From assembly GCA_028697145.1 (NCBI GenBank), contig JAQVFR010000004.1:65390-129389 (forward strand): a stretch of 64,000 bases of DNA. The letters are read 5' to 3'. Shown here one piece after another: positions 1 through 64,000 of the stretch (positions within the stretch are counted from its first letter, which is position 1; each line of letters opens with the position of its first letter). The notes under the pieces are model-generated. The model was not told the origin of the DNA and searched no databases. It was given only the letters and a program-made list of their open reading frames with translations. The translations under genes and the position numbers were made by a program. Source of the DNA: Actinomycetota bacterium. GTDB taxonomy: Bacteria; Actinomycetota; Geothermincolia; Geothermincolales; RBG-13-55-18.

Positions 1-5
1 GAATC

Positions 6-2360
6 TCAGACGGAGTGAACGGTGCGGGAGATTATCTCGTCCTTAGCCGCCGCTGGAAGGTCATCGAAGTAGGCGCAATAACCGGCCACCCTCACCACCA
101 GCCCCGGGTACTTGCCGGGGTGGCGCCGCGCGTCCTCCAGGACCTCCGGGTCGATGATGTTGAACTGCACCTGCATGCCACCCTGCTCGAAGTATCCCCG
201 CATCAGCGCCGCCAGGTTGGCCGGCCCTTCCTCCCCCGCGAGGTTGCGGGGATCGAAGCGGAGGTTCACGGCGCAGCCGTTGGGCATGAGCCTCGAATCC
301 ACCCTGGTCACGGAGCGCAGCAGCGCCGTGGGGCCGAGGCGGTCGCAGCCGTTCGCCGGACTCAGGCTGGACGCCAGGGGCCTCCCCGCGTTCCTGCCGC
401 TGGGGAGCGCTCCCACACGCCGCCCGAACGCGACGTGGCAGGTCACGGAGTAGAAACCGGGGACATAGGGGCCGCCCCTGGTGTTGCGGTGACGGGAGAG
501 GGCGTCGTGGAAGATATGGGCGACCAGGTCCGCATACCCGTCCACCGCGGGGTCGTCATTTCCGTACTTGGGGCAATTGAGCAGTTCGGCCTGGAGACGC
601 TCGTGCCCGGCGAAGTCCGCCTTCAAGGCCGCTACGACCTCCTCCAGGCTGTATTTTCCCCGCGAGAACACCAGCTGCTCCAGGGAGTACAGGGAATCCG
701 CGACATCGGCTATCCCGACCCCCTGGATGCCGCTGGAGTTGAACCTCGCGCCGCCGGCGGTGAGGTCGAGGCCGGTTTCCAGGCACCCCTCCACGAGCAT
801 GGAGGAAAAAGGCGTGGGGTGGTAGTCGCGGTTTCCGGTCTCCACCACGCGGAAGTCACGGATCATCCTGTCAACCATGTGCACCACCTGCTCGCGGAAC
901 GCGCCGACCAGGGCGACCATGTCCCGGAAAGCGGCGGAATCCGCGGTTTCAGCTCCGACCCTGAGGCATCCCCCGAAACGCCGGCCCCGGTTCAAGGCCA
1001 GTTCCAGGCACAAGGGCAGGTTGAACAAGCCCGCATCGGTGGAGAAGAAGCTGACGCCCGGCAAGGCCAGTTCGACGCAGCCCACCACGCCGTAGTTGCG
1101 CGCCTCCTCCACCGGGTAACCGTGGAATACGAGTGAGGCGACAGCCGACTCGTCCCCGAAGACCGCCGGCATACCGTTACCCGCGCGGGCTACGTCCGCC
1201 ACCTTGAGGAGGTAGGCGTCGGGGGAGCCGGCATGCACCCGCGCCTGGTAGTTGGGATCCCTCAGCCCCGCTTCCTCCATGACGTCCAGGAAGAGGTAGG
1301 TGAGGTCGTTGGTGGCGTCCCCGCCCTCGCGGTCGGTGCCGCCGACGATGGCGGCCTGCACTACCAGGTACCCTCCGTGATACTGGCTAATCCTCTCCGA
1401 GAGTAGGAAGACGTGCTCGGTGGCCTTGGCGCTGAAGGACAGGAGGAGGTCCTTCGCCTCCTCGCGCGTCAGCCGTCCCGCCTCCAGGTCCGCCTTGAAG
1501 TAAGGATAGAGGTACTGGTCGACGCGTCCGAACGACACCGCCGAGTTGAGGCTCTCCAGGTTCACCGCCATGTGGGTCAACCACAGCGACTGCAAGGCTT
1601 CGTGCAGGGTCTCCGCGGGCCCGGCGGGGACCTTGCGGCATATCGCGGCTATGGTCTCCAGTTCGGCCTTGCGGGCTGCGTCCTTCTCGCCGCGCGCCAG
1701 ACTTTCGGCCTCCTCCGCGAGGCGTCCGGCATAGGCGAGCAGCCCTTCGCAGGCGATACGCGCGGCGTCATAGAGCGGTCCCTCCTTGTCCCTCATGTGC
1801 AGCAGATATCCCTCGATCCCCCAGCGCAACATCCTGTCGTAAGCGGGCAGGAAATGCCCGATGCCCCCGGCCTCGTTGATGAGGTAATGGGCCGGCCGGA
1901 GCTGCTCCCGGATATAGCGCAGGAGGTGCCTGCGGTCCTTGAAGGCCTGGAAGTTCATGTTGCGCGTGAGCCAGTACGGCATCACCCTCAGCAGCAGCCT
2001 CAGGCGGTCGGGCCAGGATATGCGCAGGGGAGTCGTTTTCCTGCGTCCGATCCACAACAGGTCCTCGCTCATGAACACCCCCGCCAGTTCAGGCTGGGTG
2101 ATGGCCGAGACGCGCCGGGAGCCCATGTTCCCCACGATGAGCTCGTCGGGGTAGATGCGTACGGACTTGTTGGCGAGGATGTGGCGCAGCGCCTTGGCCA
2201 TGCGCACCGCCACGGGGTCCGAGGGGTCGTCGTGGCGCCGGAAGAACTCCGTGACCAGCAGCGCCCTCTCGGGGCAGAGATATACGGGCGCGGCAAGCAG
2301 CTCCCGCTTTATGCGCTGGAAACGCTCGCTCTCCCTCGTCTGCATACTGACTTTCTCCAT
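6..2360 (-). CDS. Glycyl radical enzyme, PFL/diol-dehydratase type
   Basis: A 784-residue protein of the pyruvate formate-lyase-like glycyl radical family, full length for the family. The active-site Cys lies in [11 protein letters not shown] near residue 427. The C-terminal glycyl radical loop is [12 protein letters not shown] near residue 758, followed by EIISRT. The GCVE form (Cys followed two residues later by Glu) is the pattern of dehydratase or decarboxylase-type members rather than true PFL, so the substrate cannot be named. The enzyme should work anaerobically after activation by a radical-SAM activase. No activase gene is visible here; one could lie past the left edge, downstream of this gene. 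ATG at 2360 follows GGGGGTAGAG; Met6 is an alternative start. Confidence 0.9.
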
Positions 2361-2375
2361 CTCTACCCCCAGCCG

Positions 2376-2381
2376 ATTATA
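2376..2381 (-). promoter_or_regulatory. Possible -10 box for the glycyl radical enzyme gene
   Basis: The minus strand reads TATAAT 16 bases before the ATG, which would give a very short leader holding the GGGGGTAGAG ribosome site. No good -35 is seen 17 bases upstream, so the promoter could need an activator. This is motif-level evidence only. Confidence 0.35.
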
Positions 2382-2419
2382 ACAAACGTCCGATCGATTG
2401 CATCGCGCAAGCGATCGCG

Positions 2420-4705
2420 GTGCCCCCGCACCTGTATCAAGCCCTGCGTAACCCAGGTCGATTAAACATAGCGACGAAATCGATCGAAGTGAATGGAGTC
2501 CATTTGCGCACGGTGAACGGCGAGTTGAAAGGGGCGTTACGCGACGCGTCGAAGAGGCTGCTTTCCAAGGCAGCCCTTTCGGCGATAACCATCCCCGTGG
2601 TCGTCCTCGTCCTCTTCTCCCTGACCATATTCAGGTTCACCTCCCGCCAGTACATGGCCTTTCTCTGGTCCGTGATCGCCATCGTGATCCCCATGGTTTT
2701 CATCTTCGCCTTCACCTACATGTCCCGGCAGCGCCGCCTCCTGCGGCGCCTGGGATCCTGGTACGCGGTGGAGAGGGATCCCGGCTCTCAAGCGGACCGC
2801 GCCCTGGCGGTGCGCCTGCAGAAAGAACTGGTAGCCTCGAGCTACGAGCACGCGGCCTTCGTGGGCATGGGCATCTTCCTCAGCCTCGCCCTCGGTGTCC
2901 TCGTCTTCGGAAGGTACGCGGACTTCACCGCCTACACCTCGGTCGCCTACATCTCCCTGGGTGCGCTCGTCGCACTGGTCGATTTCTTCGTCACCCTCTT
3001 CATCTCCCACAGCGAGATGCGGCCGGTGCTGCGCGTTTTCCTCGCGGATTGCCAGGGCTTCGGCTACCATACCTCGGCGGGGATAGGCAAGCGGCTGGCC
3101 GCCCTCTCCACCGTCATCCTGCTGCTCACACTCGGTATAGCATGGATAGCGGGCTCTTACATCTCGAGCGACATGATGAAACTGGAGCTGGAGGAGCGGG
3201 GGCGCGACAACGTGCGCCTGTTGGCGGGACAGCTCGACTCTCTTTTCTTTGAGGATGCGCCGCGGCGAGATCTCGAGGAAGCGGCCGGCGACCTGGCCAT
3301 GAGCGACGACCAGAGACTGGTGGTATATGACGAGGGCGGGACGGAGGTCTTCACCTTCTCCCTGGGGACAGTGGGCGACGACGCCTGGGAAGAGCTGAGC
3401 GAGGCGGCGAGGGGAGGGGATGATGCCGTCATCAGCCGCTTCGAACAGGTTGGCGGCCGCGAGTACCTGGTCACGGGCTCCCCCCTCGCCCTCAACCAGG
3501 GCTGGACGGCGCTGCGCATCGACATCCCCGACATCTCCTTCCATGTCCTGTGGCGCCTGAGCCCCACCATGCTCATCCTCCTGGTCATCGGGCTGGGCAT
3601 CGCCGCATTCCTCACCCTGCTCATGACCCGCAACATCGCGGACCCCATCAAGGGCCTGGTGAAGACCTGCCGCGTGGTCGCGACGGGAAACCTGGCGGCC
3701 GAGGTGTCCGTGGACTCACTGGACGATCTCGGCGAACTGTCCAGCTCATACTCGGAGATGCTGCGCTCGCTGCGCGATATCAGCAGTGAGCTGCGGGAGA
3801 CCTCCGGCGAGGTCAGCGATGGCGCCATCAGCATCGTGGCCGTCTCCGAACAGATCATGGCGGCCATCGAGGAACTGAACGCGCTGGTGCAGGACCTCTC
3901 GGGGCAGATAGAACACGAGGTCGAGCAGATCAAGAACGTAGAGGACATCATGGGCAGCGTGGCGGAGACCATAGCCATGTCCCACGCCAAGGCCAGCCAG
4001 AGTCACGAGATCAGCCAGGATGCGGAGAGGCTGGTCACGGAGGGAAGGGAGCACGCCCACGAAGCGGTGGAGAAGATCAGCGATTTCAAGAATATACTGG
4101 ACGAATCAATGGACGCCATACTGTCGCTGGGCGAGAGCTCCCAGAAGATAGGCACCATCGTGGATATCATCACCCGCATCGCCGAACAGACCAACCTCCT
4201 GGCGCTGAACGCCGCCATCGAGGCGGCCAGGGTGCCCGAGTTCGGCAAGGGTTTCGCGGTGGTGGCTGATGAGGTCAAGAAGCTCGCCCAGGAAGCGGCA
4301 GGCTCCGCGCAGCGCATCCACGACCTGATAAGAGCCATACAAGGTGACGTCGAGACGGCCAAGAGCCTCATGGAAAAGGGGGCCATGGGCATGTACGTGG
4401 GCATGGAAACGGTGGAGCGCACCGACACCTCGCTGCTCTCCATCTCGGATGTCGTGAACCGCATGGCCAGGATGGTCGAATCCATAGCCGAAGCCTCGTC
4501 GCGGGAGCTTGACGAGAGCGAGCGGCTGGCCGACTCCCTCAACTCCATGAAGAGCCAGGTAGAGGCGACAGCGGAGGCTTACGAGGAGATCGGGGCCTCC
4601 TCGGAGGAACAGACAGCGGTGACTACAGAGCTCACCGGCACGGCGGAGAGACTCTCGGAGATCGCCAAGAAACTGCAGGAGATGGTGGCGCACTTCAGGC
4701 TATGA
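2420..4705 (+). CDS. Methyl-accepting chemotaxis protein with six membrane segments
   Basis: A 761-residue chemoreceptor. Four hydrophobic helices (about residues 52-72, 79-101, 147-165, 172-195) precede a fifth (229-248), an extracytoplasmic stretch of about 130 residues, and a sixth helix (381-403). A HAMP domain follows ([11 protein letters not shown] onward), then the signalling domain with its hairpin tip [17 protein letters not shown] near residue 590. It should signal to CheA/CheW, but no che genes are in the window. The multi-helix N-terminus replaces the usual single-helix anchor and could itself be a sensor. The first codon in the track is GTG with a poor ribosome site; translation may begin further in, before the first helix. 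Confidence 0.88.
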
Positions 4706-4737
4706 CAACGCCCGATAAGCCTAGCCGATGATCCCTC

Positions 4738-5787
4738 TCACGACGCCAGGCCCAGGAGGACCAGGTTATCCCCGCTTACGTGCTCGGCGAGGTCGAAGGC
4801 CTTGCCGCTAGCGGCCTCCACCAGCCCCCAGACCCTGCCCGCCATGACGGGCCCGTAGAACGGGTTGACGATCTCCAGCCTGTGATCCCCATTGGATCCG
4901 TCAAGCCGGGTCGGCAGCCCCCACCCCCACAGGGAGAGACGGGCGAACTCGGCGTCCACGTCGAGACCCCCGTCGATCCCGAGATAGTAATCACGGGCGT
5001 AGCCGCGGGATATCTCCAGGAGCGACCTCTCCACTTCCTCGCCAAGTTCCTCCACGAGGATGCGCATGACCGCCGTTATGCCGCGGGTATTGTCGAAGAT
5101 GAACCTCCTGCCGGACCGGCGCTCGGTTATCATGGCCCTCTCTACGCTCCAGTCGAACTCCCGGCATAGATCCCTTGGCGCGGAACAACCCCGGCAGAGC
5201 TCGTACTCCATTTCACCTCGGTCCAACAGGTCCTCGGTGCTCTCCACCTCCGATTCAATGCGCTTTTCCAGCTCCGGCTCCCCTTCCCTGACGGACACGG
5301 TTACGCGTCCGCGCGTCGCGTCGCCCTCCCAGGAGACATCGCCCCTGCAATCGAGGACCGCCTCGAACACCCCCGCGGCCTGACCCTGAGCCATGGGGAT
5401 GCTGTAAACGTTTTCCATCTCGAGCTCGATGTGCTCCGCCTCACGGTAGGATACAATGTCGACCTTCCCGAACCCGGGTACGCAGAAATTCGACGCCATC
5501 ATGCGGAAGAAATCCTCCGGGTGCGGGGACTTCCCTCCGGAGTCCTCGATCTTGCGCAGCAAGCCGCGCGTGTAATGGGCGGAGTCCTTGCGCTTCCCCT
5601 CGATCACCAGGCGGGTGACGTCGTAACCGATTTCTTCGGAAAGGGAGGTAAAGAGGTTCTCCAGTTCGCCGACGTCGTAGAATATCCCCCTGAGGTCCTT
5701 CTCGTACCTGCTGACGATCACACCGCTCGGCCTCCAGGTGTTGGCCTTACCTATCCCCCTGGGCATCCCGCAGTCGCTGCAATACAT
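4738..5787 (-). CDS. Conserved hypothetical protein with two CxxC motifs
   Basis: A protein of 349 residues. I moved the start from the track (6042) to ATG 5787 because GGGAGGT sits just before it and the first residues, MYCSDCG, look like a metal-binding N-terminus. A second Cys pair, CRGC, lies near residue 205. The rest is a soluble alpha/beta-looking protein with an acidic middle and a C-terminal segment (NPFYGPVMAGRVWGLVEAASGK) that could belong to a V4R-like small-molecule-binding fold. I do not recognise the family with certainty. It stands alone, convergent with the chemoreceptor and divergent from the zinc-ribbon membrane protein. Confidence 0.6.
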   Translation of the reverse strand: MYCSDCGMPRGIGKANTWRPSGVIVSRYEKDLRGIFYDVGELENLFTSLSEEIGYDVTRLVIEGKRKDSAHYTRGLLRKIEDSGGKSPHPEDFFRMMASNFCVPGFGKVDIVSYREAEHIELEMENVYSIPMAQGQAAGVFEAVLDCRGDVSWEGDATRGRVTVSVREGEPELEKRIESEVESTEDLLDRGEMEYELCRGCSAPRDLCREFDWSVERAMITERRSGRRFIFDNTRGITAVMRILVEELGEEVERSLLEISRGYARDYYLGIDGGLDVDAEFARLSLWGWGLPTRLDGSNGDHRLEIVNPFYGPVMAGRVWGLVEAASGKAFDLAEHVSGDNLVLLGLAS

Positions 5788-5979
5788 TGCATACCTCCCA
5801 TGACACCCCACATCACGGACGCGCCCCTCCGGTATGGCTGCAAGGGGCGCATCCCGAGGTGTCCTCCGTAAACCACCTCTTGCGAACAACCAAAACAACC
5901 AGTGTACATCTTTATATCGACGCGGCGGTCCATTCAATTTAGGGTAAAAATGTACGGGGGGGAGGCATCCCGCAAAGGG

Positions 5980-5985
5980 TATAAT
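5980..5985 (+). promoter_or_regulatory. Possible -10 box for the zinc-ribbon membrane protein gene
   Basis: TATAAT, within GGGTATAAT, lies about 70 bases before ATG 6053. GGGTAT also resembles the -10 of SigB/SigF-type promoters, which matters because a SigB-type factor is encoded next door. No convincing -35 of either type is visible. Confidence 0.3.
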
Positions 5986-6052
5986 CAGATGGAGGGGAAA
6001 TGCACCGCGCCGGTCCGGCGGAGAGGTATGGACATCGATCAAAGGAGATCAC

Positions 6053-7099
6053 ATGTACTGCGCTGAATGCGGAAAAGAGATCCCGGAGGAAAGCGAATTC
6101 TGCGGCTACTGCGGCGCCGTCGCCGCGCCAGCCGGGGGACAGGCGGCGGCCGCGGCCTCGGCGGCGACCCAGGGCCCGCCTCCCGGTCCACCCGCCCCTC
6201 CCCCGCCGGACGGGCCACCGCCCGGCGGCGGCGCTGCGCCCCCCATGGGGACCGGCGTTCCGCCCGCGCAATACGGCCCGGCCTCGCCCAGAAAGTCCCA
6301 CCTTCCCTGGATACTGGGCATATTAGGGGTGCTGCTGGTGGGCGGGATCGTGGTGGTGCTCCTGCTCGGTTTCGCGGTAGGCCCGAAGTGGTTCGTCGGA
6401 GACGACAAGGCGAGCGAGAACCCGGAGGAGACAGTCGAGGCATTCTTCAAGTCCTGGGAGAAAAGGGACGCCGAGATGCTCCTCGGGACCATGGAGCCCG
6501 ACTTCGTAAAAGAGATCAAGGCTGCCCTGGGCGATGATTATATCGACCTCATGAACGAGTACTTCTTCGAATATTTCCCCGAAGACCTGAAGATAGACAT
6601 AGAGAAGATGGAGAAAGAGATCACGGGGGACAAAGCCAAGGTCACCATAATCGAGGGCACCATGACCTACACCGACGAGAACGGCGATAAGGTCACGGAT
6701 GAGGCCTCGGAAGCGGACCTCGGCGTCTTCGAGCTGGTGAAAGTGGATGGAGAATGGTACCTGTCCGAGGACACCCTCATCGACATGGGCTTCGACTTCA
6801 GCGACCTTGGGGACAACGAGGACACCGACTTCGACGACTACGGCGGTGACGAGGGCACGGAGTCCCTGGTCGAGCTGCCCGTGGATTCCGAGGACGAGGT
6901 CCTCACCGTCCTCTTCGAGGAAGACGAGATCTGGGACTGGTACATGGATACGGACCTGCCCCAGTACGAACTCAGCGAGGAAGACGCCCGTTGGGTCGCT
7001 TATCTCTACGGGTTGGACGAGGACATGAACGAGATTCCCTTCGCCTGGTACGAAGTCGATAAGGAGACCGGCGACGTCTTCATGATCACGAACGAATAG
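6053..7099 (+). CDS. Zinc-ribbon membrane protein with proline-rich linker
   Basis: 348 residues. It begins with a double-CxxC zinc ribbon (MYCAECGK then FCGYCG), followed by a Pro/Gly/Ala-rich linker (residues 25-80), one membrane helix (LPWILGILGVLLVGGIVVVLLL, about 83-105), and a strongly acidic extracytoplasmic domain. Residues 125-220 look like an NTF2/DUF4878-type fold often attached to such ribbons (EETVEAFFKSWEKRDAEMLL). The C-terminal 100 residues are rich in Asp and Glu. The ribosome site AAAGGAGATCAC precedes the ATG. The role is unknown; the architecture suggests an envelope sensor or assembly factor. It converges on the sigma-factor gene with a 1-base gap. Confidence 0.75.
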   Translation: MYCAECGKEIPEESEFCGYCGAVAAPAGGQAAAAASAATQGPPPGPPAPPPPDGPPPGGGAAPPMGTGVPPAQYGPASPRKSHLPWILGILGVLLVGGIVVVLLLGFAVGPKWFVGDDKASENPEETVEAFFKSWEKRDAEMLLGTMEPDFVKEIKAALGDDYIDLMNEYFFEYFPEDLKIDIEKMEKEITGDKAKVTIIEGTMTYTDENGDKVTDEASEADLGVFELVKVDGEWYLSEDTLIDMGFDFSDLGDNEDTDFDDYGGDEGTESLVELPVDSEDEVLTVLFEEDEIWDWYMDTDLPQYELSEEDARWVAYLYGLDEDMNEIPFAWYEVDKETGDVFMITNE

Positions 7100-7100
7100 G

Positions 7101-7859
7101 TCAGGCCGGTTCCTCCCACAGGGAGCAGCGGCGCCGCAGCATGTCCACGGACTCCCTGATGATGCGGGAGACGTGCATCTGGGATATCTTCAGCTCGCTG
7201 GCGATCCTGGTCTGCGTCCATCCCCTGCGTAGTCGCATCTCCATCACCTGGCGGTGACGGTGCGGCAGGGCGGCCAGGGCTTTCTCTATGTCGAACTCCT
7301 TTTCCACCTCCTCGAAGGCGGGGTCGCAGAAGCCGATGAACAGGCTGAGAGGGGTCTCCTCCTGCCCTTCTCCGCAGGCGCCGTCAAGGGAGAACACGCT
7401 GGTGTTGCGGTGCGCGGCAAGCGCCTCGATGATGCCCTCCTCGCTCACCTCCAGGTTTTTCGCCAACTTCTCAATGCCGGGCTCCCTGCCCTCTTCCTCC
7501 ATGATCCTTCTCGTCTCCGCGTTGATGCGCTGCCGCAGATCGCGCAGCGGGCGGGGGACGCGGATGATCTCGAGGTGGTCGCGGTAGTGCTTCTTGAGCT
7601 CCCCCTCCATGGTCGGGTAGGCGAAGGTTATAAAGGAAACGCCCCGATCCGGGTCGAACCTGCGCAAAGCTTTCATCAGCCCCAGGGCCGCCAGCTGGAA
7701 GGCATCTTCGTAGGGAAGGCGGTCGGAATGATACTTGTGGGCGAAGCGGTGCAGAAGGTCCTGGTAGCGGGCGAAGAACCGCTCCTTTGCCTCCGCGTCG
7801 TCATCGCAGTTTATGCGCTCCAACAGGTCGCTCTCTATGGTGCTCAATCCCTTGCTCAC
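7101..7859 (-). CDS. RNA polymerase sigma factor, SigB/SigF/SigG type
   Basis: A 252-residue group 3 sigma-70 factor if read from GTG 7859, which has AGGTGA before it; the track start (7949) adds 30 basic residues with no good ribosome site. Region 2 covers the DAFQLAALGLMKALRRFDP and FITFAYPTMEGELKKHYRD motifs. Region 3 follows (VPRPLRDLRQRI), and region 4 ends the protein (LPHRHRQVMEMRL then an HTH ending QMHVSRIIRE). Such factors direct stress, envelope or sporulation regulons and are normally held by an anti-sigma kinase; none is adjacent. It lies downstream of a small zinc-ribbon gene and the kinase/regulator pair on the same strand. Confidence 0.9.
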   Translation of the reverse strand: MSKGLSTIESDLLERINCDDDAEAKERFFARYQDLLHRFAHKYHSDRLPYEDAFQLAALGLMKALRRFDPDRGVSFITFAYPTMEGELKKHYRDHLEIIRVPRPLRDLRQRINAETRRIMEEEGREPGIEKLAKNLEVSEEGIIEALAAHRNTSVFSLDGACGEGQEETPLSLFIGFCDPAFEEVEKEFDIEKALAALPHRHRQVMEMRLRRGWTQTRIASELKISQMHVSRIIRESVDMLRRRCSLWEEPA

Positions 7860-7984
7860 TGTTCGCTCACCTGCCTTCCGGGTCCTCTTGACCCGACTTG
7901 CCGTCCCCGTCAACCGTCTCCGCCCCGTCCGCCGGGGCGGATGGGACACATGGTAAAAAGGGACCCGAGAAGGAGGTGCTCATC

Positions 7985-8176
7985 TCACCGTCCGAGCTGG
8001 CGGGGGATAAAGACCTCTTTCCTAATCTCCCTGATCCCCGCGGGATCGATATGCAGGCGTCCGGAACGTCCGCACCGGGAGCACAAGAGAGCTGTCTTGA
8101 GCTTCTTGCCGCCGCACAGGGGACATGCGGTTCCGGCTCGGTAAAGAAGCGTTTCCAGCTCTGTCCTGCCCTTCAT
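7985..8176 (-). CDS. Small zinc-ribbon protein, hypothetical
   Basis: 63 residues from ATG 8176, which has AAGGGGTGTGAG before it; a TTG at 8212 would add 12 residues with another Cys pair (CKGC). Two further pairs, CPLCGG and CSRCG, are spaced like a small treble-clef or rubredoxin-like zinc knuckle. The C-terminus is basic. The function is unknown. It lies between the response regulator and the sigma factor in the same direction, so it could be co-transcribed with the sigma factor. Confidence 0.5.
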   Translation of the reverse strand: MKGRTELETLLYRAGTACPLCGGKKLKTALLCSRCGRSGRLHIDPAGIREIRKEVFIPRQLGR

Positions 8177-8281
8177 CTCACACCCCTTGCACGGGTCCCT
8201 GTTTCCTATCAAGAGGATATAAGGAGGCGATCTGGACGGGTATCGGCGCCGTTCCTATTCGCGCGTGGGATGAGGGTGATT

Positions 8282-8310
8282 CCCCCTGTAGGACTTGGTC
8301 CTACAGGGGG
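8282..8310. terminator. Perfect 12-bp hairpin after the response regulator
   Basis: CCCCCTGTAGGA, a 5-base loop, then TCCTACAGGGGG. It sits 15 bases past the stop of the minus-strand response regulator gene. No U-tract follows on either strand, so it could be a factor-assisted terminator or an mRNA-stabilising structure. Confidence 0.45.
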
Positions 8311-8325
8311 TTCGGGCGGGGGACC

Positions 8326-8958
8326 CTATTCGACGAGGCCGTTCTTTATCGCGTAATAGGTCAGCTCGGCGTTGTTCTCCATTCCCATCTTCTCCAGTAT
8401 GCGAGCGCGGTACGTGCTCACCGTCTTCACGCTGAGGCAAAGCTCCTCCGCGACCTCCTTGAGGCGTTTGCCCGAGGCGATCATGCACATCACCTGGAAC
8501 TCACGGTCGGAGAGGTTTTCGTGAGGGGGTTTCTCGTAGTCGCTCCCGATTACCGCGGCCAGCTTCTCGGCCATCGACGGGCTCACGTACCTACCGCCGC
8601 CGACCACCTTCCTGACCGCGTTCACCAGTTCCTCTGAAGCGCTGTCCTTGCTCATGTAGCCCGCCGCGCCGGCTCTGAGCACTCGCAGCGCATACTGGTC
8701 CTCGGGATGCATGGAAAGTATCAGCACCGGCAGCGACGGCCGCATGGCCTTGACGTCCTTGAGCGCCTCCAGGCCGCTGCGGTCGGGCAGGGTGATATCC
8801 AGGACGATCATGTCCCATTCCTCCTCCCTTACCAGCCGCAGCATCTCCGCGGCGGTCTCCGCCTCGACCGCAGGGGCGATGTCCGGCTCTTCCATGAGGA
8901 TCTGCAGTAATCCCTTCCTGACCACGGGGTGGTCATCCACGATAAGCACCCTGATCAC
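8326..8958 (-). CDS. NarL/LuxR-family response regulator
   Basis: 210 residues. The receiver domain shows the acidic pocket (VLIVDDHP), the phosphoacceptor Asp in DMIVLDITLPDRSG near residue 53, and the Lys of GYMSKD. The C-terminal LuxR-type HTH spans LSDREFQVMCMIASGKRLKEVAEELCLSVKTV (split motif). Its start overlaps the end of the kinase gene by 4 bases (ATGA), so the pair is translationally coupled and very probably cognate. It should bind DNA as a phosphorylated dimer; target genes are not known. Confidence 0.93.
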   Translation of the reverse strand: MIRVLIVDDHPVVRKGLLQILMEEPDIAPAVEAETAAEMLRLVREEEWDMIVLDITLPDRSGLEALKDVKAMRPSLPVLILSMHPEDQYALRVLRAGAAGYMSKDSASEELVNAVRKVVGGGRYVSPSMAEKLAAVIGSDYEKPPHENLSDREFQVMCMIASGKRLKEVAEELCLSVKTVSTYRARILEKMGMENNAELTYYAIKNGLVE

Positions 8959-11741
8959 GAGCCGCCACCCCCTCTTTCCCTTTCCCCTCCTGGTATATCG
9001 TCCGGCGGCGGCATCCTCACCACAACGGTCGTGCCACCGCCGTTCCCGCTCTTGATCTCCACCTCGCCGCCGTAGATGTTGGCGCGCTCCCGCATGCCCA
9101 GGATGCCCAGGGACCTCTTGCCCTCGATCTCCCTCTCGCTTATCCCTCTGCCGTCGTCCGCGATCTCAAGCAGCGTGCCATCCCGCCCGCTCTGCAGGCG
9201 CACCTCCACGCGGCTTGCGCCGGCATGCCTCGCGGCATTGGTGAGGGCTTCCTGTGCGATGCGGAACAGGGTTATGGCCTGGTCCTTGTGTATCGGTTCA
9301 TCCTCCGTCTCCGAGACGAAGCGGCACTTCAGGCCGGTCATCTCCTCGAATCCCTTTAATTGCCATTCGAGGGCTGCGGCGAGCCCCAGGTCGTCCAGCA
9401 TGACGGGCCTCAACCGCATGGATATCTCGCGGACCGCCTTGACGGTGGTATCCACCAGCTCGGCCATGGAGGATATCCTGGCTTCCGCCTCGGCGTCACC
9501 GGCAAGCCTTTTCCTGAGAAGGGAGAGGCTGATCTTGAGCCCGGTCAGGCTCTGCCCGAGCGTATCGTGCACCTCACGCGCCACGTGGTGCCTTTCCTCC
9601 TCGCGCACGGATTCCACGCGCGCCGAAAGCGCGCGGAGTCTCTCGGCCGTCACCTGCAGCTCTTCCTGGTTCCTCCTGCGCTCCGTGATCTCCTCCTGGA
9701 GCTTGATGTTGGCGTCCTCCAGTTCGAGGGTGCGCTGCCGCACAAGTTCCTCGAGGTGCTCGCGATACCTCTCCAGTTCTCCTTCCGACCACGTGCGCAA
9801 TACGGCTATGGCATAGAGGTCCGCGAGGCGCCTCAGGAGCTCGAGGTCCCTTTCGGTGTATTCACGGCTCGAGTTGGCCAGCGCTATCTGGCCTACGAGC
9901 GCGCCCCCCATGAGCGCCGGCACCGAGATGAAATGCTCGATGGGTGCCTGTCCCCCGGGGGCCTCCGTCAACGCGGGATCCCTGCCGGGCCCGCTGCTGA
10001 GCAGGGGTTCCCGGTTCCTGAGGACCCAACCCCACGGGCCGGCGAATTCCGAGAACACGGCGTCCCCGTCCTCGACCCGGTACCCGCCCCACATGTCCCC
10101 GCTCAGGGCGGGAGATACCAGGTGGCCGGTATCGGAATCGATATATCCCACGAAGCCGTTACGGCTTTCCGTCAAGCGCCTGGCGCTTTCCAGCACCATG
10201 GAGGACAGGTCCTTTATGGGCGCCTGCGCCAGCAAAGCGGATGACAGCTCTGCTATCGCCCCCCTTACCTCGGCCTCCCAGGCAAGCGCCTCCTCGGCCA
10301 TCTTGCGTTCCGTGACGTCCCTTACCACGTGCACGCCGAACTCCATGTTCCCATCGGAGTCCAGGACGGGGGCGAGGTAGGCAGAGAGGTGCTTGTCCAG
10401 GTACGGCTCGTAAAACTCCGCGTGCGTGACCCTGTTGTTCCTGACGGCATCGCCGCAGATGCAGAACTCCGGGGGCTGTCCCGTGCCGTGGATCACCTCG
10501 CAGCAGATGCGGCCGGTATAGTCGTCCTGATTGCCCAGCAACCTGCACAGCGCGCTGTTGTGCAGCGTGATGCGGAAATCCTTGTCCATGACGAACATGG
10601 CGTCATCGATGGCATCGAAGGACCTCTGCCATCTCTCCCGCGATTCCACCAGCGCCTCTTCGTATCTGCGGCGGTCGGTAACATCCCTGATTATGCTCCC
10701 CACCATCAGGCCTTCCCGCGTCTCTATGGGGAATGCCGCCGCCTGGATAAATCGCTTCTCTCCCCCCGGAAGCTGTATTTCCCTCTCACTGGTCTCACCG
10801 GCCCACGCCGTGTACCCGCGGCTCAGCGCCTCGATGAGCGTTGCCTTGAAGTCCTCGAGCGATACGCGGTCCTTGTGATCCCGGGGGACCAGTTCGAGCT
10901 GCACGTCCCAGATCGGCCTTCCCAGGACATCCCCCCGCCTCAACCCCGTGATGTGCTCCTGGGCGCTGTTCCATGCGATGACCGTACCCCTGCTGTCCAC
11001 GAGCACGATGCCGTCGATGGATTGTTCGACTATGCTGCGGTACTTCGTCTCGTTTTCCCTGAAGGCGATCTCGGAGGCATGCCGGGAGGCGAGATTGGAC
11101 AGCCTGTTGTCGAGGATGACCTCGGCCGCGTTGTCGCCGAAGAATTTCTCCGGCGGGATGTAATAGAAATTCTCGTAGATCTCCTCACCGATGACGGCGA
11201 TGGGGTGGGTGGCCAGGACCCCTTCGAGGATCTCGGGGCTGAAACGGCGGCGGTCATACTGGCATATGGCCAGGCAGCGGTTTTCCCGGAAGAATTCGTT
11301 CAACTTGGCCTCGTACTCGATAAGCCTCTCCGAGCCGGGAAGGCCCCGCAGGGCCCAGGTCATCTCCCCCGTGACCCTCAGCGCGGAGTAGCCCTCCTTC
11401 ACCGCCCTGTCGGTTTCCTCGCGCAGCAGCCCGATCATTCCGTCCGGGTCGAACCGTCCACCCCTCGTGTATGCGTCGTTTGCGATCAGCATCGAGAGCT
11501 GCCCGCTGTCCAGATACGGCTGGACTTTGACCCCCTCGCCCTCCATGTAGCCGATCACCTCTTCCGCGGTATGGGAGTCAACGATGTAGATCACCTTCTC
11601 CCCCCGCTCCAACCCATGCTTGAGGAAGGGCCCGATAAGGTTGCGGTGCTCATCTTCCGTCCGGTATAGACAGCAGAGATGATCGCCGGGCCCGAGGTCC
11701 GCTATGCTGCTGATGCGACCGATCCCATCGATGTCTTCCAT
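8955..11741 (-). CDS. Sensor histidine kinase with MEDS, PAS and GAF domains
   Basis: 928 residues from ATG 11741, which is preceded by AGAGGT; the track start adds 13 residues. Order: MEDS sensor domain (GPGDHLCCLYRTEDEH onward, about 15-180), PAS (about 230-360), a second PAS with a Cys-rich segment (CCEVIHGTGQPPEFCICGD), a GAF domain (about 500-660), a coiled coil, HisKA_3 with phosphoacceptor His in REVHDTLGQ (near residue 735), and a HATPase domain (EALTNAARHAG; EIADDGRGIS). No membrane helix is seen, so it is cytoplasmic. MEDS domains are known from regulators in methanogens and methylotrophs. The Cys cluster in the second PAS could hold a metal or redox centre (inference). Confidence 0.9.
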   Translation of the reverse strand: MEDIDGIGRISSIADLGPGDHLCCLYRTEDEHRNLIGPFLKHGLERGEKVIYIVDSHTAEEVIGYMEGEGVKVQPYLDSGQLSMLIANDAYTRGGRFDPDGMIGLLREETDRAVKEGYSALRVTGEMTWALRGLPGSERLIEYEAKLNEFFRENRCLAICQYDRRRFSPEILEGVLATHPIAVIGEEIYENFYYIPPEKFFGDNAAEVILDNRLSNLASRHASEIAFRENETKYRSIVEQSIDGIVLVDSRGTVIAWNSAQEHITGLRRGDVLGRPIWDVQLELVPRDHKDRVSLEDFKATLIEALSRGYTAWAGETSEREIQLPGGEKRFIQAAAFPIETREGLMVGSIIRDVTDRRRYEEALVESRERWQRSFDAIDDAMFVMDKDFRITLHNSALCRLLGNQDDYTGRICCEVIHGTGQPPEFCICGDAVRNNRVTHAEFYEPYLDKHLSAYLAPVLDSDGNMEFGVHVVRDVTERKMAEEALAWEAEVRGAIAELSSALLAQAPIKDLSSMVLESARRLTESRNGFVGYIDSDTGHLVSPALSGDMWGGYRVEDGDAVFSEFAGPWGWVLRNREPLLSSGPGRDPALTEAPGGQAPIEHFISVPALMGGALVGQIALANSSREYTERDLELLRRLADLYAIAVLRTWSEGELERYREHLEELVRQRTLELEDANIKLQEEITERRRNQEELQVTAERLRALSARVESVREEERHHVAREVHDTLGQSLTGLKISLSLLRKRLAGDAEAEARISSMAELVDTTVKAVREISMRLRPVMLDDLGLAAALEWQLKGFEEMTGLKCRFVSETEDEPIHKDQAITLFRIAQEALTNAARHAGASRVEVRLQSGRDGTLLEIADDGRGISEREIEGKRSLGILGMRERANIYGGEVEIKSGNGGGTTVVVRMPPPDDIPGGERERGGGGS

Positions 11742-12125
11742 GTTCTTACCTCTGATCACCCGAGTGCGAGGCAGGCTCACGTCAATAATAATGTATCCCC
11801 TCTCCTGCAGCCAAACCGCCGTCGGGCTGGTCCCTCAAGTTTTTCAACCATGAAAGCGCCCGCCGAAACGTCAACGGCATCGCGGGCGGGAACCGGCCGT
11901 GTTTCGCGAGGAAACACGGATCCATACGCCGCGCGCAAGAGGTAAAACTTACTTGAAGTAAGCATGGCCTTCCTATATAAAAAGACTGGTGGGATCACAG
12001 GAACGTACGCATCTGTAATTCCAGCTCATACCGCACAATCCACCCTATGCCCCCGCCTGTTTCATCGGCGGGTTTCGGGGGCGCAGCCCGGGAAGTCCAG
12101 CAGACGGGAAACGGAGGGGGAAATC
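11742..12125. other. Divergent intergenic region, kinase and acyl-CoA ligase
   Basis: 384 bases between divergent starts. It contains a GC-rich stretch with GGGCGGGAAC, the CTTACTTGAAGTAAG palindrome listed separately, and the ribosome site GGAGGGGGAAATC for the ligase. No gene is supported; the in-frame extension of the ligase from 11964 has no ribosome site. Confidence 0.5.
11948..11962. promoter_or_regulatory. Perfect palindrome CTTACTTgAAGTAAG, likely TetR-type operator
   Basis: Seven-base arms around one central base, 164 bases upstream of the acyl-CoA ligase ATG. Palindromes of related sequence occur before the acyl-CoA dehydrogenase gene (31625) and the second tetR gene (46641). Being a binding site is inference. 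Confidence 0.5.
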
Positions 12126-13796
12126 ATGGAAGAGAGGATCTGGCACAAGTCATACACCGAGGGAGTCCCGTGGAGCATCGATTACGACGAACTGACCGTC
12201 TCCGGAGGACTGGCGAGATCGGCAAAGGAATTTCCCAACCAGGTGGCCTTGAATTACATGGGTAGAAAGATCACCTACTCCGAACTGGACGACCTGGTCA
12301 ACCGCTTCGCCCGGGCGCTCATGGACCTGGGGATCAAGGAAGGGGACAAGGTGGCGACCATCTTGCCCAACATCCCCCAGATGATCATCGCCAACATGGC
12401 AGCATTCCGCATCGGCGCGGTGGTGGTGCTCAACAACCCGCTGTACACCGAACGGGAGCTGCAGTACCAGCTCAACGACTCCGACTCGGTGATAGCGATA
12501 ACCCTCTCGGTCCTCGTCCCGCGCATCGAGAAGATCATGCCCGAGACCAAGGTGGAGAAGGTCATCGGCTGCCAGGTCAATACATTTCTTGGTTTTCCCA
12601 AGAAACAGCTCTTCCCCCTGGTGCGCAAGGAGATGTACAGAAAGCTCGAGCCCACGGACAAGGTGCTGCGCTTCGAGGACTTGATCAAGAAATACCCCGC
12701 GGACCCCGTGGAGGAAAAGGGCGAGTGGAACGAGCTATCAACCATCATATACACCGGGGGCACCACCGGTGTGAGCAAGGGCGTGATGCTCAGCCACAAG
12801 AACATCAGCGTCAACGTACAGCAGTTCGCCGCCTGGTTCCCCGACCTCGAGAGGGGGGGCATATCCCTGATCGGGACCTTTCCCGTTTTCCACGCCGCCG
12901 GTTTCACGGCCTGCCAGAACTTCTTCTGCTGGCAGGCCTGGGAGCATATCATGATTCCCCGGCCAGATTCCAAGGCCATGCTCGAGCTGATCAAGAAGTA
13001 TAAGCCGGACTTCCTGCCCGGTGTTCCCACCATCTTCGTGGGTCTGCTGGCCGAGCCGGAATTCAGGGAGCTGGACCTCTCCTTTATCAAGGGATTCTTC
13101 TCGGGCGCCGCCCCCCTGGCGGCGGACACCATCCGCGACCTCAAGGAGCTAACCGGCGCCACCATACAGGAGATTTACGGCCAGACGGAGACAACTCCCG
13201 TGGCCACCATAACCCCGTGGAAGGGGAAGATGAAGCCGGGTACGGTCGGCATACCGGTCTCCGACACCGACATCAAGATAGTCGACCTCGATACGGGCGA
13301 GAAGGAACTGCCCCAGGGCGAGGTGGGCGAGATCGCCATCTACGGCCCCCAGAACATGATGGGCTACTACAAGAAGCCCGAGGAGACGGCCCAGGCGCTG
13401 CGGGACGGGTGGGTCTATACGGGGGACATAGGTTACCTGGATGAGGACGGTTACCTCTCGGTGGTGGACCGCAAGAAGGACATGGTCATCGCCGGGGGCT
13501 ACAACATCTATCCAGTGGAGATCGACGACGTCCTCTTCGAACATCCCAAGATCCTCGAGGCTTGCGCCGTAGGCGTGCCGGATAAGTACCGCGGCGAGAC
13601 CCTCAAGGCCTTTATCGTCATCAAGGAGGGGGAGAAGCTGACCGAGGAAGAGGTCATCGCCTACTGCAGGGAGACCCTTGCCCCCTACAAGGTGCCCAAG
13701 AACATAGAATTCGTAGCCGAGCTCCCCAAGAGCGTGGTAGGCAAGATACTCCGCCGCGAGCTGCGCGACCGGGAGATCAAGAAGTCGGAGGGTTAA
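12126..13796 (+). CDS. Long-chain acyl-CoA synthetase (AMP-forming ligase)
   Basis: 556 residues of the ANL superfamily, which activates a carboxylic acid through an acyl-AMP to an acyl-CoA. The AMP-binding loop is IIYTGGTTGVSKGVMLSH; the A5 motif is IYGQTET; the hinge region is YTGDIGYLDEDGYLSVVDRKKD; and the C-terminal catalytic Lys lies in KSVVGKILRREL. ATG 12126 follows GGAGGGGGAAATC; the 54 extra residues in the track are not credible. It could feed the acyl-CoA enzymes encoded on the facing strand. Chain length and substrate cannot be read from sequence. Confidence 0.92.
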   Translation: MEERIWHKSYTEGVPWSIDYDELTVSGGLARSAKEFPNQVALNYMGRKITYSELDDLVNRFARALMDLGIKEGDKVATILPNIPQMIIANMAAFRIGAVVVLNNPLYTERELQYQLNDSDSVIAITLSVLVPRIEKIMPETKVEKVIGCQVNTFLGFPKKQLFPLVRKEMYRKLEPTDKVLRFEDLIKKYPADPVEEKGEWNELSTIIYTGGTTGVSKGVMLSHKNISVNVQQFAAWFPDLERGGISLIGTFPVFHAAGFTACQNFFCWQAWEHIMIPRPDSKAMLELIKKYKPDFLPGVPTIFVGLLAEPEFRELDLSFIKGFFSGAAPLAADTIRDLKELTGATIQEIYGQTETTPVATITPWKGKMKPGTVGIPVSDTDIKIVDLDTGEKELPQGEVGEIAIYGPQNMMGYYKKPEETAQALRDGWVYTGDIGYLDEDGYLSVVDRKKDMVIAGGYNIYPVEIDDVLFEHPKILEACAVGVPDKYRGETLKAFIVIKEGEKLTEEEVIAYCRETLAPYKVPKNIEFVAELPKSVVGKILRRELRDREIKKSEG

Positions 13797-13816
13797 TCTC
13801 GCTGCTGCAACGATAC

Positions 13817-13913
13817 GGGGTCAGGTCTTGTTTTTTGCTTGCTCTTCTATTTGCGGGCCATTGAAGTGCTGTTTTGATACCCCCTCGGGTATCAAAAAAC
13901 AAGACCTGACCCC
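13817..13913. repeat. REP-like inverted repeat, copy 1 (complete)
   Basis: GGGGTCAGGTCTTGTTTTTTG at the left and its inverse CAAGACCTGACCCC at the right enclose a second hairpin, GATACCC-cctc-GGGTATC. It lies between the convergent ends of the acyl-CoA ligase and the first CrtI-like gene and may also serve as a bidirectional terminator. Copies at 16099, 17760 and 21423 share the outer arm. Confidence 0.75.
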
Positions 13914-13918
13914 TTTTG

Positions 13919-15415
13919 TTATTCGTATTTTTCGATGAGGTCGGCACAGATGAGGCCGGAGGCCACCACCAGCGGCACCCCTCCACCGGGATGGGTGGAA
14001 TTCCCCGCCAGGTAGAGCCCCTTGATGGACCTGGATCTCGCCGACGGCCTGAACATGATGGTCGAAGCGAGGTCCTGCTGCAGGTCGTAGATGGCCCCCT
14101 CGGGCAACAGCAGCCGGCGCTCGAAATCCAGCGGGGTGGCACAGTCCACGAACTTCACGTGGTCCGCGAGTCCCGGCACGGCGTTGCGGGAGAGATCCTC
14201 TATGGTCTTCTCGATAAACGGCTTCTTTTCCCGGTCCCAGTCGGTGCCCTTGAGATGGTAGAAGCACTCCGGGATGATGCTCAGGATGTGATGGCCCTCC
14301 GGCGCCAGCGAAGGGTCCTCGTGGGTAGGCCAGCAGATGAGACCGATAGTCTGCTCCGGCAGTACTCCCTTTTCCACGTTATTACGCCAGAAGTCGTTTA
14401 TATGACGCAGGGGATAGGCGACCACGCCGTGGTGGGCCGCAAGGGGCGGCTCGTAGTCCACGCCCAGGTAGAGCATGGTCACCGACTTGGAGTAACCGTA
14501 GCTCTTGATGCCGTAGCGAGCGAGCCAGGGCAGGTGCTCCTCGCCGACCATATCCAGGTAGAGGGTCTTGGCGTTGATGTCGGATATCACCAGGTCCGAG
14601 GTGATCTCGGTGCCGTCATCCAGCACCACGCCCCGAGCGCGCCTGCCCTCAACCGTCACCTTCTTAACCAGCGTGTCCGTGCGCACCTCCATGCCGTACT
14701 TCTCTCCAACGCGTTTGAAGGCGGCCGGGATCTGTATCATGCCGCCCCGGGGGTACCAGATGCCCTCGTGCTCCGAGTAGGGAATGGTGGCGTAGAGACC
14801 CGCCGTCAGCTCCGGTGGCAGTCCCACGTAGAGGGACTGATAGGACATCGTGGACTGTATCTCCTCGCTCTTGAAGTACTTGGTGACTATGTCCTGGTAG
14901 CTCTTGGTAAAGAGCGAGGCGTACTTCAGCAGCCCCGGGGTCTTGACCATGATCCTCGCCATGTCGGTGAGGGAAGACGCCGGATTCACGAAAAATCCCT
15001 TCATGGCGATCTCGGTCAGCCCCTTGAAATACTCCGCGAATTTTAACCAGTTCCTGCCGTCTTCCGGCGAATAGCGGGAGATGACCTCGCCCGTACCCTC
15101 GACGGATACGGGATAGGTGATACGCTCTCCGCCAGGGAGCACGAACTCCATCATGGGATCGCAGGGTATGAGATCTACCTCCTGCTGGAAGGTTGTGCCC
15201 AGCGTCTCGAAGGCCATCTCGATGGGCTGTATCTCCTCCACGATGGAGGCACCCACGTCGAAGTGGTATCCATCCCTCTCGTATGTAGAGCAGCACCCCC
15301 CGATGATGTCGCTCTGCTCCAGGACCAGCACCCGGCGGCCCCGGCGGGCGCATATAGATCCGGCGGTCAAACCTCCGACTCCTGCTCCGATCACTATTAC
15401 GTCGTAGTCTGCCAT
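13919..15415 (-). CDS. CrtI-like FAD oxidoreductase 1 (phytoene desaturase family)
   Basis: 498 residues. The N-terminal Rossmann motif VIVIGAGVGGLTAG is followed by the FAD ribose-binding segment LVLEQSDIIGGCCSTYE. The C-terminal signature is GLYLAGNSTHPGGGVPLVVASGLI, diagnostic of the CrtI/retinol-saturase/amine-oxidase-like superfamily. The family catalyses desaturation, saturation or isomerisation of polyene or isoprenoid substrates; the real substrate here is unknown. It is the last gene of the minus-strand series and has three same-length paralogues plus a fused relative upstream. The ribosome site GGAAGGAGATATTGAATC precedes ATG 15415. No phytoene synthase is in the window, so classical carotenogenesis is not supported. 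Confidence 0.88.
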   Translation of the reverse strand: MADYDVIVIGAGVGGLTAGSICARRGRRVLVLEQSDIIGGCCSTYERDGYHFDVGASIVEEIQPIEMAFETLGTTFQQEVDLIPCDPMMEFVLPGGERITYPVSVEGTGEVISRYSPEDGRNWLKFAEYFKGLTEIAMKGFFVNPASSLTDMARIMVKTPGLLKYASLFTKSYQDIVTKYFKSEEIQSTMSYQSLYVGLPPELTAGLYATIPYSEHEGIWYPRGGMIQIPAAFKRVGEKYGMEVRTDTLVKKVTVEGRRARGVVLDDGTEITSDLVISDINAKTLYLDMVGEEHLPWLARYGIKSYGYSKSVTMLYLGVDYEPPLAAHHGVVAYPLRHINDFWRNNVEKGVLPEQTIGLICWPTHEDPSLAPEGHHILSIIPECFYHLKGTDWDREKKPFIEKTIEDLSRNAVPGLADHVKFVDCATPLDFERRLLLPEGAIYDLQQDLASTIMFRPSARSRSIKGLYLAGNSTHPGGGVPLVVASGLICADLIEKYE

Positions 15416-15559
15416 GATTCAATATCTCCTTCCTGGGAGGTCAGGTATCGTTTGGCATACACCCGGGTACCCGGGCTCAAACCCGTCCGCCCCATCCACT
15501 CTCTTGCGTGCGCTCCACATCAACGCCAGATACAGGCATGGAAAAACCAGTCCCGGGCC

Positions 15560-15745
15560 CTATGCGAAATAACGTCCGGGCAGGTATGGGGCCTGCTTGG
15601 CCAGGTGGATTATGAAACGCTTCTTAGACTCGTCCAGCTGCGTGAATTTGAAGGCCAGCCCCGCCACCAGCGTCAGCAGGATCAGTGGCTTGAGCGCCTT
15701 CACCATGCCGCCTTTCTTCGTCTCGGGTTCTCCGTTTCTGAACAT
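15560..15745 (-). CDS. 61-residue single-helix membrane protein, copy 1
   Basis: A short protein with a basic N-terminus, one membrane helix (ALKPLILLTLVAGLAFKF, about residues 17-34) and a polar tail ending KQAPYLPGRYFA. A copy at 17859 differs at only three residues, and both have the same leader: AGGAGGTAAAT before ATG and an upstream CACGAT-caac-ATCGTG inverted repeat. Conservation of the reading frame and leader argues that it is a real gene. It resembles in layout the very small membrane proteins found with lipid genes, but I cannot assign a family. It lies just before CrtI-like gene 1. Confidence 0.7.
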   Translation of the reverse strand: MFRNGEPETKKGGMVKALKPLILLTLVAGLAFKFTQLDESKKRFIIHLAKQAPYLPGRYFA

Positions 15746-15758
15746 ATTTACCTCCTGT

Positions 15759-15774
15759 CACGATGTTGATCGTG
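15759..15774. promoter_or_regulatory. Inverted repeat CACGAT-N4-ATCGTG before small protein copy 1
   Basis: A perfect 6-bp inverted repeat 14 bases upstream of the ATG, identical to the one at 18058 before copy 2. It could be an operator or a leader hairpin next to the ribosome site. Confidence 0.45.
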
Positions 15775-15819
15775 CGTACACCCTATGGAATGTTGCGTAG
15801 GTGGTGCCCAGTCTCGCTG

Positions 15820-15849
15820 GCGTCGTAGTCGCTCATTCTCTTTCCCTCC
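15820..15849 (-). pseudogene. Vestigial 5' end of another CrtI-like gene
   Basis: On the minus strand a strong ribosome site (AGGAGGGAAAGAG) is followed by ATG AGC GAC TAC GAC, reading MSDYD, the same start as CrtI-like gene 3 (MSDYDVIVIG), including a matching ribosome site. The frame then diverges and stops within 17 codons (MSDYDASETGHHLRNIP). The simplest reading is a deleted paralogue of which only the translation start survives. Confidence 0.5.
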
Positions 15850-16098
15850 TAACGAGTATTATTATACTACTTATCATTCTCTATATTCTCTTATGTAACC
15901 CTTTTCTCCGATATTATGCCTTATTAATACTTTATTGTTTCTTTCTTATATGTCATTTTCGCTATACCTGCGTGCCAGGCCATAACGCTAGGAGGAAGTT
16001 GTCATAATGCGTAAGGCTACATGGGGAAATGTAGGGGCGTTGATCCGCTGCAGGGTAAAAGCGCTGGGTACCGCTGCGCCGCCCTGCAGGCGTCGCAA
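15850..16098. other. AT-rich intergenic tract followed by repeat remnant
   Basis: About 115 bases (15850-15965) are strikingly T-rich on the plus strand, unlike the GC-rich surroundings. They then give way to a short stretch (16045-16097) related to the structured intergenic repeat near 19643 (GCTGCGCCGCCCTGCAGGCGTCGCAA). No gene is supported; the T-rich plus-strand ORF 15801-16007 has no ribosome site. The tract may carry promoters for the leftward genes. Confidence 0.4.
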
Positions 16099-16190
16099 GG
16101 GTCAGGTCTTGTTTGTTGCTTGGATTGCTACTTGAAGGCCGCTGAAGTGCTCTTTTTGATACCCCCAGGGGCAAATGAATCAAGACCTGG
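16099..16190. repeat. REP-like inverted repeat, copy 2 (diverged)
   Basis: GGGTCAGGTCTTGTTTGTTGCTT at the left and CAAGACCTGG at the right, with the core TTGATACCCCCAGGGGCAAA. It is the same element as 13817 but with mismatched arms. It lies just past the stop of CrtI-like gene 2. Confidence 0.65.
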
Positions 16191-16199
16191 CACTTTCAC

Positions 16200-17690
16200 T
16201 TATTCGTACCTGTCGATGAGGTCGGCGCAGATGATGCCGGAGCCGATGACCACCGGGACGCCGCCCCCGGGATGGGTGGAGTTCCCCGCCAGGTATAGCC
16301 CCTTGATGCTCTTGGATCTGGCCGCGGGACGGAAGGTCGCCGACTGGGTGAGGTCCAGCTCCAGGTCGTAGATGGCTCCCCCCGGATAGAGCAAGCGCCT
16401 TTCAAAATCGTAGGGAGTGAGCAGCTCCGCCACCTGGACATGGTCCGCCAACCCTGGTATCACCTTGTCGAAAAACGCGATCGCCCTCTCCTTGCAGGGT
16501 TCCTTCTCTTTGTCCCAGTCCGTTCCCCGCAGGTCGTACGGGCCTTCCATGACGATGTTCAGGGTGTGCTTGCCCTCCGGTGCCATGGCAGGGTCCGAGA
16601 GGGTGGTCCAGCATATGAGCCCCAGCTTATCGTCGTGGAGGATCCCGTTCTCGGTCTCCTTGTTCTTCTCGTTCATGACCTCCATGGGCGCGGCCATGGC
16701 GCTGAAATGGGCATCAAGAGGAGGACCGTAATCCAATCCCAGGTTGAGCATGCAGTCCGAGTGGGAAAGCTTATAACTCTTGATGCCATAGCGGGCGAGC
16801 CAGGGCAGGTGCTCCTCCCCGATCATATCCAGGTACAGCTGCCTGGCATTGACGTTGGAGACGACCAGGTCGGAGGTGATCTCGGTGCCGTCATCCAGCA
16901 CCACGCCCCGAGCGCGCCTGTCTTCCACCAGCACCTTCTTAACCAGCGTGTCCGTGCGCACCTCCATGCCGTGCTTCTCGCCCAGCCTCCGGAAGGCTTC
17001 TGGTATCTGCATCATGCCTCCCCGGGGGTAGAACATGCCCAGGTGCTCGGCATATACCAGCATGGCGAAGATGCCCGAGGTCCTCTCGGGCGGGAGGCCC
17101 ATATAGCAGGCCTGGTACCCGGTTATCTGCTGCACTTTCTCGTCGCTGAAGAACTTCCTGACGACGTCCTCGTAGTTACCGCCGAAGAGGGGCAGGTACT
17201 TGAGGATGCGCGGGCGCGCGGCGAACATCTTGAGCAGGTCCGTCATGGTGTTGGCGGGGTTGACGAAAAAGGAGTCGATGACCTGGTCGTAGAAATCGCC
17301 GAAATACTCGACGAACCTGCGCCAGTTCGCGGTCTCCCCGGGGGCGATCCTCTCGACCACCTCTGCCGCTCCATCAAAGGAGAGGGGAACGCTCAACCTG
17401 GAGCCGTCCTGGAAGACGAAGCTGTAGATGGGATCGCATGACACCAGTTCCACTTCATCCTGGAGGGTAGTGCCCAGCATACGGAAAGCCATCTCGATAG
17501 GCTCCATGACCTCCACGATACAGGCGCCGATATCGAAGGTGAAGCCGTCCTTCTCGTAGCTGGCACAGGCTCCGCCTATCCGGTCGCTCTGCTCCAGCAC
17601 CAGCACTCTGCGCCCCTGTCTTGAAAGAATGGAGCCTGAGGTGAGGCCCCCCAACCCCGCCCCGATGATGATGACGTCGTAATCGGCCAT
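16200..17690 (-). CDS. CrtI-like FAD oxidoreductase 2
   Basis: 496 residues, same architecture as gene 1: VIIIGAGLGGLTSGSIL at the N-terminus, LVLEQSDRIGGACASYE, and the C-terminal GLYLAGNSTHPGGGVPVVIGSGII. Unlike its paralogues it has GGACASY rather than GGCCSTY in the FAD-binding region, so the Cys pair seen in the others is absent. ATG 17690 follows GGGGGAGATTTC. Downstream lies a REP-like copy and the vestige of a lost paralogue; upstream lies small membrane protein copy 2. The reaction is unknown beyond FAD-dependent chemistry on a probably hydrophobic substrate. Confidence 0.87.
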   Translation of the reverse strand: MADYDVIIIGAGLGGLTSGSILSRQGRRVLVLEQSDRIGGACASYEKDGFTFDIGACIVEVMEPIEMAFRMLGTTLQDEVELVSCDPIYSFVFQDGSRLSVPLSFDGAAEVVERIAPGETANWRRFVEYFGDFYDQVIDSFFVNPANTMTDLLKMFAARPRILKYLPLFGGNYEDVVRKFFSDEKVQQITGYQACYMGLPPERTSGIFAMLVYAEHLGMFYPRGGMMQIPEAFRRLGEKHGMEVRTDTLVKKVLVEDRRARGVVLDDGTEITSDLVVSNVNARQLYLDMIGEEHLPWLARYGIKSYKLSHSDCMLNLGLDYGPPLDAHFSAMAAPMEVMNEKNKETENGILHDDKLGLICWTTLSDPAMAPEGKHTLNIVMEGPYDLRGTDWDKEKEPCKERAIAFFDKVIPGLADHVQVAELLTPYDFERRLLYPGGAIYDLELDLTQSATFRPAARSKSIKGLYLAGNSTHPGGGVPVVIGSGIICADLIDRYE

Positions 17691-17759
17691 GAAATCTCCC
17701 CCTCACTGAGACTCGCCATCGCTACGTACAGCTGTAAATCCCACTCCTCCTCCACCTAT

Positions 17760-17799
17760 GGGGTCTTGTTTTTTGTTACCCCCAGGGGTATCAAACAGT
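17760..17799. repeat. REP-like repeat, partial copy 3
   Basis: GGGGTCTTGTTTTTTGTTACCCCCAGGGGTATCAAA matches the left arm and central hairpin of the element at 21423, but the right arm is missing and TCAGG is deleted from the left arm. Confidence 0.6.
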
Positions 17800-17858
17800 G
17801 GCCCCCGAAGCCGGCAGGCCCGAGGCTGTGCAGAAACGGGGCCCGACCCTCAGGCACG

Positions 17859-18044
17859 TCAAGCGTAATAGCGGCCCGGGAGATACGGGGCCTGCTTGGC
17901 CAGGTGGATGATGAAACGCTTCTTAGACTCGTCCAACTGCGTGAACTTGAAGGCCAGTCCCGCCACCAGCGTCAGCAGGATAAGTGGCTTGAGCGCCTTC
18001 ACCATGCCGCCTTTCTTCGTCTCGGGTTCTTCGTTTCTGGACAT
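17859..18044 (-). CDS. 61-residue single-helix membrane protein, copy 2
   Basis: Near-identical to the protein at 15560 (differences at residues 2, 5 and 60). It has the same helix and the same PYLPGRYYA tail. DNA similarity extends over the whole gene and its leader, with several third-position changes, so selection on the protein is likely. It lies between CrtI-like genes 2 and 3, which suggests that a unit of small gene plus CrtI gene was duplicated. Confidence 0.7.
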   Translation of the reverse strand: MSRNEEPETKKGGMVKALKPLILLTLVAGLAFKFTQLDESKKRFIIHLAKQAPYLPGRYYA

Positions 18045-18057
18045 ATTTACCTCCTGT

Positions 18058-18073
18058 CACGATGTTGATCGTG
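18058..18073. promoter_or_regulatory. Inverted repeat CACGAT-N4-ATCGTG before small protein copy 2
   Basis: Identical in sequence and position to the repeat at 15759, so it was duplicated with the gene. Operator or leader hairpin function is inferred. Confidence 0.45.
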
Positions 18074-18075
18074 CG

Positions 18076-18128
18076 AACACACCTCTCCGGGCGTCGCAAT
18101 CGCTTTCGCGATGCATGCTGTCGAAACG
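18076..18128. repeat. Structured intergenic repeat, partial copy
   Basis: CTCCGGGCGTCGCAATCGCTTTCGCGATGCATGCTGTCGAAACG matches the distal half of the repeat at 19724-19828. On the minus strand it includes ATCGC-GAAA-GCGAT, a hairpin with a GNRA tetraloop. It abuts the stop codon of CrtI-like gene 3. Confidence 0.6.
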
Positions 18129-19625
18129 TTATTCATATTTCGAGACCAGGTCGGAGGCGATTATGCCCGAACCTATCACCAGAGGCACTCCACCGCCGGG
18201 GTGGGTGGAAGCGCCGGCCAGGTAGAGCCCCCCGATGCTCTTGGACTTGGAACGGGGGCGGAATACGGTCTGGGCTACCAGGTCCTCCTGCAGCCCGTAT
18301 ATAGCGCCGCCGGGGTGCAGCAGCCGCCGCTCGTAGTCGAAGGGGGTTATCAGCTCGGCCACCTTGACATGGTCCGACAGCCCCGGGACAGCCTTGCGTG
18401 CGAGATACGCGATGGAATCCTCCAGAAAACGCTCTTTTTCCTTGTCCCAATCGCTTCCGGCCAGGGAATAGGGGGCCATGAAGATGACGTTGATGGCATG
18501 GCACCCCTCCGGGGCCAGGGAGGGATCGGACTTCGTCGCCCAGCACACCAGGCCGAACTGCTCTTTGGGCAGCAGGCCTTTATCCAGCCGGTTCCACCAG
18601 TAATCGTTCATCTCCTCGTAGGGGGCCGTGATCATAGTGTGATGGGCGTCAAGGGGCGGCTCGTAATCGACGCCCAGGCAGACCATGGCCGCGGAGATGG
18701 AGGGCTCGTAGCTCTTGATGCCGAAGCGGGCCAGGGGGTGCAGGTGCTCCTCGCCTACGAGTTCCAGGTAGAGGGTCTTGGCGTTGATGTTGGATACGAC
18801 CACCGGCGCCGTGATCTCCGTGCCGTCATCCAGGACCACCCCCTGCACGCGGCGGTCGTGTACCATCACCTTCTTCACCCGCGATTTCAGGCGCACCTCC
18901 ATGCCGTTCATCTCGCCGCAGCGGGCAAGCGCCTCGGGGATGGACCCCATGCCTCCCCGCGGATACCACACACCCTCGTGCTCGAGATAGGCGAGAAGGG
19001 CAAAGATACCCAGCGCGAGCTCGGGAGGCAGGCCCACGTACCAGGTCTGGAAGGACATGGTCTCCTGGACCTTCGAGCTCTTGAAGTACTTGCGCAGGAT
19101 GTCCTGGTAGGAACTGGTGAACAGCTCGTTATGCTTCAGCAACCCCGGGCTCGCGCGGAGGATCCTGGCGAAGTCCCCGAAGCTGTTTGCGGGGCTGGTG
19201 AAGAACCCTTTCTTCGTCTCCGCGTGGATCTCCGCATTGAACTCGGCGAAAGCGCTGAAGTTCTTACCATCCTGCTCGGATAACTTCGACAACGCTTCGA
19301 CCGTCCCTTGCACGGAGAACGGGATCTTCAGGCGCGTGTCATCCCTCAGAACGCAGCTGTACACGGGGTCGCAGGGGATGAGATCCACCTCCTTCTGAAA
19401 GGTGGTCCCCAGCCTCAGGAAAGCGTTTTCGATGCTGTCGATGGCCTCTACGATGGAGGCACCGGCGTCGAACTTGAACCCTTCCTTCTCGAAGGTGGAG
19501 CAGCAACCTCCTATGAGGTCGCTCTGCTCCAGCACCAGCACCTTGCGCCCTTCCCTGGCAAGGATAGCCCCGGCCGAGACCCCGCCTCCTCCCGCCCCGA
19601 TGACGATGACGTCGTAGTCACTCAT
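18129..19625 (-). CDS. CrtI-like FAD oxidoreductase 3
   Basis: 498 residues from ATG 19625, which follows GGAGGGAAGA; the track start (19799) runs into the tandem repeat and is not credible. The Rossmann motif is VIVIGAGGGGVSAG, then LVLEQSDLIGGCCSTFE, with the C-terminal GLYLAGASTHPGGGVPLVIGSGII. It has the same length and domain order as genes 1, 2 and 4. Genes 3 and 4 share the C-terminal variant GASTHPGGG, while 1 and 2 have GNSTHPGGG, pointing to two sub-pairs. It lies in the leftward series downstream of gene 4. Confidence 0.88.
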   Translation of the reverse strand: MSDYDVIVIGAGGGGVSAGAILAREGRKVLVLEQSDLIGGCCSTFEKEGFKFDAGASIVEAIDSIENAFLRLGTTFQKEVDLIPCDPVYSCVLRDDTRLKIPFSVQGTVEALSKLSEQDGKNFSAFAEFNAEIHAETKKGFFTSPANSFGDFARILRASPGLLKHNELFTSSYQDILRKYFKSSKVQETMSFQTWYVGLPPELALGIFALLAYLEHEGVWYPRGGMGSIPEALARCGEMNGMEVRLKSRVKKVMVHDRRVQGVVLDDGTEITAPVVVSNINAKTLYLELVGEEHLHPLARFGIKSYEPSISAAMVCLGVDYEPPLDAHHTMITAPYEEMNDYWWNRLDKGLLPKEQFGLVCWATKSDPSLAPEGCHAINVIFMAPYSLAGSDWDKEKERFLEDSIAYLARKAVPGLSDHVKVAELITPFDYERRLLHPGGAIYGLQEDLVAQTVFRPRSKSKSIGGLYLAGASTHPGGGVPLVIGSGIIASDLVSKYE

Positions 19626-19642
19626 TCTTCCCTCCTTAGATG

Positions 19643-19828
19643 CGTACACGTGCCAGGCCTGCACATTCGGAAACGTCCAGGCGCTGGACACTGTTGCGCC
19701 GCCCTCCGGGCATACTATCGAAACGTACACGTGCCAGGCCTGCACATTCGGAAACGTCCAGGCGCTGGACACTGTTGCGCCGCCCTCCGGGCATCGCAAT
19801 CGCTTTCGCGATGCATACTGTCGAAACG
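19643..19828. repeat. Tandem structured repeat, 81-base period
   Basis: A 71-base block starting CGTACACGTGCCAGGCCTGC and ending CCCTCCGGGCAT occurs identically at 19643-19713 and 19724-19794; the second copy continues with CGCAATCGCTTTCGCGATGC. On the minus strand it folds into GTCCAG-cgc-CTGGAC, GCCC-gga-GGGC and ATCGC-GAAA-GCGAT. Related copies lie at 16045, 18076, 25210 and 25331, all just 3' of minus-strand genes in this locus. Confidence 0.75.
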
Positions 19829-21325
19829 TTATTCATAGGTGGAGACCAGGTCGGAGGCGATGATGCCCGAGGCGATCACCGACGGCAGCCCGCCGCCCGG
19901 GTGGGTGGAGGCGCCGGCGAGGTAGAGTCCCTTTATGCTCTTGGACCTGGCCGCCGGCCTGAACACCGCGGAGGAGGGAAGGTCCATGTCCAGCCCCAGG
20001 ATGGCGCCCTCCGGGGTCAGGAGGCGCCGTTCATAGTCACGGGGCGTCAGGACGTCCATCACCTCGACGTGGTCGGCCAACCCCGGAATGGCCTTCTCGC
20101 TCAGCAGTTCGAGCTGCCGCTCACCGTACGCTTTCTTATCCCGGTCCCAGTCTATCTCCTTGACGTTATAGGGGCCCGACTGGACGATGTTGAGCACGTG
20201 GTGTCCCTCGGGGGCCATGGATGGGTCCGAGAAGGTCGGGAAGCACACCAGGCCGTATGTATCCGAGGGGAGTTTGCCCTGCCGCATGCCCCCGAACCAG
20301 TACTCGTTTATCTTGTCCATGGAATCCGTGACGATGGTATGGTGGGCGTCCAGCGGCGGCCTGTAGTCGAGACCCACGTTTATCATGGGGGCGGAAGCCG
20401 ACAGGCGGTAGCTCTTCATTCCGTACCTGGCCAGCCAGGGAAGGTGCTCTTCCCCGATCTTCTCGAGGTACAGCCTCTTGGCGTTGATGTTGGAAATCAC
20501 AACCTTCGCGGTTATCTCAGTCCCGTCCGCGAGGATCACGCCCTCGACCCCGCGGTCGCGAACCATCACCTTGCTTACCTCCTGGCTCATTCGTACCTCC
20601 AGCCCGTACCTCTCGCCGCAACGGCGCAAAGCCTCGGGGACGGCGATCATGCCGCCACGGGGGAACCACACCCCCTCGTGCTCCGCGTAGGAGAGGAAGG
20701 CGAAGATGCCGGGGGCCAGGGCGGGTGGCTGGCCGCAGAACTTCCCCGGGTAGGACAGGGAATCCTGCACCCTTTCGTTCTTGAAGTACTTGCGCATGAC
20801 ATCCTCGAAAGAGCTGGTGAATAGGGGGAGGAACTTCAGCAGGTGAGGGTCCTTGAGCATGACCTTGGTCATGTCCACCATGTTGTTCACGGGACTGAGG
20901 AAGAACCCGTTCACGGCGGTGCGCATGAAATCGCCGATGTAGCTCGCGTATTCCAGCCAGGCTTTGCCGTCCTCAGGGGAGATGCGCGAGATGATCTCCG
21001 CCTTCTCCTCTATGGAGGCGGGGTAGGTCATGCGCGACCCGTCAGGGAAGATGACGCTGAACACGGGGTCGCAGGGCTCGAGCTCCACCTCCTCCTGGAA
21101 GGTTGTGCCAAGTCTCTCGAAGGCGCGCTCGAAGGGGGTTATGATCTCCAGGATAGTGGCGCCCACGTCGAAACGGTAGCCGCTGCGTTCGTAGGTCGAG
21201 CAACATCCCCCTATCTTGTCGCTTTGTTCCAGCACAAGTGTCTTGCGCCCTTCTCTGGCAAGCAAGGCCGCTGCGGTGATGCCGCCGCATCCCGCCCCGA
21301 TGACGATAACGTCGTAGTCAGGCAT
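19829..21325 (-). CDS. CrtI-like FAD oxidoreductase 4
   Basis: 498 residues: VIVIGAGCGGITAAALL, LVLEQSDKIGGCCSTYE, and the C-terminal GLYLAGASTHPGGGLPSVIASGII. It differs from the other three in the central region (VNGFFLSPVNNMVDMTKVML; GKFCGQPPALAPG) and may have a different substrate range. It is the first of the four stand-alone paralogues in transcription order, separated from the upstream fusion gene by a complete REP-like repeat (21423). Family-level function only: FAD-dependent (de)saturation or isomerisation. Confidence 0.88.
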   Translation of the reverse strand: MPDYDVIVIGAGCGGITAAALLAREGRKTLVLEQSDKIGGCCSTYERSGYRFDVGATILEIITPFERAFERLGTTFQEEVELEPCDPVFSVIFPDGSRMTYPASIEEKAEIISRISPEDGKAWLEYASYIGDFMRTAVNGFFLSPVNNMVDMTKVMLKDPHLLKFLPLFTSSFEDVMRKYFKNERVQDSLSYPGKFCGQPPALAPGIFAFLSYAEHEGVWFPRGGMIAVPEALRRCGERYGLEVRMSQEVSKVMVRDRGVEGVILADGTEITAKVVISNINAKRLYLEKIGEEHLPWLARYGMKSYRLSASAPMINVGLDYRPPLDAHHTIVTDSMDKINEYWFGGMRQGKLPSDTYGLVCFPTFSDPSMAPEGHHVLNIVQSGPYNVKEIDWDRDKKAYGERQLELLSEKAIPGLADHVEVMDVLTPRDYERRLLTPEGAILGLDMDLPSSAVFRPAARSKSIKGLYLAGASTHPGGGLPSVIASGIIASDLVSTYE

Positions 21326-21422
21326 GATACTACCCCCTTGTTAGTATCCCTGCGTACACGTGTAAGACCCAGACGCTCGAGATCCCTGTCAGCCATCAGG
21401 CCAATGTTTCGAAAAAATAAAT

Positions 21423-21519
21423 GGGGTCAGGTCTTGTTTTTTGTTACCCCTGGGGGTATCAAAATCGCAGCTCAATGACGAGCAAATAACAGTCCAGGCA
21501 AAAAACAAGACCTGACCCC
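21423..21519. repeat. REP-like inverted repeat, copy 4 (complete)
   Basis: GGGGTCAGGTCTTGTTTTTTG and its exact inverse CAAAAAACAAGACCTGACCCC enclose TACCCCTGGGGGTA. It lies between CrtI-like gene 4 and the fusion gene, and ends 11 bases past the fusion stop codon. Repeats of this type are commonly mobilised by RAYT (Y1-type) transposases; none is encoded here. Confidence 0.75.
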
Positions 21520-21529
21520 TATCTTTCCT

Positions 21530-24175
21530 CTATATGCGGATGCGGAGGTTGGAGAGCGGGAAGCTCATGCAGGGGTGGATGTAGCCCGCGACCGCGTCCA
21601 CCTCGCGCTTGAGCACCCTCTCCGGCACGAAGACCTTCCCCTCTATAAGACGGGTGCGGCATACGCTGCACTCCCCCGCCCGGCACACGGCCTCCACCAC
21701 GATGCCCGCCCGCTCCAGCGAGTTCATGAGCGGCTCGCCCGCCCTGGCCTCGATGGTCTTGCCCGTGCGCTCTTCCGTCACCGCGAACACCGCGTCGGGA
21801 TCCGCGCCGGGCCAGCCCGCCTCGGTGGTGATGTCCGCGGGCGGTCCGTAGGCCTCCCTGCGTATCCTCCGCCGGGCTACCCCCAGTGACTCCAGTGCCC
21901 CCTCGCAGAGCACGTACATCTGGGCCGGGCCGCAGAGGTAGAAGGTCTTGCCCTCCACTCCGTCCACGAGCTTCGAGATCATCTCCGCGTCCAGCAGGCC
22001 GCAGGGCCCGCTCCACCCCTCGATGGCCTCGGAGATGACGTAGTCCACCTTGAGGTTGGGCAGCTTTCCCTCAAACCGCTTCAATTCTTCCCCGAAGATG
22101 ATGTCCGCGGGGTCCTTGCTGCCGTAGATGAGATGCATCTTTGGCCCCTCGCCCTTCCCGGCCGCCTCGCGGATGATGGACGCGAAGGGGGTGATGCCCG
22201 AGCCTCCGGCCAGGAAGACCAGTTCGCCGGTGTCCATGAGGGGCTCGTAGTAGAAGCTGCCGAAGGGCCCCGTGGACTCGAACCTGTCCCCCGCCTTCAC
22301 CTCGTCCAGGAGATAGCTCGAGACGAAACCGTCCGCCATGCGGCGCACGGTGATGTCCCAGAAGCCCGCGCCGGGGGCGGAGGCGATGGAGTAGGGGCGC
22401 GAGGTCAGCACGCCGCCCACCTCGCAGAAGAGGTTGACGTACTGTCCCGCCCTGAACCAGGGCAGCTCGCCCTCCGCGGCCTTCATGCGCAGGGTCTTGG
22501 TGGTGGCCGTCTCCTCGATGATCTCGGACACCTCCAGTTGGACGCGGTCGGGATGGAGGCCGGCCAGGGCCCTTTCCACCCGCGTGGTCGGGCTGTCCGG
22601 CAACTCGACGCCCTCCATCTGCTTCTCCAGGTTCGCCTTGAGCTTGCTCATGGCATCGGGCTGGGGACCACCGGCCTCCATATCCTGCAGTACCTTGCGC
22701 GCAGTGAGGAAACCGGAGTAGAGCGAGGGCTCGTAACCGCCGCCGATGTTCACCCAGGCGCCCGAGAAATACAATCCCTCGATGGGGCCTTCGGCGGGCA
22801 TACGCACCAGCCCAGTCCCCGCGAAGGTCTCGTCGAAACCGATGATGCTGCCGCCGACGTTGCGTGAGTAACGGATGTTGGTGAGCGGCGTGGCCACCTC
22901 GATGACCTCGATGTGGTCGCGCAGGCCGTGCGCTACGTTATCCGCCAGGTCGAGGGCCCTCTCCGCCACGCGGTGCTTGGCGTCCGCGTACTCGGAGGGC
23001 TTGAGTTTCATCCACGGCTCGCTGAAGGCGATGAAGGTGCACACCAGCGACGACGTGCCGGGTGGCGAGAAGCTCGGGTCCACCGAATTGTATGCGGTGA
23101 CCGCGATGTCCGACGGCTCCAGCGATACCCCAGCCTTCATGTTCTTCCAGTTGCCGTCCACGTCGTAGCCGTCGCTGTAGAAGGTCTCGTGGTGCCCCAG
23201 CCCCAGCTCCTGGTGGGGGCAGTCCACGCCCAGGTAGAGGTTGACGGTGGAGGCGCCGCCCGACCACGCCCCCAGGCGCTTGAGGTACCAGTCGGGGGTG
23301 TTCTCCCTGCCGATCAGCTCGAGGCAGGTGACGTAGGGATTGGCGTTGCTGACCACGGTGGGGCAGAGTATCTCCGTGCCGTCCTGGGCCTCCACGCCCC
23401 TCACCTTTCCTCCCTCGGTGAGGATACGCTTCGCGCCGTTGCGAAGCCACACCTCGCCTCCCATGTCCTCGATGGAATCGACGAATGCCTGCGAGAGGGC
23501 CTGGCTCTTTCCCTTGACGTGCCAGGGTCCGAAGCGAAGGTAGCTCACCGTGCCCAGGGCATAGGTCAGGAAGGACAGCGAGGACGGGTTGTTGCAGTAA
23601 TAGCCGCAGATGACATTGAGCACGGTGCGCGCCCTCTCGTCCTTGATGAACAGGTCCATGACCTCCTGCAGGCTCTTGCCGAAGTAGGCGAGCAGGGTCG
23701 GGAATTCCTCCTGGTGCTCCATGACCATCTTCATGCCCACGCGGTTGGCGCGAAGCGCCTCCTGGGCGTACTTGAACATGACGTCCGTGAAGTCCCTGAT
23801 GCCATCGGCGTCGGCGGGGAAATACTCCGCCATGGCACTCTCGAAGTTCTCGCGGCCGATGGGGACTACGAAATCGACATCGGGAAGCACGCAGCGGTAG
23901 AACTCCGGGATGCGCAGGAACTCCACCCTCCGCCTTACGTCCACCGCGTCGAGCAGCTTCCACAACGGCCCCGGGTTCTTCTCGTCGCCCAGCCCCGACA
24001 GCTCGTGCAGGGAGATCTCGAACTCGAAGCGTCCCCGCAGGAAGGATGAGGCGTAGCCGCCGGGCACGTAGTGCCTCTCCAGCAGCAGTACCTTCTTGCC
24101 TTCCTTGGCCAGGTTGGCCGCCGAAGAGAGCCCTCCCAGTCCGGCCCCGATGACCACAACGTCGTAATCTTTCAT
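21530..24175 (-). CDS. CrtI-like oxidoreductase fused to ferredoxin reductase and 2Fe-2S domain
   Basis: 881 residues in three modules. Residues 1-505 are CrtI-like: VVVIGAGLGGLSSAANLAKE, LLLERHYVPGGYASSF, and the C-terminal GLYFSGAWVNIGGGYEPSLYSG. Residues 530-790 are a ferredoxin-NADP-reductase-type module with the FAD motif RPYSIASAP and the nucleotide motif FLAGGSGITPF. Residues 795-881 are a plant-type 2Fe-2S domain with CRAGECSVC and a distal Cys in YIHPC. The ribosome site GGAGGGATCATTGCC precedes the ATG. The fusion would let NAD(P)H electrons pass through FAD and 2Fe-2S to or from the CrtI flavin (inference), which fits a reductive saturase or redox-driven isomerase. It follows the FabK-like gene by 25 bases, so the two are probably co-transcribed. 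Confidence 0.88.
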   Translation of the reverse strand: MKDYDVVVIGAGLGGLSSAANLAKEGKKVLLLERHYVPGGYASSFLRGRFEFEISLHELSGLGDEKNPGPLWKLLDAVDVRRRVEFLRIPEFYRCVLPDVDFVVPIGRENFESAMAEYFPADADGIRDFTDVMFKYAQEALRANRVGMKMVMEHQEEFPTLLAYFGKSLQEVMDLFIKDERARTVLNVICGYYCNNPSSLSFLTYALGTVSYLRFGPWHVKGKSQALSQAFVDSIEDMGGEVWLRNGAKRILTEGGKVRGVEAQDGTEILCPTVVSNANPYVTCLELIGRENTPDWYLKRLGAWSGGASTVNLYLGVDCPHQELGLGHHETFYSDGYDVDGNWKNMKAGVSLEPSDIAVTAYNSVDPSFSPPGTSSLVCTFIAFSEPWMKLKPSEYADAKHRVAERALDLADNVAHGLRDHIEVIEVATPLTNIRYSRNVGGSIIGFDETFAGTGLVRMPAEGPIEGLYFSGAWVNIGGGYEPSLYSGFLTARKVLQDMEAGGPQPDAMSKLKANLEKQMEGVELPDSPTTRVERALAGLHPDRVQLEVSEIIEETATTKTLRMKAAEGELPWFRAGQYVNLFCEVGGVLTSRPYSIASAPGAGFWDITVRRMADGFVSSYLLDEVKAGDRFESTGPFGSFYYEPLMDTGELVFLAGGSGITPFASIIREAAGKGEGPKMHLIYGSKDPADIIFGEELKRFEGKLPNLKVDYVISEAIEGWSGPCGLLDAEMISKLVDGVEGKTFYLCGPAQMYVLCEGALESLGVARRRIRREAYGPPADITTEAGWPGADPDAVFAVTEERTGKTIEARAGEPLMNSLERAGIVVEAVCRAGECSVCRTRLIEGKVFVPERVLKREVDAVAGYIHPCMSFPLSNLRIRI

Positions 24176-24200
24176 GGCAATGATCCCTCCCGTTTAACGC

Positions 24201-25172
24201 TTACACCCGATCAGCCGAGGCCAGGCGCCTCGCTATCGCCTCCGCCTCCGCGACCATCTCGGTTAAAACTTCCCTTACCGTCTTTATATCGTGGATGATC
24301 CCCACGCTCTGGCTGCAGGCCAGTACCCCCAGGTCCACTTCGCCCCGCTCCAGCATGCTGCGGGTATTCGAGCCGGCGACGATGGCCAGGATGTCCTGGA
24401 AATCCGCACCGGCGCTCTCCAGCTCAGCCGCCTTCTCGGCGGCCTGGTTCCTGATCACGCGGATGGTGTTGTGCACCGACCCCAGCAGGGGCACGGTGTC
24501 CGTCTCCGCCGCCGTGAGCAGGTTTTCCTTGACCAGCCCGCTGATGGGGCATTCGCGCGTCATGAGAAGCCTGGTCCCAAGGAGGACCGCCTCCGCTCCC
24601 AGACTGAACGCGGCGAGCATGCCCCTTCCGTCCGCGATCCCGCCGGCGGCGATGACCGGGACGTCCAGGACGTCCACCGCGCGGGGCACCAGGGACAAGG
24701 TGGAGACATCGCCGATGTGTCCTCCCCCCTCGTAGCCGAACAGGGTCACCGCATCCACCCCCGCCTTCTGGGCGCTTAGGGCATGCCTGACATTCACGCA
24801 CTTGTGCATGAGCTTAAGCCCCCCGCCCTTGAGCATGGCGACGATGTCCTCGGGAGGGCGGTGGCCGCTCGTCTCCACGGCGGCTACCCCGCCCTCCTCC
24901 AGGATGACTTCGGCGTAGAGCCGGTTGTCGATAGGCCGCAGGGCCGGGAAGAGGTTGAGATTGACGGCGAAGGATCTGTCGGTGAGACCCTTCAACCTGC
25001 GCAGGGCCGCCCGGAACTCCTCCTGGGTCGGGAACATGGCCGAAGACATGATGCCCAGGGCACCCGCGTTGCTGACCGCCGCCGTGAACTCGGGGCCGGT
25101 GATCCATTGCATGCACCCGCCGAGCACGGGGTACTCGATACCGAAGAGCTCGGTTATACGGGTCCTGAACAT
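24201..25172 (-). CDS. FabK/nitronate monooxygenase-family flavoprotein
   Basis: 323 residues from ATG 25172, which follows AAGGAGCGGC; the track start is 13 codons too early. It is a TIM-barrel FMN enzyme: GIEYPVLGGCMQWITGPEFTAAVSNAGALG at the start is typical of the family, and the FMN phosphate site is VIAAGGIADGRGMLAAFSLGAEAVLLGTR. It contains GYEGGGHIGD, a version of the family's GxEAGGH loop. Members are either enoyl-ACP reductases (FabK) or nitronate monooxygenases. Beside acyl-CoA and CrtI genes an enoyl-thioester reductase role is plausible. It is co-directional with the fusion gene 25 bases downstream. Confidence 0.85.
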   Translation of the reverse strand: MFRTRITELFGIEYPVLGGCMQWITGPEFTAAVSNAGALGIMSSAMFPTQEEFRAALRRLKGLTDRSFAVNLNLFPALRPIDNRLYAEVILEEGGVAAVETSGHRPPEDIVAMLKGGGLKLMHKCVNVRHALSAQKAGVDAVTLFGYEGGGHIGDVSTLSLVPRAVDVLDVPVIAAGGIADGRGMLAAFSLGAEAVLLGTRLLMTRECPISGLVKENLLTAAETDTVPLLGSVHNTIRVIRNQAAEKAAELESAGADFQDILAIVAGSNTRSMLERGEVDLGVLACSQSVGIIHDIKTVREVLTEMVAEAEAIARRLASADRV

Positions 25173-25209
25173 GCCGCTCCTTATTTCATCCAGAGGCCGC
25201 TCTCCGGCC

Positions 25210-25312
25210 ATACTATCGATACGTACGCTTGCCGGGCCTGGACATTCGGAAATGTCCTAGGCGCTGGACACTGTTGCGCCGAAGACGGCGCAATCGCTTT
25301 CGCGATACATGC
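25210..25312. repeat. Structured intergenic repeat, diverged copy
   Basis: Contains CCTGGACATTCGGAAATGTCCTAGGCGCTGGACACTGTTGCGCCG and CGCAATCGCTTTCGCGATACATGCTGTC, a diverged version of the element at 19643. It lies between the ECH and FabK-like genes. Confidence 0.6.
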
Positions 25313-25330
25313 TGTCAAATCAGTCTTCCA

Positions 25331-25425
25331 TATGCGTGCCAGGCCCTGCCGCGCGGACGCGTCACGGCACTGGGACACCGCCGCGCCGCCCTGCGGGCGT
25401 CGCAATCGCTTCCGCGATGCCTTCT
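25331..25425. repeat. Structured intergenic repeat, second diverged copy
   Basis: Starts GCGTGCCAGGCCCTGCCGC and ends CGTCGCAATCGCTTCCGCGATGCC. It is the most diverged member but keeps the order of motifs. It lies 7 bases past the ECH stop codon. Confidence 0.5.
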
Positions 25426-25432
25426 CTCATGC

Positions 25433-26206
25433 CTACTCTTTCTTTCCGGTGCGTTTTTCGAAGAACTTGTCCACTGCCTCCTTGTGCTCGGGAGTGATAA
25501 CCGCCAGCGACTGCGCGTACGCCTCCAGGTCCAGGAAGGTCTGGAGGTCCACCTGGTGGCCGGTGTTGAGCCAGCGCTTGGTCATGGCGAGGATATTGGC
25601 GGGGCGGCGAGCCAGCTTCCTGGCCAGTTTCATGACCTCGTCCGATATCTGCTCGTGCGGGACCACGCGGTTGATGAGCCCGATGCGCAGGGCCTCCTCC
25701 GCCTCGACGATGGCCGCCGTCAGGGCCAGCTCCTTGGCGATGGACAGCCCGACCCTCCGGGTCAGGAAGTAGGCGGAGCCGAAGTCGGGCAGTATGGAGA
25801 TACGCGTCCAGCTGAGGAAGAAGCGCGCTCTCTCCGTTGCGTAGGTGATGTCGGCGGCCATGGCCATGCCGAAGCCGCCTCCCACGGCCCAGCCGTCCAC
25901 CTCTGCGATCACCGGCTTGGGCCCCTCGTGCATCTCGTAGATGAACGCGCCCATCGCGCGCATGCCCTCGCAGAGGAGGCTGGGGTCCATCTTGTCGCCC
26001 ATGGTGGTCAGGTCCGCGCCGGCGGAGAAGTTCCCCTCGGCTCCCCGCAGGACGATGACCTTTACCTCCTCGTTATCCAGGACGGACCTCAGGCCCTCCA
26101 TCAGCGGGGGGAGCAACACGTTACCCAAGGCGTTCATGTTGGGCCCGTGCATGGTACAACGGGCGACACCGTCCTCCAGCTCGATCTTGAAGTTCTCGGA
26201 TTCCAT
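25433..26206 (-). CDS. Enoyl-CoA hydratase/isomerase family protein
   Basis: 257 residues from ATG 26206 (GAGGAAGG upstream). Crotonase fold: the first oxyanion-hole segment is LRGAEGNFSAGADLTTMG and the second is IAEVDGWAVGGGFGMAMAADI. The usual catalytic Glu pair is not evident: the segment after the second oxyanion loop reads ERARFFLSWTRISILPDFGSAYFLTRRVG, with Asp where hydratases often have Glu. The reaction may therefore be hydration, isomerisation or another crotonase chemistry. It follows the DUF35/thiolase genes in the same direction, consistent with a beta-oxidation-like module. Confidence 0.85.
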   Translation of the reverse strand: MESENFKIELEDGVARCTMHGPNMNALGNVLLPPLMEGLRSVLDNEEVKVIVLRGAEGNFSAGADLTTMGDKMDPSLLCEGMRAMGAFIYEMHEGPKPVIAEVDGWAVGGGFGMAMAADITYATERARFFLSWTRISILPDFGSAYFLTRRVGLSIAKELALTAAIVEAEEALRIGLINRVVPHEQISDEVMKLARKLARRPANILAMTKRWLNTGHQVDLQTFLDLEAYAQSLAVITPEHKEAVDKFFEKRTGKKE

Positions 26207-26291
26207 GCACATCACCCTTCCTCACTCCAGGCCCGACGGATCGGGCATATGACGGTTCCTCCCCCGCCCCTTCCTGGCCCCTCGCCTACTA

Positions 26292-26759
26292 TCAGATCAG
26301 CTCGAAGTGCTTGATGTCCAGCAGGCTTCCCGTGCGTTGTTCCTCGAAGACCGCCTTGACCCTGGCCCCGATCTTGATCTTCGCCGGGTCGGTCTCGTTG
26401 ACGTAGTGCAACAGCACGGTGTCCGATCCGTCCAGCATGATGGCCGCGTAGCCGTAGGGCACAGCCTTCTGTGCGCCGGTGGCGGGATCCACGAAACCGA
26501 AGCTGACCACGGTGAAGGTGATCAGTTCCCCTTCGTCCGAGACCGGCACCAGTTCGGTGAGCTCCTCGAAACACGGCCCGCACACCCTGCGCGGGGGGAC
26601 GTACACCTTGCCGCACTTGGGGCATTTCACGCCCACGAACTTCTTGTTGTCCCGCAGTTCGGTGAGGAACTTGGATCCGTATACTCCCGCCGTCCAGTTG
26701 AACGGCTGCGCCATCTCTCCGCTCTCCAGCGTGATGAGGTCTTTCTTCTCCTCGGCCAT
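26292..26759 (-). CDS. DUF35 OB-fold/zinc-ribbon protein 1, thiolase partner
   Basis: 155 residues from ATG 26759 (GGGGGTGA upstream). The 488-residue track ORF runs through the thiolase gene in another frame and its first two-thirds are a shadow. A rubredoxin-like zinc ribbon has two Cys pairs (CPKCGK and CGPC), followed by an OB fold (ELITFTVVSFGF, AVPYGYAAIMLDGSDTVLLHYV). DUF35 proteins form complexes with thiolase-fold enzymes and bind the CoA end of the substrate, as in steroid side-chain aldolases and archaeal HMG-CoA synthase complexes. It lies 5 bases downstream of thiolase-fold gene 1, its likely partner. Confidence 0.88.
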   Translation of the reverse strand: MAEEKKDLITLESGEMAQPFNWTAGVYGSKFLTELRDNKKFVGVKCPKCGKVYVPPRRVCGPCFEELTELVPVSDEGELITFTVVSFGFVDPATGAQKAVPYGYAAIMLDGSDTVLLHYVNETDPAKIKIGARVKAVFEEQRTGSLLDIKHFELI

Positions 26760-26764
26760 ATCTA

Positions 26765-27955
26765 TCACCCCCTGGCCTTTTCCGGCTTTTCCTTGCCCAG
26801 GACCAGTATGTCGGACCAGAAACAGCCTCCGAACCCGGTGGCCAGGGCCAGCTTCACGTCGGGCACCTGGCGGTCCTCCGCTCGTCCCTGGATCTGCCAG
26901 GCGGCCTCCGCCACCCTTATTATCGCAGTAGCTCCGATGGCGTTGGAGGACATCACGCCGCCCGAGGGATTCACCGGGCATTTGCCGCCCATGTCGAAGG
27001 TGCCGGCGCGGGTGAGCGCGGGCGCCTCGCCCTTGCCGCAGAATCCCAGGGACTCCATGTAGCGCAGCCCGGCGAAGGAGTACGGCAGGTACAGCTCGGC
27101 CACGTCGAACTGCTCGAGGGGATCGGTGATGCCCACCCTGTCGTACACGTCCCGCGCGGATTTCTGCATGGCCGGGAACCAGGCCTCGCCGGTCTTGAAG
27201 TCCAGGTAGGGATCGCTGGTGTACGCCCAGAGGTGGCGGTCGGCCACGCCGAGGACCCATGCCGGTTTGATGGGGAAATCGTCCGCCACGTCCTCGGAGG
27301 CGAAGACGAGCGCGCAGGCCCCGTCGGTGCGCGGGCACATGTCCCCCATCTTCACGGGCCACGACAGGTAGGGGGAGTTCATTACGTCCTCGATGGTCAT
27401 GTTGAGATGCAGATGGGCGTAGGGGTTGTTGAGGGCGTGCTTGCGCTCCCGCACCGCCACGTATGCCGCGTCCTCCTCGGTGGCGCCGGTAGCGTGCATG
27501 TAGGCGGTGGCCTCCAGGGCCAGACCCGCCACCGCGCCCGCGAAGATGGGGCGGTCCCAGAAGGGGTCGAAGGCGGTGATGATGGCGCCGGTGGTGTCGG
27601 ACTCGGAGTTTTTCTCCCAGCCGATGGCCAGCACGCGGTCGAACAGCCCGGAGGCCACGTGATAGTAGGCGGCCATGGCGATGGTGGAGCCGGTGGTGCC
27701 GCCGGTGGTCAGCTTCATGATCGGCTTCATCAGGGCTCCGCTTCCGTCCACCGACCACGTATCCACGTAGTTAACGCCCTCGAAATGGTCCATGTTCCCG
27801 ATGACCACGGCGTCGATGTCCTTGCGGGTCATGCCCGCGTCAGCCAAGGCCATGCGCACCGCCTCGTTTATCAGTTCCTGCCCGGTGACGTCGGGGCGGG
27901 CGGAACGCTGACGGGTCATGCCCACGCCGGTTACGGCAACTCGCTTGCCCATCAC
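26765..27955 (-). CDS. Thiolase-fold protein 1 (SCP2-thiolase-like)
   Basis: 396 residues. The fold is clear from the N-terminal VAVTGVGMTRQ and the C-terminal CPVNPSGGVMSSNAIGATA. The nucleophile position, normally Cys in an N-C-S-T-G context, reads TTGGTTGSTIAM, with Gly in place of Cys. The GHPxGA His motif reads SNAIGA. Both classical thiolase residues are therefore missing, as in thiolase-fold retro-aldolases such as Ltp2, which also pair with DUF35 proteins. An aldolase or non-classical C-C cleavage is a better guess than thiolysis. Its start overlaps the end-adjacent thiolase 2 gene by 4 bases (ATGA). Confidence 0.87.
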   Translation of the reverse strand: MMGKRVAVTGVGMTRQRSARPDVTGQELINEAVRMALADAGMTRKDIDAVVIGNMDHFEGVNYVDTWSVDGSGALMKPIMKLTTGGTTGSTIAMAAYYHVASGLFDRVLAIGWEKNSESDTTGAIITAFDPFWDRPIFAGAVAGLALEATAYMHATGATEEDAAYVAVRERKHALNNPYAHLHLNMTIEDVMNSPYLSWPVKMGDMCPRTDGACALVFASEDVADDFPIKPAWVLGVADRHLWAYTSDPYLDFKTGEAWFPAMQKSARDVYDRVGITDPLEQFDVAELYLPYSFAGLRYMESLGFCGKGEAPALTRAGTFDMGGKCPVNPSGGVMSSNAIGATAIIRVAEAAWQIQGRAEDRQVPDVKLALATGFGGCFWSDILVLGKEKPEKARG

Positions 27956-29097
27956 TTCTCACCTCCCAGTACCCACACGCAGTGGGATTGCCCGCAAGGG
28001 CCGTTGATACCATGTGCCAGCGCGGTCTTCACCCCGTCCACCTGGTGCTCGCCTGCGTCGCCCCTTATCTGCAGGGCGCACTCGATCATACGGTTGAGCC
28101 CGGCGGCCAGCACCGGGTTCCCCGAGAGGCATCCCCCCGAGACGTTCACAGGCAGCTCGCCGGCGGCGGCCGTCTTTCCGGATTCCGTGAGCTTGCCGCC
28201 CCCACCCTGTTCGCAGAATCCCAGGCCCTCAAGCCACAAGGGCTCCATGTAGGTGAAGGCGTCGTACAACTCGACCAGGTCTATCTCCTTCGCGGGGTCC
28301 TTTATGCCAGCCATGGAGTATGCCTTCTTCGCCGCTTCCTCCAGGGCGCTTACGTCATGGAGTTCGTGGTCCCCCAGGTGATAAGCCGTGCTGCAGTGGG
28401 CCACACCCTTCGCCCATACCGGCTTGTCCGTTATCTTCTTCGCCCTCTCCTCCGTAGCCAGGATGATGGCCGAGGCGCCGTCGGAGATGGGGCAGCAGTC
28501 CAGCAGCTTGATGGGATCCGCGATATACGGCGAGGACATGACCTTCTCCACCGTCAGCTCCAGGGGGAGTTGGGCGACAGGGTTCTTGAAGGCGTTGCCG
28601 TGGTTCTTCACGGAGACTAGGGCACATTGCTCCTCTGAAATGCCATATTTTGTCATATATGCCCTTGCCTGCAGCGCGGACGAGGTGATGGCCTCGATCC
28701 CCAGCATCCTGGCGTAGATGGGGTCGAACATGGCGTTTGTGATCAGGGGCATCTGGCTCTCCGAGCCCTTGTGGTGCGCGCACACAAGCGTGGTGCCGTA
28801 GCTCCCCGAAAGGACGCGCATGAGCCCGAAGAACGCGCCGAAGGTCCCGTCCCCCTCAACCGTGGTGACGTTCTTGTCGTAGGAGCCGCAGGCGTCCATG
28901 ATGGCCATGGAAGAGATGGTGCGCCCGTCGAAGAAGTCGTTGGACACGGTGACCACGTTGTCTATCTGGTCGATGGACATGCCCGCGTCGTCCAGGGCGG
29001 CGCGCGTGGCCTCGTAGACCAGGTCAGCGTATCCGTCCGCCTTCCTCTCCCGCTCGATGCGTGTCATAGCCGCACCGACGATGGCTACCGCTTCCAT
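27952..29097 (-). CDS. Thiolase-fold protein 2 (SCP2-thiolase-like)
   Basis: 381 residues, starting AIVGAAMTRIERERKADGY. The nucleophile region reads TVEGDGTFGAFFGLM, with no Cys, and the C-terminal motif is VNVSGGCLSGNPVLAAG, with Asn in place of the usual His. It is therefore likely non-thiolytic, like its neighbour. The two proteins are clear but distant paralogues and could form a heteromer, with each DUF35 partner encoded at the outer flank of the pair. The stop of DUF35 gene 2 (29098-29100) directly abuts this start codon. Confidence 0.87.
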   Translation of the reverse strand: MEAVAIVGAAMTRIERERKADGYADLVYEATRAALDDAGMSIDQIDNVVTVSNDFFDGRTISSMAIMDACGSYDKNVTTVEGDGTFGAFFGLMRVLSGSYGTTLVCAHHKGSESQMPLITNAMFDPIYARMLGIEAITSSALQARAYMTKYGISEEQCALVSVKNHGNAFKNPVAQLPLELTVEKVMSSPYIADPIKLLDCCPISDGASAIILATEERAKKITDKPVWAKGVAHCSTAYHLGDHELHDVSALEEAAKKAYSMAGIKDPAKEIDLVELYDAFTYMEPLWLEGLGFCEQGGGGKLTESGKTAAAGELPVNVSGGCLSGNPVLAAGLNRMIECALQIRGDAGEHQVDGVKTALAHGINGPCGQSHCVWVLGGEK

Positions 29098-29571
29098 CTA
29101 CTCCACCCCCTTCACCGGGCGGAAAAACTTGACATCGAGGATGTTGCCCTCCCTCTTGTCGGAGAAGACCGCCTCCACGCTGTCTCCAACCTTCAGCTCT
29201 TTGTCGTCGAACTCTCCGAGAAGATGCAGAAAACCCGTGTCCGCCCCCTCCAGCCTGATGATGCCGTAACCGTAGGGCACCGGCAGGGGAGACAGTTGGG
29301 GGTGCTGTCTTCTCACTATGGTGTAGGACTCCAGGGTGCCGGAGGAGCCCAGCTCGACCCACTGCGAGCATTCTTCGAAGCATTCGGGACAGTGACGCCG
29401 CGGGATATGATACACCTTCTCGCACCCGGGGCAGCGGGTACCCAGGAACACGCCTTTATCGCGCAGCGACTCAAGGTAACGTGTGCCCACCTCCCCGGCG
29501 AACCAGCGGTAGGGCACCTTGATGCGGCCCTCCATCACCAGCACTTCCTGGTCCTTTCTCCAGTCTTCCAT
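29098..29571 (-). CDS. DUF35 OB-fold/zinc-ribbon protein 2, thiolase partner
   Basis: 157 residues starting MEDWRKDQ at ATG 29571; GGGGAGGG sits 9 bases before this codon. The zinc ribbon has two Cys pairs (CPGCEK and CPEC), and the OB fold has PVPYGYGIIRLEG and GDSVEAVF. It abuts thiolase-fold gene 2. The arrangement DUF35-thiolase-thiolase-DUF35 makes a symmetric four-gene block, a strong sign that the products work as a complex or as two paired enzymes. Confidence 0.88.
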   Translation of the reverse strand: MEDWRKDQEVLVMEGRIKVPYRWFAGEVGTRYLESLRDKGVFLGTRCPGCEKVYHIPRRHCPECFEECSQWVELGSSGTLESYTIVRRQHPQLSPLPVPYGYGIIRLEGADTGFLHLLGEFDDKELKVGDSVEAVFSDKREGNILDVKFFRPVKGVE

Positions 29572-29765
29572 ATTCCTCATCCCTCCCCTTCTCGATCTGC
29601 CTGCGATCCGGGTTATATCCGTCATCAGGCCATCCGCATTGCGCAAGGCTCCGGACGGCCTATCCACCAACCGCTTATCAAACGCATTCATCCCTCCGGC
29701 GAGGACCCGCCCTGACCCCCGCGCGGGAAACGGCAGGGCGCGGTGCGGCCTCCCCGCCGCCATCC

Positions 29766-30338
29766 TCATCTCTTCTCGCAACCCTTGAGGATGAGGTCGT
29801 AGAACACCGCCGCGATCTCGTCGGCGCTGGCCTGTCCGTCCGCCCGGTACCAGTCGAAGAGCCAGTTGCACATGCCGGAGATGGCGCGCACCACCATGGG
29901 CACGTCCATTTCCCGGAACTTGCCCTCCTCTATGCCCTGGTTCAGCAGTTCGCGGTAGAGTGCCTCGAACTCCCGGCTCATGGAACGGATGAACTTGCGC
30001 TTGTCATCCTGCAGCTCGCTCTCCTCGGCGAGGTAGACGGTGGTGACGTCGCCATGCTCGGAGAACATGCTCACGTGCCACGCGATAAGGCGGTGCAGCT
30101 TCTCCTCGGTCTCGCCGGGTTCGGCGACGATGCGCCTCACCCCCTCCATGAGACGCTCGATGGCCGACTCGCAGATGGCATAGAGCAGGTCGTGCTTGGT
30201 CTTGATGTAATAGTAGAGGGCGGGCTTGGTCACGTTGAGCTCCGAGGCGATGTCGTCCATGGTCGTGGCGCGGTAGCCCTTGCTGCGGAAGAGGCGGGCC
30301 GACACCGCGATTATCTCGTCCCAACGCGATTTGTTCAT
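29766..30338 (-). CDS. TetR-family transcriptional regulator 1
   Basis: 190 residues from ATG 30338 (GGGGAGGAGCC upstream); the longer track ORF is a shadow of the acyl-CoA dehydrogenase. The N-terminal HTH reads RATTMDDIASELNVTKPALYYYI, and the C-terminal half is the helical ligand domain seen in fatty-acid regulators (MFSEHGDVTTVYLAEESEL). It sits 17 bases downstream of the acyl-CoA dehydrogenase gene, so it is probably autoregulated through the operon promoter, where a palindrome is present (31625). An acyl-CoA ligand is likely by family analogy. Confidence 0.9.
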   Translation of the reverse strand: MNKSRWDEIIAVSARLFRSKGYRATTMDDIASELNVTKPALYYYIKTKHDLLYAICESAIERLMEGVRRIVAEPGETEEKLHRLIAWHVSMFSEHGDVTTVYLAEESELQDDKRKFIRSMSREFEALYRELLNQGIEEGKFREMDVPMVVRAISGMCNWLFDWYRADGQASADEIAAVFYDLILKGCEKR

Positions 30339-30355
30339 GGCTCCTCCCCGTATTC

Positions 30356-31510
30356 TCAATACAGGCCCATGGTGGTGGCGATGATCTCCCGCATGATCTC
30401 GTCGGTGCCGCCGCCGATGCGCGCTATACGCATGTCCCTCCATGCCTTCTGCGCCGGGTACTCCATCATGTAGCCGTAACCGCCCATGATCTGCAGGGCC
30501 TCGTCGGTGACCCTGAAGGCAACATCGGTGCTCATGAGCTTGGCCATGGTGATCTCCTTCACCGGGTACTCGCCCTTGTCGTATTTCCATGCCGTGAGGT
30601 AGGTGAGGGACTTGGCCGCCTCGAGCTCGGTGGCGAGGTCGGCCACGCGATGGGCGATGGCCTGGTTCTTGATGATGGGCTTTCCGAACTGCACCCTCTC
30701 CCTGCCGTAGTCGATGGCTTCCTGCAGCGTCACCTCGGCAATGGCTATGACCGCGACGGCCACGATGAGCCGCTCGCCCTGCAGCTCCCACATGATGTTG
30801 TAGAAACCGCGGCCCTCCTCCCCCATCATGGAATCCTCGGGTATGATCATGTCCTCGAAGAAGATCTCGGCGGTGTCGCTGGACCACTGGCCGACCTTGT
30901 CGAGCTTGCGCGACTTGACGAAGCCCGGCGTGTCGCAGTCCACCAGGAACATGCTCATCCCCTTGTAGCCCTTCTGCTCCTTATCGGTGCGGGCGAGCAG
31001 GGTCATGAAGTCTGCTCTCCAGCCGTTGGTGATGAATGTCTTGTTGCCGTTGACCTTCCAGCCGCCTTTGACCTTCTCCGCATAGGTCTTGACGGCCGCG
31101 ACGTCCGAGCCGGCCTCCGGCTCGGTGATGCCCAGGCAGGCTATCCTGTCTCCCTGTATGGCAGGCACCAGGTAAGCCTGCTTCTGCTCCTCGCTGCCGA
31201 ACTTGAGGATGGGCGGCGTGGCCATGCCGACCTGCACCGCCACCCCGGTGTTCACGCCGAAGGACCCGCACTTCGCCAGCTCCTCCATGAGCACGATGTT
31301 GGTGAAATAATCCCCGGCGCCGCCTCCGTACTCCTCGGGGAAATGCAGGCCCAGGTAGCCGAGTTCACCCAGTCGTTTGAAGACCGAGTTGGGGAAGAAA
31401 CCCTCCTCCTCCCAGGCGTCGGCATTGGGCATGAGTTCCCGTTCTACGAACTCCCTCACGCTCTGCCGGAGCATATCGTGTTCTTGGGTGAAAAATAGGT
31501 CGCCAGCCAT
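30356..31510 (-). CDS. Acyl-CoA dehydrogenase
   Basis: 384 residues with the full FAD-dependent fold: ACLGITEPEAGSDVAAV (signature 1) and QIMGGYGYMMEYPAQKAWRDMRI (signature 2). The usual catalytic Glu before GTxEI is replaced (RIGGGTDEI), but Glu is present in WELQGERLI, the position used by isovaleryl-CoA and long-chain dehydrogenases. A branched or bulky acyl-CoA substrate is therefore likely. It needs an electron-transfer flavoprotein, which is not in the window. It is the first gene of the leftward lipid series. Confidence 0.93.
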   Translation of the reverse strand: MAGDLFFTQEHDMLRQSVREFVERELMPNADAWEEEGFFPNSVFKRLGELGYLGLHFPEEYGGGAGDYFTNIVLMEELAKCGSFGVNTGVAVQVGMATPPILKFGSEEQKQAYLVPAIQGDRIACLGITEPEAGSDVAAVKTYAEKVKGGWKVNGNKTFITNGWRADFMTLLARTDKEQKGYKGMSMFLVDCDTPGFVKSRKLDKVGQWSSDTAEIFFEDMIIPEDSMMGEEGRGFYNIMWELQGERLIVAVAVIAIAEVTLQEAIDYGRERVQFGKPIIKNQAIAHRVADLATELEAAKSLTYLTAWKYDKGEYPVKEITMAKLMSTDVAFRVTDEALQIMGGYGYMMEYPAQKAWRDMRIARIGGGTDEIMREIIATTMGLY

Positions 31511-31877
31511 GTCCGCTTCCTCCTCCTTGCTTTGAAAACTGCGTCTTTTCGCCTTTTACGGGCTTCCTGGATCGGAGTCGAGCATCTTTATCCTTCGCGG
31601 GCCAGACAATCATCGCCGGAGTGTTTACTTAACAGTCAGTAACCACATATTAATCCGGCTTTGCGGCGCTGTCAATACTCCGGTTCAATCTTTTTTTGGG
31701 TATGAAGACCCGCATGCGTAAGCAAAGCGACGGAAATATGGTAGAATCTCCGCGGATAGGCGACGCGCTTGCGGAGTTTGCGGGGGGCCGTTTCGCACAC
31801 CATCATCGCAGACACAGGCGGCGACCCGCCTGGGGTGTCACGAGAACCGTCCGGAACGGATGCGCTAAGGGGTTGAG
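31511..31877. other. Divergent intergenic region, dehydrogenase and hydrolase
   Basis: 367 bases holding the putative TetR operator (31625-31642) and the AT-rich segment CTCCGGTTCAATCTTTTTTTGGGTATG. It must contain promoters in both directions, but I cannot place -35/-10 pairs with confidence. No gene is supported. Confidence 0.5.
31625..31642. promoter_or_regulatory. Imperfect palindrome TTACTtaacagtcAGTAA, likely TetR operator
   Basis: Outer five bases are perfectly inverted, with partial inner symmetry. It lies 115 bases upstream of the acyl-CoA dehydrogenase ATG, in an operon that also encodes a TetR regulator. It shares TTACTT with the palindromes at 11948 and 46641. Confidence 0.5.
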
Positions 31878-33080
31878 ATGAGAGCAAAAGGCACTGTGGG
31901 AAAACTCGCCGCCCTCACCGCCGTCTCCATGGGGGCCGCGACGGCATGGCGCTTCTCGAGGTCCGCTCCGCCCCGGGAGGACCCGGCCTGCAGGGACCGC
32001 CTGGAGAGCAGGGCGGAGTCCTTCGTGACCGCGGACGGGGTCAGGCTGAAGCTCAGGAGGTACGCCAACGAGGGCGCACAGCCCGTACTCTTCGCCCACG
32101 GTTTCAACGGAAACGGGCTGGAGTTCGACCTGCCGCACCGCGAGCACAACCTGGCTCTCTTCCTCGCAGAACGAGGATACGACGTATGGATATCCAGTTT
32201 CCGCGGCTGCGGGAGGGAGCCGTACGTGTGCGACAGCGGCGGCTGGGGCCATTCCATCGACCACCTTGCAGCCCTGGACGCGCCCGCCCTCGTCGCGGGA
32301 GTGCGCGGGGCTACGGGCCGCAAGCCTATATGGATAGGCCACAGCATGGGGGGCGTGGTCCTCTATATGTTCCTGCAGGGCGTCACGATCTCCGGCGGCG
32401 GCTTAAGGGTCACAGCCGATCCGGAACTCGCGAGGGAACGCAACGATTCCATCCTGGGGGGCATCACCATCGGCAGCCCGCCCGGCCTGCATTGCGGGGG
32501 AGGGGACTGGATAGCGAAACTGGAGCGCCTGCCGTTTTTCGAGCAGATCGCACGTCTCCTGGTCCGCGTCCTCGACCGGGCAGGCGAGACCTCGCCGCGA
32601 GTACCCGTCAGCCGCATAGGGTCTTTCACGGAGCGTTTTCCGCGCCTGGGCAGGTTGTTGGCCATGCGCGGACCCATCGCCATCTTCCTCTACAACGCGA
32701 AGAACGTGTACCCGGACGTAGGGTACAGCCTGCTCAAGTGGGCCTCGGACAACGTCACCACCCGCATGGCCGCCCAGTTCGTCGCGCTCGGTCTGGACCC
32801 CGATTTCAAGGACTACAACGGGGGATATAATTACACCGCGAATATGTCCTCCATAACCGCGCCCATATTCTTCATCACGGGGACGGAGGACTTTGCGGGC
32901 CCCGACAACGTGCGCGAGTACGGTTACGAAAAGGTGTCCAGCAGGGTCAGGCGTTTCGAGAATTACCGCGACTACGGCCACACGGACCTGGTCATGGGCA
33001 AGCGTGTTTACCACGAGGTCTACCCCGACATCCTGGAGTGGATCGAGGGCCTGGCCGCGGGCCAGGCCCTGAAGTCATAA
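31878..33080 (+). CDS. Alpha/beta hydrolase, membrane-anchored or exported
   Basis: 400 residues. A basic, hydrophobic N-terminus (KLAALTAVSMGAATAWRF) could be a signal anchor. The fold is marked by the oxyanion loop VLFAHGFNGNGLEF, the nucleophile elbow IGHSMGG, and the late His in YGHTDLVMG; the acid is probably the Asp of GTEDFAGPDN. The layout (HGFNGN, DVWISSFRGCG) resembles lipase/esterase families such as lysosomal acid lipase-like enzymes. The ribosome site AAGGGGTTGAG precedes ATG. It is divergent from the acyl-CoA dehydrogenase operon and could release the fatty acid used there. Confidence 0.85.
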   Translation: MRAKGTVGKLAALTAVSMGAATAWRFSRSAPPREDPACRDRLESRAESFVTADGVRLKLRRYANEGAQPVLFAHGFNGNGLEFDLPHREHNLALFLAERGYDVWISSFRGCGREPYVCDSGGWGHSIDHLAALDAPALVAGVRGATGRKPIWIGHSMGGVVLYMFLQGVTISGGGLRVTADPELARERNDSILGGITIGSPPGLHCGGGDWIAKLERLPFFEQIARLLVRVLDRAGETSPRVPVSRIGSFTERFPRLGRLLAMRGPIAIFLYNAKNVYPDVGYSLLKWASDNVTTRMAAQFVALGLDPDFKDYNGGYNYTANMSSITAPIFFITGTEDFAGPDNVREYGYEKVSSRVRRFENYRDYGHTDLVMGKRVYHEVYPDILEWIEGLAAGQALKS

Positions 33081-33162
33081 GTGCCGCGCAGCAGTTTTCG
33101 CGCCGCCCTCGACCGCCGCCCTGGCCGCGGACGTCTCGGTGGGCCCTCCCCCCACCACCACG

Positions 33163-33181
33163 GAACCGTTATCCACGGTTC
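33163..33181. terminator. Hairpin GAACCGT-N5-ACGGTTC between convergent genes
   Basis: A 7-bp perfect stem between the hydrolase gene (+) and the small PC4-like gene (-). There is no U-tract, so termination is only a suggestion from position. Confidence 0.3.
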
Positions 33182-33207
33182 TCATGCCCGCCCCCGCGTA
33201 GGGGAGC

Positions 33208-33501
33208 TCAGGATTCGGTCTCTCGAATCCAGCCGCTTAGCGTCTCGACGATCTTCCTTGCCTGGTCCACACTGGAGATGTTGAACTTCGCCTGCTGCCT
33301 GTATTCGTCGTTCATCTTGCGGTAGCGGCGTATGGTGAAGCGGTCCGGCCCGTAATCCCCCTTGGACTGTTCCCACTGGCGGTAGCGGAAGATTATGGTC
33401 GCCCAGGCTCCCTTGGAGAGTATGGCCTTGTCCAGTTCCTCGACCACCCGGACACCATCCTCCTCGTAGTTGATGGTGATGTCGTCTACATCCGAAAACA
33501 T
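33208..33501 (-). CDS. Small basic/aromatic protein, PC4/YdbC-like (tentative)
   Basis: 97 residues from ATG 33501 (GAAGGAGGC upstream). The middle is beta-rich and aromatic (GAWATIIFRYRQWEQSK), followed by DRFTIRRYRKMNDEY and a final helix KFNISSVDQARKIVETLSGWI. This strand-strand-strand-helix pattern, with a DIR-like segment and a closing helix, recalls the single-stranded-DNA-binding PC4/YdbC fold. I infer the fold only from the pattern. It follows the exonuclease III gene by 12 bases, and an ssDNA-binding partner would make sense there. Confidence 0.6.
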   Translation of the reverse strand: MFSDVDDITINYEEDGVRVVEELDKAILSKGAWATIIFRYRQWEQSKGDYGPDRFTIRRYRKMNDEYRQQAKFNISSVDQARKIVETLSGWIRETES

Positions 33502-33512
33502 GCATGCCTCCT

Positions 33513-34286
33513 TCAGGTCGTCAATTCGATGCATATCGGGCAGTGGTCCGAGCCCATCGCCTCCGTCAGCATGTACGAGGCCTTGACGTGGTCGCGCAGC
33601 TCCTCGCTGACGAAGAAGTAGTCGATCCTCCAGCCGATATTCCTGTCTCGCGCCCTGGTCTTCAGGTCCCACCAAGTATAATGGCCGGGCTCGTCGTTGA
33701 ACATGCGGAAGGTATCTATGTAGCCGTGTTCCACGAACTTGTCCATCCATGCCCTCTCCTCGGGCAGGAAGCCGGAGACCTTGCTGTTCTCCTTGGGGCG
33801 CGCCAAGTCGATCTCCTTGTGCGCGGTGTTGAAATCGCCGCAGGCCACTATCCCCATGCCCTTCGACCTTAGCGCCTCCGCGTAAGCGAGGAAGGCGTCG
33901 TAGAAGTCCATTTTGAACTTAAGCCTCTCCTTTGACTGCTTACCGTTGGGGAAATATATGTTGAAAAGCACGAAGCCATCGTATTCGGCGATCAGCGTCC
34001 TGCCCTCGCCGTCAAAACGGGGCTCGCCGAAACCGCCCTTTACACTCAGCGGGCGCGACCTGGAGTACAGCGCGACCCCGCTGTAGCCCTTGCGCTCCGG
34101 GGAGTTGAAGTAGGCGTTGTATCCCTCCACCTCCCTGAGATCGGGCGGGAGCTGCTCCTCGCTGGCCTTCGTCTCCTGCAGGCACAGGATGTCCGGCCGC
34201 AACTCCGCGAACCACCCCAGGTTTCCCCTGGAGTGGGCCGCCCTTATACCGTTCACGTTCCAGGAACAGATGACCAGCTTCTTCAC
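33513..34286 (-). CDS. xth: Exodeoxyribonuclease III
   Basis: 257 residues from GTG 34286, preceded by CAGGAGGT; the track start is upstream of the ribosome site. It is an AP endonuclease and 3'-5' exonuclease for base-excision repair. All family motifs are present: [54 protein letters not shown] and the catalytic GSDHCPI. Length is normal. The PC4-like gene follows at 12 bases. Confidence 0.95.
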
Positions 34287-34617
34287 GCCGATACCTCCTG
34301 CCGGCCGCGATAGCGTATCCCGAGACCCTATAAATCTATCACAGCCCGGATGCCGCGGCATGGCCCGCCCTCCGCCATCGTTTCCAGGCCGCGCGGGATC
34401 TCCTCCCTCACCGCCGGTACAGCCGGCCGCATCCATGCATGCGGACGCCCGGACCGCGGCAGGGGTTCTGCCATGTCAACATGGCTGCCGTTCCCGCCTC
34501 CATGAGCCTGTTGTGGTGGTATGCGGGTTACCGCGAGGATCTCCTGCTCGGGTGTCTTCTCCCTGCTGCGGGGGTAGAATAATCTCTACCGGACGACCAG
34601 CGAGGGGAGGGGCGAAG
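34287..34617. other. Divergent intergenic region, xth and DUF6125-like gene
   Basis: 331 bases. I see a short hairpin, GGTAGA-ataatc-TCTACC (34573-34590), just before the plus-strand gene, with TAGAAT inside it as a possible -10. No gene is supported; the long in-frame extension of the plus-strand ORF lacks a ribosome site. Confidence 0.4.
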
Positions 34618-35172
34618 ATGAGAAGGCTGAACGAGGTAAGCGACTCAGAGATCGAGGACTTCCTGGGCAAGGGATGGCTCACCCACGACGGCATGTGGTT
34701 CTACCACACCTACCTCGACTCGGGCATGGACAAGGCGAACCGCGTCAACCGCGAGGCGATAAGGTCGCTCGCCGCCGTTGAGATGACCAGGGCGAGGAAG
34801 GTCCTGGAGGTTGCCGACGAAGACCTGCGCACCTTCGAGGGTTTGCAGGCCTTCATGTCGGACGCCCTGGAGATGATCCTGCCGGAGTCGGTCCTGTCCC
34901 GGGCCGAGTTCACCTTCGTTTCCCCCAACGTCTTCCACTGGGAATGGGAGGACGGCGATTGCTTCGCCTATAAGGCGATGAAACAGCTGGGGGTCATCGA
35001 CGAATACGTTTGCGGCGTGATGTTCCGCATCGAGTGCTGGCTGGAGCACCTCGGCGTGCCGTATACGGTCGAGCCCGCCATAGAGAAGTGCATCATGCAC
35101 GAGACCGGCCGCTGCCGGGGGGATTTCACCATATACTTCGAAGGCGCCTCGCTCCGGTCCGACCCCTTATAA
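34618..35172 (+). CDS. DUF6125-like conserved protein
   Basis: 184 residues from ATG 34618 (GGGGAGGGGCGAAG upstream). The N-terminus (IEDFLGKGWLTHDGMWFYHTYLDSGMDKANRVNR) matches my memory of the DUF6125 family, with its HDGMWF motif; the name is tentative. Three Cys near the end (IECWLEHLG, EKCIMHETGRCRG) resemble the Cys spacing of L-2-amino-thiazoline-4-carboxylic acid hydrolase-like proteins. The function is unknown. It precedes galT by 42 bases and may be in the same operon. Confidence 0.65.
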   Translation: MRRLNEVSDSEIEDFLGKGWLTHDGMWFYHTYLDSGMDKANRVNREAIRSLAAVEMTRARKVLEVADEDLRTFEGLQAFMSDALEMILPESVLSRAEFTFVSPNVFHWEWEDGDCFAYKAMKQLGVIDEYVCGVMFRIECWLEHLGVPYTVEPAIEKCIMHETGRCRGDFTIYFEGASLRSDPL

Positions 35173-35214
35173 TCGAGGAGGCCATTGACCGGGCGAGCGC
35201 GGGGGTGAGCGGGT

Positions 35215-36189
35215 ATGGAACTGAGGTGGGACCCTTTCCTCAGGACGTGGGTCATGATGGCCTCGCAACGCCAGGAGAGGCCCCTCCTCCCCGAGGGGCA
35301 GTGCCCCTTCTGCCCGGGCTCGGGCAAGGTGCCTGACGACTACGACATCCTCGCCTACGAGAACGATTTCCCCTCCCTCGTGCTCGATCCGCCCCGGCCC
35401 GACCTCGCGGGAGACGACCTCCTGCCGGTCAGGCCCAGCTTCGGCAAGTGCGAGGTGACCCTGTACTCCCCCCATCACGGCGTCACCCTCCCCGCGCTGC
35501 CCCTCGACCACGTCACCAGGCTGGTAGAGCACTGGCAGGAGCGTTACCTCGCCTTGGGGAGCGTCCCCGGCATAGAATACGTGTTCATCTTCGAGAACCG
35601 GGGAGAAGAGGTGGGGGTCACCATCCACCACCCCCACGGCCAGATATATGCCTACCCCTTCATCCCCCTGCGCATCAGGACGGAACTGGCCTCCATGGCT
35701 GAGCACTGGAAGGATAAGGGGGGCTGCCTGGTGTGCGATCTGTTGCGGCACGAGCGGGACGACGGATCGCGGCTGGTGTGCTCCGGGGACGGTTTCACCG
35801 CCTTCGTGCCGCCCTGGGCCCAGTACGGTTACGACGTCATCATCGCCAGCAACCGCCACCTGGGTTCGCTGGCGGATATGGACAGCGCGGAAACGCGCGG
35901 CCTCGCCCTGGCTTTGAAGGGAGTTACCGGGGGATATGACGCGCTGTTCGGTTTTACCTTTCCCTATATGATGTGCATGCACCAGGACCCCACGGACGGA
36001 GGGGACTACCCCCATCATCACTTCCATATCGAGTTCTATCCTCCCATGCGCGGCCGCGACAAGCTCAAGTACAGCGCCTCCTCCGAGACCGGCGCCTGGG
36101 CTCACATCAACACCACCATCCCCGAGGAGAAGGCGGCTGAGCTGAGGCGGGCGGTGGAGAGGAAGCTGGAGGAATGGGGAGAACGGTGA
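35215..36189 (+). CDS. galT: Galactose-1-phosphate uridylyltransferase
   Basis: 324 residues. Second Leloir step: exchange of UMP between UDP-glucose and galactose-1-phosphate. A zinc Cys pair (CPFCPGSG) is near residue 32. The catalytic HPHGQ motif is present in TIHHPHGQIYAYPF, and the second His cluster is YPHHHFHIEFYPP. Length is close to the family norm. galK follows after 7 bases, so the two are co-transcribed; no galE is in the window. Confidence 0.95.
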   Translation: MELRWDPFLRTWVMMASQRQERPLLPEGQCPFCPGSGKVPDDYDILAYENDFPSLVLDPPRPDLAGDDLLPVRPSFGKCEVTLYSPHHGVTLPALPLDHVTRLVEHWQERYLALGSVPGIEYVFIFENRGEEVGVTIHHPHGQIYAYPFIPLRIRTELASMAEHWKDKGGCLVCDLLRHERDDGSRLVCSGDGFTAFVPPWAQYGYDVIIASNRHLGSLADMDSAETRGLALALKGVTGGYDALFGFTFPYMMCMHQDPTDGGDYPHHHFHIEFYPPMRGRDKLKYSASSETGAWAHINTTIPEEKAAELRRAVERKLEEWGER

Positions 36190-36196
36190 CCCCGGC

Positions 36197-37408
36197 ATGA
36201 TCGGCAAGGCGGAGATCGGGGAGCGGCGGCGGGAATTCGCCGCCCGCTTCGGGAGGGGCCGCGAGCCGGACCTCTACTTCGCGCCGGGACGCGTCAACCT
36301 CATCGGCGATCACACCGACTACAACGGCGGGCTCGTGCTGCCCCTGGCCATCGCGGAAGGCACATGCGTGCTCATCCGCCGCAAGGGGGCGCCGCCGGCG
36401 CGGCTCTACTCCGCCAACACCGGATGGGAAACGGAATTCGACCCCCGGGAGATCGTCCCCCGCGGCGACTGGACGGACTACGTGCGCGGAGTCTTTTTCT
36501 TCCTCGCCCGTTCCCAGGGGCTGCCTCCTCCCTTCGACGCCATGTATTTCGGCGACCTGCCCCTGGAGGCGGGACTTTCCTCCTCCGCCTCCCTGGAGGT
36601 GGCCACCGCCATATCCTCGTCCAGCCTCGGTTTCCGCGTGGACGGCGAGGAGGCCGCCCGCATCGCCTGGCGCGCCGAGAACGAATTCGTCGGCATGAGC
36701 TGCGGGGTAATGGACCAGTACGCGGTGTCCCTCTCCCGGGCGGGCCACCTCATGCTGCTCGACTGCCGCACGCTGCAGTACGACTTCGTTCCATTCGACC
36801 TCCCCGGCACCTCCCTGGTGGTGGGGCACACCGGCGTGAGCCGCTCGCTGCTGGACTCTCCCTACAACCTGAGGAGGCGGGAGTGCGAGAGGGCCCTCGG
36901 GCTCATCACCGCCGTGGTCGGGCCGCGGGAGGACCTCAGCCAGGTCACGCTGGAGGAGTTCGAGGCGGTCGCGCGCGCGCTCCCCGAGGTGCCGCGCATG
37001 AGGGCCGAGCACGTGCTGCGCGAGAACCTGCGCGTGAGGCTCGCGGCGGAATGCTTGCGCGGGGATGATCCGCAAGGCGTGGGGTTGCTCCTGAACGAGT
37101 CCCATGCCTCCTTGCGCGATCTCTACGAGGTATCGTCCCCCGAGCTCGATACCCTGCAGGAGATATCCCTGCGGCAACCCGGCGTGCTGGGATGCCGCAT
37201 GACCGGCGCGGGATTCGGAGGCTGCGTCATCTCCCTCATCCGCGACGGGTCCGTGCGGGAATACCTGGAGAAAGTGCCCGGCCTTTACCGCGGGGTTACG
37301 GGGCACGATCCGCTTTTCATCGAGGCGAGCCCCAGCGCGGGCGCCAAGAAACTCGATAAGAGGACGGGGTCAGCCCCGGACACTGGACATTCTGCAACCG
37401 CCCGATAA
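36197..37408 (+). CDS. galK: Galactokinase
   Basis: 403 residues of the GHMP kinase family; phosphorylates galactose at C1 with ATP. The signature GRVNLIGDHTDYNGG, the ATP loop GLSSSASLEVA and the C-terminal GAGFGGCVISLI are intact. The last 15 or so residues (RTGSAPDTGHSATAR) come from GGGGTCAGCCCCGGACACTGGACATT, which looks like a repeat remnant; the tail is probably an accidental extension. It follows galT in one operon. Confidence 0.95.
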   Translation: MIGKAEIGERRREFAARFGRGREPDLYFAPGRVNLIGDHTDYNGGLVLPLAIAEGTCVLIRRKGAPPARLYSANTGWETEFDPREIVPRGDWTDYVRGVFFFLARSQGLPPPFDAMYFGDLPLEAGLSSSASLEVATAISSSSLGFRVDGEEAARIAWRAENEFVGMSCGVMDQYAVSLSRAGHLMLLDCRTLQYDFVPFDLPGTSLVVGHTGVSRSLLDSPYNLRRRECERALGLITAVVGPREDLSQVTLEEFEAVARALPEVPRMRAEHVLRENLRVRLAAECLRGDDPQGVGLLLNESHASLRDLYEVSSPELDTLQEISLRQPGVLGCRMTGAGFGGCVISLIRDGSVREYLEKVPGLYRGVTGHDPLFIEASPSAGAKKLDKRTGSAPDTGHSATAR

Positions 37409-37464
37409 AGAGATATTATCTTGCTCGCATAATGTGGGATCAGCCACGACCTGAGAGGACGGCT

Positions 37465-38853
37465 TCAGGCCTGGCTTTCAGCCCGTTCTCTCGCCGGGCG
37501 CTGGAACGCCAGCCACTTCCTGCCGTTGCCGTTGCCCGTCCCCTCGTGGTCCCCCACCTCGTGGGAGCGGCCGTTGGACAGGGAGTGGCGGTAAAGCAGG
37601 TTGAAGGCGAACCAGTAGCTCCAGTGGCGATGGTAATACATGCGCCTGGCGATGGAGGGGTAGGAATAGAAGTCCCTCTGCACCTCATGGGTCCTGTCGG
37701 TGAGCCACTCCGCGCTGAAGTTCTTCGGGGTATAGACCACCCGCGCGTCCCAGGACGGCTCGAACCAGAACTCCGGCTCCACACGGCCCTGCGCCATCAA
37801 CTCGTTGTAGAGGCGCGTCCCGGGATAGGGAACGAGGTGGGCGAACTGGGCCACCTGGACCTTGTTGCGCATGGCGAAATCCAGGGTCTCCGTGAATGAG
37901 GACTCGTCATCCGCGTCGAACCCGAATACGAAAGCGCCCATGACGTGGATGCCGTACTTCCTGAGCAGCCGCAGGGCGTCGTCGTATTCCTCCACTTTGT
38001 TCTGTCCCTTGCCCATCTCGGCCAGTGCTTTGCGGGACATGGTCTCCAGGCCGATGAAAAGGAAGTGGCATCCGCTCTCGGCCGCCAGGGCCACCAGCTC
38101 CTCGTCCCTGGCGAAGGTGATGGAGGCCTGGGAACCCCATTTGAGCTTCATGGGGATGAGTCCCTTGAAAAGCTCCTTGGCGCGACTGGGATGGGAGGCG
38201 ATGTTGTCGTCGACGAAAGCCACCACCTTGTTGCGGATACGATTGTGCCGGGAAAGGGACTCCACCTCGGCGAGCACGTTGTCCACCTCGCGCATGCGTA
38301 CCCGCCGCCCGTTGAAGGCGGTCACCGAGCAAAAATTGCAGGCGTGGGGGCAGCCGCGTGCGGTCTGCACGCAGTTGGCGCTCCAGTAACGCCTGGGATC
38401 GATGATGTCGCGGCGGGGCTGCAGCGGCTGCGTGAATTCGATGAAATCCTCCTGGCGGTACAGGGGCTCCAGCCTGCCCGCCTCGAAATCGGCCAGGACC
38501 CGCGGCCATACGCTCTCTCCCTCCCCAACCACCACCGCGTCCGCGTAACGCAGCGCTTCGTCCGGCACCATGGAGGCGTGGACGCCTCCCAGCACCACTT
38601 TGGCTCCCTGGGCGCGGTAGCGGCTCGCGATCTCGTAGGCGCGGGGAGCGGTGGCGGTCATGGTGGTGATGCCCACCAGGTCGGGGGCGGCCTGCGTGAA
38701 GTCGATGCGCTCGACGTTCTCGTCGATGAGCCTTACTTCGACCTCGGGCGGCGTGTGGGCCGCCAGGTACATGAGGCCGAGGGGAACGAGGAGCCCCCGG
38801 TTGAACAGGTATGTCTCCCCCTGCTTCGTGGGGGCTATGAGGTGTAATCTCAA
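37465..38853 (-). CDS. B12-binding domain radical SAM protein
   Basis: 462 residues. An N-terminal cobalamin-binding-like Rossmann domain (residues 1-140: LIDENVERI, VLGGVHASMVPDEAL, VVVGEGE) lacks the DxHxxG His, as is usual in this class. The radical SAM cluster motif is CPHACNFC (CxxxCxxC) near residue 172, followed by VVAFVDDNIASHPSRAKEL and the FIGLETMS strand. The C-terminal extension (YYHRHWSYWFAFNLLYRHSL) is typical of members acting on lipids, hopanoids or (bacterio)chlorin-type substrates. The start is TTG at 38853. It is monocistronic, with a good promoter at 38895. Confidence 0.88.
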   Translation of the reverse strand: MRLHLIAPTKQGETYLFNRGLLVPLGLMYLAAHTPPEVEVRLIDENVERIDFTQAAPDLVGITTMTATAPRAYEIASRYRAQGAKVVLGGVHASMVPDEALRYADAVVVGEGESVWPRVLADFEAGRLEPLYRQEDFIEFTQPLQPRRDIIDPRRYWSANCVQTARGCPHACNFCSVTAFNGRRVRMREVDNVLAEVESLSRHNRIRNKVVAFVDDNIASHPSRAKELFKGLIPMKLKWGSQASITFARDEELVALAAESGCHFLFIGLETMSRKALAEMGKGQNKVEEYDDALRLLRKYGIHVMGAFVFGFDADDESSFTETLDFAMRNKVQVAQFAHLVPYPGTRLYNELMAQGRVEPEFWFEPSWDARVVYTPKNFSAEWLTDRTHEVQRDFYSYPSIARRMYYHRHWSYWFAFNLLYRHSLSNGRSHEVGDHEGTGNGNGRKWLAFQRPARERAESQA

Positions 38854-39194
38854 ATGCTCTCTCTTTCTCCTCCCATCCGGATATACGGCCCTTCATTATA
38901 CGCTCCACAGGCGCCGCTGCCAAATCGACGGTATCAGTATCTGTATCGGTTATGACAGCCGGCTGCGGTGCGAAGGAGGCAGAACTTGACTGCTTTGGCG
39001 CTGTTTATTATATCCCCCGGCGGGTGGGTTCACTCCGCTTCCGGCCCGGCAATAATAGTCTGCAACCCAGGACGCGGAGCGTGTGGCGGGAGTGGGGACG
39101 GGAACGTCCAAGACTCCCCGACCGGGCCTGGAACAGGCGCTTCCGCACGGCTGGGACGGGGTAGGGCGCAAGAGAAAGGAAGGAGCTGATCGCC
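38854..39194. other. Intergenic region, radical SAM and frameshifted gene
   Basis: 341 bases between divergent genes. It holds the sigma-70-type promoter at 38895 for the radical SAM gene and the AAGGAG ribosome site (39179 area) of the rightward gene. No other gene is supported. Confidence 0.5.
38895..38923 (-). promoter_or_regulatory. Sigma-70-type promoter TTGGCA-N17-TATAAT
   Basis: On the minus strand TTGGCA (38923-38918) and TATAAT (38900-38895) are separated by exactly 17 bases, close to consensus. It would start transcription about 35 bases before the TTG codon of the radical SAM gene. Confidence 0.65.
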
Positions 39195-39432
39195 GTGGAC
39201 GAGCCACGCGTGGCCATCGTATCTTGCGGGTCCTTCAGGGAGGACCTGGAAGCCCTGCAAGCGGAGGGAATAATGGAGGGCATGGAAGTCTTCTACACCG
39301 AGGGAAGACGAGCCGGAGAGGATACTGGAGTTCTCGGACTGGATGGGCATCCCCCTGGACGCCAGGGCCATCACGCTGGACCGCTTCAGGGAGATGCTGC
39401 TCGCTGGCCTGGAGCGCCTTGCGAAGGATTGA
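39195..39432 (+). pseudogene. Small hypothetical gene with +1 frameshift
   Basis: The frame from GTG 39195 (AAGGAG upstream) reads VAIVSCGSFREDLEALQAEG up to EVFYTEG and then turns into low-complexity Arg/Gly sequence. Removing one G of the GGG at 39302-39304 gives a continuous protein of about 78 residues continuing EEDEPERILEFSDWMG and ending GLERLAKD, with a TGA at 39430. Both halves look like real coding sequence, so this is a frameshifted gene or a sequencing error. The family is not recognised. The cupin gene follows. Confidence 0.55.
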
Positions 39433-39517
39433 AGCGGCGCTCGCGGAGGGAGCGCGCCCGCCAGGCGCGCCGTGCGGGCTCTACGGGGAGATATTGTCGT
39501 CCCGAAAGGAGAGAGAG

Positions 39518-39856
39518 ATGAAGATCATCGACGTGAGGACCGCGGAGGCGACCCCCAATCCCCACGGGGTGCACACCTGCAGGGTATACGACACGGAAAA
39601 CGCCCAGGCGGTGCACATCCTGCTCAAGCCGGGCGAATGCCTGAAGAAGCACATCACCCCGGTGGACGTCTTCTTCTACGTCCTCGAGGGCAAGGGCGTC
39701 GTGGAGATCGGAGACGAGCGGGAGGCGGTGGGGGCGGACACGCTCATCGAGAGCCCGGCGAGGATACCCCACCGCTGGTTCAACGAGAGCGATTCCGACT
39801 TGCGGGTGCTGGTAGTCAAGGTGCCCCGTCCCACGGAACAGACCAGGGTGCTTTGA
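39518..39856 (+). CDS. Small single-domain cupin protein
   Basis: 112 residues from ATG 39518 (AAAGGAGAGAGAG upstream); longer track ORFs in this area are in wrong frames or lack ribosome sites. Cupin motif 1 is present as LKPGECLKKHITPVDVFFYVLEGKG and motif 2 as PARIPHRWFNESDSDLRVLVV. The usual first-motif HxH is reduced to a single His, so metal binding may be weak or use other ligands. Such small cupins are often sugar- or phenol-binding isomerases or regulators; no specific role can be given. It lies upstream of cooS. Confidence 0.8.
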   Translation: MKIIDVRTAEATPNPHGVHTCRVYDTENAQAVHILLKPGECLKKHITPVDVFFYVLEGKGVVEIGDEREAVGADTLIESPARIPHRWFNESDSDLRVLVVKVPRPTEQTRVL

Positions 39857-39990
39857 TGTTTTCCCCCGTTATGCGGAGGGAAGCATAAGCTTAACGAGTT
39901 GTAGATGGCTGTTCGTCCGGCGCCGACAGTCCGCCTCCCCATGCGGGGGCGCCGAAGGGAGCAGACAGGGTCCGGCAGAGGAGGTTGACG

Positions 39991-41895
39991 ATGGAAGACG
40001 ACCGCATTTCATATCACGAATCGGTGAGGCATGCATACCGCCGCATCAAGGAAGACGGCATGACCAACATCTGGGACCGCTACGAGGCCCAGGGCCTCGG
40101 CGACAGCCCCGACAAGAGGTGCCCTTTCTGCCAGGCGGGAGCCAGGTGCGACCTTTGCTCCAACGGGCCCTGCCGAGCTGACGCCGCTAAGGACAAGCGG
40201 GGCGTCTGCGGCATCACCGCCGACGGTATGGCCATGCGCATGATGGCCTTGCGCAACGTCATGGGCACCTCCACCTACCACTACCACACCGAGCAGACGG
40301 TCAAGACCCTGCGCGCCACCGCCGAGGGCAAGACGCCCTTCGAGATAAAGGAGCCCGGCAAGCTGCGCGACTTCGCCGGCCGCCTGGGCGTGGACACCTC
40401 CGGCTCCGACGCCGATGTCGCCCTGCGCTTCTGCGACTTCGTCGAGGCCGACTTCAACCGCAAGGCCGATGAGCCCAGCCTCATCGTGGAAGCCCTGGCC
40501 ACCCCGGAGCGCAAGGAGACCTGGAAGAAGCTGGACATATTCCCCGGCGGCGTCTACGGCGAGATGCTGCGGGTGACCGCCTCCTGCCTGACCAACGTGG
40601 ACGGCTACTACCAGAGCCTGGCGCTGAAGGCCATGCGCATGGGCATCGCCATGGCCTACCAGAGCCAGATCGTGAACGAGTACGGCATGGATATCCTCTA
40701 CGGCCTTCCCCGCCCCCACCCCATGCGCGTGGACCTGGGGGTGCTGGACCCCGATTACGTCAACGCGCTCCCTAACGGGCACGAACCCTTCCTGGGCTTC
40801 GCCATGGTGCAGCAGGCGCGCAAGCCGGAGTGGCAGGAGAAGGCGAAGGCCGCCGGCGCCAAGGGCCTGCGGGTGATCGCCAATATCGAGACCGGGCAGG
40901 AGATGATACAGCGCTGGGAGATGGACGACGTGTTCTACGGGTTCACCGGCAACTGGATCACGCAGGAGGCGGTGTTGGCCACCGGCTGCGTGGACCTCTT
41001 CGCCTGTGACATGAACTGCTCCATGCCCATCGATCCCTCCTACGCCGGGCGATACAAGTTCAAGCTCATACCCGTCAGCGACCTGGTGGCCTTCGAGGGG
41101 GTGACCGACCGCCTGGACTACGTGCCGCAGGAGGCCGAGGCCCAGGCGGCGCAACTACTGCAGATGGCCGTGGCCAACTTCAAGGAGCGGCGCGCCACGG
41201 TCGAGCCCATCACCGGGCTGCGCTGCGGCGATGCGGTGGTGGGTTTCTCCACCGAGAGCATCCTGGAGGCCCTGGGGGGGACCCTCGACCCGCTCCTCGA
41301 CGCCATCAAGTCGGGGGCTATCAAGGGCATCGCGGGACTGGTCTCCTGCACAACGTTGAGGGACAGCGGGCAGGACGTGCACAGCGTGGCGGTGGCCAAA
41401 GAGCTCATCGCGCGCGACATCCTCATCCTCTCCATGGGATGCGGCAACGGCGCCATGCAGGTGGCCGGCCTATGCATGCCGCAGGCGGCGGAGATGGCGG
41501 GCGCGGGCCTCAGGGGAGTGTGCGAAAAGCTGGGGGTGCCGCCGGTGCTGAGTTACGGCACCTGCACCGACACCGGGCGCATCGCCGACCTGCTGGCCGC
41601 GGTATCCGGTGCCCTGGGAGGCGTCCCCATACCGGACCTGCCGGTGGTGGCGGCCGCACCGGAGTACATGGAGCAGAAGGCCACCATGGACGCCGTCTTC
41701 GCCCTGGCGCTGGGCCTCTACACCTACGTGAATCCAGTGCCCACGGTAACCGGCGGGCCGAAGCTCGTCCAGCTGCTGACCGAGGACTGCGCCGACGTCA
41801 CCGGCGGGGTGATGCGGCTGGAGACGGACGCGGCTCAGGCGGCGGACGGCATGCTCGCCCACATAGAGGCCAAGCGCGATAAACTCGGGCTTTGA
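39991..41895 (+). CDS. cooS: Anaerobic Ni-Fe carbon monoxide dehydrogenase catalytic subunit
   Basis: 634 residues from ATG 39991 (GAGGAGGTTGACG upstream). Oxidises CO to CO2, or the reverse, at a Ni-4Fe-4S C-cluster. N-terminal B/D-cluster ligands are RCPFCQAGARCDLCSNGPCR with a further Cys in RGVCGI. C-cluster ligands are seen in CVDLFACDMNCSM, SCTTLRDSGQ, SMGCGNGAMQ and YGTCTDTGR. Length is normal. No CooF ferredoxin, CooC insertase, hydrogenase or ACS gene is adjacent, so partners must be elsewhere. It converges on pckA. Confidence 0.95.
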   Translation: MEDDRISYHESVRHAYRRIKEDGMTNIWDRYEAQGLGDSPDKRCPFCQAGARCDLCSNGPCRADAAKDKRGVCGITADGMAMRMMALRNVMGTSTYHYHTEQTVKTLRATAEGKTPFEIKEPGKLRDFAGRLGVDTSGSDADVALRFCDFVEADFNRKADEPSLIVEALATPERKETWKKLDIFPGGVYGEMLRVTASCLTNVDGYYQSLALKAMRMGIAMAYQSQIVNEYGMDILYGLPRPHPMRVDLGVLDPDYVNALPNGHEPFLGFAMVQQARKPEWQEKAKAAGAKGLRVIANIETGQEMIQRWEMDDVFYGFTGNWITQEAVLATGCVDLFACDMNCSMPIDPSYAGRYKFKLIPVSDLVAFEGVTDRLDYVPQEAEAQAAQLLQMAVANFKERRATVEPITGLRCGDAVVGFSTESILEALGGTLDPLLDAIKSGAIKGIAGLVSCTTLRDSGQDVHSVAVAKELIARDILILSMGCGNGAMQVAGLCMPQAAEMAGAGLRGVCEKLGVPPVLSYGTCTDTGRIADLLAAVSGALGGVPIPDLPVVAAAPEYMEQKATMDAVFALALGLYTYVNPVPTVTGGPKLVQLLTEDCADVTGGVMRLETDAAQAADGMLAHIEAKRDKLGL

Positions 41896-41925
41896 CCTTC
41901 ACCCGGGAGGGAAAATAAAGAAACG

Positions 41926-41945
41926 GGCCGGCGGGCTCACCGGCC
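41926..41945 (-). terminator. Hairpin GGCCGG-N8-CCGGCC, terminator of pckA
   Basis: A 6-bp GC stem followed, on the minus strand, by CGTTTCTTTATTTTCC. This fits an intrinsic terminator for the leftward pckA gene; on the plus strand it may also slow transcription leaving cooS. Confidence 0.55.
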
Positions 41946-42001
41946 TGACTGTAATCATCGCTCTGCACGCCTCGCAACGCCGTGAGCCCGGGGACCTGCG
42001 A

Positions 42002-43528
42002 TCATCCGCCCCTGATGGCGTTGATGATATCGGGATCCAGGCCTTCGAACCTCTCCAGCCATTCGACGCGCTCCTTACGCAGGGCCTCCTTGAGAGAATC
42101 AATCTCGGCGGGCTGATAGAAGTTCCTCGGCTCGAAGCGGGCGTAATCCATGCCCGGGATCTCCTCGGGCAACTCGTATCCCCAGAATGCGTCCTCCTTC
42201 CACCTGATCTCGCCCCGGGCGATCATCTCTACGATCTTCACTGAATCCTTGACGGTGATGTTCTCTCCCGCCAGCCCCTCGGTCGCGCCCACCCGGCCGG
42301 TGTTTATCATGTAGCACTGGATATCGGGATTGCGGCGAAGGATGGACAGGAACATGTTGCCCTCCTCGGCCTCGGACCCGACGATGAAGGGGTTGGTGCC
42401 CACCACCCTGATGGCACGTCCGGCCATGGTGGGATCCCCGGCGGAGGTCTCTATGGACTCGCCGAGCATGAATGCGGCGGCCCCGAATTCCGGGCTGAGC
42501 CTGGCCACCGGCGGCACGACGTCCTCGCGGCGGGTAATAAAGACGATATTATGTACCTTGGGCAGGTCGATCTGATCGTCGGTGAAAGCCACGTCAGCCC
42601 TCTTGACCATGGCCCGGCCGTTGGAGGTGATGGAGCTGTCGCGGAAATCTATACTCAGGGTTTCCTCGTGCACCTTGACGTTTTCGAGTATGGTGCGGGG
42701 GCTCAGGCAGGCCGCATAGAGAAGGGGCTGCGAATCCAGCTCCAGGCCGTCGGTCTTTACGTAGTACGAGTTCTCCGTCCCCAGCGCGCTGCCGTCGGGG
42801 CGCAGGATGACCACGTCGTCCTGGCGGATGATTATCCTCTCGGGATAATCGAGCCAGTGAGAGTGGCAGGTGAGGCTGGTCTTTCCCGTGCCGGAGAGGC
42901 CGAAGAAGAGAAATCCCACGTCGGTGAGGTCCCCCTGCCGCTTGACCCTGATGATCTTGGATCCCGCGTGCAGTCCCAGGCACCCCCTCTTCTTCACCGC
43001 GTACATGAGCTGCCGCAGCATGGCCTTCTTGTTCTCGCCCTTGTAGTCGCTGCCCAGGATGATGGTCAGCCCCTCCTCGGGGAAGACCATCACCCGCCGC
43101 TCCGGCCACTCGGCCACGGTAATGGTGACGAAATCAGGATCGTTGTCGGTATCGTCGGGCTCGAACAGGGTGTTCCCCCACATGAGGGGGATGCGCGAGT
43201 AACCCGCGGTGATGTAGACACGGGCATGGAAAACGAAATCCGGATGCATGCACATGCGCCGGTCGAGACGTATCACCTCTTTGTCCTTGAGGTAGTCGAA
43301 GACCTCCTTTATAAGTCTCAGGTCTTTTTCCTCCGGGGCCTTATCGTGGTATATCTCGGTGAACTTCGCGCTGCGGCTCCTGACTTTGGTTATGACCGCG
43401 AGGTTCCCCGCCTGGGTTATCACCCCGCCCTGCTCCAGCGCCCACTCCCGCAACTGGAGGTCGCTGGGGTTGTCGAAGACCTTGGCGGGCTTGAACTTCA
43501 CGCCGCAGATCTCAAATGTATCTTTCAT
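42002..43528 (-). CDS. pckA: Phosphoenolpyruvate carboxykinase (ATP)
   Basis: 508 residues. Interconverts oxaloacetate + ATP with PEP + CO2 + ADP, linking the citric acid cycle intermediates to gluconeogenesis. The P-loop is FFGLSGTGKTSLT, the kinase-2 metal site is RQDDVVIL, and other family segments are DRRMCMHPDF, MFLSILRRNP and TGRVGATEG. The N-terminal 100 residues are shorter and more divergent than in E. coli PckA, placing it in a distinct subfamily. GGAGACAGCTCGT precedes the ATG. Monocistronic. Confidence 0.88.
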   Translation of the reverse strand: MKDTFEICGVKFKPAKVFDNPSDLQLREWALEQGGVITQAGNLAVITKVRSRSAKFTEIYHDKAPEEKDLRLIKEVFDYLKDKEVIRLDRRMCMHPDFVFHARVYITAGYSRIPLMWGNTLFEPDDTDNDPDFVTITVAEWPERRVMVFPEEGLTIILGSDYKGENKKAMLRQLMYAVKKRGCLGLHAGSKIIRVKRQGDLTDVGFLFFGLSGTGKTSLTCHSHWLDYPERIIIRQDDVVILRPDGSALGTENSYYVKTDGLELDSQPLLYAACLSPRTILENVKVHEETLSIDFRDSSITSNGRAMVKRADVAFTDDQIDLPKVHNIVFITRREDVVPPVARLSPEFGAAAFMLGESIETSAGDPTMAGRAIRVVGTNPFIVGSEAEEGNMFLSILRRNPDIQCYMINTGRVGATEGLAGENITVKDSVKIVEMIARGEIRWKEDAFWGYELPEEIPGMDYARFEPRNFYQPAEIDSLKEALRKERVEWLERFEGLDPDIINAIRGG

Positions 43529-43906
43529 ACGAGCTGTCTCCTTTGCCGTATCGCCGCCAGGAACAAGAGGCGGTGAAGAGTCGCTGCAATGACTGTGCTA
43601 CTATGCCAACAATTACCATTTATTTTCCTTGACTCAATTATTTTACCATCCCGGGCGGCAGGCCGGCACGACCCGGGCCCCTGCCTCCGTCCGATCTTGC
43701 GCGCCTTCCTTCCCACATCTCTCTGGGACCTCCCTCCGGCAGTACCGTCCCGGCCCCTCCGACCGGCGGTCACGCGCTCCCAGCGGCGGCCGCGGCCATG
43801 CTTCGCACCGGACGCGTCCCACCGCCGCCCGTTATGGCGCCCGCTACCGGCCAGGGACTATTATATTGTGTTGGCAGCCGGTGCGACGCAGGAGGAGGGA
43901 TTTACC
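43529..43906. other. Divergent intergenic region, pckA and acyl-CoA dehydrogenase
   Basis: 378 bases, with an AT-rich stretch at 43610-43650 (AATTACCATTTATTTTCCTTGACTCAATTATTTTACC) that probably holds the pckA promoter on the minus strand, and TATTATATTGTG before the rightward gene. No gene is supported; upstream in-frame extensions of the dehydrogenase lack ribosome sites. Confidence 0.45.
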
Positions 43907-45145
43907 ATGGATTTCGGATTCACGGAAAGCCAGAGGATGTTCCGGGACAGCATAAGGGAGTTCCTGGACAAGGAGATCGCGCCCCTGGTGGACGAGCAGG
44001 AAAAGAAAGGGCCGATGAGCAGGGAGGAGGCCCTGGCTGTCCTCAAGAAGTTCAGGAAGATCGGTGTGGGATTCGACGTCGAGAGCATGTCCGACATGGG
44101 GAGCGATCCCATTGCCATCGCCATCCTGGCGGAGGAGTCCTTCCGGGTGTGGCCGGCGGCGGCGGGGCTTCTGGGGCTCACCTTTCCCGCGGCCCTGGTC
44201 AATATCGCGCCCGACGATATGCGCAGGAGGCTGCTCCCCAAGCTGAAGGAGAACGAGCTCATAGGATGCTACGCCATCACCGAGCCCGAGGCCGGCTCGG
44301 ACAACCGCTCCATGCGCACCAACGCCATTCCCGACGGGGACTTCTACCGCGTCAACGGGACCAAGACCTGGATCACCAACGGGCCGGTGGCCGACCTGTG
44401 CATGCTGGTCGCCAACGATGAAAAGGGCGAGAGGATCTTCCTCCTGGTGGAGAGGGAACAGTCTCCCTACCAGACCTCGGACCTGCACAAGCTGGGGTGG
44501 AAGGCCGCACCCACCGGGGAGCTGCACTTCGAGGACTGCCTGGTCCCCATCGAGAACAACATGATGAACATGATTGCCGCGGCGGCAACGGGCGACAGGT
44601 TGAAGGAGATTATGGGCGAGGACTTCGACCCCGCCAGGCTGGCCAGGTCCAGGCTGATGACCATGATGAGCACCATGGCCCCAGAGAACGTCATCTTCGC
44701 TTTCCTGCGCAGCGGCATGGCCCTGGCCGCGGCGGGCATGGCCCAGGCGGCGCTAGACGCTGCCGTGAAGTTCGCGCGGGAGCGTTCGCAGTTCGGCAAG
44801 CCCATCGGCCGCATGCAGCTCATCCAGGAGAAGCTCTTCAATATGCAGGCCCTGACCGTGACCTCCAGGCTCCTCGGCTACTGGGCGTTTCAGCTTGCCA
44901 TCAACGCCGATCCCGAAGCCCGCATGGCCTCGTCCCTGGCCAAGGGCTATGCCTGCGAGGCGGCGGTGCAGGTGGCTTCCGACGCCATCCAGATACACGG
45001 CGGCATCGGCCTCTCCGACGAGTATCCCCTGGAGAGATACTTCCGCGACGCGAGGATGCTGACCATCCCCGACGGGACCACCGAGATCCAGAAGCTGATC
45101 GTGGGGCGCGAGCTGCTGGGCAAGGGCTTCGCGGCCTACTCCTAG
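43907..45145 (+). CDS. Acyl-CoA dehydrogenase with Asp at the catalytic position
   Basis: 412 residues from ATG 43907 (GGAGGAGGGATTTACC). FAD-fold signatures: CYAITEPEAGSDNRS and QIHGGIGLSDEYPLERYFRDAR. The position just before GTxEIQ, which is Glu in most short-chain dehydrogenases (YEGTSEI), is Asp here (TIPDGTTEIQ). Asp bases are known in some alicyclic acyl-CoA dehydrogenases. There is also an insertion of about 25 residues after the FAD-binding loop (ATGDRLKEIMGEDFDPARLA). The substrate may be cyclic or otherwise unusual (inference). It stands alone. Confidence 0.9.
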   Translation: MDFGFTESQRMFRDSIREFLDKEIAPLVDEQEKKGPMSREEALAVLKKFRKIGVGFDVESMSDMGSDPIAIAILAEESFRVWPAAAGLLGLTFPAALVNIAPDDMRRRLLPKLKENELIGCYAITEPEAGSDNRSMRTNAIPDGDFYRVNGTKTWITNGPVADLCMLVANDEKGERIFLLVEREQSPYQTSDLHKLGWKAAPTGELHFEDCLVPIENNMMNMIAAAATGDRLKEIMGEDFDPARLARSRLMTMMSTMAPENVIFAFLRSGMALAAAGMAQAALDAAVKFARERSQFGKPIGRMQLIQEKLFNMQALTVTSRLLGYWAFQLAINADPEARMASSLAKGYACEAAVQVASDAIQIHGGIGLSDEYPLERYFRDARMLTIPDGTTEIQKLIVGRELLGKGFAAYS

Positions 45146-45304
45146 TGATCCCGGGGACATCCAGCCGCAAACCCGTTGTTGGCCGGGCACGCATGGATAG
45201 GTGAAGCCTCCGGCCGGAGCCGGACAGTCACGCGAAGTCCGGCCGGAACGTCCCCTTTTGATGCCCGAAAACGGCGGCGCCCACCCCTGCGGGCAGGAGC
45301 GGCC

Positions 45305-46153
45305 CTAAGCACGTGAGGGCATGCCGTCCCTCGTCAGGGTCCTGTCCAGGAACCAGGTCATGAAGCGCAGGACCTGGCAGTATATGGGCGGACACGTGCG
45401 CTTGAGCAGATAAAGCAGCTTGATGTCCATAGACGTGATGACCATAAACTTATTCCTCTCTATGGCGCCGATTATGAGATCGGCTACCCGCTCGGGGGCC
45501 ATGGCATGCCTGCTGAACAACCTGCGGCCTTTCTCGCAGGCATCCTCGTCCGCGTTTATGACCACCGTCCTGACCAGGCCCGTGTTCACGGCCCCGGGCA
45601 GGATGACACTGACGCCGATGCCGTGCTTCCTGAGATCGTAGCGCAGCACCTCCGCGCTGCCCACCAGCGCGTGCTTGGTGCCCGCGTATGCGACGTGCCA
45701 CGGCAGGCCTATTATCCCCGCGGTAGAGGAGACGAGCAGCACGTGACCGCCGTTTCCGGCGCGCACCATCTCGGGGACGAAGCACTCTATGGCATGGTAC
45801 GGCCCCCAGAGGTTCACATTCACTATCCTTTCCCACTGCTCGTGGATCATGTCCTCGACCTGTGAGAACAGCGCCACCCCCGCGATGTTGGCCAGGATAT
45901 CCAGAGGGCCGGACCCGGCGTGTATCTCATCCGCCATCTTCCTGACCGCATCGTAATCCGAGACGTCCAGGGGCGCGCAGAAGCAGACCTCCGCGCCCTT
46001 TCCCTCGACCTCTCGCCGCGTCTCCTCGAGCCCGTGCGCGTTGATGTCGGTGATGAACAGCCTGGCGCCCCGCTCCGCCATGGCCAGCGCCGTCGCCTTG
46101 CCGATGCCGCTCGCAGCGCCGGTGATCAGGGTTTTCTTTCCCGCTATCTCCAT
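45305..46153 (-). CDS. Short-chain dehydrogenase/reductase
   Basis: 282 residues from ATG 46153 (GGAGGAGGCAC upstream); the track start is 11 codons early. Classical SDR: nucleotide loop TGAASGIGKA, the acidic residue after strand 2 (TDIN) suggesting NAD(H) preference, NIAG motif, catalytic Ser (LLVSSTAG) and YAGTK. The C-terminal 40 residues (LLYLLKRTCPPIYCQVLRFMTWFL) are hydrophobic and could touch the membrane, as in SDRs acting on lipids or steroids. The substrate is unknown. Confidence 0.9.
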   Translation of the reverse strand: MEIAGKKTLITGAASGIGKATALAMAERGARLFITDINAHGLEETRREVEGKGAEVCFCAPLDVSDYDAVRKMADEIHAGSGPLDILANIAGVALFSQVEDMIHEQWERIVNVNLWGPYHAIECFVPEMVRAGNGGHVLLVSSTAGIIGLPWHVAYAGTKHALVGSAEVLRYDLRKHGIGVSVILPGAVNTGLVRTVVINADEDACEKGRRLFSRHAMAPERVADLIIGAIERNKFMVITSMDIKLLYLLKRTCPPIYCQVLRFMTWFLDRTLTRDGMPSRA

Positions 46154-46237
46154 GTGCCTCCTCCTCCTCCGCGTTGCGCCCGCCACCTCGCCGAAACGAG
46201 ACAGGCGCCCACTCTATTTCACCGCTCGATGTAACCC

Positions 46238-46486
46238 CTAGGTTAAGGCCTGGTCCTTGAACTCGAGGAACTTCTCATCCCCCTGCTTCCCGGCCCTCTC
46301 CTCCAGGAGCTCGGCGTGAGACATGCCGGCCGCTATCGAGAGGCCCCGCGCCTTGAGGATGCTCAGCAGGTTCCTGCCCAGGGTCCCCCTGCGCGATTCA
46401 TCCGCGAGAAAAAGTACCCCGCTGCGCAGGCCCCTCCAGGCGATAAACGACATCTGACGGTATTTCCGCATTTTCCCCGCTTCCAT
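46238..46486 (-). CDS. Hypothetical 82-residue protein
   Basis: Read from ATG 46486, which has GGAGAGGAA before it. The sequence is basic and amphipathic (RKYRQMSFIAWRGLRSGVLFLADESRR), with a C-terminal helix rich in charged residues. No family is recognised. It is divergent from tetR 2 across a 188-base region and could be controlled by the same operator. Confidence 0.5.
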   Translation of the reverse strand: MEAGKMRKYRQMSFIAWRGLRSGVLFLADESRRGTLGRNLLSILKARGLSIAAGMSHAELLEERAGKQGDEKFLEFKDQALT

Positions 46487-46640
46487 TTCCTCTCCTGCGC
46501 TCGCACAACCGGAATAAGCCACCACTATATTCAGGTACTATAACAAACGCTATTATTGTAATCAAGTTGTGTTGTATTCTCTCCTGTTATTGCTGCTAGA
46601 AGCTCATTTACGACGGCATTTATGCATGCTATCATTTGGG

Positions 46641-46654
46641 TAAGTAATTACTTA
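46641..46654. promoter_or_regulatory. Perfect palindrome TAAGTAATTACTTA, likely TetR 2 operator
   Basis: A 14-bp perfect palindrome 21 bases upstream of the tetR 2 start codon, overlapping the expected core promoter and followed by a third CTTA. This is the classic position for autorepression. Confidence 0.6.
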
Positions 46655-46674
46655 CTTATTTAAGGAGGCAGGTC

Positions 46675-47286
46675 ATGGCCGAAAGAGCGAAAAGGCCCGG
46701 GGCGGAAGAGCGCCGCAAGCAGATACTGGATGCCGCCACCGAGGTGATCGGCGGGAAGTGCTACCATTCGGCCACGACCAGGGAGATCGCCGAGGCGGCG
46801 GGGGTCTCCGAACGCACCATTTTCCTCTACTTCGAGAACAAGAAGGAGCTCTACCGCGAGGCCGTCAAGCAGGCACACCGCGACCTGTTCGATGCCCTGG
46901 GCCGGTCCGCTCCTCCCATGGATGATATGCGGACTTTCCTGAAGATGAGCGAGAGGAACTTCCTCGCCTATCTCGAAGAGCACCCGCTCAAGGTCAAGAT
47001 CCTCTTCCAGGCCCTCGATGCCCTGGGTGATGAAGACCTCCGCGAGGATATCCGGGGTACTTTCCAGTCGTTATTCGAGCTGTTCATGGCCATTATCGAG
47101 AAAGCCAAGGAGCGCGGGGAGATCAACGAGGACGTGAGCACCCTTTCGGCGGTCGTATCCATCCTCGGCTTCCACTTCATCGTGGCATACGTCGAGTTCC
47201 TGAAGCTGGACTGGTTCGCCGGGGAGGAGGACATCTACTCCGTCGTCGACGTCTTCGCCGACTTCGTCACCGGCCGCGACAAATGA
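46675..47286 (+). CDS. TetR-family transcriptional regulator 2
   Basis: 203 residues from ATG 46675 (AAGGAGGCAGGTC upstream). HTH: SATTREIAEAAGVSERTIFLYFENKKELY. The ligand domain belongs to the TetR_C group of multidrug and fatty-acid regulators. It very likely represses itself through the palindrome at 46641. The neighbouring SDR and small hypothetical gene are divergent and may be co-regulated. Confidence 0.92.
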   Translation: MAERAKRPGAEERRKQILDAATEVIGGKCYHSATTREIAEAAGVSERTIFLYFENKKELYREAVKQAHRDLFDALGRSAPPMDDMRTFLKMSERNFLAYLEEHPLKVKILFQALDALGDEDLREDIRGTFQSLFELFMAIIEKAKERGEINEDVSTLSAVVSILGFHFIVAYVEFLKLDWFAGEEDIYSVVDVFADFVTGRDK

Positions 47287-47389
47287 CGGGGGTCTCGCTG
47301 GGGGTCACATCCTGGATCCAGGATTTCATATGACTAGCGGAATGTAACCTCCCCACATCCCCCATCTCGACGCCAGGAGAGCGAGCTAC

Positions 47390-48967
47390 CGCACTGTTGC
47401 TGTAATTCTTTTGTAGGCAGGTCTGAGAAGGAAAAAGAGGAGAGACCACTCAATTATTCCTGAGTGAAGCAAAACAAACAGGAGAAAGGAGTGATCTCTC
47501 ACATGTCAGATCTGTCTCAGCTTATCTCAAGGTTAGTGGAAGAGAAAGATGATTTCAACGAGCTGGAGGACGGGCTGGTAAAAGAGCTGTTCGAGGTGGG
47601 CAGAAAGGTGCTGCGGGGGATACTGGAACACATGGATGCAGAGCTCATGAAGGAGAGGGCAGAAGGCCTGCGCCACCTGGGGGTGCGGGAGCGCACCGTG
47701 CTTACCCGCCTCGGCGTGCTGAGGATAAAGAGAAGGTATTACCGGGAGCGCGGGGGAGGGACCCGCTTTCTCTTAGACGAGGCCCTGGGCTGGGGAGGCG
47801 GGCTGGCCGCCACCCCGGCGCTCGAGGCCCGGGCGCTCAAGATGTGCTCCGAATCCTCCTTCCGCTGCGCGGCGGATAACCTCTCCTTCTTCCTGGCGGA
47901 GAACATCCGGCACACCCTCCTGCACGAGATGGTGGGCAAGCGGGGCAGCGAGGCCGCCTGCGCCAAGCAGTCCCTGGCCTGCGACCTGTTTGAATCAGGA
48001 GTGATTCCCGCATCTGAGGGCAGGCGCGCCGAGCGCCTGTTCATGGAGGCGGATGGCTGCATGATCAGCCTGCAGAGGGCGGGCAGGCGCAAGCACGAGC
48101 TCAAGGCGGGCATCTCCTACGAGGGCTGGGAGCAGGTGGGAAAGGACAAGTGGAGACTTGCCGAAAAGCGCTCCTTTCTCTCGGCCGCCCCGGCGGATGA
48201 TTTCCTGGCGGCCTGGAGCGCCGATCTCGCCACCGTCTATGACTACCGGGGCGTGAGCGAGGCGGTGTGGTCCTCGGACGGGGCGTCCTGGCTGGCCCGG
48301 GGGCCGGACCTGTTCTCCGTCACCGTGGCCCAACTGGACCGCTTCCACCTCGCCCGGGCCCTGCGGCGAGCCCTGGGGTCAGACCCCGAGGCCTCTCGCC
48401 TGATCTCCCTGGCGCGGGAGGGCCAGGGGAACCTGGTGATCGAGGCCATGGAGGAGCGCCTCGCCCGCACTCTGGACCCCAAGAGGAGGAAGCACATGGC
48501 GGAGGCCATCTCCCTGCTCAAGGGGGCCTCCTCCCGCCTTGCGGACTGGAGCCTGACCCTTAAGCCCCGCGACGGCGACCGCTCTTTGGGCTGCATGGAA
48601 TCCAACGTGGACAAACTGGTCGCCGACCGCTTCAAGAAACGCGGCATGAGCTGGAGCGTCTCCGGCGCGGACCACATGTGCAAGATCATCGAGCTCAGCC
48701 GCAACGGCGAACTGGCGGGCTGGTGCAGAGAGAGACGCGCATCAGCAGAAGGCATCGAGGTCAAGGCCTTCGAGAAACTCAAGAGGGAGGTGAGGCGCGA
48801 TCCTGAGCGGTGGTGCCAGGCCTATGTTCCGCTGCTCTCCTCAAAGAGCGGGCAGCCATGGGTAAAGGACGTACTCAGGCACCTTGCAGGCTTGGCGGTA
48901 TCGGCATGATTGCTTTCACCAGGATGAGGGTGCCTACTTTTCGTTGACAGCCAACGCACTGTTGCTG
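47390..48967 (+). mobile_element. ISLre2-like insertion sequence
   Basis: One transposase gene framed by inverted GTAGGCA sites (47413-47419 and 48931-48937 as TGCCTAC), each preceded by a GCTGT-like outer segment. A 13-base exact direct repeat, CGCACTGTTGCTG, lies outside (47390-47402 and 48955-48967) and may be a target duplication or part of the ends. Exact termini are uncertain by about 15 bases. Confidence 0.65.
47503..48909 (+). CDS. ISLre2-family transposase (UPF0236)
   Basis: 468 residues from ATG 47503 (GGAGAAAGGAGTGATCTCTC). The family pattern is plain: an N-terminal HTH region, GVRERTVLTRLGVLRIKRRYY, the first catalytic Asp in FMEADGCMISLQ, HELKAGISYEGWE, WSSDGASWL, LDRFHLARALRRAL, and the C-terminal GCMESNVDKLVADRFKKRGMSW. 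No frameshift or stop is present, so it may be active. It lies at the left boundary of the accessory region. Confidence 0.9.
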   Translation: MSDLSQLISRLVEEKDDFNELEDGLVKELFEVGRKVLRGILEHMDAELMKERAEGLRHLGVRERTVLTRLGVLRIKRRYYRERGGGTRFLLDEALGWGGGLAATPALEARALKMCSESSFRCAADNLSFFLAENIRHTLLHEMVGKRGSEAACAKQSLACDLFESGVIPASEGRRAERLFMEADGCMISLQRAGRRKHELKAGISYEGWEQVGKDKWRLAEKRSFLSAAPADDFLAAWSADLATVYDYRGVSEAVWSSDGASWLARGPDLFSVTVAQLDRFHLARALRRALGSDPEASRLISLAREGQGNLVIEAMEERLARTLDPKRRKHMAEAISLLKGASSRLADWSLTLKPRDGDRSLGCMESNVDKLVADRFKKRGMSWSVSGADHMCKIIELSRNGELAGWCRERRASAEGIEVKAFEKLKREVRRDPERWCQAYVPLLSSKSGQPWVKDVLRHLAGLAVSA

Positions 48968-49704
48968 CCTTGAAATGAAGGAGAAGCTAATATAACATAT
49001 AGAGGAAATACGGCCTGGAAGGGGCTTTGAGCGATGCAAGCAGGATTGAATAAGCAAAGCGGATCCTGATAGATACCGGCTCAAGAACGGCGCACGGATG
49101 TGCATGAAACCGGTGTTGGGCTAACGGAGAAGCGCTAAGACAGGATGAACAGGGAACGGATATGAATGTTCGTCATTCCAGTACTGGCAGGCTTAAGGAA
49201 AGGAGTACCTCTTTTCTTAACATTGCAACGGATCTTTCAGGGGCGAATCCGGGAGGTCCGGCAGTATATAAATGCCTCCAAGGAAAAAGCAGGAACGGGA
49301 AATCCACTTCCAGGATCGACCGTGACTGTAACAGGGGAGATGATCCCGAATTATACTTCGGATCAGATATCAGGCTTTTTCGTAACAGCGCGCACGGTAA
49401 AGAAACCCCTGCAACGGCGCCTTCCTCGGGGCCGGGCGCGGTAAGCGATTTTCAAAAGACGACCACCGTTGCTTCGACACTTGTGGGAGAAACCACCCAC
49501 TTATTCCGCAAGAATGAGAGCTTCTGGCAGGTCCCCTCACCCTGGGACCTCTTCGCGAGATTCAGAAGCCACAGGGCCTTCTGATAGTAACCGCCCGGTC
49601 TCTGACCCCGTTTCTCTCTTCTTTCAGGGAAAAGGAAACGATGGCGTTTCGTGTAGGGCCGGGGAAGCTCTGGAAGCAGGGAGCGAGAACTGGAGGGAAT
49701 CTCT
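48968..49704 (+). other. Non-coding 737-base region, possible intron or element debris
   Basis: No supported gene. The 140-residue ORF at 49162 has no ribosome site and looks like low-complexity translation. A segment near 49075-49165 (GGCTCAAGAACGGCGCACGG, ATGAAACCGGTGTTGGGC, GGAACGGATATGAATG) reminds me of domain I of bacterial group II introns, but I find no domain V and no reverse transcriptase. The final 60 bases lead into SDMT with GGAGGGAATCTCT. Confidence 0.35.
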
Positions 49705-50538
49705 ATGTCTTCAGATGATTACGCAGAAGTGGCGAGAGAGTATTACAACAGCGCTGTGCACCAGATCTACAGGGAGTGCTGGGGAGGTGAAAACCACCAC
49801 CTGGGGATCTTCGACGACGTCGATGATTTTTACCACGCCGCCAAAAAGGCCAACGAGAACCTGGTGGGAAAACTAAGGATAGACCCGGAATGCAGGATCC
49901 TGGATATAGGAAGTGGTTTTTGCGGTCTGCCACGCTTTATCGCGCGGAACACCCCTTGCCGCAGGATAACAGCCCTTAATATATCCGACAAGGAGAACGA
50001 TTTTGCCAGGAGGAAAAACGACGAAGAAGGCCTGGGGGATATGATCTCCGTAATTGAAGCCGATTATAATGACATGCCCTTCGCGGATGATGAGTTCGAC
50101 ATCCTGGTCAGCCAGGACTCCATGTTACATAGTCCGGACAAAAAGATGTTGCTCAGGGAATGTGCGAGAGTACTTAAGAAAGGAGGGCAGTTTGTATTTT
50201 CCGATATTCTGGAAGAATCCACCCTGAGCAGGGAAGAAGCAGAGAGGATATACGCCCGAGTACGGGTGCCCCATCTTTCATCCTTCCACTATTACCGGCG
50301 CGAGCTTCCCAAAGCCGGGTTCAATGTCGATGAGGTCCAGGACCTGGGAAGCGAAAATCTCGCCAAGTCATACCAGGCCGTCCACGATATTTTGAGCGGC
50401 AAGAAAGACCGCCTGGTAAAGGAGGTGGATGTCCCGCTTGATGTCATCGAAAACGCCCTGGCAGGCCTTTCGTACTGGGTGGAAAAGGCACTTGAGCGGA
50501 AGATTGGATGGGGGCTTTTTGCCGCAACGCACAGTTGA
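49705..50538 (+). CDS. Sarcosine/dimethylglycine N-methyltransferase (SDMT-like)
   Basis: 277 residues. SAM-dependent methylation of sarcosine and dimethylglycine to glycine betaine. The N-terminus REYYNSAVHQIYRECWGGENHHLGIF matches the SDMT pattern; the SAM loop is ILDIGSGFCGLPRFIA, followed by IEADYNDMPFADDEFDIL and DSMLHSPDK. Length equals that of stand-alone SDMT proteins. The glycine/sarcosine methyltransferase follows in the same frame after a single TGA. Together they form an osmolyte pathway, presumably a response to salt stress. Confidence 0.88.
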   Translation: MSSDDYAEVAREYYNSAVHQIYRECWGGENHHLGIFDDVDDFYHAAKKANENLVGKLRIDPECRILDIGSGFCGLPRFIARNTPCRRITALNISDKENDFARRKNDEEGLGDMISVIEADYNDMPFADDEFDILVSQDSMLHSPDKKMLLRECARVLKKGGQFVFSDILEESTLSREEAERIYARVRVPHLSSFHYYRRELPKAGFNVDEVQDLGSENLAKSYQAVHDILSGKKDRLVKEVDVPLDVIENALAGLSYWVEKALERKIGWGLFAATHS

Positions 50539-50583
50539 GGAAAAAGCGCGTCAGGGGAAACGAAGAGAAAGAGGAGGGATACT

Positions 50584-51330
50584 ATCTATACCCTGAAAGA
50601 GAAATTCAAGGAAGAGTATGCTGCCGGACTGGCCGATAAGTGGGACGAGCTTATCGATTGGGAGAAGAGGAGGGAATCCGAAGGAGGGTTCTTCGAGAAG
50701 CTGCTGCTGGATAACGGCGCCTCCAAGGTGCTGGATATCGCCTGCGGTACCGGATATCATGCCATCCAGCTGGCAAAGAGCGGGCTCGAGGTGAAGGCTA
50801 CCGACGGCTCGGAGGAAATGCTCGAGAAGACCAGGATGAACGCGGAAAAGCACGACGCGGATATAGAAATCGAGAAGGCGGACTGGCTCAACTTAACGGA
50901 CGTTATCGAAGAGCGCTACGATGCGGTAGTTTGCCTGGGAAACGCGCTCACCCACCTTTTCCACGAGGACTTATACCTGCGGGCCATCGGGGAAGTATAC
51001 GAGGTACTGAACGAGGACGGGATCTTCATAGTGGATCAGAGGAACTACGACTGCATCCTGGACAAAGGGTACGACAGCAAGCATAAGTACTACTACTGCG
51101 GGCAGGAAGTGGAGATAGAGCCCGTCGTCGTAAACGAGGGCATGGTAAAGATGCAGTACATGTTCAGCGAAGATGAGAGATACTACTTGACCATGCATCC
51201 CATTCGAAGAGAAGAACTCAGCGGGTACCTGAAAGAAACCGGGTTCAGAAGGATCGACATTTACGGGGATTTCGAGGAAGAGTTCGACAAATACGATCCC
51301 GACTTCATCATCCAGGCGGCCTACAAGTAA
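50584..51330 (+). CDS. Glycine/sarcosine N-methyltransferase (GSMT-like), ATC start
   Basis: About 248 residues. The track shows only a 200-residue piece from GTG 50728, but coding sequence clearly extends upstream: [33 protein letters not shown] is the conserved GSMT N-terminus. No ATG, GTG or TTG lies between the SDMT stop (50536) and 50728. A strong ribosome site, GAGGAGG (50571-50577), places the start at ATC 50584, a rare initiation codon. SAM loop: [16 protein letters not shown]; other family motifs are [33 protein letters not shown] and IDIYGDFEE. Converts glycine to sarcosine and dimethylglycine. Confidence 0.82.
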
Positions 51331-51368
51331 CGGGGCCTGATCGTCAGCCCGGATTTGTGCCTGAGACA

Positions 51369-51698
51369 ATGGGGCAAGTCCGCACGAGGATCTGCCGCCG
51401 GGCTGCCGGCCTGGCGGAGCGTTTCGAGGTACAGCTTGCCTACGCCATAGGAGTGGCGCATCCCGTTTCCATAATGATCGAGGCGTTCGGCACGGAAAAG
51501 GTGCCACTGGCCACCATCGAGGCGCTCATAAGGGAGCATTTCGATCTGCGGCCGGCGGCCATCATAAGGGACCTGAAACTGCGCAACCCCATATACATGA
51601 AGACCGCGGCATACGGCCATTTCGGCCGCCCGGACAGTGATTTCACCTGGGAACACGCGGACAGGGCGGAAGCGCTGCGCAGCGAGGCGGGCTTATAG
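51369..51698 (+). pseudogene. metK: S-adenosylmethionine synthetase, 3' fragment
   Basis: About 105 residues match the C-terminal third of Met[40 protein letters not shown], and [22 protein letters not shown]. The N-terminal 280 or so residues, including the ATP and methionine sites, are absent, and the first 15 residues ([14 protein letters not shown]) look scrambled relative to the family. It cannot be functional. It directly follows the two SAM-dependent betaine methyltransferases, and a metK gene in such a cassette would have supplied the methyl donor; here only the tail remains. Confidence 0.82.
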
Positions 51699-51753
51699 CG
51701 CACGGGCGCGGGAAGTAGTCAGGAGTAGAAGCACGGACGTTGCCGGACGGCAT

Positions 51754-51891
51754 CCGGTCCTTTAAGGGACCGGCATGTGCGGGGCACTCCCCTACCCCGC
51801 CAGCGGCAGCCGGCCCTCCATGGCCGGTATGAAAGAGTTGCGCACCCCGGGTGCCCGCAGGCCCGGGGCTCCCGCTAGCGGCTGCAGCCGC
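51754..51891. ncRNA. Cluster of four inverted repeats, possible structured RNA
   Basis: Within 138 bases: CCGGTCC-tttaag-GGACCGG (51754-51773), CCGGCC-tccat-type hairpin ending GGCCGG (51810-51827), CCCCGGG-N10-CCCGGGG (51845-51868), and the perfect palindrome GCGGCTGCAGCCGC (51878-51891). No known riboswitch or RNA family is recognised, and a terminator array is an alternative. Confidence 0.35.
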
Positions 51892-52011
51892 ATGCTCAAT
51901 TCCACATTAAAAAAGCCTGGAAAAGCCCCTGTGTAGCGTTTTCTTAATGAAATTCCTCAATTTGCGCCTGGCCGCGGCCAGCGTTATTGCAGGATATAGA
52001 AGTGCCGGCGC

Positions 52012-52043
52012 AGAAGGCAGTTTAGAAAAGAGGCGGTTTTCTG
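52012..52043 (+). repeat. 32-bp direct repeat, left copy
   Basis: AGAAGGCAGTTTAGAAAAGA, continuing GGCGGTTTTCTG, is identical to 58827-58858 in the same orientation. It contains AGAAAA-N7-TTTTCT. The two copies bracket the propeller, sigma, duplicated and secreted protein genes. Confidence 0.85.
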
Positions 52044-52207
52044 GAGGAGGAAGGGGGTTCTTGGCCAATTCATAATATAAACAAAAGCAGTCATGTGGCC
52101 GCCCCCATTATCGGTAACCTAAACTTAGAAAGTATTTCGCATTGCAGCTTGTATAATGGCTAGACATAATGAGGGGATAGACATATTGTTAGGAGGGTGA
52201 AAGTGGC

Positions 52208-53533
52208 TTGACTGCTTGTTACATTTACAGTCATGAGAACAACATCTTATATTTCTATTTCGGGAATCGCATGGCTCAGGTGCAGAGGTCTCCCTTAGAA
52301 CACACACCAACGGTTCCCGTACAAGAACCTCATCTTCCAGAGCGTGTTCCTCTCGTACATGCGGACGCTGAGATACCTCCACAGTCCTCGGAATATAGAT
52401 ACAACAGGACGCACAGGCATATCCTGTCCATCTGGTTTGTTGTCTCCGTACTATTGGTAGTAACGGCCATTATCCTCATCCTGGTTTTTTCTTTGACTGG
52501 ACCCGTTTATAAGGTGACCATGTTCCGTGCCAATCAGGAAAGAAGTGGAGAATACACCGGACGCGGCCCTTCCGCCCTCACGGGAGTTAAGTGGAGGTTC
52601 AAGGCGGGAGGCCAGGTTCATTCCTCCCCGGCGGTTTCCGGAGGTAAGGTATATTGCGGCAGCTCAAATGGACACATCTACGCCCTGGATGAACAAGAGG
52701 GAGCGCTTATATGGAAGTCAAATACATCAGGGGTTAATCGTTCCTCCCCAGCGATATCAGGAGGCATGGTCTATTGCGGCAGCTCCGATGGACACATCTA
52801 CGCCCTGGATGCGGGTACGGGCAGGGAGAGGTGGAGGTTCGAGACCGGAGATGAGGTGACCTCCTCCCCAGCGGTATCCGGAGGCATGGTCTATTGCGGC
52901 AGCTCCGATGGACACGTCTACGCCCTGGATGCGGAGACGGGAAGGGAGAGGTGGAGGTTCGAGACGGGAGGCTCAGTGACTTCCTCCCCGGCCATTTACG
53001 AAGGCACCGTCTACTGCGGGAGCTTGGATATGCACATCTACGCCGTGGATGCGGATACGGGAAGGGAGAGGTGGAGGTTCGAGACCGGACACTGGGTAGG
53101 CTCCTCCCCTGCGGTATCCGGAGGCATGGTCTATTGCGGCAGCTCCGATGGATACGTCTACGCCCTGGATGCGGTGACGGGCAGGGAGAGGTGGAGGTTC
53201 GAGACCGGAGATGAGGTGACCTCCTCCCCAGCGGTATCCGGAGGTATGGTCTATTGCGGCAGCTGGGACAGATTCATCTACGCCGTGGATGCGGATACGG
53301 GAAGGGAGAGGTGGAGGTATGAGACATGGGGCGAGGTGCTCTCCTCCCCGGCGGTATCCGGAGGCATGGTCTATTGCGGCAGCTCCGATGGACACGTCTA
53401 TGCCCTGGATGCGGAAACGGGCGGGGAGAGGTGGAGGTTCGAGGAAGGATGTTTCTTATACTCGTCCCCTGTAGTGTCCGGAGGAGCGGTATTCACTGGT
53501 AGTCCCGCCGGATACTTATATGCTTTGGAATAG
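52208..53533 (+). CDS. Membrane-anchored PQQ-type beta-propeller protein
   Basis: 441 residues. One membrane helix (HILSIWFVVSVLLVVTAIILILVFSL, about residues 70-97) is followed by an extracytoplasmic beta-propeller of about eight 40-residue blades with the pattern SSPAVSGGMVYCGSSDGHVYALDAxTGRERWRFETG. This is the BamB/PQQ-dehydrogenase-like Trp-docking repeat, but cofactor residues are not evident. Blades are nearly identical at DNA level with a 120-base period, so they expanded recently. The TTG start lies 10 bases after AGGAGGG; ATG 52271 is an alternative. An adhesion or scaffold role is plausible. Confidence 0.82.
   Translation: MTACYIYSHENNILYFYFGNRMAQVQRSPLEHTPTVPVQEPHLPERVPLVHADAEIPPQSSEYRYNRTHRHILSIWFVVSVLLVVTAIILILVFSLTGPVYKVTMFRANQERSGEYTGRGPSALTGVKWRFKAGGQVHSSPAVSGGKVYCGSSNGHIYALDEQEGALIWKSNTSGVNRSSPAISGGMVYCGSSDGHIYALDAGTGRERWRFETGDEVTSSPAVSGGMVYCGSSDGHVYALDAETGRERWRFETGGSVTSSPAIYEGTVYCGSLDMHIYAVDADTGRERWRFETGHWVGSSPAVSGGMVYCGSSDGYVYALDAVTGRERWRFETGDEVTSSPAVSGGMVYCGSWDRFIYAVDADTGRERWRYETWGEVLSSPAVSGGMVYCGSSDGHVYALDAETGGERWRFEEGCFLYSSPVVSGGAVFTGSPAGYLYALE
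52620..53470 (+). repeat. Intragenic tandem repeats, 120-base period
   Basis: Blocks such as GGTATCCGGAGGCATGGTCT recur every 120 bases, for example near 52874, 53114, 53234 and 53354, with few changes. They encode the propeller blades and are prone to copy-number change by recombination. Confidence 0.85.
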
Positions 53534-53709
53534 AGATAACAAACATGCCTGCAGCCTAAAAGTCCCACGAGAAGGCTACGGAGGCAATATGACGACTCAC
53601 CTGCCTCGAGCTGAGGCCCTGATAGTCACTTTCCAGGAGCAAGTATCTCAAGTCACCTATTTCAATACTCCTAGCGCCCGGCTTATCCTTCATCCCTGCT
53701 GCGCCATGC

Positions 53710-55098
53710 CTAGTTCTCGTTCTGTGCCGCCATCATCGCTTCCGCCATTCTCTTCAGCTCTTCCAGGCTGACGAAACCCGTTAGCCGCACCTTTATATCC
53801 CCCGCCTCGAAGTAGAGGGTGCCACTGCTGTCACCCATGGTGTAAAAATGCGCCTTGCCGCCTGAAAGCTCGATCTCCTGCCGGGCGAAACCGGGCATGC
53901 CCGTCGTGCTGGCAGGGTTCCCTTTTTGGTGTTCTTTCAGGGCATCCTGGGCAACGTAGATGAAGCTGCTTCCGTTGCGGTATATGAAAAAGCTCGGCTG
54001 TTCCCATACCGGGTTCGGAGTATCCGGAACGTTGTTCGTAACGAGCTTTGTGTTATCAACATAGCCAGCCTCGTACAGCTCATAGCCGCTTGGCAAATAC
54101 GGCGGCAACACATACTTGTAGGTAAGGACCGCGTCCAGCTCCTCGACGTTTGCGACTGCAGTATATCCGTGATCCGAAACGGAAACTCTGCCGCCTGCCG
54201 CATCCAGCTCCTTCCGTGCATCGAATTCGAACCTGGAGGGATCGATATCTATGTTCATTTCAACCGAGGTGATCTCTATTCTGCGAGCAAGCTGTCCGCC
54301 GGCGTACAGCTCCTCCCGCAGCACGATGCCGCTGTCCTTATCCACGAACAGATAGTTGGTGGCATCACCTTCACCATCTGCGGATCCTCTCTGCATCGTG
54401 AGCTCCACTTTTATGGCCGGCTTATCGCCCACTCTCTCCTCGCCTATGACCTTGAAATTCGATTTGTCCTGCAACAACCCTTCAACAGGCATCGTATACA
54501 GTGCATAATGCGGGTAACCGAAGAAGTCGCCCCCCGGCCAATGGGGTATGTTCTTCTCCAGTTGAACGAAATGAACCTCGCCCTGTCCGTCTGTGGTCAC
54601 AAACATGAAGTCCTTGCCGTCACATTTCGCTATGGAAATGATCCTGGAGTTCTCCGAGGTCGGTCCTACATCCGTTACGTTAATGACGGAGTGAAACTTG
54701 CCGGGGAACTCTATCCACACATCCTCAGTTGTTTCGGTAAATACCCTTCCCTCATCATTGTATTCGAGATTCGATATCGTCATATGCACGCTCTTCATGT
54801 CCCGCAAGGCTTCGCTCGTAACTTGGCAGATGACGTCCGCTGATACGGTGCTCGGCCTGCCGAGACCGGCAACGATCAGAGAGGCTGTGATCGCAACGAA
54901 GAGTGCAAGCAGCAGGAGTGCGGCAATCAAGCTTATGGGACGCAGCCTCCTCGCCATTCCTTTTCTCGCAGGGCCCCGTCCTACCACTTCCCCAGCTGCG
55001 GCACTTTTATGAGCCCTCTCGATGATCGCTCCGAGGCTTCTCATGTGAGACGGCACTTCCACCATTGGGAAATAAACCTTCTTCACATCCCTTGCCAT
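53710..55098 (-). CDS. Membrane-anchored LolA/DUF4367-like protein, putative anti-sigma
   Basis: 462 residues from ATG 55098 (AAGGAGG upstream). A cytoplasmic N-terminus of about 55 residues is followed by a helix (ISLIAALLLLALFVAITASLIVAGL). The outside part has a LolA/LppX-like beta domain (VICQVTSEALRDMKSVHMTISNLEY onward) and a DUF4367-like C-terminal domain (YKYVLPPYLPSGYELYEAGYV; SLEELKRMAEAM). It follows the ECF sigma gene by 18 bases, the normal place for an anti-sigma factor; no classic zinc-binding HxxxCxxC anti-sigma motif is seen. 1166 bases are almost identical to part of the gene at 55906. Confidence 0.78.
   Translation of the reverse strand: MARDVKKVYFPMVEVPSHMRSLGAIIERAHKSAAAGEVVGRGPARKGMARRLRPISLIAALLLLALFVAITASLIVAGLGRPSTVSADVICQVTSEALRDMKSVHMTISNLEYNDEGRVFTETTEDVWIEFPGKFHSVINVTDVGPTSENSRIISIAKCDGKDFMFVTTDGQGEVHFVQLEKNIPHWPGGDFFGYPHYALYTMPVEGLLQDKSNFKVIGEERVGDKPAIKVELTMQRGSADGEGDATNYLFVDKDSGIVLREELYAGGQLARRIEITSVEMNIDIDPSRFEFDARKELDAAGGRVSVSDHGYTAVANVEELDAVLTYKYVLPPYLPSGYELYEAGYVDNTKLVTNNVPDTPNPVWEQPSFFIYRNGSSFIYVAQDALKEHQKGNPASTTGMPGFARQEIELSGGKAHFYTMGDSSGTLYFEAGDIKVRLTGFVSLEELKRMAEAMMAAQNEN
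53730..54895 (-). repeat. 1166-bp near-identical duplication, copy A
   Basis: Matches 55923-57088 (offset 2193, same orientation). The only difference I can find is C54781 versus A56974, giving Met or Ile. Boundaries are abrupt: the genes have different first exon-like 5' ends and different last codons outside the block. Confidence 0.9.
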
Positions 55099-55116
55099 GG
55101 CAATCAACCTCCTTCA

Positions 55117-55746
55117 TTAGGGACCCTTCTCGAGTATCGTATTAAGCGCTACGCTCTCCAACAGCGCTTGCTGTTCTGATTGCTGCATCCATCTTCTAAG
55201 TAGCCTTAGACCGCGATGACACTGCGCCTTGACCGTGCCTGTCGGCCTGCCCAATATGCTTGCTGTCTCTTCCAGTGTTCTGTCTTCGAAGTACCTTAAA
55301 AACACAACCTCTCGATACTTCCTGGGCAGCTTGCATAAGTAAGGGGTGATAGCGATGAAGTCATCGCTGTTTTCCAGTTGATTCCATGCCTCCTCTATCT
55401 CACTCTTGACCGACTCATTCCTCGCTCTCACCGCATCGTCATGAAATGAACCCATGCCGCTGGCATGCTTGCCTATTGTATTCAACCTGCGAAAGTACAT
55501 TGCTATCTCTCTCGACGCTATACGATAGACCCACGCTGAGAATGTTCCCTTTGTGTAGTCATATTGCTCTAGTGCTTGTAGCGCTTTCAAGAACGTCTCG
55601 GACGTTAAATCCAGCGCAACTTCAATATCCCTCGTGCTATACAGGATATAGTTGAGTATCCTCTTGTAATTAATCTCGTATAATGCGCTGAATGCTCTGA
55701 TGTCATCCTTTACGTTCTTCTCAAGATCTCTATTTCTGCTATCCAG
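55117..55746 (-). CDS. ECF-type RNA polymerase sigma factor, CTG start
   Basis: About 209 residues. The track begins at TTG 55590, which would cut off most of region 2. The frame is open back to CTG 55746, which sits 6 bases after GGGAGGA, and no ATG, GTG or TTG lies between the upstream TGA and 55590. The extended N-terminus (DDIRAFSALYEINYKRILNYI) completes sigma region 2, which continues DLTSETFLKALQALEQYDYTKGTFSAWVYRIA. Region 4 is LPRKYREVVFLRYFEDRTLEETASILGRPTGTVKAQCHRGL. The putative anti-sigma gene follows. Confidence 0.82.
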   Translation of the reverse strand: MDSRNRDLEKNVKDDIRAFSALYEINYKRILNYILYSTRDIEVALDLTSETFLKALQALEQYDYTKGTFSAWVYRIASREIAMYFRRLNTIGKHASGMGSFHDDAVRARNESVKSEIEEAWNQLENSDDFIAITPYLCKLPRKYREVVFLRYFEDRTLEETASILGRPTGTVKAQCHRGLRLLRRWMQQSEQQALLESVALNTILEKGP

Positions 55747-55852
55747 AGTGCTTCCTCCCGTAGGTTCGCGTCAAACCCCAGTGAATACCCCTCTATATAT
55801 TTAAATGCATATAGAGCAAGGATGGTTGCATGCTTTTGTATGCCAGCATCGA

Positions 55853-55879
55853 GGAGGGGGCTCACAACAAGCCCCCTCC
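55853..55879. terminator. Hairpin GGAGGGGGCT-N7-AGCCCCCTCC
   Basis: A perfect 10-bp stem, 27 bases past the stop of the minus-strand gene at 55906. No U-tract follows, but position and strength suggest a transcription end for that gene. Confidence 0.5.
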
Positions 55880-55905
55880 ATATTCCACACCAAGCAACAA
55901 AGATA

Positions 55906-57147
55906 TTACTTTCGGGTGTTCTCCATCATCGCTTCCGCCATTCTCTTCAGCTCTTCCAGGCTGACGAAACCCGTTAGCCGCACCTTTATATCCCCCGCCT
56001 CGAAGTAGAGGGTGCCACTGCTGTCACCCATGGTGTAAAAATGCGCCTTGCCGCCTGAAAGCTCGATCTCCTGCCGGGCGAAACCGGGCATGCCCGTCGT
56101 GCTGGCAGGGTTCCCTTTTTGGTGTTCTTTCAGGGCATCCTGGGCAACGTAGATGAAGCTGCTTCCGTTGCGGTATATGAAAAAGCTCGGCTGTTCCCAT
56201 ACCGGGTTCGGAGTATCCGGAACGTTGTTCGTAACGAGCTTTGTGTTATCAACATAGCCAGCCTCGTACAGCTCATAGCCGCTTGGCAAATACGGCGGCA
56301 ACACATACTTGTAGGTAAGGACCGCGTCCAGCTCCTCGACGTTTGCGACTGCAGTATATCCGTGATCCGAAACGGAAACTCTGCCGCCTGCCGCATCCAG
56401 CTCCTTCCGTGCATCGAATTCGAACCTGGAGGGATCGATATCTATGTTCATTTCAACCGAGGTGATCTCTATTCTGCGAGCAAGCTGTCCGCCGGCGTAC
56501 AGCTCCTCCCGCAGCACGATGCCGCTGTCCTTATCCACGAACAGATAGTTGGTGGCATCACCTTCACCATCTGCGGATCCTCTCTGCATCGTGAGCTCCA
56601 CTTTTATGGCCGGCTTATCGCCCACTCTCTCCTCGCCTATGACCTTGAAATTCGATTTGTCCTGCAACAACCCTTCAACAGGCATCGTATACAGTGCATA
56701 ATGCGGGTAACCGAAGAAGTCGCCCCCCGGCCAATGGGGTATGTTCTTCTCCAGTTGAACGAAATGAACCTCGCCCTGTCCGTCTGTGGTCACAAACATG
56801 AAGTCCTTGCCGTCACATTTCGCTATGGAAATGATCCTGGAGTTCTCCGAGGTCGGTCCTACATCCGTTACGTTAATGACGGAGTGAAACTTGCCGGGGA
56901 ACTCTATCCACACATCCTCAGTTGTTTCGGTAAATACCCTTCCCTCATCATTGTATTCGAGATTCGATATCGTAATATGCACGCTCTTCATGTCCCGCAA
57001 GGCTTCGCTCGTAACTTGGCAGATGACGTCCGCTGATACGGTGCTCGGCCTGCCGAGACCGGCAACGATCAGAGAGGCTGTGATCGCAGACAACAGAAGA
57101 ACCGTCCCTATCGTTAGGGCTATATTTCTTGAATATCTATTGCGCAT
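55906..57147 (-). CDS. Membrane-anchored LolA/DUF4367-like protein, paralogue
   Basis: 413 residues from ATG 57147 (GAGGAGATGAAGC upstream). The extracytoplasmic 388 residues are the same as in the anti-sigma-like protein except Met to Ile in MKSVHI, but the N-terminus is only a short basic signal anchor (MRNRYSRNIALTIGTVLLLSAITASLIVAG). It therefore lacks the cytoplasmic segment that could bind a sigma factor. It may compete for the same ligand or surface partner. The C-terminal residues differ (MENTRK against MAAQNEN). Confidence 0.78.
   Translation of the reverse strand: MRNRYSRNIALTIGTVLLLSAITASLIVAGLGRPSTVSADVICQVTSEALRDMKSVHITISNLEYNDEGRVFTETTEDVWIEFPGKFHSVINVTDVGPTSENSRIISIAKCDGKDFMFVTTDGQGEVHFVQLEKNIPHWPGGDFFGYPHYALYTMPVEGLLQDKSNFKVIGEERVGDKPAIKVELTMQRGSADGEGDATNYLFVDKDSGIVLREELYAGGQLARRIEITSVEMNIDIDPSRFEFDARKELDAAGGRVSVSDHGYTAVANVEELDAVLTYKYVLPPYLPSGYELYEAGYVDNTKLVTNNVPDTPNPVWEQPSFFIYRNGSSFIYVAQDALKEHQKGNPASTTGMPGFARQEIELSGGKAHFYTMGDSSGTLYFEAGDIKVRLTGFVSLEELKRMAEAMMENTRK
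55923..57088 (-). repeat. 1166-bp near-identical duplication, copy B
   Basis: Partner of 53730-54895. Near-complete identity, including third codon positions, means very recent duplication or continuing gene conversion. Confidence 0.9.
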
Positions 57148-57176
57148 GCTTCATCTCCTCTCAAGATCCACAAGGT

Positions 57177-58553
57177 CTAGTTGAAATAGCTGCTTCTCTC
57201 AACGCTCACAGGCCAACGACCTCCAACCAGTGCAACATGGATTGAGCAATTCCTGTTCCATGGTATACCCATATCTTGGATTCGAACGCTACCGACTTTC
57301 CCCACTGTGATACTGAAGGACCAATTATCAGCCGTGTCTGTTGTGACCCACACGTTGAATTGTGCTGATGAATATGATGAGCCGTTGTAGAAGGTTAGAT
57401 ACACATCATGACCTGTATAGCATTCTGCAAAGAAGAAGTCCTTGTTGCCAACATCATATCCATTTCTTCCTTCGCTACTTGTAGCCCACTGACCATACTG
57501 CGTTGTTCTCTCTGTATTGTAGTAATACGGGTTCAGCGGAGTCTGGCTAAAATTAATCCTATCAGCCTTTGTCCCATAGTTTGTCCCACTTGGAACGCCG
57601 CTAGTTGATCGGGAGAGGCTAGATCCAGTGTATACCCAGTTTGCAGCTGGAGACGTTGAGCCGCCATTCCATATATGTTGTGTATCAACCCTAATGTAAG
57701 CACCACCACTTCCTAACCATCCATCTGTAAAGCCAGTTACGAACCATGTAGGATAACTTGAATACCCCTCAGAAAAATAAATTAAATCGTTCTGCTTCCT
57801 CCATGTTCCCCCATTTGAGGCTACCATAGTCCCTTTGACATATGATCTTTCCGCCATGAAATTATTTGTCCCTGTTGATCTTACCCTCGCTACTCTGTTC
57901 TTGGGGCTTCCGCTGGCAAACCCCGCTGTTCTTCTTGTTTTCGGTGGCATATACCAACCTATCGTTTCTTTGGAGTTGTTATCACTTCCTCCGTTATACG
58001 CATCTACATACATATTTGCGCCTCTGGTCAGGTCGGCATTATAAACCTCTACATATGAGGTTGAAGAAGAATCTGAATAGACATCTCCAAAACACCACCA
58101 TGGATTAGTAGCATCCTTATTAATAAGGGTTCTCGAGCCAGTGCCGCAGCTTCCTTCGTTGCCCGCATATATACTTCTTTCTGCTACAAGCCCAAATTCG
58201 CCATATACAGTACAAGAGTATTCTTTATTACTCCCTATTACTCCGTTGACATATACCGTACCCCTGCGGCTTGGCCCTATAGACAACGATGTGTGTCCTA
58301 TTTGTGAGCTGCTATCATAAAAATATAAATCTACTTGCTGGCTATACTGTGAACAACTCCTTATGGCAATATAGTTCTGCCAGCCAGTATATCCATCAGC
58401 GAAATACCATGCAGTAGATGATCCTGAGGCTCCGCTTGACGTGTGGCCACCTTTTGCGGTGCTAGGCGGCGTTGCATAGGAGACAGCTGTTGAAAGTATT
58501 AGAAAAGAAAGCGCCAATATAACAACAAAGTAAACCCTTCTTGTGGGATTCAT
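57177..58553 (-). CDS. Secreted repeat protein with WYFADGYTGW-type domains
   Basis: 458 residues with a clear signal peptide (VYFVVILALSFLILSTAVSYA). It has repeated beta-rich domains of about 100 residues, each opening with an aromatic motif: TAWYFADGYTGWQNYIAI, PWWCFGDVYSDSSST, LIYFSEGYSSYPTWFV and DFFFAECYTGHDVY. Similar FAEGxT repeats are found in surface proteins of uncultured actinobacteria. Very rich in Ser, Gly, Tyr and Asn, and visibly AT-richer in codon use than its neighbours. The function is unknown; an extracellular or S-layer-associated role is likely. GGAGTGATCCT precedes ATG. It lies 29 bases upstream of the duplicated gene and may be co-transcribed. Confidence 0.75.
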   Translation of the reverse strand: MNPTRRVYFVVILALSFLILSTAVSYATPPSTAKGGHTSSGASGSSTAWYFADGYTGWQNYIAIRSCSQYSQQVDLYFYDSSSQIGHTSLSIGPSRRGTVYVNGVIGSNKEYSCTVYGEFGLVAERSIYAGNEGSCGTGSRTLINKDATNPWWCFGDVYSDSSSTSYVEVYNADLTRGANMYVDAYNGGSDNNSKETIGWYMPPKTRRTAGFASGSPKNRVARVRSTGTNNFMAERSYVKGTMVASNGGTWRKQNDLIYFSEGYSSYPTWFVTGFTDGWLGSGGAYIRVDTQHIWNGGSTSPAANWVYTGSSLSRSTSGVPSGTNYGTKADRINFSQTPLNPYYYNTERTTQYGQWATSSEGRNGYDVGNKDFFFAECYTGHDVYLTFYNGSSYSSAQFNVWVTTDTADNWSFSITVGKVGSVRIQDMGIPWNRNCSIHVALVGGRWPVSVERSSYFN

Positions 58554-59045
58554 AGGATCACTCCTTTACAAGCGCTGAACACGAATGGATGAATGAATGC
58601 ATCGAGTTCTTTCGTTTGATCTCCACCCCCTTAAGGCTAGCCTCACTTACTTCCGTTTAGCATATCTAGCCCCACCCTAAAATCATTCTAGCTTATTAAG
58701 CCCCCCCCCCTGTCAATGTACATTTATCGCATACATTATCTATGCGTAGGACGCCCATGGATTTGTATCCACGCCGATAAAACAGCAGGATAATCACATA
58801 CCTACCGCTAAGAGTATCGCTGAGGTAGAAGGCAGTTTAGAAAAGAGGCGGTTTTCTGAAGCTAGTATGTTGATAAGGAAGCGCCTATTATTCGGGATGA
58901 GCGGTAGAAGAATTGAACACTGATAAAATACGCCAAGGTACAAATCGGGCAAATCGTGTGGTCATATTGTGGTCACGGGGTCTTCCGGAGACCAGCCCAA
59001 CGAAAAGCAGGCCGGGGAATATATCCTCTGGCCTGCTCTTATAGG
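58554..59045. other. Non-coding 492-base region near tRNA-Arg
   Basis: AT-rich; holds a run of about 12 C (near 58701), the right copy of the 32-bp repeat, and GTGGTCATATTGTGGTCACGG close to the tRNA. No gene is supported; the short ORFs at 58888-59079 run into the tRNA. Confidence 0.5.
58827..58858 (+). repeat. 32-bp direct repeat, right copy
   Basis: Identical to 52012-52043. It lies about 190 bases from the 3' end of tRNA-Arg, on the far side of the accessory block. Confidence 0.85.
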
Positions 59046-59120
59046 TGGAGCCCCTGGCGAGAATCGAACTCGCGCACAAGGATTAGGAATCCTTTGCTCT
59101 ATCCACTGAGCTACAGGGGC
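59046..59120 (-). tRNA. tRNA-Arg, anticodon CCT
   Basis: 75 bases on the minus strand, starting GCCCCTGTAGCTCAGTGGAT and ending GGGGC-T-CCA with CCA encoded. Acceptor stem GCCCCTG/CAGGGGC, anticodon stem AAGGA/TCCTT with loop TTCCTAA, T-arm CGAGTTCGATTCTCG. Such tRNA 3' ends are common integration sites. Confidence 0.95.
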
Positions 59121-59474
59121 CCGGATACTAACCGCCGTTGCGAGCGACTTATACCTCAAGAATTATAGCTTGAGGGGATGGCGCCTTCAAACGAGATCCC
59201 GGCGCGCGCCCTCATGCTCTGTTTCGTTGACGGAGCGGCGGCGATGACATTATAGTAAGAGGTGCGAAATCGGCCGAGAAGGCCGGAACGGAAGCAGCGG
59301 ATCAAAGCAATAAGCCACGGAGGCTGAGGCGAAAAGAAATCGCCGGGTACCGTGGCGTTTTTAATTTGCACCTGGCGGGAAAAACAGGCACAAGGTCATG
59401 AAGGCCGAGGATCAAGCGGGCGCAAGGGAGCAGCGGAGGCTCGTGCGGCGCAACGATATCGGGAGGTAGATAGC
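59121..59474 (+). other. Leader region of the Ni/Co transporter operon
   Basis: 354 bases without a gene. Apart from the terminator at 59314, several potential stems are visible (for example GGCCGAGAAGGCC near 59271-59285). I do not recognise the cobalamin B12 box or the NiCo riboswitch consensus, but the layout, with an intrinsic terminator 118 bases ahead of cbiM, fits a metal- or cofactor-responsive leader. Confidence 0.45.
59314..59362 (+). terminator. Intrinsic terminator in the cbiM leader
   Basis: GCCACGG ... CCGTGGC (7 bp) with an inner GGCG/CGCC pairing and then GTTTTTAATTT. It points in the same direction as cbiM and lies upstream of it, so it should act by attenuation. Confidence 0.6.
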
Positions 59475-60155
59475 ATGCACATCCCCGACGGCTTTCTGAA
59501 CAGCGGAGTGAGCATCGCCACCGGCGTGGTGGCGGCGGGCGCGGTAGGTTACGGGCTGTACAAGGCCCGGGAGGAGCTGGACGAGAAATCGGTACCCATG
59601 CTGGCCCTCTGCGCCGCCTTCGTCTTCGCCGCCCAGATGCTCAACTTCCCTGTGGCGGGCGGCACCAGCGGCCACTTCCTGGGGGGTATCCTGGCGGCGG
59701 TGTTGCTGGGACCATGGCTGGGCAGCCTGGTGATCGCCTTGGTCCTGCTGGTGCAGTGCCTGGGCTTCGCCGACGGCGGGCTCACGGCACTGGGTGCCAA
59801 CGTCTTCAACATGGCGGTCATCGGCACCATACTCTCTTATTACTTCTTCTACGGCATCAAGGCGCTCCTCCCCAAGAGCAGGACCGCCTTCCTCGCCGCA
59901 ACCGGCGCCGTCGCCTGGCTGTCGGTGATGCTGGCATCCGGCGCCGCCGCGGTCGAGCTTGCCGTTTCCGGCACGACCCCGCTCAGCGTGACCCTTCCGG
60001 CCATGCTGGGGGTGCACGCCATCATCGGTGTCGGTGAGGCGGTGATCACCGTCCTGGTGGTGGGCACCGTTCTCGCGGTGCGCCCGGATCTGGTGAAGAC
60101 CTATGGATATCAGCCCCCCGTGCCCAGGTTCGAGGAAGCGGAGGTGAACCAGTGA
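59475..60155 (+). CDS. cbiM: Cobalt/nickel ECF transporter S component CbiM
   Basis: 226 residues from ATG 59475 (GGGAGGTAGATAGC upstream). The mature N-terminus MHIPDGFLNSG gives the metal-binding His2 of CbiM/NikM. About seven membrane helices are visible, with the conserved FPVAGGTSGHFLGG loop carrying a second His. It binds Ni2+ or Co2+ outside and docks on the EcfT/A module encoded downstream. Its stop overlaps the next start (ATGATGG). Confidence 0.93.
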   Translation: MHIPDGFLNSGVSIATGVVAAGAVGYGLYKAREELDEKSVPMLALCAAFVFAAQMLNFPVAGGTSGHFLGGILAAVLLGPWLGSLVIALVLLVQCLGFADGGLTALGANVFNMAVIGTILSYYFFYGIKALLPKSRTAFLAATGAVAWLSVMLASGAAAVELAVSGTTPLSVTLPAMLGVHAIIGVGEAVITVLVVGTVLAVRPDLVKTYGYQPPVPRFEEAEVNQ

Positions 60156-60553
60156 TGGAGGCGCGCAGGAAGAGCATTATCGTCTTCACCCTGGCCGGAC
60201 TGGCGGTGGCCGTGGCCCTGGCCCTGGTCATCTCCCCCTGGGCGTCCTCATCGCCGGACGGCCTGGAGAAGGTGGCCGAGGACAAGGGGTTCATCGAGAA
60301 AGCGGAGGAGACGGAGCCGGCGTGGGAAAGCTCTCCCATACCGGATTACGCCGTACCCGGTTTGACCACGGAGGTGGTCGACGAGGAGACGGGCGAGGTA
60401 GCCGAGGAGCCCACGAAACTCGCCACCGCGCTGGCCGGCCTCATCGGCACCGTGGGCATATTTCTCATCGCCTGGGGCCTGGCCCTGGTGCTCAAGAAGA
60501 AGAAAGGCGAGACCGAGGTGGCGGCCTCCGGAGGAGGCCCCGCACTCGAGTAG
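60152..60553 (+). CDS. PDGLE-domain protein, CbiN/NikN-like component
   Basis: 133 residues with two membrane helices (IVFTLAGLAVAVALALVI and LAGLIGTVGIFLIAWGLALVL) and the motif SSPDGLEKVAEDKGF in the outer loop that defines the family. It replaces CbiN as the small accessory subunit that stabilises or stimulates CbiM. The 4-base overlap with cbiM implies coupled translation. Confidence 0.9.
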   Translation: MMEARRKSIIVFTLAGLAVAVALALVISPWASSSPDGLEKVAEDKGFIEKAEETEPAWESSPIPDYAVPGLTTEVVDEETGEVAEEPTKLATALAGLIGTVGIFLIAWGLALVLKKKKGETEVAASGGGPALE

Positions 60554-60555
60554 AC

Positions 60556-61317
60556 ATGAAACACGCTTTCCTGGACGAGTACAGCGGCTTGCAGAGCCCC
60601 ATGCACCGACTCGACCCCCGGGCCAAGCTGGTGGGCTTGGTCGCCCTCGTCGTCATCTGCGTATCCACGCCCCCCGACCTTTACGCGGCCTTCGCCGCCT
60701 ACCTGGGCCTGGAATTGATCCTGGTGCTCATATCACGGCTTCCCTGGAAGCACGTGCTGGGGCGCATGCTCATCGTCCTTCCCTTTATCCTGGTGGTGGC
60801 GGTCTTCCTGCCTTTCTTCAATAAGGGCGGTGGCAGCTACAACCTGGGGCCGTTCACCGTCTCCGCCCACGGCCTGCTGGTGCTGTGGAACGTGGCGATC
60901 AAATCCACGGTGAGCGTGCTGGCGGTGATACTCCTCTCCTCCACCACCCCCTTCCCGGAACTGCTTAAAGGGCTGGAGAAGCTAAGGGTGCCGCGCCTCC
61001 TCACCACCATCATGAGCTTCATGTACCGTTATATATTCGTGCTCTCCGACGAGCTGCAGCGCATGCGCCGCGCCCGCGACTCGCGGGGATGGAGCGGGAA
61101 GTGGCTGTGGCAGGCCAAGGTGATAGGGCATATGATAGCGGCGCTCTTCCTGCGCTCCTACGAGCGGGGCGAGCGAGTGTACGCCGCCATGCTGGCGCGC
61201 GGCTACGACGGGGGCTTGCGCACTATCTACCTTTACGACTTCGGCGCGGTGGAGCTGGGCTTCGTGGCCCTGGTGACGCTTTTTCCCCTGGCGGCGCGGC
61301 TGCTGGCCGTGGGATGA
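60556..61317 (+). CDS. cbiQ: Cobalt/nickel ECF transporter T component CbiQ
   Basis: 253 residues from ATG 60556, 3 bases after the previous stop. Membrane EcfT protein with LDPRAKLVGL at the N-terminus and the two coupling motifs with Ala-Arg-Gly character, ARDSRG and AMLARGYDG, which contact the ATPases. Five or more membrane helices. It transmits ATP hydrolysis by CbiO to the S component. Confidence 0.93.
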   Translation: MKHAFLDEYSGLQSPMHRLDPRAKLVGLVALVVICVSTPPDLYAAFAAYLGLELILVLISRLPWKHVLGRMLIVLPFILVVAVFLPFFNKGGGSYNLGPFTVSAHGLLVLWNVAIKSTVSVLAVILLSSTTPFPELLKGLEKLRVPRLLTTIMSFMYRYIFVLSDELQRMRRARDSRGWSGKWLWQAKVIGHMIAALFLRSYERGERVYAAMLARGYDGGLRTIYLYDFGAVELGFVALVTLFPLAARLLAVG

Positions 61318-61420
61318 GGTATCGCACCTGCGGCGAGAGCGGAATGCGGTATCTTTATTTGTGGTCGAATACAGCGACCGGCGGGGATCGGACCGAGCCG
61401 GGCGGATAAGGAGCGGGAAC

Positions 61421-62200
61421 ATGCATCACAGGCCCGCGGTGGAGATAAAGGGCCTCTACTACGCCTACCCCGACGGCACCGCCGCCCTGCGCGGTGTGGA
61501 CCTCACCATCGAGGAGGGCGAATCGGTGGGGATCGTGGGTCCCAACGGCGCAGGCAAGTCCACCTTGCTCCTGCACCTCAACGGCATCCTCACCGGCCAC
61601 GGCGAGGTGCGTATCTTCGGCCTGCCGGTGGAAAAGAGAAACCTGCGCGAGATAAGGCGCCGCGTGGGCCTGGTCTTCCAGGACCCGGACGACCAGCTCT
61701 TCTCCCCCACCGTCTTCGACGACGTGGCCTTCGGCCCCATCAACATGGGCCTCGGCAAGGCCGAGGTGGCGGCTGCGGTGTCCCGGGCGCTGGAGGAGGT
61801 GGGCATCGCGGGCATGGAGAAGCGTTCCGCTTACCACCTCAGCTACGGGCAGAAGAAGCGGGCGGCCATCGCCACCGTGCTCTCCATGAACCCCGACCTG
61901 CTGGTGCTGGACGAGCCCTCCAGTAACCTCGACCCACGAGCCCGTAACGAGTTCTCCGCTTTGCTGCAGGGCATGCGCATAACCAAGATCCTGGTCACCC
62001 ACGACCTCCCCTTCGTCTTCGAGAACTGCGACCGCGTGGTGATCATGAGCAGGGGCAAGATCGCCGCCGACGGGGATTCCTTCTCCATCCTCTCCGACGA
62101 GGCGCTGCTCTCCACCCACGGCCTGGAGCTGCCCTACGGCTTCTACCCCGTTTCCCGCCATACGGTCCCGAGACCAAGCGAGCGGGAAGTGGAGGAATGA
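61421..62200 (+). CDS. cbiO: Cobalt/nickel ECF transporter ATPase CbiO
   Basis: 259 residues from ATG 61421 (AAGGAGCGGGAAC). ABC ATPase: Walker A GPNGAGKST, Q-loop VFQDPDDQLFSPTV, signature LSYGQKKR (family variant of LSGGQ), Walker B LLVLDEPSSNLD and switch His in LVTHDL. A single ATPase is encoded, so it works as a homodimer. Last gene of the transporter operon. Confidence 0.94.
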   Translation: MHHRPAVEIKGLYYAYPDGTAALRGVDLTIEEGESVGIVGPNGAGKSTLLLHLNGILTGHGEVRIFGLPVEKRNLREIRRRVGLVFQDPDDQLFSPTVFDDVAFGPINMGLGKAEVAAAVSRALEEVGIAGMEKRSAYHLSYGQKKRAAIATVLSMNPDLLVLDEPSSNLDPRARNEFSALLQGMRITKILVTHDLPFVFENCDRVVIMSRGKIAADGDSFSILSDEALLSTHGLELPYGFYPVSRHTVPRPSEREVEE

Positions 62201-62357
62201 ACGGGCCGTCTCGCTCCCGCTCGTGTTTCGCATTGACGGATATCCTGCAAACGCGCGGCCAACCTATATACTTAGCATAAGACCTTCGCACGTAAGCGTG
62301 GTTATAAAAGCATCGGGGCCGGACCCGGCCCCGGGATCGAGGAGAAGAGCGCCGGAT

Positions 62358-62897
62358 ATGGAAGCGAGCGGCTGCGCCGGGAATGCCGACCCCGCGAAGA
62401 GGGCGGGCAAGGCAGTCAAGTGGGCCTTCGTCATCGGGCTGGCGGTGGCGGCCGCGGTGATCGGCTTCCTCACCATCTTCCGCACCCATCCCGCGCAGAC
62501 CACGGTGCGGGAGGCCATGGCCGCCGTAGAGCAGGGCGACGCGGAAGCCCTCATGTCACACGTGGACCCGGAAGGAGACCTGGGCAGGTTGTGGACAGAG
62601 AACACGCAGGGGGCGCGCGACGCCATACTTGACGCGCTCGAGCGTTACCGGGTCGAGTTCTCGTCGCCCAGGTTCGCCACCCGGGCGGAGGGGAGCGCCG
62701 CTGAGGTAGCGCTCAAGGGCGGTCGAGTAACCGTGCACAGGCGCGGCGGCGAGGAATCCACGCTGGCGGTCTTCGATCTGGAGGAAGGCGACTTGGTGTT
62801 CTACGTGGAGAAGAGGGGGGAAGACTGGCTCATCCGGGGCCTCAACTACGACATCCTGGAGTTCCTCTCGGGTGACATGGGATTTCTTCCTTTGTGA
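62358..62897 (+). CDS. Single-helix membrane protein, NTF2-like outer domain
   Basis: 179 residues from ATG 62358 (GAGGAGAAG upstream); the track start adds 45 unlikely residues. One helix (VKWAFVIGLAVAAAVIGFLTIF) and an outer domain that starts TTVREAMAAVEQGDAEALMSHVD, a pattern of DUF4878/NTF2-like lipoproteins, and ends with GEDWLIRGLNYDI. Function unknown. The adjacent downstream gene encodes a protein of the same general type, so they may work together. Confidence 0.65.
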   Translation: MEASGCAGNADPAKRAGKAVKWAFVIGLAVAAAVIGFLTIFRTHPAQTTVREAMAAVEQGDAEALMSHVDPEGDLGRLWTENTQGARDAILDALERYRVEFSSPRFATRAEGSAAEVALKGGRVTVHRRGGEESTLAVFDLEEGDLVFYVEKRGEDWLIRGLNYDILEFLSGDMGFLPL

Positions 62898-62913
62898 GGA
62901 ACGGGGGATTCGT

Positions 62914-63396
62914 ATGCGCGTACGGACAAGAGAAAGGCCGGCCGCCGGGACAGGATACGAGGCGGGTCATGGCGCGATCGCTTCCGCCAGGACATCGGTG
63001 CCGTTCGTTTTTCCCGTCCTCATCCTTTCGCTGCTCGTGCTGGCGGCGGTGTGCGGTTGTTCCTCCTCCACACCGCAGCGCGCCGTCAGCGATTTCATCT
63101 CGGCGCGCATCGCCGGAGACGACGCCCGGGCGGCGCTCTTAACCGTGGAGGAAGATCTAGGCGATTTCCTGGGAGGGGAGCCCTTCCTCCACGCCAGCGC
63201 TGTGTCCTTCGAGACCGAGCCACCACAAGCCGAGGGCGACCGTGCGGTGGTCACGGTGAGCTACTCATGGGACGGACAGAGCGTGGAAGTGCCCTACGTG
63301 GCGCGGAAAGTCGGCAACAAATGGAGGGTCGCTCTGTCTGAAACCCAGGAGATGTGGCTGCCGGGTCCCGGGGAGGCCGACGAAGACGCTGGTTGA
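62914..63396 (+). CDS. Putative lipoprotein, NTF2/DUF4878-like
   Basis: 160 residues from ATG 62914 (GTGAGGAACGGGGG upstream). After a basic region of 35 residues comes a hydrophobic segment and lipobox (VLILSLLVLAAVCGCSSS); lipidation at the first Cys is likely. The mature part opens with TPQRAVSDFISARIAGDDARAALL and ends with a KVGNKWRVAL strand, matching the fold of its upstream neighbour. The long pre-sequence before the signal is unusual; a later start is possible. Confidence 0.65.
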   Translation: MRVRTRERPAAGTGYEAGHGAIASARTSVPFVFPVLILSLLVLAAVCGCSSSTPQRAVSDFISARIAGDDARAALLTVEEDLGDFLGGEPFLHASAVSFETEPPQAEGDRAVVTVSYSWDGQSVEVPYVARKVGNKWRVALSETQEMWLPGPGEADEDAG

Positions 63397-63537
63397 CCCC
63401 GTGGCCGGACCGCGAGGAAGAAGGCTCTCATCCACCCGCCTGAAGATCAATCCCCCGGACGTCCTCCCGCACGTCGCTGGCACGGGGATTCCTGCGGCCC
63501 TGCCATACTGGAAACGCCCGCCCTCCGGGCAGCGTTG

Positions 63538-64000
63538 CTATGCCTCCCCCGTTGCTTTACCGGAGGCTTTCCTTGCCTTTGACGCCGGCTTCGATCCCTT
63601 CTTCGCGGCGGGCCTGGAGGCCTTCTTCGCCGCCTTGCTCACGGCCGCCTTGGCGGACTTTTTCACCGCGGGCTTGGATGCCTTTTTCGCGGCAGGCTTC
63701 TTGGCCGGCTTCTTAGCGGCCCGAGGCCGCGCCGAAGCGGGCCGCGGCGCCTTCCCATCCGGGTGCAGCGCGACCTTGAGTACCTCCTCAATGTGCTTCA
63801 CGGGCACGAACTTGAGGTCCTTGCGGATGAAAGCCGGTATCTCCTCCAGGTATTTCTGGTTCTCCTCGGGGATGATGATCCTCTTCACGCCGGCGCGGTG
63901 GGCGGCGAGCACCTTTTCCTTGAGGCCCCCGATGGGCAGCACCTTCCCCCGCAGGGTTATCTCGCCGGTCATGCCCACTTCCTTGCGAACCTTGCGCCCG
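63538..64000 (-). CDS. lon: Lon protease, C-terminal part with Lys/Ala-rich tail (partial)
   Basis: The gene runs off the right edge. Residues [39 protein letters not shown] are the end of the Lon proteolytic domain, including the catalytic-dyad Lys in LKEK. After the normal Lon end ([12 protein letters not shown]) there is an extra tail of about 75 residues made of AKKP, AAKK and KKSAKAA-type repeats, like histone H1 or the tail of actinobacterial HupB. The tail could bind DNA or polyphosphate (inference). Confidence 0.92.

Follow-up and report, generated by a model that had tools for sequence, protein, structure and literature searches.

A Cys-less thiolase-fold pair with two DUF35 proteins in an uncultured actinobacterium: a predicted heteromeric aldolase related to Ltp3/Ltp4

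Known systems and layout of the gene block

The proteins Ltp3 and Ltp4 are known from steroid degradation, and the literature found gives no full account of their chemistry. In the accessible text of PMC6593523 and PMC6678751, citing Wilbrink 2012, they are described as aldol-lyases of C24-branched sterol side chains, an assignment that is genetic rather than enzymological there. A literature search on Ltp3/Ltp4 heteromers returned nothing beyond reviews. The better-studied thiolase-fold aldolases, Ltp2 and Sal, are not close relatives of this pair. For the Sal enzyme CtSal, a Gly and a catalytic Tyr have been reported at the corresponding nucleophile and Tyr positions (PMC12329534).

The locus studied here lies in a window of 64,000 nucleotides, the whole stretch of DNA that was analysed, from a host that is probably an oxygen-avoiding, uncultured actinobacterium. 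The preliminary description had placed a block of two thiolases, each beside a DUF35 protein, at positions 26292-29571. These coordinates correspond to intact open reading frames on the minus strand in the order DUF35, T2, T1, DUF35, and the DUF35 gene beside each thiolase was confirmed by gene order and by Pfam matches to zf-ChsH2 and OB_ChsH2_C in both small proteins:

29098..29571, minus strand: DUF35 protein next to T2, zinc ribbon and OB fold (zf-ChsH2 1.8e-8, OB_ChsH2_C 2.3e-12), with the CxxC...CxxC pattern retained
27952..29097, minus strand: T2, Cys-less thiolase-fold subunit on the Ltp4 side (Pfam, alignment, tree, AF2 model)
26765..27952, minus strand: T1, Cys-less thiolase-fold subunit on the Ltp3 side (Pfam, alignment, tree, AF2 model)
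26292..26759, minus strand: DUF35 protein next to T1, zinc ribbon and OB fold (OB_ChsH2_C 9.5e-14, zf-ChsH2 5e-8)

The ATG of T1 at 27952 overlaps the T2 stop codon by 1 nt. Both T1 and T2 matched Thiolase_N and Thiolase_C_1, and the thiolase fold was further indicated by AF2 models and Foldseek.

Active-site residues and their conservation

T1 and T2 were aligned with solved thiolases and aldolases, and TcLtp2 Tyr294 and Tyr344 were located through the 6ok1 sequence. The nucleophile column was occupied by G85 in T1 (motif KLTTGGTTGST) and G84 in T2 (TVEGDGTFGA, with D83 preceding the Gly), and the column of the GHP His by N337 and N327, respectively. The earlier observations that both thiolases had lost the Cys nucleophile and carried Asn for the GHP His were thus correct. 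In the same alignment, the SCP2, archaeal and BbsB thiolases had Cys at the nucleophile column, and neither T1 nor T2 possessed the Cys nucleophile and GHP His of SCP2 and archaeal thiolases. The Tyr of the Ltp2/Sal YDHF/YDCY motif was retained as Y288 in T1 (YLPY) and Y278 in T2 (YDAF). Further residues noted were T372 in T1 and H362 and C368 in T2.

The second catalytic residue of the known aldolases, Tyr344 in Ltp2 or Cys304 in Sal, was absent from both subunits. Each has Asn in the GHP/Tyr344 loop, and at the +2 position from the motif Tyr, where Sal has its acid Cys304, T1 has Pro and T2 has Ala. The alignment with Ltp2, Sal, BbsB and archaeal thiolases that had been suggested earlier thus upheld the loss of Cys and His, with the Tyr kept, but did not extend the likeness to Tyr344 or Cys304. 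Since both residues are missing from T1 and T2, the Ltp2/Sal mechanism is not transferable to this block. Moreover, the loss of Cys and His together with a DUF35 partner, which the preliminary description took as the mark of a retro-aldolase, proved insufficient for that purpose; the invariant Tyr corresponding to Ltp2 Tyr294 and Sal Tyr302, on which that description did not draw, is the stronger sign.

The family was collected with patterns that exclude the nucleophile, Tyr and GHP columns. Among 118 homologous T1 proteins, the nucleophile column was Gly in all 116 readable cases, and the TcLtp2-Y294 column was Tyr and the GHP column Asn in 118/118. Tyr288, Asn337 and the Gly loops of T1 were strictly conserved over very distant taxa. 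In the 110 T2 proteins, the nucleophile column was Gly in 86, Ala in 21, Ser in 2 and Cys in 1. Judged by this conservation, T1 is likely the catalytic subunit, and the T2 site is relaxed compared with the strictly conserved T1. The host genome contains four such blocks, and the Cys loss recurs in the three paralogous ones (C25, C50 and C38). A frameshift or sequencing artefact was rejected, because the four paralogous blocks and the 118 homologues agree and a chance loss would not recur in this way.

Other cysteines were considered as hidden nucleophiles. T1 C206 is universal in T1, but it was rejected as ancestral because Ltp2 and SCP2 thiolases carry the same Cys. T2 C368, conserved as Cys in 85% of the T2 proteins, belongs to the Gly-rich loop of the C-terminal part, which in this fold lies close to the active site; for T1 C377, the share with Cys is 37% of T1. 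On these two residues rests the alternative of a Claisen-type or acyl-transfer enzyme with another nucleophile, which is quite unlikely. Neither Cys is universal, both are missing in the mycobacterial Ltp3/Ltp4 of L095, and most blocks have no 3-hydroxyacyl-CoA dehydrogenase nearby. An essential role of C368 as nucleophile is unlikely, since some mycobacterial Ltp4 lack it. A Cys supplied from elsewhere in the site, named earlier as the finding that would overturn the retro-aldolase proposal, has thus a candidate at the sequence level in C368, but not a universal one.

Phylogeny, structure models and gene neighbourhood

In the tree, T1 and Ltp3 (including the L095 and L068 Ltp3) fell on one side of a branch with support 100, and T2 and Ltp4 on one side of a branch with support 99, while Ltp2, Sal and 4u4e grouped apart from both. 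Membership in the Ltp2/Sal clade was rejected on this placement and on the missing second catalytic residue. By sequence comparison, the closest known relatives are mycobacterial Ltp3 (T1) and Ltp4 (T2), not Ltp2. The proposed likeness to Ltp2-type retro-aldolases is corrected by this placement: the nearest known enzymes are Ltp3/Ltp4, and Ltp2 and Sal branch elsewhere.

As in Ltp3/Ltp4, the two thiolase-fold genes of the block are adjacent and come with two DUF35 domains; further shared features are Gly or Ala at the nucleophile position, the same NxSGG...N loops and the Tyr of T1/Ltp3. However, identity is only about 41% (T1) and 28% (T2). T1 scored 357.9 bits against PRK08313 (Ltp3) and T2 175 bits against PRK07937 (Ltp4), below the curated NCBIfam cut-offs of 514 and 419, which the mycobacterial proteins pass. 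The DUF35 proteins of the block are separate and have full zinc ribbons, whereas the mycobacterial DUF35 is a fused double. The gene setting of the block is also of an anaerobic type, and no homologue of the KshA-like Rieske protein of L095 was found in the host genome, a weak negative on which a classical steroid degrader using such a protein was rejected.

Compared with Ltp2-ChsH2(DUF35) (6ok1), the block has the thiolase fold, the DUF35 partner, the lack of a Cys nucleophile and the Tyr base position in common, but it possesses two thiolase-fold proteins instead of one and has neither the acid Tyr344 nor the His of the YDHF motif. The bile acid aldolase Sal-Shy(DUF35) (9myr) likewise has Gly at the nucleophile position, a catalytic Tyr and a DUF35 partner; it differs in its single kind of thiolase-fold subunit and in C3H1 ribbons, those of the block being four-Cys. 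The Cys-bearing thiolases with DUF35-type partners, although among the closest folds by structure, retain the Cys nucleophile and both His residues, that of HDAF/HDCF and that of GHP. The thiolase-like ST0096 from Sulfolobus tokodaii (4yzo) also lacks the Cys (Ser at the nucleophile column), but it keeps His in both motifs and lies outside the T1 and T2 clades.

The AF2 models, made of monomers, were both confident thiolase folds. The T1 model (pLDDT 88.0) had a TM of 0.90 to 6et9 and 0.83 to Ltp2 6ok1, and the best Foldseek match of the T2 model (pLDDT 93.9) was 6et9 with a TM of 0.94.

The genes flanking the block in the window were as follows:

21530..24175, minus strand: CrtI-like FAD oxidoreductase fused to ferredoxin-NAD(P)H reductase and [2Fe-2S] domains, a conserved neighbour (CrtI in 12/16 window-type loci)
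24201..25211, minus strand: nitronate monooxygenase/FabK-like flavoprotein, a conserved neighbour (11/16 window-type loci)
25433..26215, minus strand: enoyl-CoA hydratase family member and candidate for the hydration step of the pathway (14/16 window-type loci)
29766..30338, minus strand: TetR-family regulator, TetR_C_24 (14/19 window-type loci, neighbourhood clustering)
30356..31510, minus strand: acyl-CoA dehydrogenase, candidate first step (8/16 window-type loci)

The family reaches Desulfobacterota, Spirochaetota and Lokiarchaeota, and its frequent neighbours are acyl-CoA dehydrogenase, hydratase, aldehyde:ferredoxin oxidoreductase (AOR), BKACE and CrtI-like genes. Beside Lokiarchaeal blocks, and likewise in L021, CrtI and the reductase are encoded by separate genes. 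AOR stood near the C25-type block of 7 family genomes, where 1.36 would be expected by chance, and also beside two Lokiarchaeal blocks. In several Delta/Spirochaete loci, acyl-CoA dehydrogenases and MaoC hydratases, each in pairs, accompanied the block. A 3-hydroxyacyl-CoA dehydrogenase was found near the block in 0/16 window-type, 0/6 Asgard and 1/23 other loci, and in 9/21 C25-type loci.

Predicted function and alternatives

The block is rather likely to encode a heteromeric thiolase-fold aldolase that cleaves a 3-hydroxyacyl-CoA by retro-aldol chemistry. Several lines favour this prediction: T1 invariably has Gly in the nucleophile column and Tyr in that of the aldolase base; the two subunits group with Ltp3 and Ltp4, termed aldol-lyases in the literature text cited above; and both AF2 models show a thiolase fold with confidence. 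From Lokiarchaeota to mycobacteria, the T2-T1 pair is kept together with two DUF35 domains, which also argues for it, as do the recurring dehydrogenase and hydratase, the rarity of the 3-hydroxyacyl-CoA dehydrogenase that thiolysis needs, the AOR genes by C25-type and Lokiarchaeal blocks, and the paired dehydrogenases and hydratases. The earlier proposal of retro-aldol cleavage of a branched or hindered acyl-CoA is therefore the best-supported reading, with the dehydrogenase and hydratase recurring in orthologous loci, but the mechanism cannot be carried over from Ltp2. Counted against the aldolase were the absence of Tyr344 and Cys304, the 3-hydroxyacyl-CoA dehydrogenase of the C25-type loci, the scores below the Ltp3/Ltp4 cut-offs, the genetic nature of the Ltp3/Ltp4 assignment, and BKACE, which the aldolase scheme does not account for although it stands beside 18 of the 45 window-type, Delta/Spirochaete and Asgard loci.

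Gene content and the structures 6ok1, 9myr, 7pxp and 6esq suggest a T1-T2-DUF35-DUF35 complex in which each thiolase subunit has its own DUF35. T1 and T2 would form a thiolase-fold heterodimer, and the assembly would be an alpha-beta-beta'-alpha' version of Ltp2-ChsH2 or Sal-Shy. The acyl-CoA dehydrogenase may desaturate a branched acyl-CoA, to which the hydratase would then add water. Tyr288 of T1, the equivalent of TcLtp2 Tyr294 and CtSal Tyr302, would take the proton of the beta-hydroxyl. C-C cleavage would follow, and the Gly-rich loop, possibly together with the invariant Asn337, would hold the enolate. The enolate would be protonated by an acid other than the equivalents of Ltp2 Tyr344 or Sal Cys304. 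The products would be an acyl-CoA plus either an aldehyde or a ketone; neither a Cys nucleophile nor thiolysis would be involved. T2, with its relaxed site, may be the partner of the Ltp4 type, needed for assembly, substrate shape or CoA binding.

The same aldol chemistry might instead run in the synthetic direction, or the proteins might act as a decarboxylase, for modified isoprenoid or polyketide-like lipids. CrtI-like genes adjoin the block, an HMG-CoA synthase/thiolase pair is encoded a few kb away from the C50 block, and a Cys-less thiolase-fold protein, TbSLP, is a weak malonyl-CoA decarboxylase as cited in PMC12329534. This is nevertheless unlikely, as the neighbours are mostly of a catabolic type (acyl-CoA dehydrogenases, CoA ligases, hydratases and AOR) and no malonyl-CoA decarboxylase activity was seen with CtSal (PMC12329534). 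BKACE raises another alternative, in which a 3-hydroxy-3-alkylglutaryl-CoA would be split, as by HMG-CoA lyase, into acetyl-CoA and a beta-keto acid that BKACE converts to acyl-CoA and acetoacetate. BKACE genes lie near 5/16 window-type, 9/23 Delta/Spirochaete and 4/6 Asgard loci, and the published scheme for C24-branched sterols has a carboxylation before Ltp3/Ltp4 (PMC6593523, PMC6678751). A literature search on BKACE with thiolases yielded nothing of use. However, the BKACE genes of the host genome do not adjoin the block, and the biotin carboxyltransferase domain PF01039 had no match in that genome, compared with matches in 9/14 control genomes. The latter result led to the rejection of a route through a biotin carboxylase like that of the sterol scheme, and the lyase alternative has a slim chance. 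That T1 and T2 resemble thiolases only in fold and bind CoA or lipids without catalysis is highly improbable: the canonical catalytic set is lost in both, and relatives are annotated as lipid-transfer proteins, but the strict conservation of the T1 site argues otherwise, and aldolase activity has been reported for the Cys-less relatives Ltp2 and Sal (PMC12329534).

Returning to the retro-aldolase, we tentatively suggest, at well below even confidence, a third catalytic solution for this cleavage, in which an obligate heteromer of active T1 and relaxed T2 works without Tyr344 or Cys304. It might serve an O2-independent route for branched, possibly isoprenoid acyl-CoAs common to Geothermincolia, Desulfobacterota, Spirochaetota and Lokiarchaeota and linked with AOR, BKACE and CrtI-like genes. 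One genome of an uncultured actinobacterial class has four copies of an Ltp3/Ltp4-type pair with two DUF35 proteins, and such pairs are also present in groups rich in anaerobes, Lokiarchaeota among them. Should the module be an aldolase, this would point to widespread dismantling of branched acyl-CoAs without 3-ketoacyl thiolysis. In addition, the pattern of a strict T1 and a relaxed T2 bears on which subunit catalyses, and the answer would carry over to the mycobacterial Ltp3/Ltp4.

The active-site columns of the block and its homologues

The four genes of the block, in which two thiolase-like proteins (T1 and T2) each lie beside a DUF35 gene, were assigned with Pfam in the order of transcription:

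29571-29098, minus strand: DUF35 gene, first transcribed, zf-ChsH2 and OB_ChsH2_C
29097-27952, minus strand: T2, thiolase with Thiolase_C_1
27952-26765, minus strand: T1, thiolase with Thiolase_C_1
26759-26292, minus strand: second DUF35 gene, last transcribed, zf-ChsH2 and OB_ChsH2_C

The genes were closely spaced, and T2 and T1 overlapped by one base. In the alignment with solved enzymes, the nucleophile column held Gly in both proteins (T1 G85, T2 G84), and the His of the GHP motif was replaced by Asn (T1 N337, T2 N327). The preliminary description of the block, namely its gene order and the loss of Cys and the GHP His, was correct at every point checked by ORFs, Pfam and alignment. The AF2 monomer models of T1 and T2 showed the thiolase fold with mean pLDDT values of 88.0 and 93.9, respectively, and their TM values were 0.90-0.94 against the archaeal complex 6et9 and 0.83-0.85 against Ltp2 6ok1.

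The genome of the window possessed four DUF35-T2-T1-DUF35 blocks, on contigs C13 (which holds the window), C25, C50 and C38, and the window T1 and T2 were 39-59% and 38-61% identical to their paralogues, respectively. Among 84,980 species genomes scanned, 80 loci were recovered, and the family was present in 40 of the 59 related genomes searched. Because the four blocks and the homologues agree, the loss of Cys and His is not due to chance. The TcLtp2 sequence in the alignment fixed the columns of Tyr294 and Tyr344. Among 118 aligned T1 proteins, collected with patterns that exclude the nucleophile, Tyr294 and GHP columns yet skew the set toward T1's own family, the nucleophile was Gly in all 116 readable rows, the Tyr294 column was Tyr (118/118), and the GHP column was Asn (118/118). 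Compared with T1, conservation of T2 (110 proteins) was relaxed: the nucleophile column had Gly 86, Ala 21, Ser 2 and Cys 1, the Tyr294 column Tyr 43, His 45, Ser 18 and Phe 3, and the GHP column Asn 65 and His 38. Of the 110 T2 rows, 109 had Asp or Glu just before the nucleophile position; at position +2 there was mostly a bulky residue, whereas thiolases have a small one.

Two single thiolase and DUF35 pairs also occurred in this genome, on contigs C45 and C49 (loci L012 7268-9023 and L013 7462-9133); their thiolases had Gly at the Cys column and retained His in one or both motifs. Tandem T2/T1 blocks were found in Desulfobacterota and Spirochaetota (L025, L028, L029, L031, L038), and the DUF35 proteins of the second set were long (about 395-510 residues).

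Relationship to Ltp3 and Ltp4

The closest NCBIfam model for T1 was PRK08313, the family of the second thiolase of the mycobacterial locus (758.6 bits), and the T2 counterpart there fell in PRK07937, lipid-transfer protein. In the mycobacterial loci L095 and L068, a double-DUF35 gene was followed by a 353-residue and then a 393-residue thiolase-like protein, with neighbours that we take, from their sequences, to resemble FadD19, EchA19, CYP125 and KshA. The 353- and 393-residue proteins were taken as putative Ltp4 and Ltp3, respectively, because the published order ltp3, ltp4 ... echA19, fadD19 (PMC6593523) agrees with these neighbours.

In a tree of 86 proteins, made by a quick method with SH-aLRT supports only, one branch (support 100) set off the T1 proteins together with Ltp3, and another (support 99) set off the T2 proteins together with Ltp4. 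Ltp2, Sal, SCP2, BbsB and the archaeal thiolases grouped together, apart from T1 and T2. The T2-T1 pairing was retained in nearly all loci of sufficient length, and no separate T2 was seen at locus L044. The DUF35 genes flanked the pair, followed it in Lokiarchaeota, or were fused upstream of it in actinobacteria. According to reviews that cite Wilbrink et al. 2012, Ltp3/Ltp4 is a heteromeric aldol-lyase acting on sterol side chains, from which it takes off the C24 branches (PMC6593523, PMC6678751). The block had been suggested to encode a retro-aldolase of the kind of Ltp2; a retro-aldolase stays the best reading of the sequences, while the tree replaces Ltp2 by Ltp3/Ltp4 as the proper comparison. 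The block is a distant Ltp3/Ltp4 variant, mostly of anaerobic lineages.

Proposed working of the pair

Three elements are required in a retro-aldolase: an acid, an oxyanion hole, and a base that acts on the beta-hydroxyl. In TcLtp2 the base is Tyr294 and the acid Tyr344, and CtSal, with Gly at the nucleophile position, uses Tyr302 and Cys304; Sal and DUF35 form an alpha-beta-beta-alpha assembly (PMC12329534). T1 had the Gly loop and, as base, Y288. The acids of Ltp2 and Sal were both absent from it, and its GHP/Tyr344 loop carried an Asn, N337, that is invariant. The equivalent of Tyr294 in the window T2 was Y278, a Tyr not kept across the T2 family. Judging from conservation, T1 and T2 would form a heterodimer with one DUF35 on each, in which T1 is probably the catalytic subunit and T2 would shape or support the site.

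Gene neighbourhood and product type

The 16 window-type loci carried enoyl-CoA hydratase (14), CrtI-like genes (12), a FabK-like flavoprotein (11), acyl-CoA dehydrogenase (8) and the beta-keto acid cleavage enzyme BKACE (5), and none had 3-hydroxyacyl-CoA dehydrogenase within the stretches read, some of them short. At the 21 C25-type loci, CoA ligases (12), 3-hydroxyacyl-CoA dehydrogenase (9), aldehyde:ferredoxin oxidoreductase (AOR; 7) and iron alcohol dehydrogenase (6) were found. Hydratase, CrtI-like, ferredoxin-reductase-like and BKACE genes surrounded the Lokiarchaeal blocks, with AOR also at two, and acyl-CoA dehydrogenases and MaoC hydratases were often paired at the Delta and Spirochaete loci. 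Within 10 kb of T1 in 12 family genomes, AOR was observed 7 times against 1.36 expected and BKACE 3 times against 0.46, the loci being orthologous and non-independent.

The AOR neighbours fit an aldehyde product, and the BKACE neighbours fit a beta-keto acid product. The beta-keto acid route would probably need carboxylation, which is unsupported in the genome of the window because it gave no match to PF01039. In Geothermincolia, Desulfobacterota and Lokiarchaeota, BKACE genes were repeatedly located next to T2/T1 blocks (L021 2564-3529, L046 7663-8562, L048 5864-6763, and also L147, L150, L153, L160 and L161), and simple retro-aldol chemistry does not explain them.

Five tandem CrtI-like genes (phytoene desaturase family) lay at window 13919-24175 on the minus strand. 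Four of them had common repeated 300-nt stretches of 67-80% identity, and the last was fused to a ferredoxin reductase and a [2Fe-2S] domain; the array has the appearance of a local amplification next to the aldolase block. A 71-nt intergenic unit occurred in two identical tandem copies, and a 43-nt intergenic element at four places, between CrtI-like genes and near 25.3 kb (repeat positions 19643-19794, 18092, 19792 and 25286). An HMG-CoA-synthase-like protein with fused DUF35 was encoded next to a Cys-bearing archaeal-type thiolase some 4 kb upstream of block C50 (L010 2711-5384); the two may represent an archaeal-type entry into the mevalonate pathway in an actinobacterium.

AOR and iron alcohol dehydrogenase adjoined blocks in Geothermincolia genomes as well as in Lokiarchaeota (L009 5163-7067; L046 15276-17123), which suggests a pathway common to two domains.
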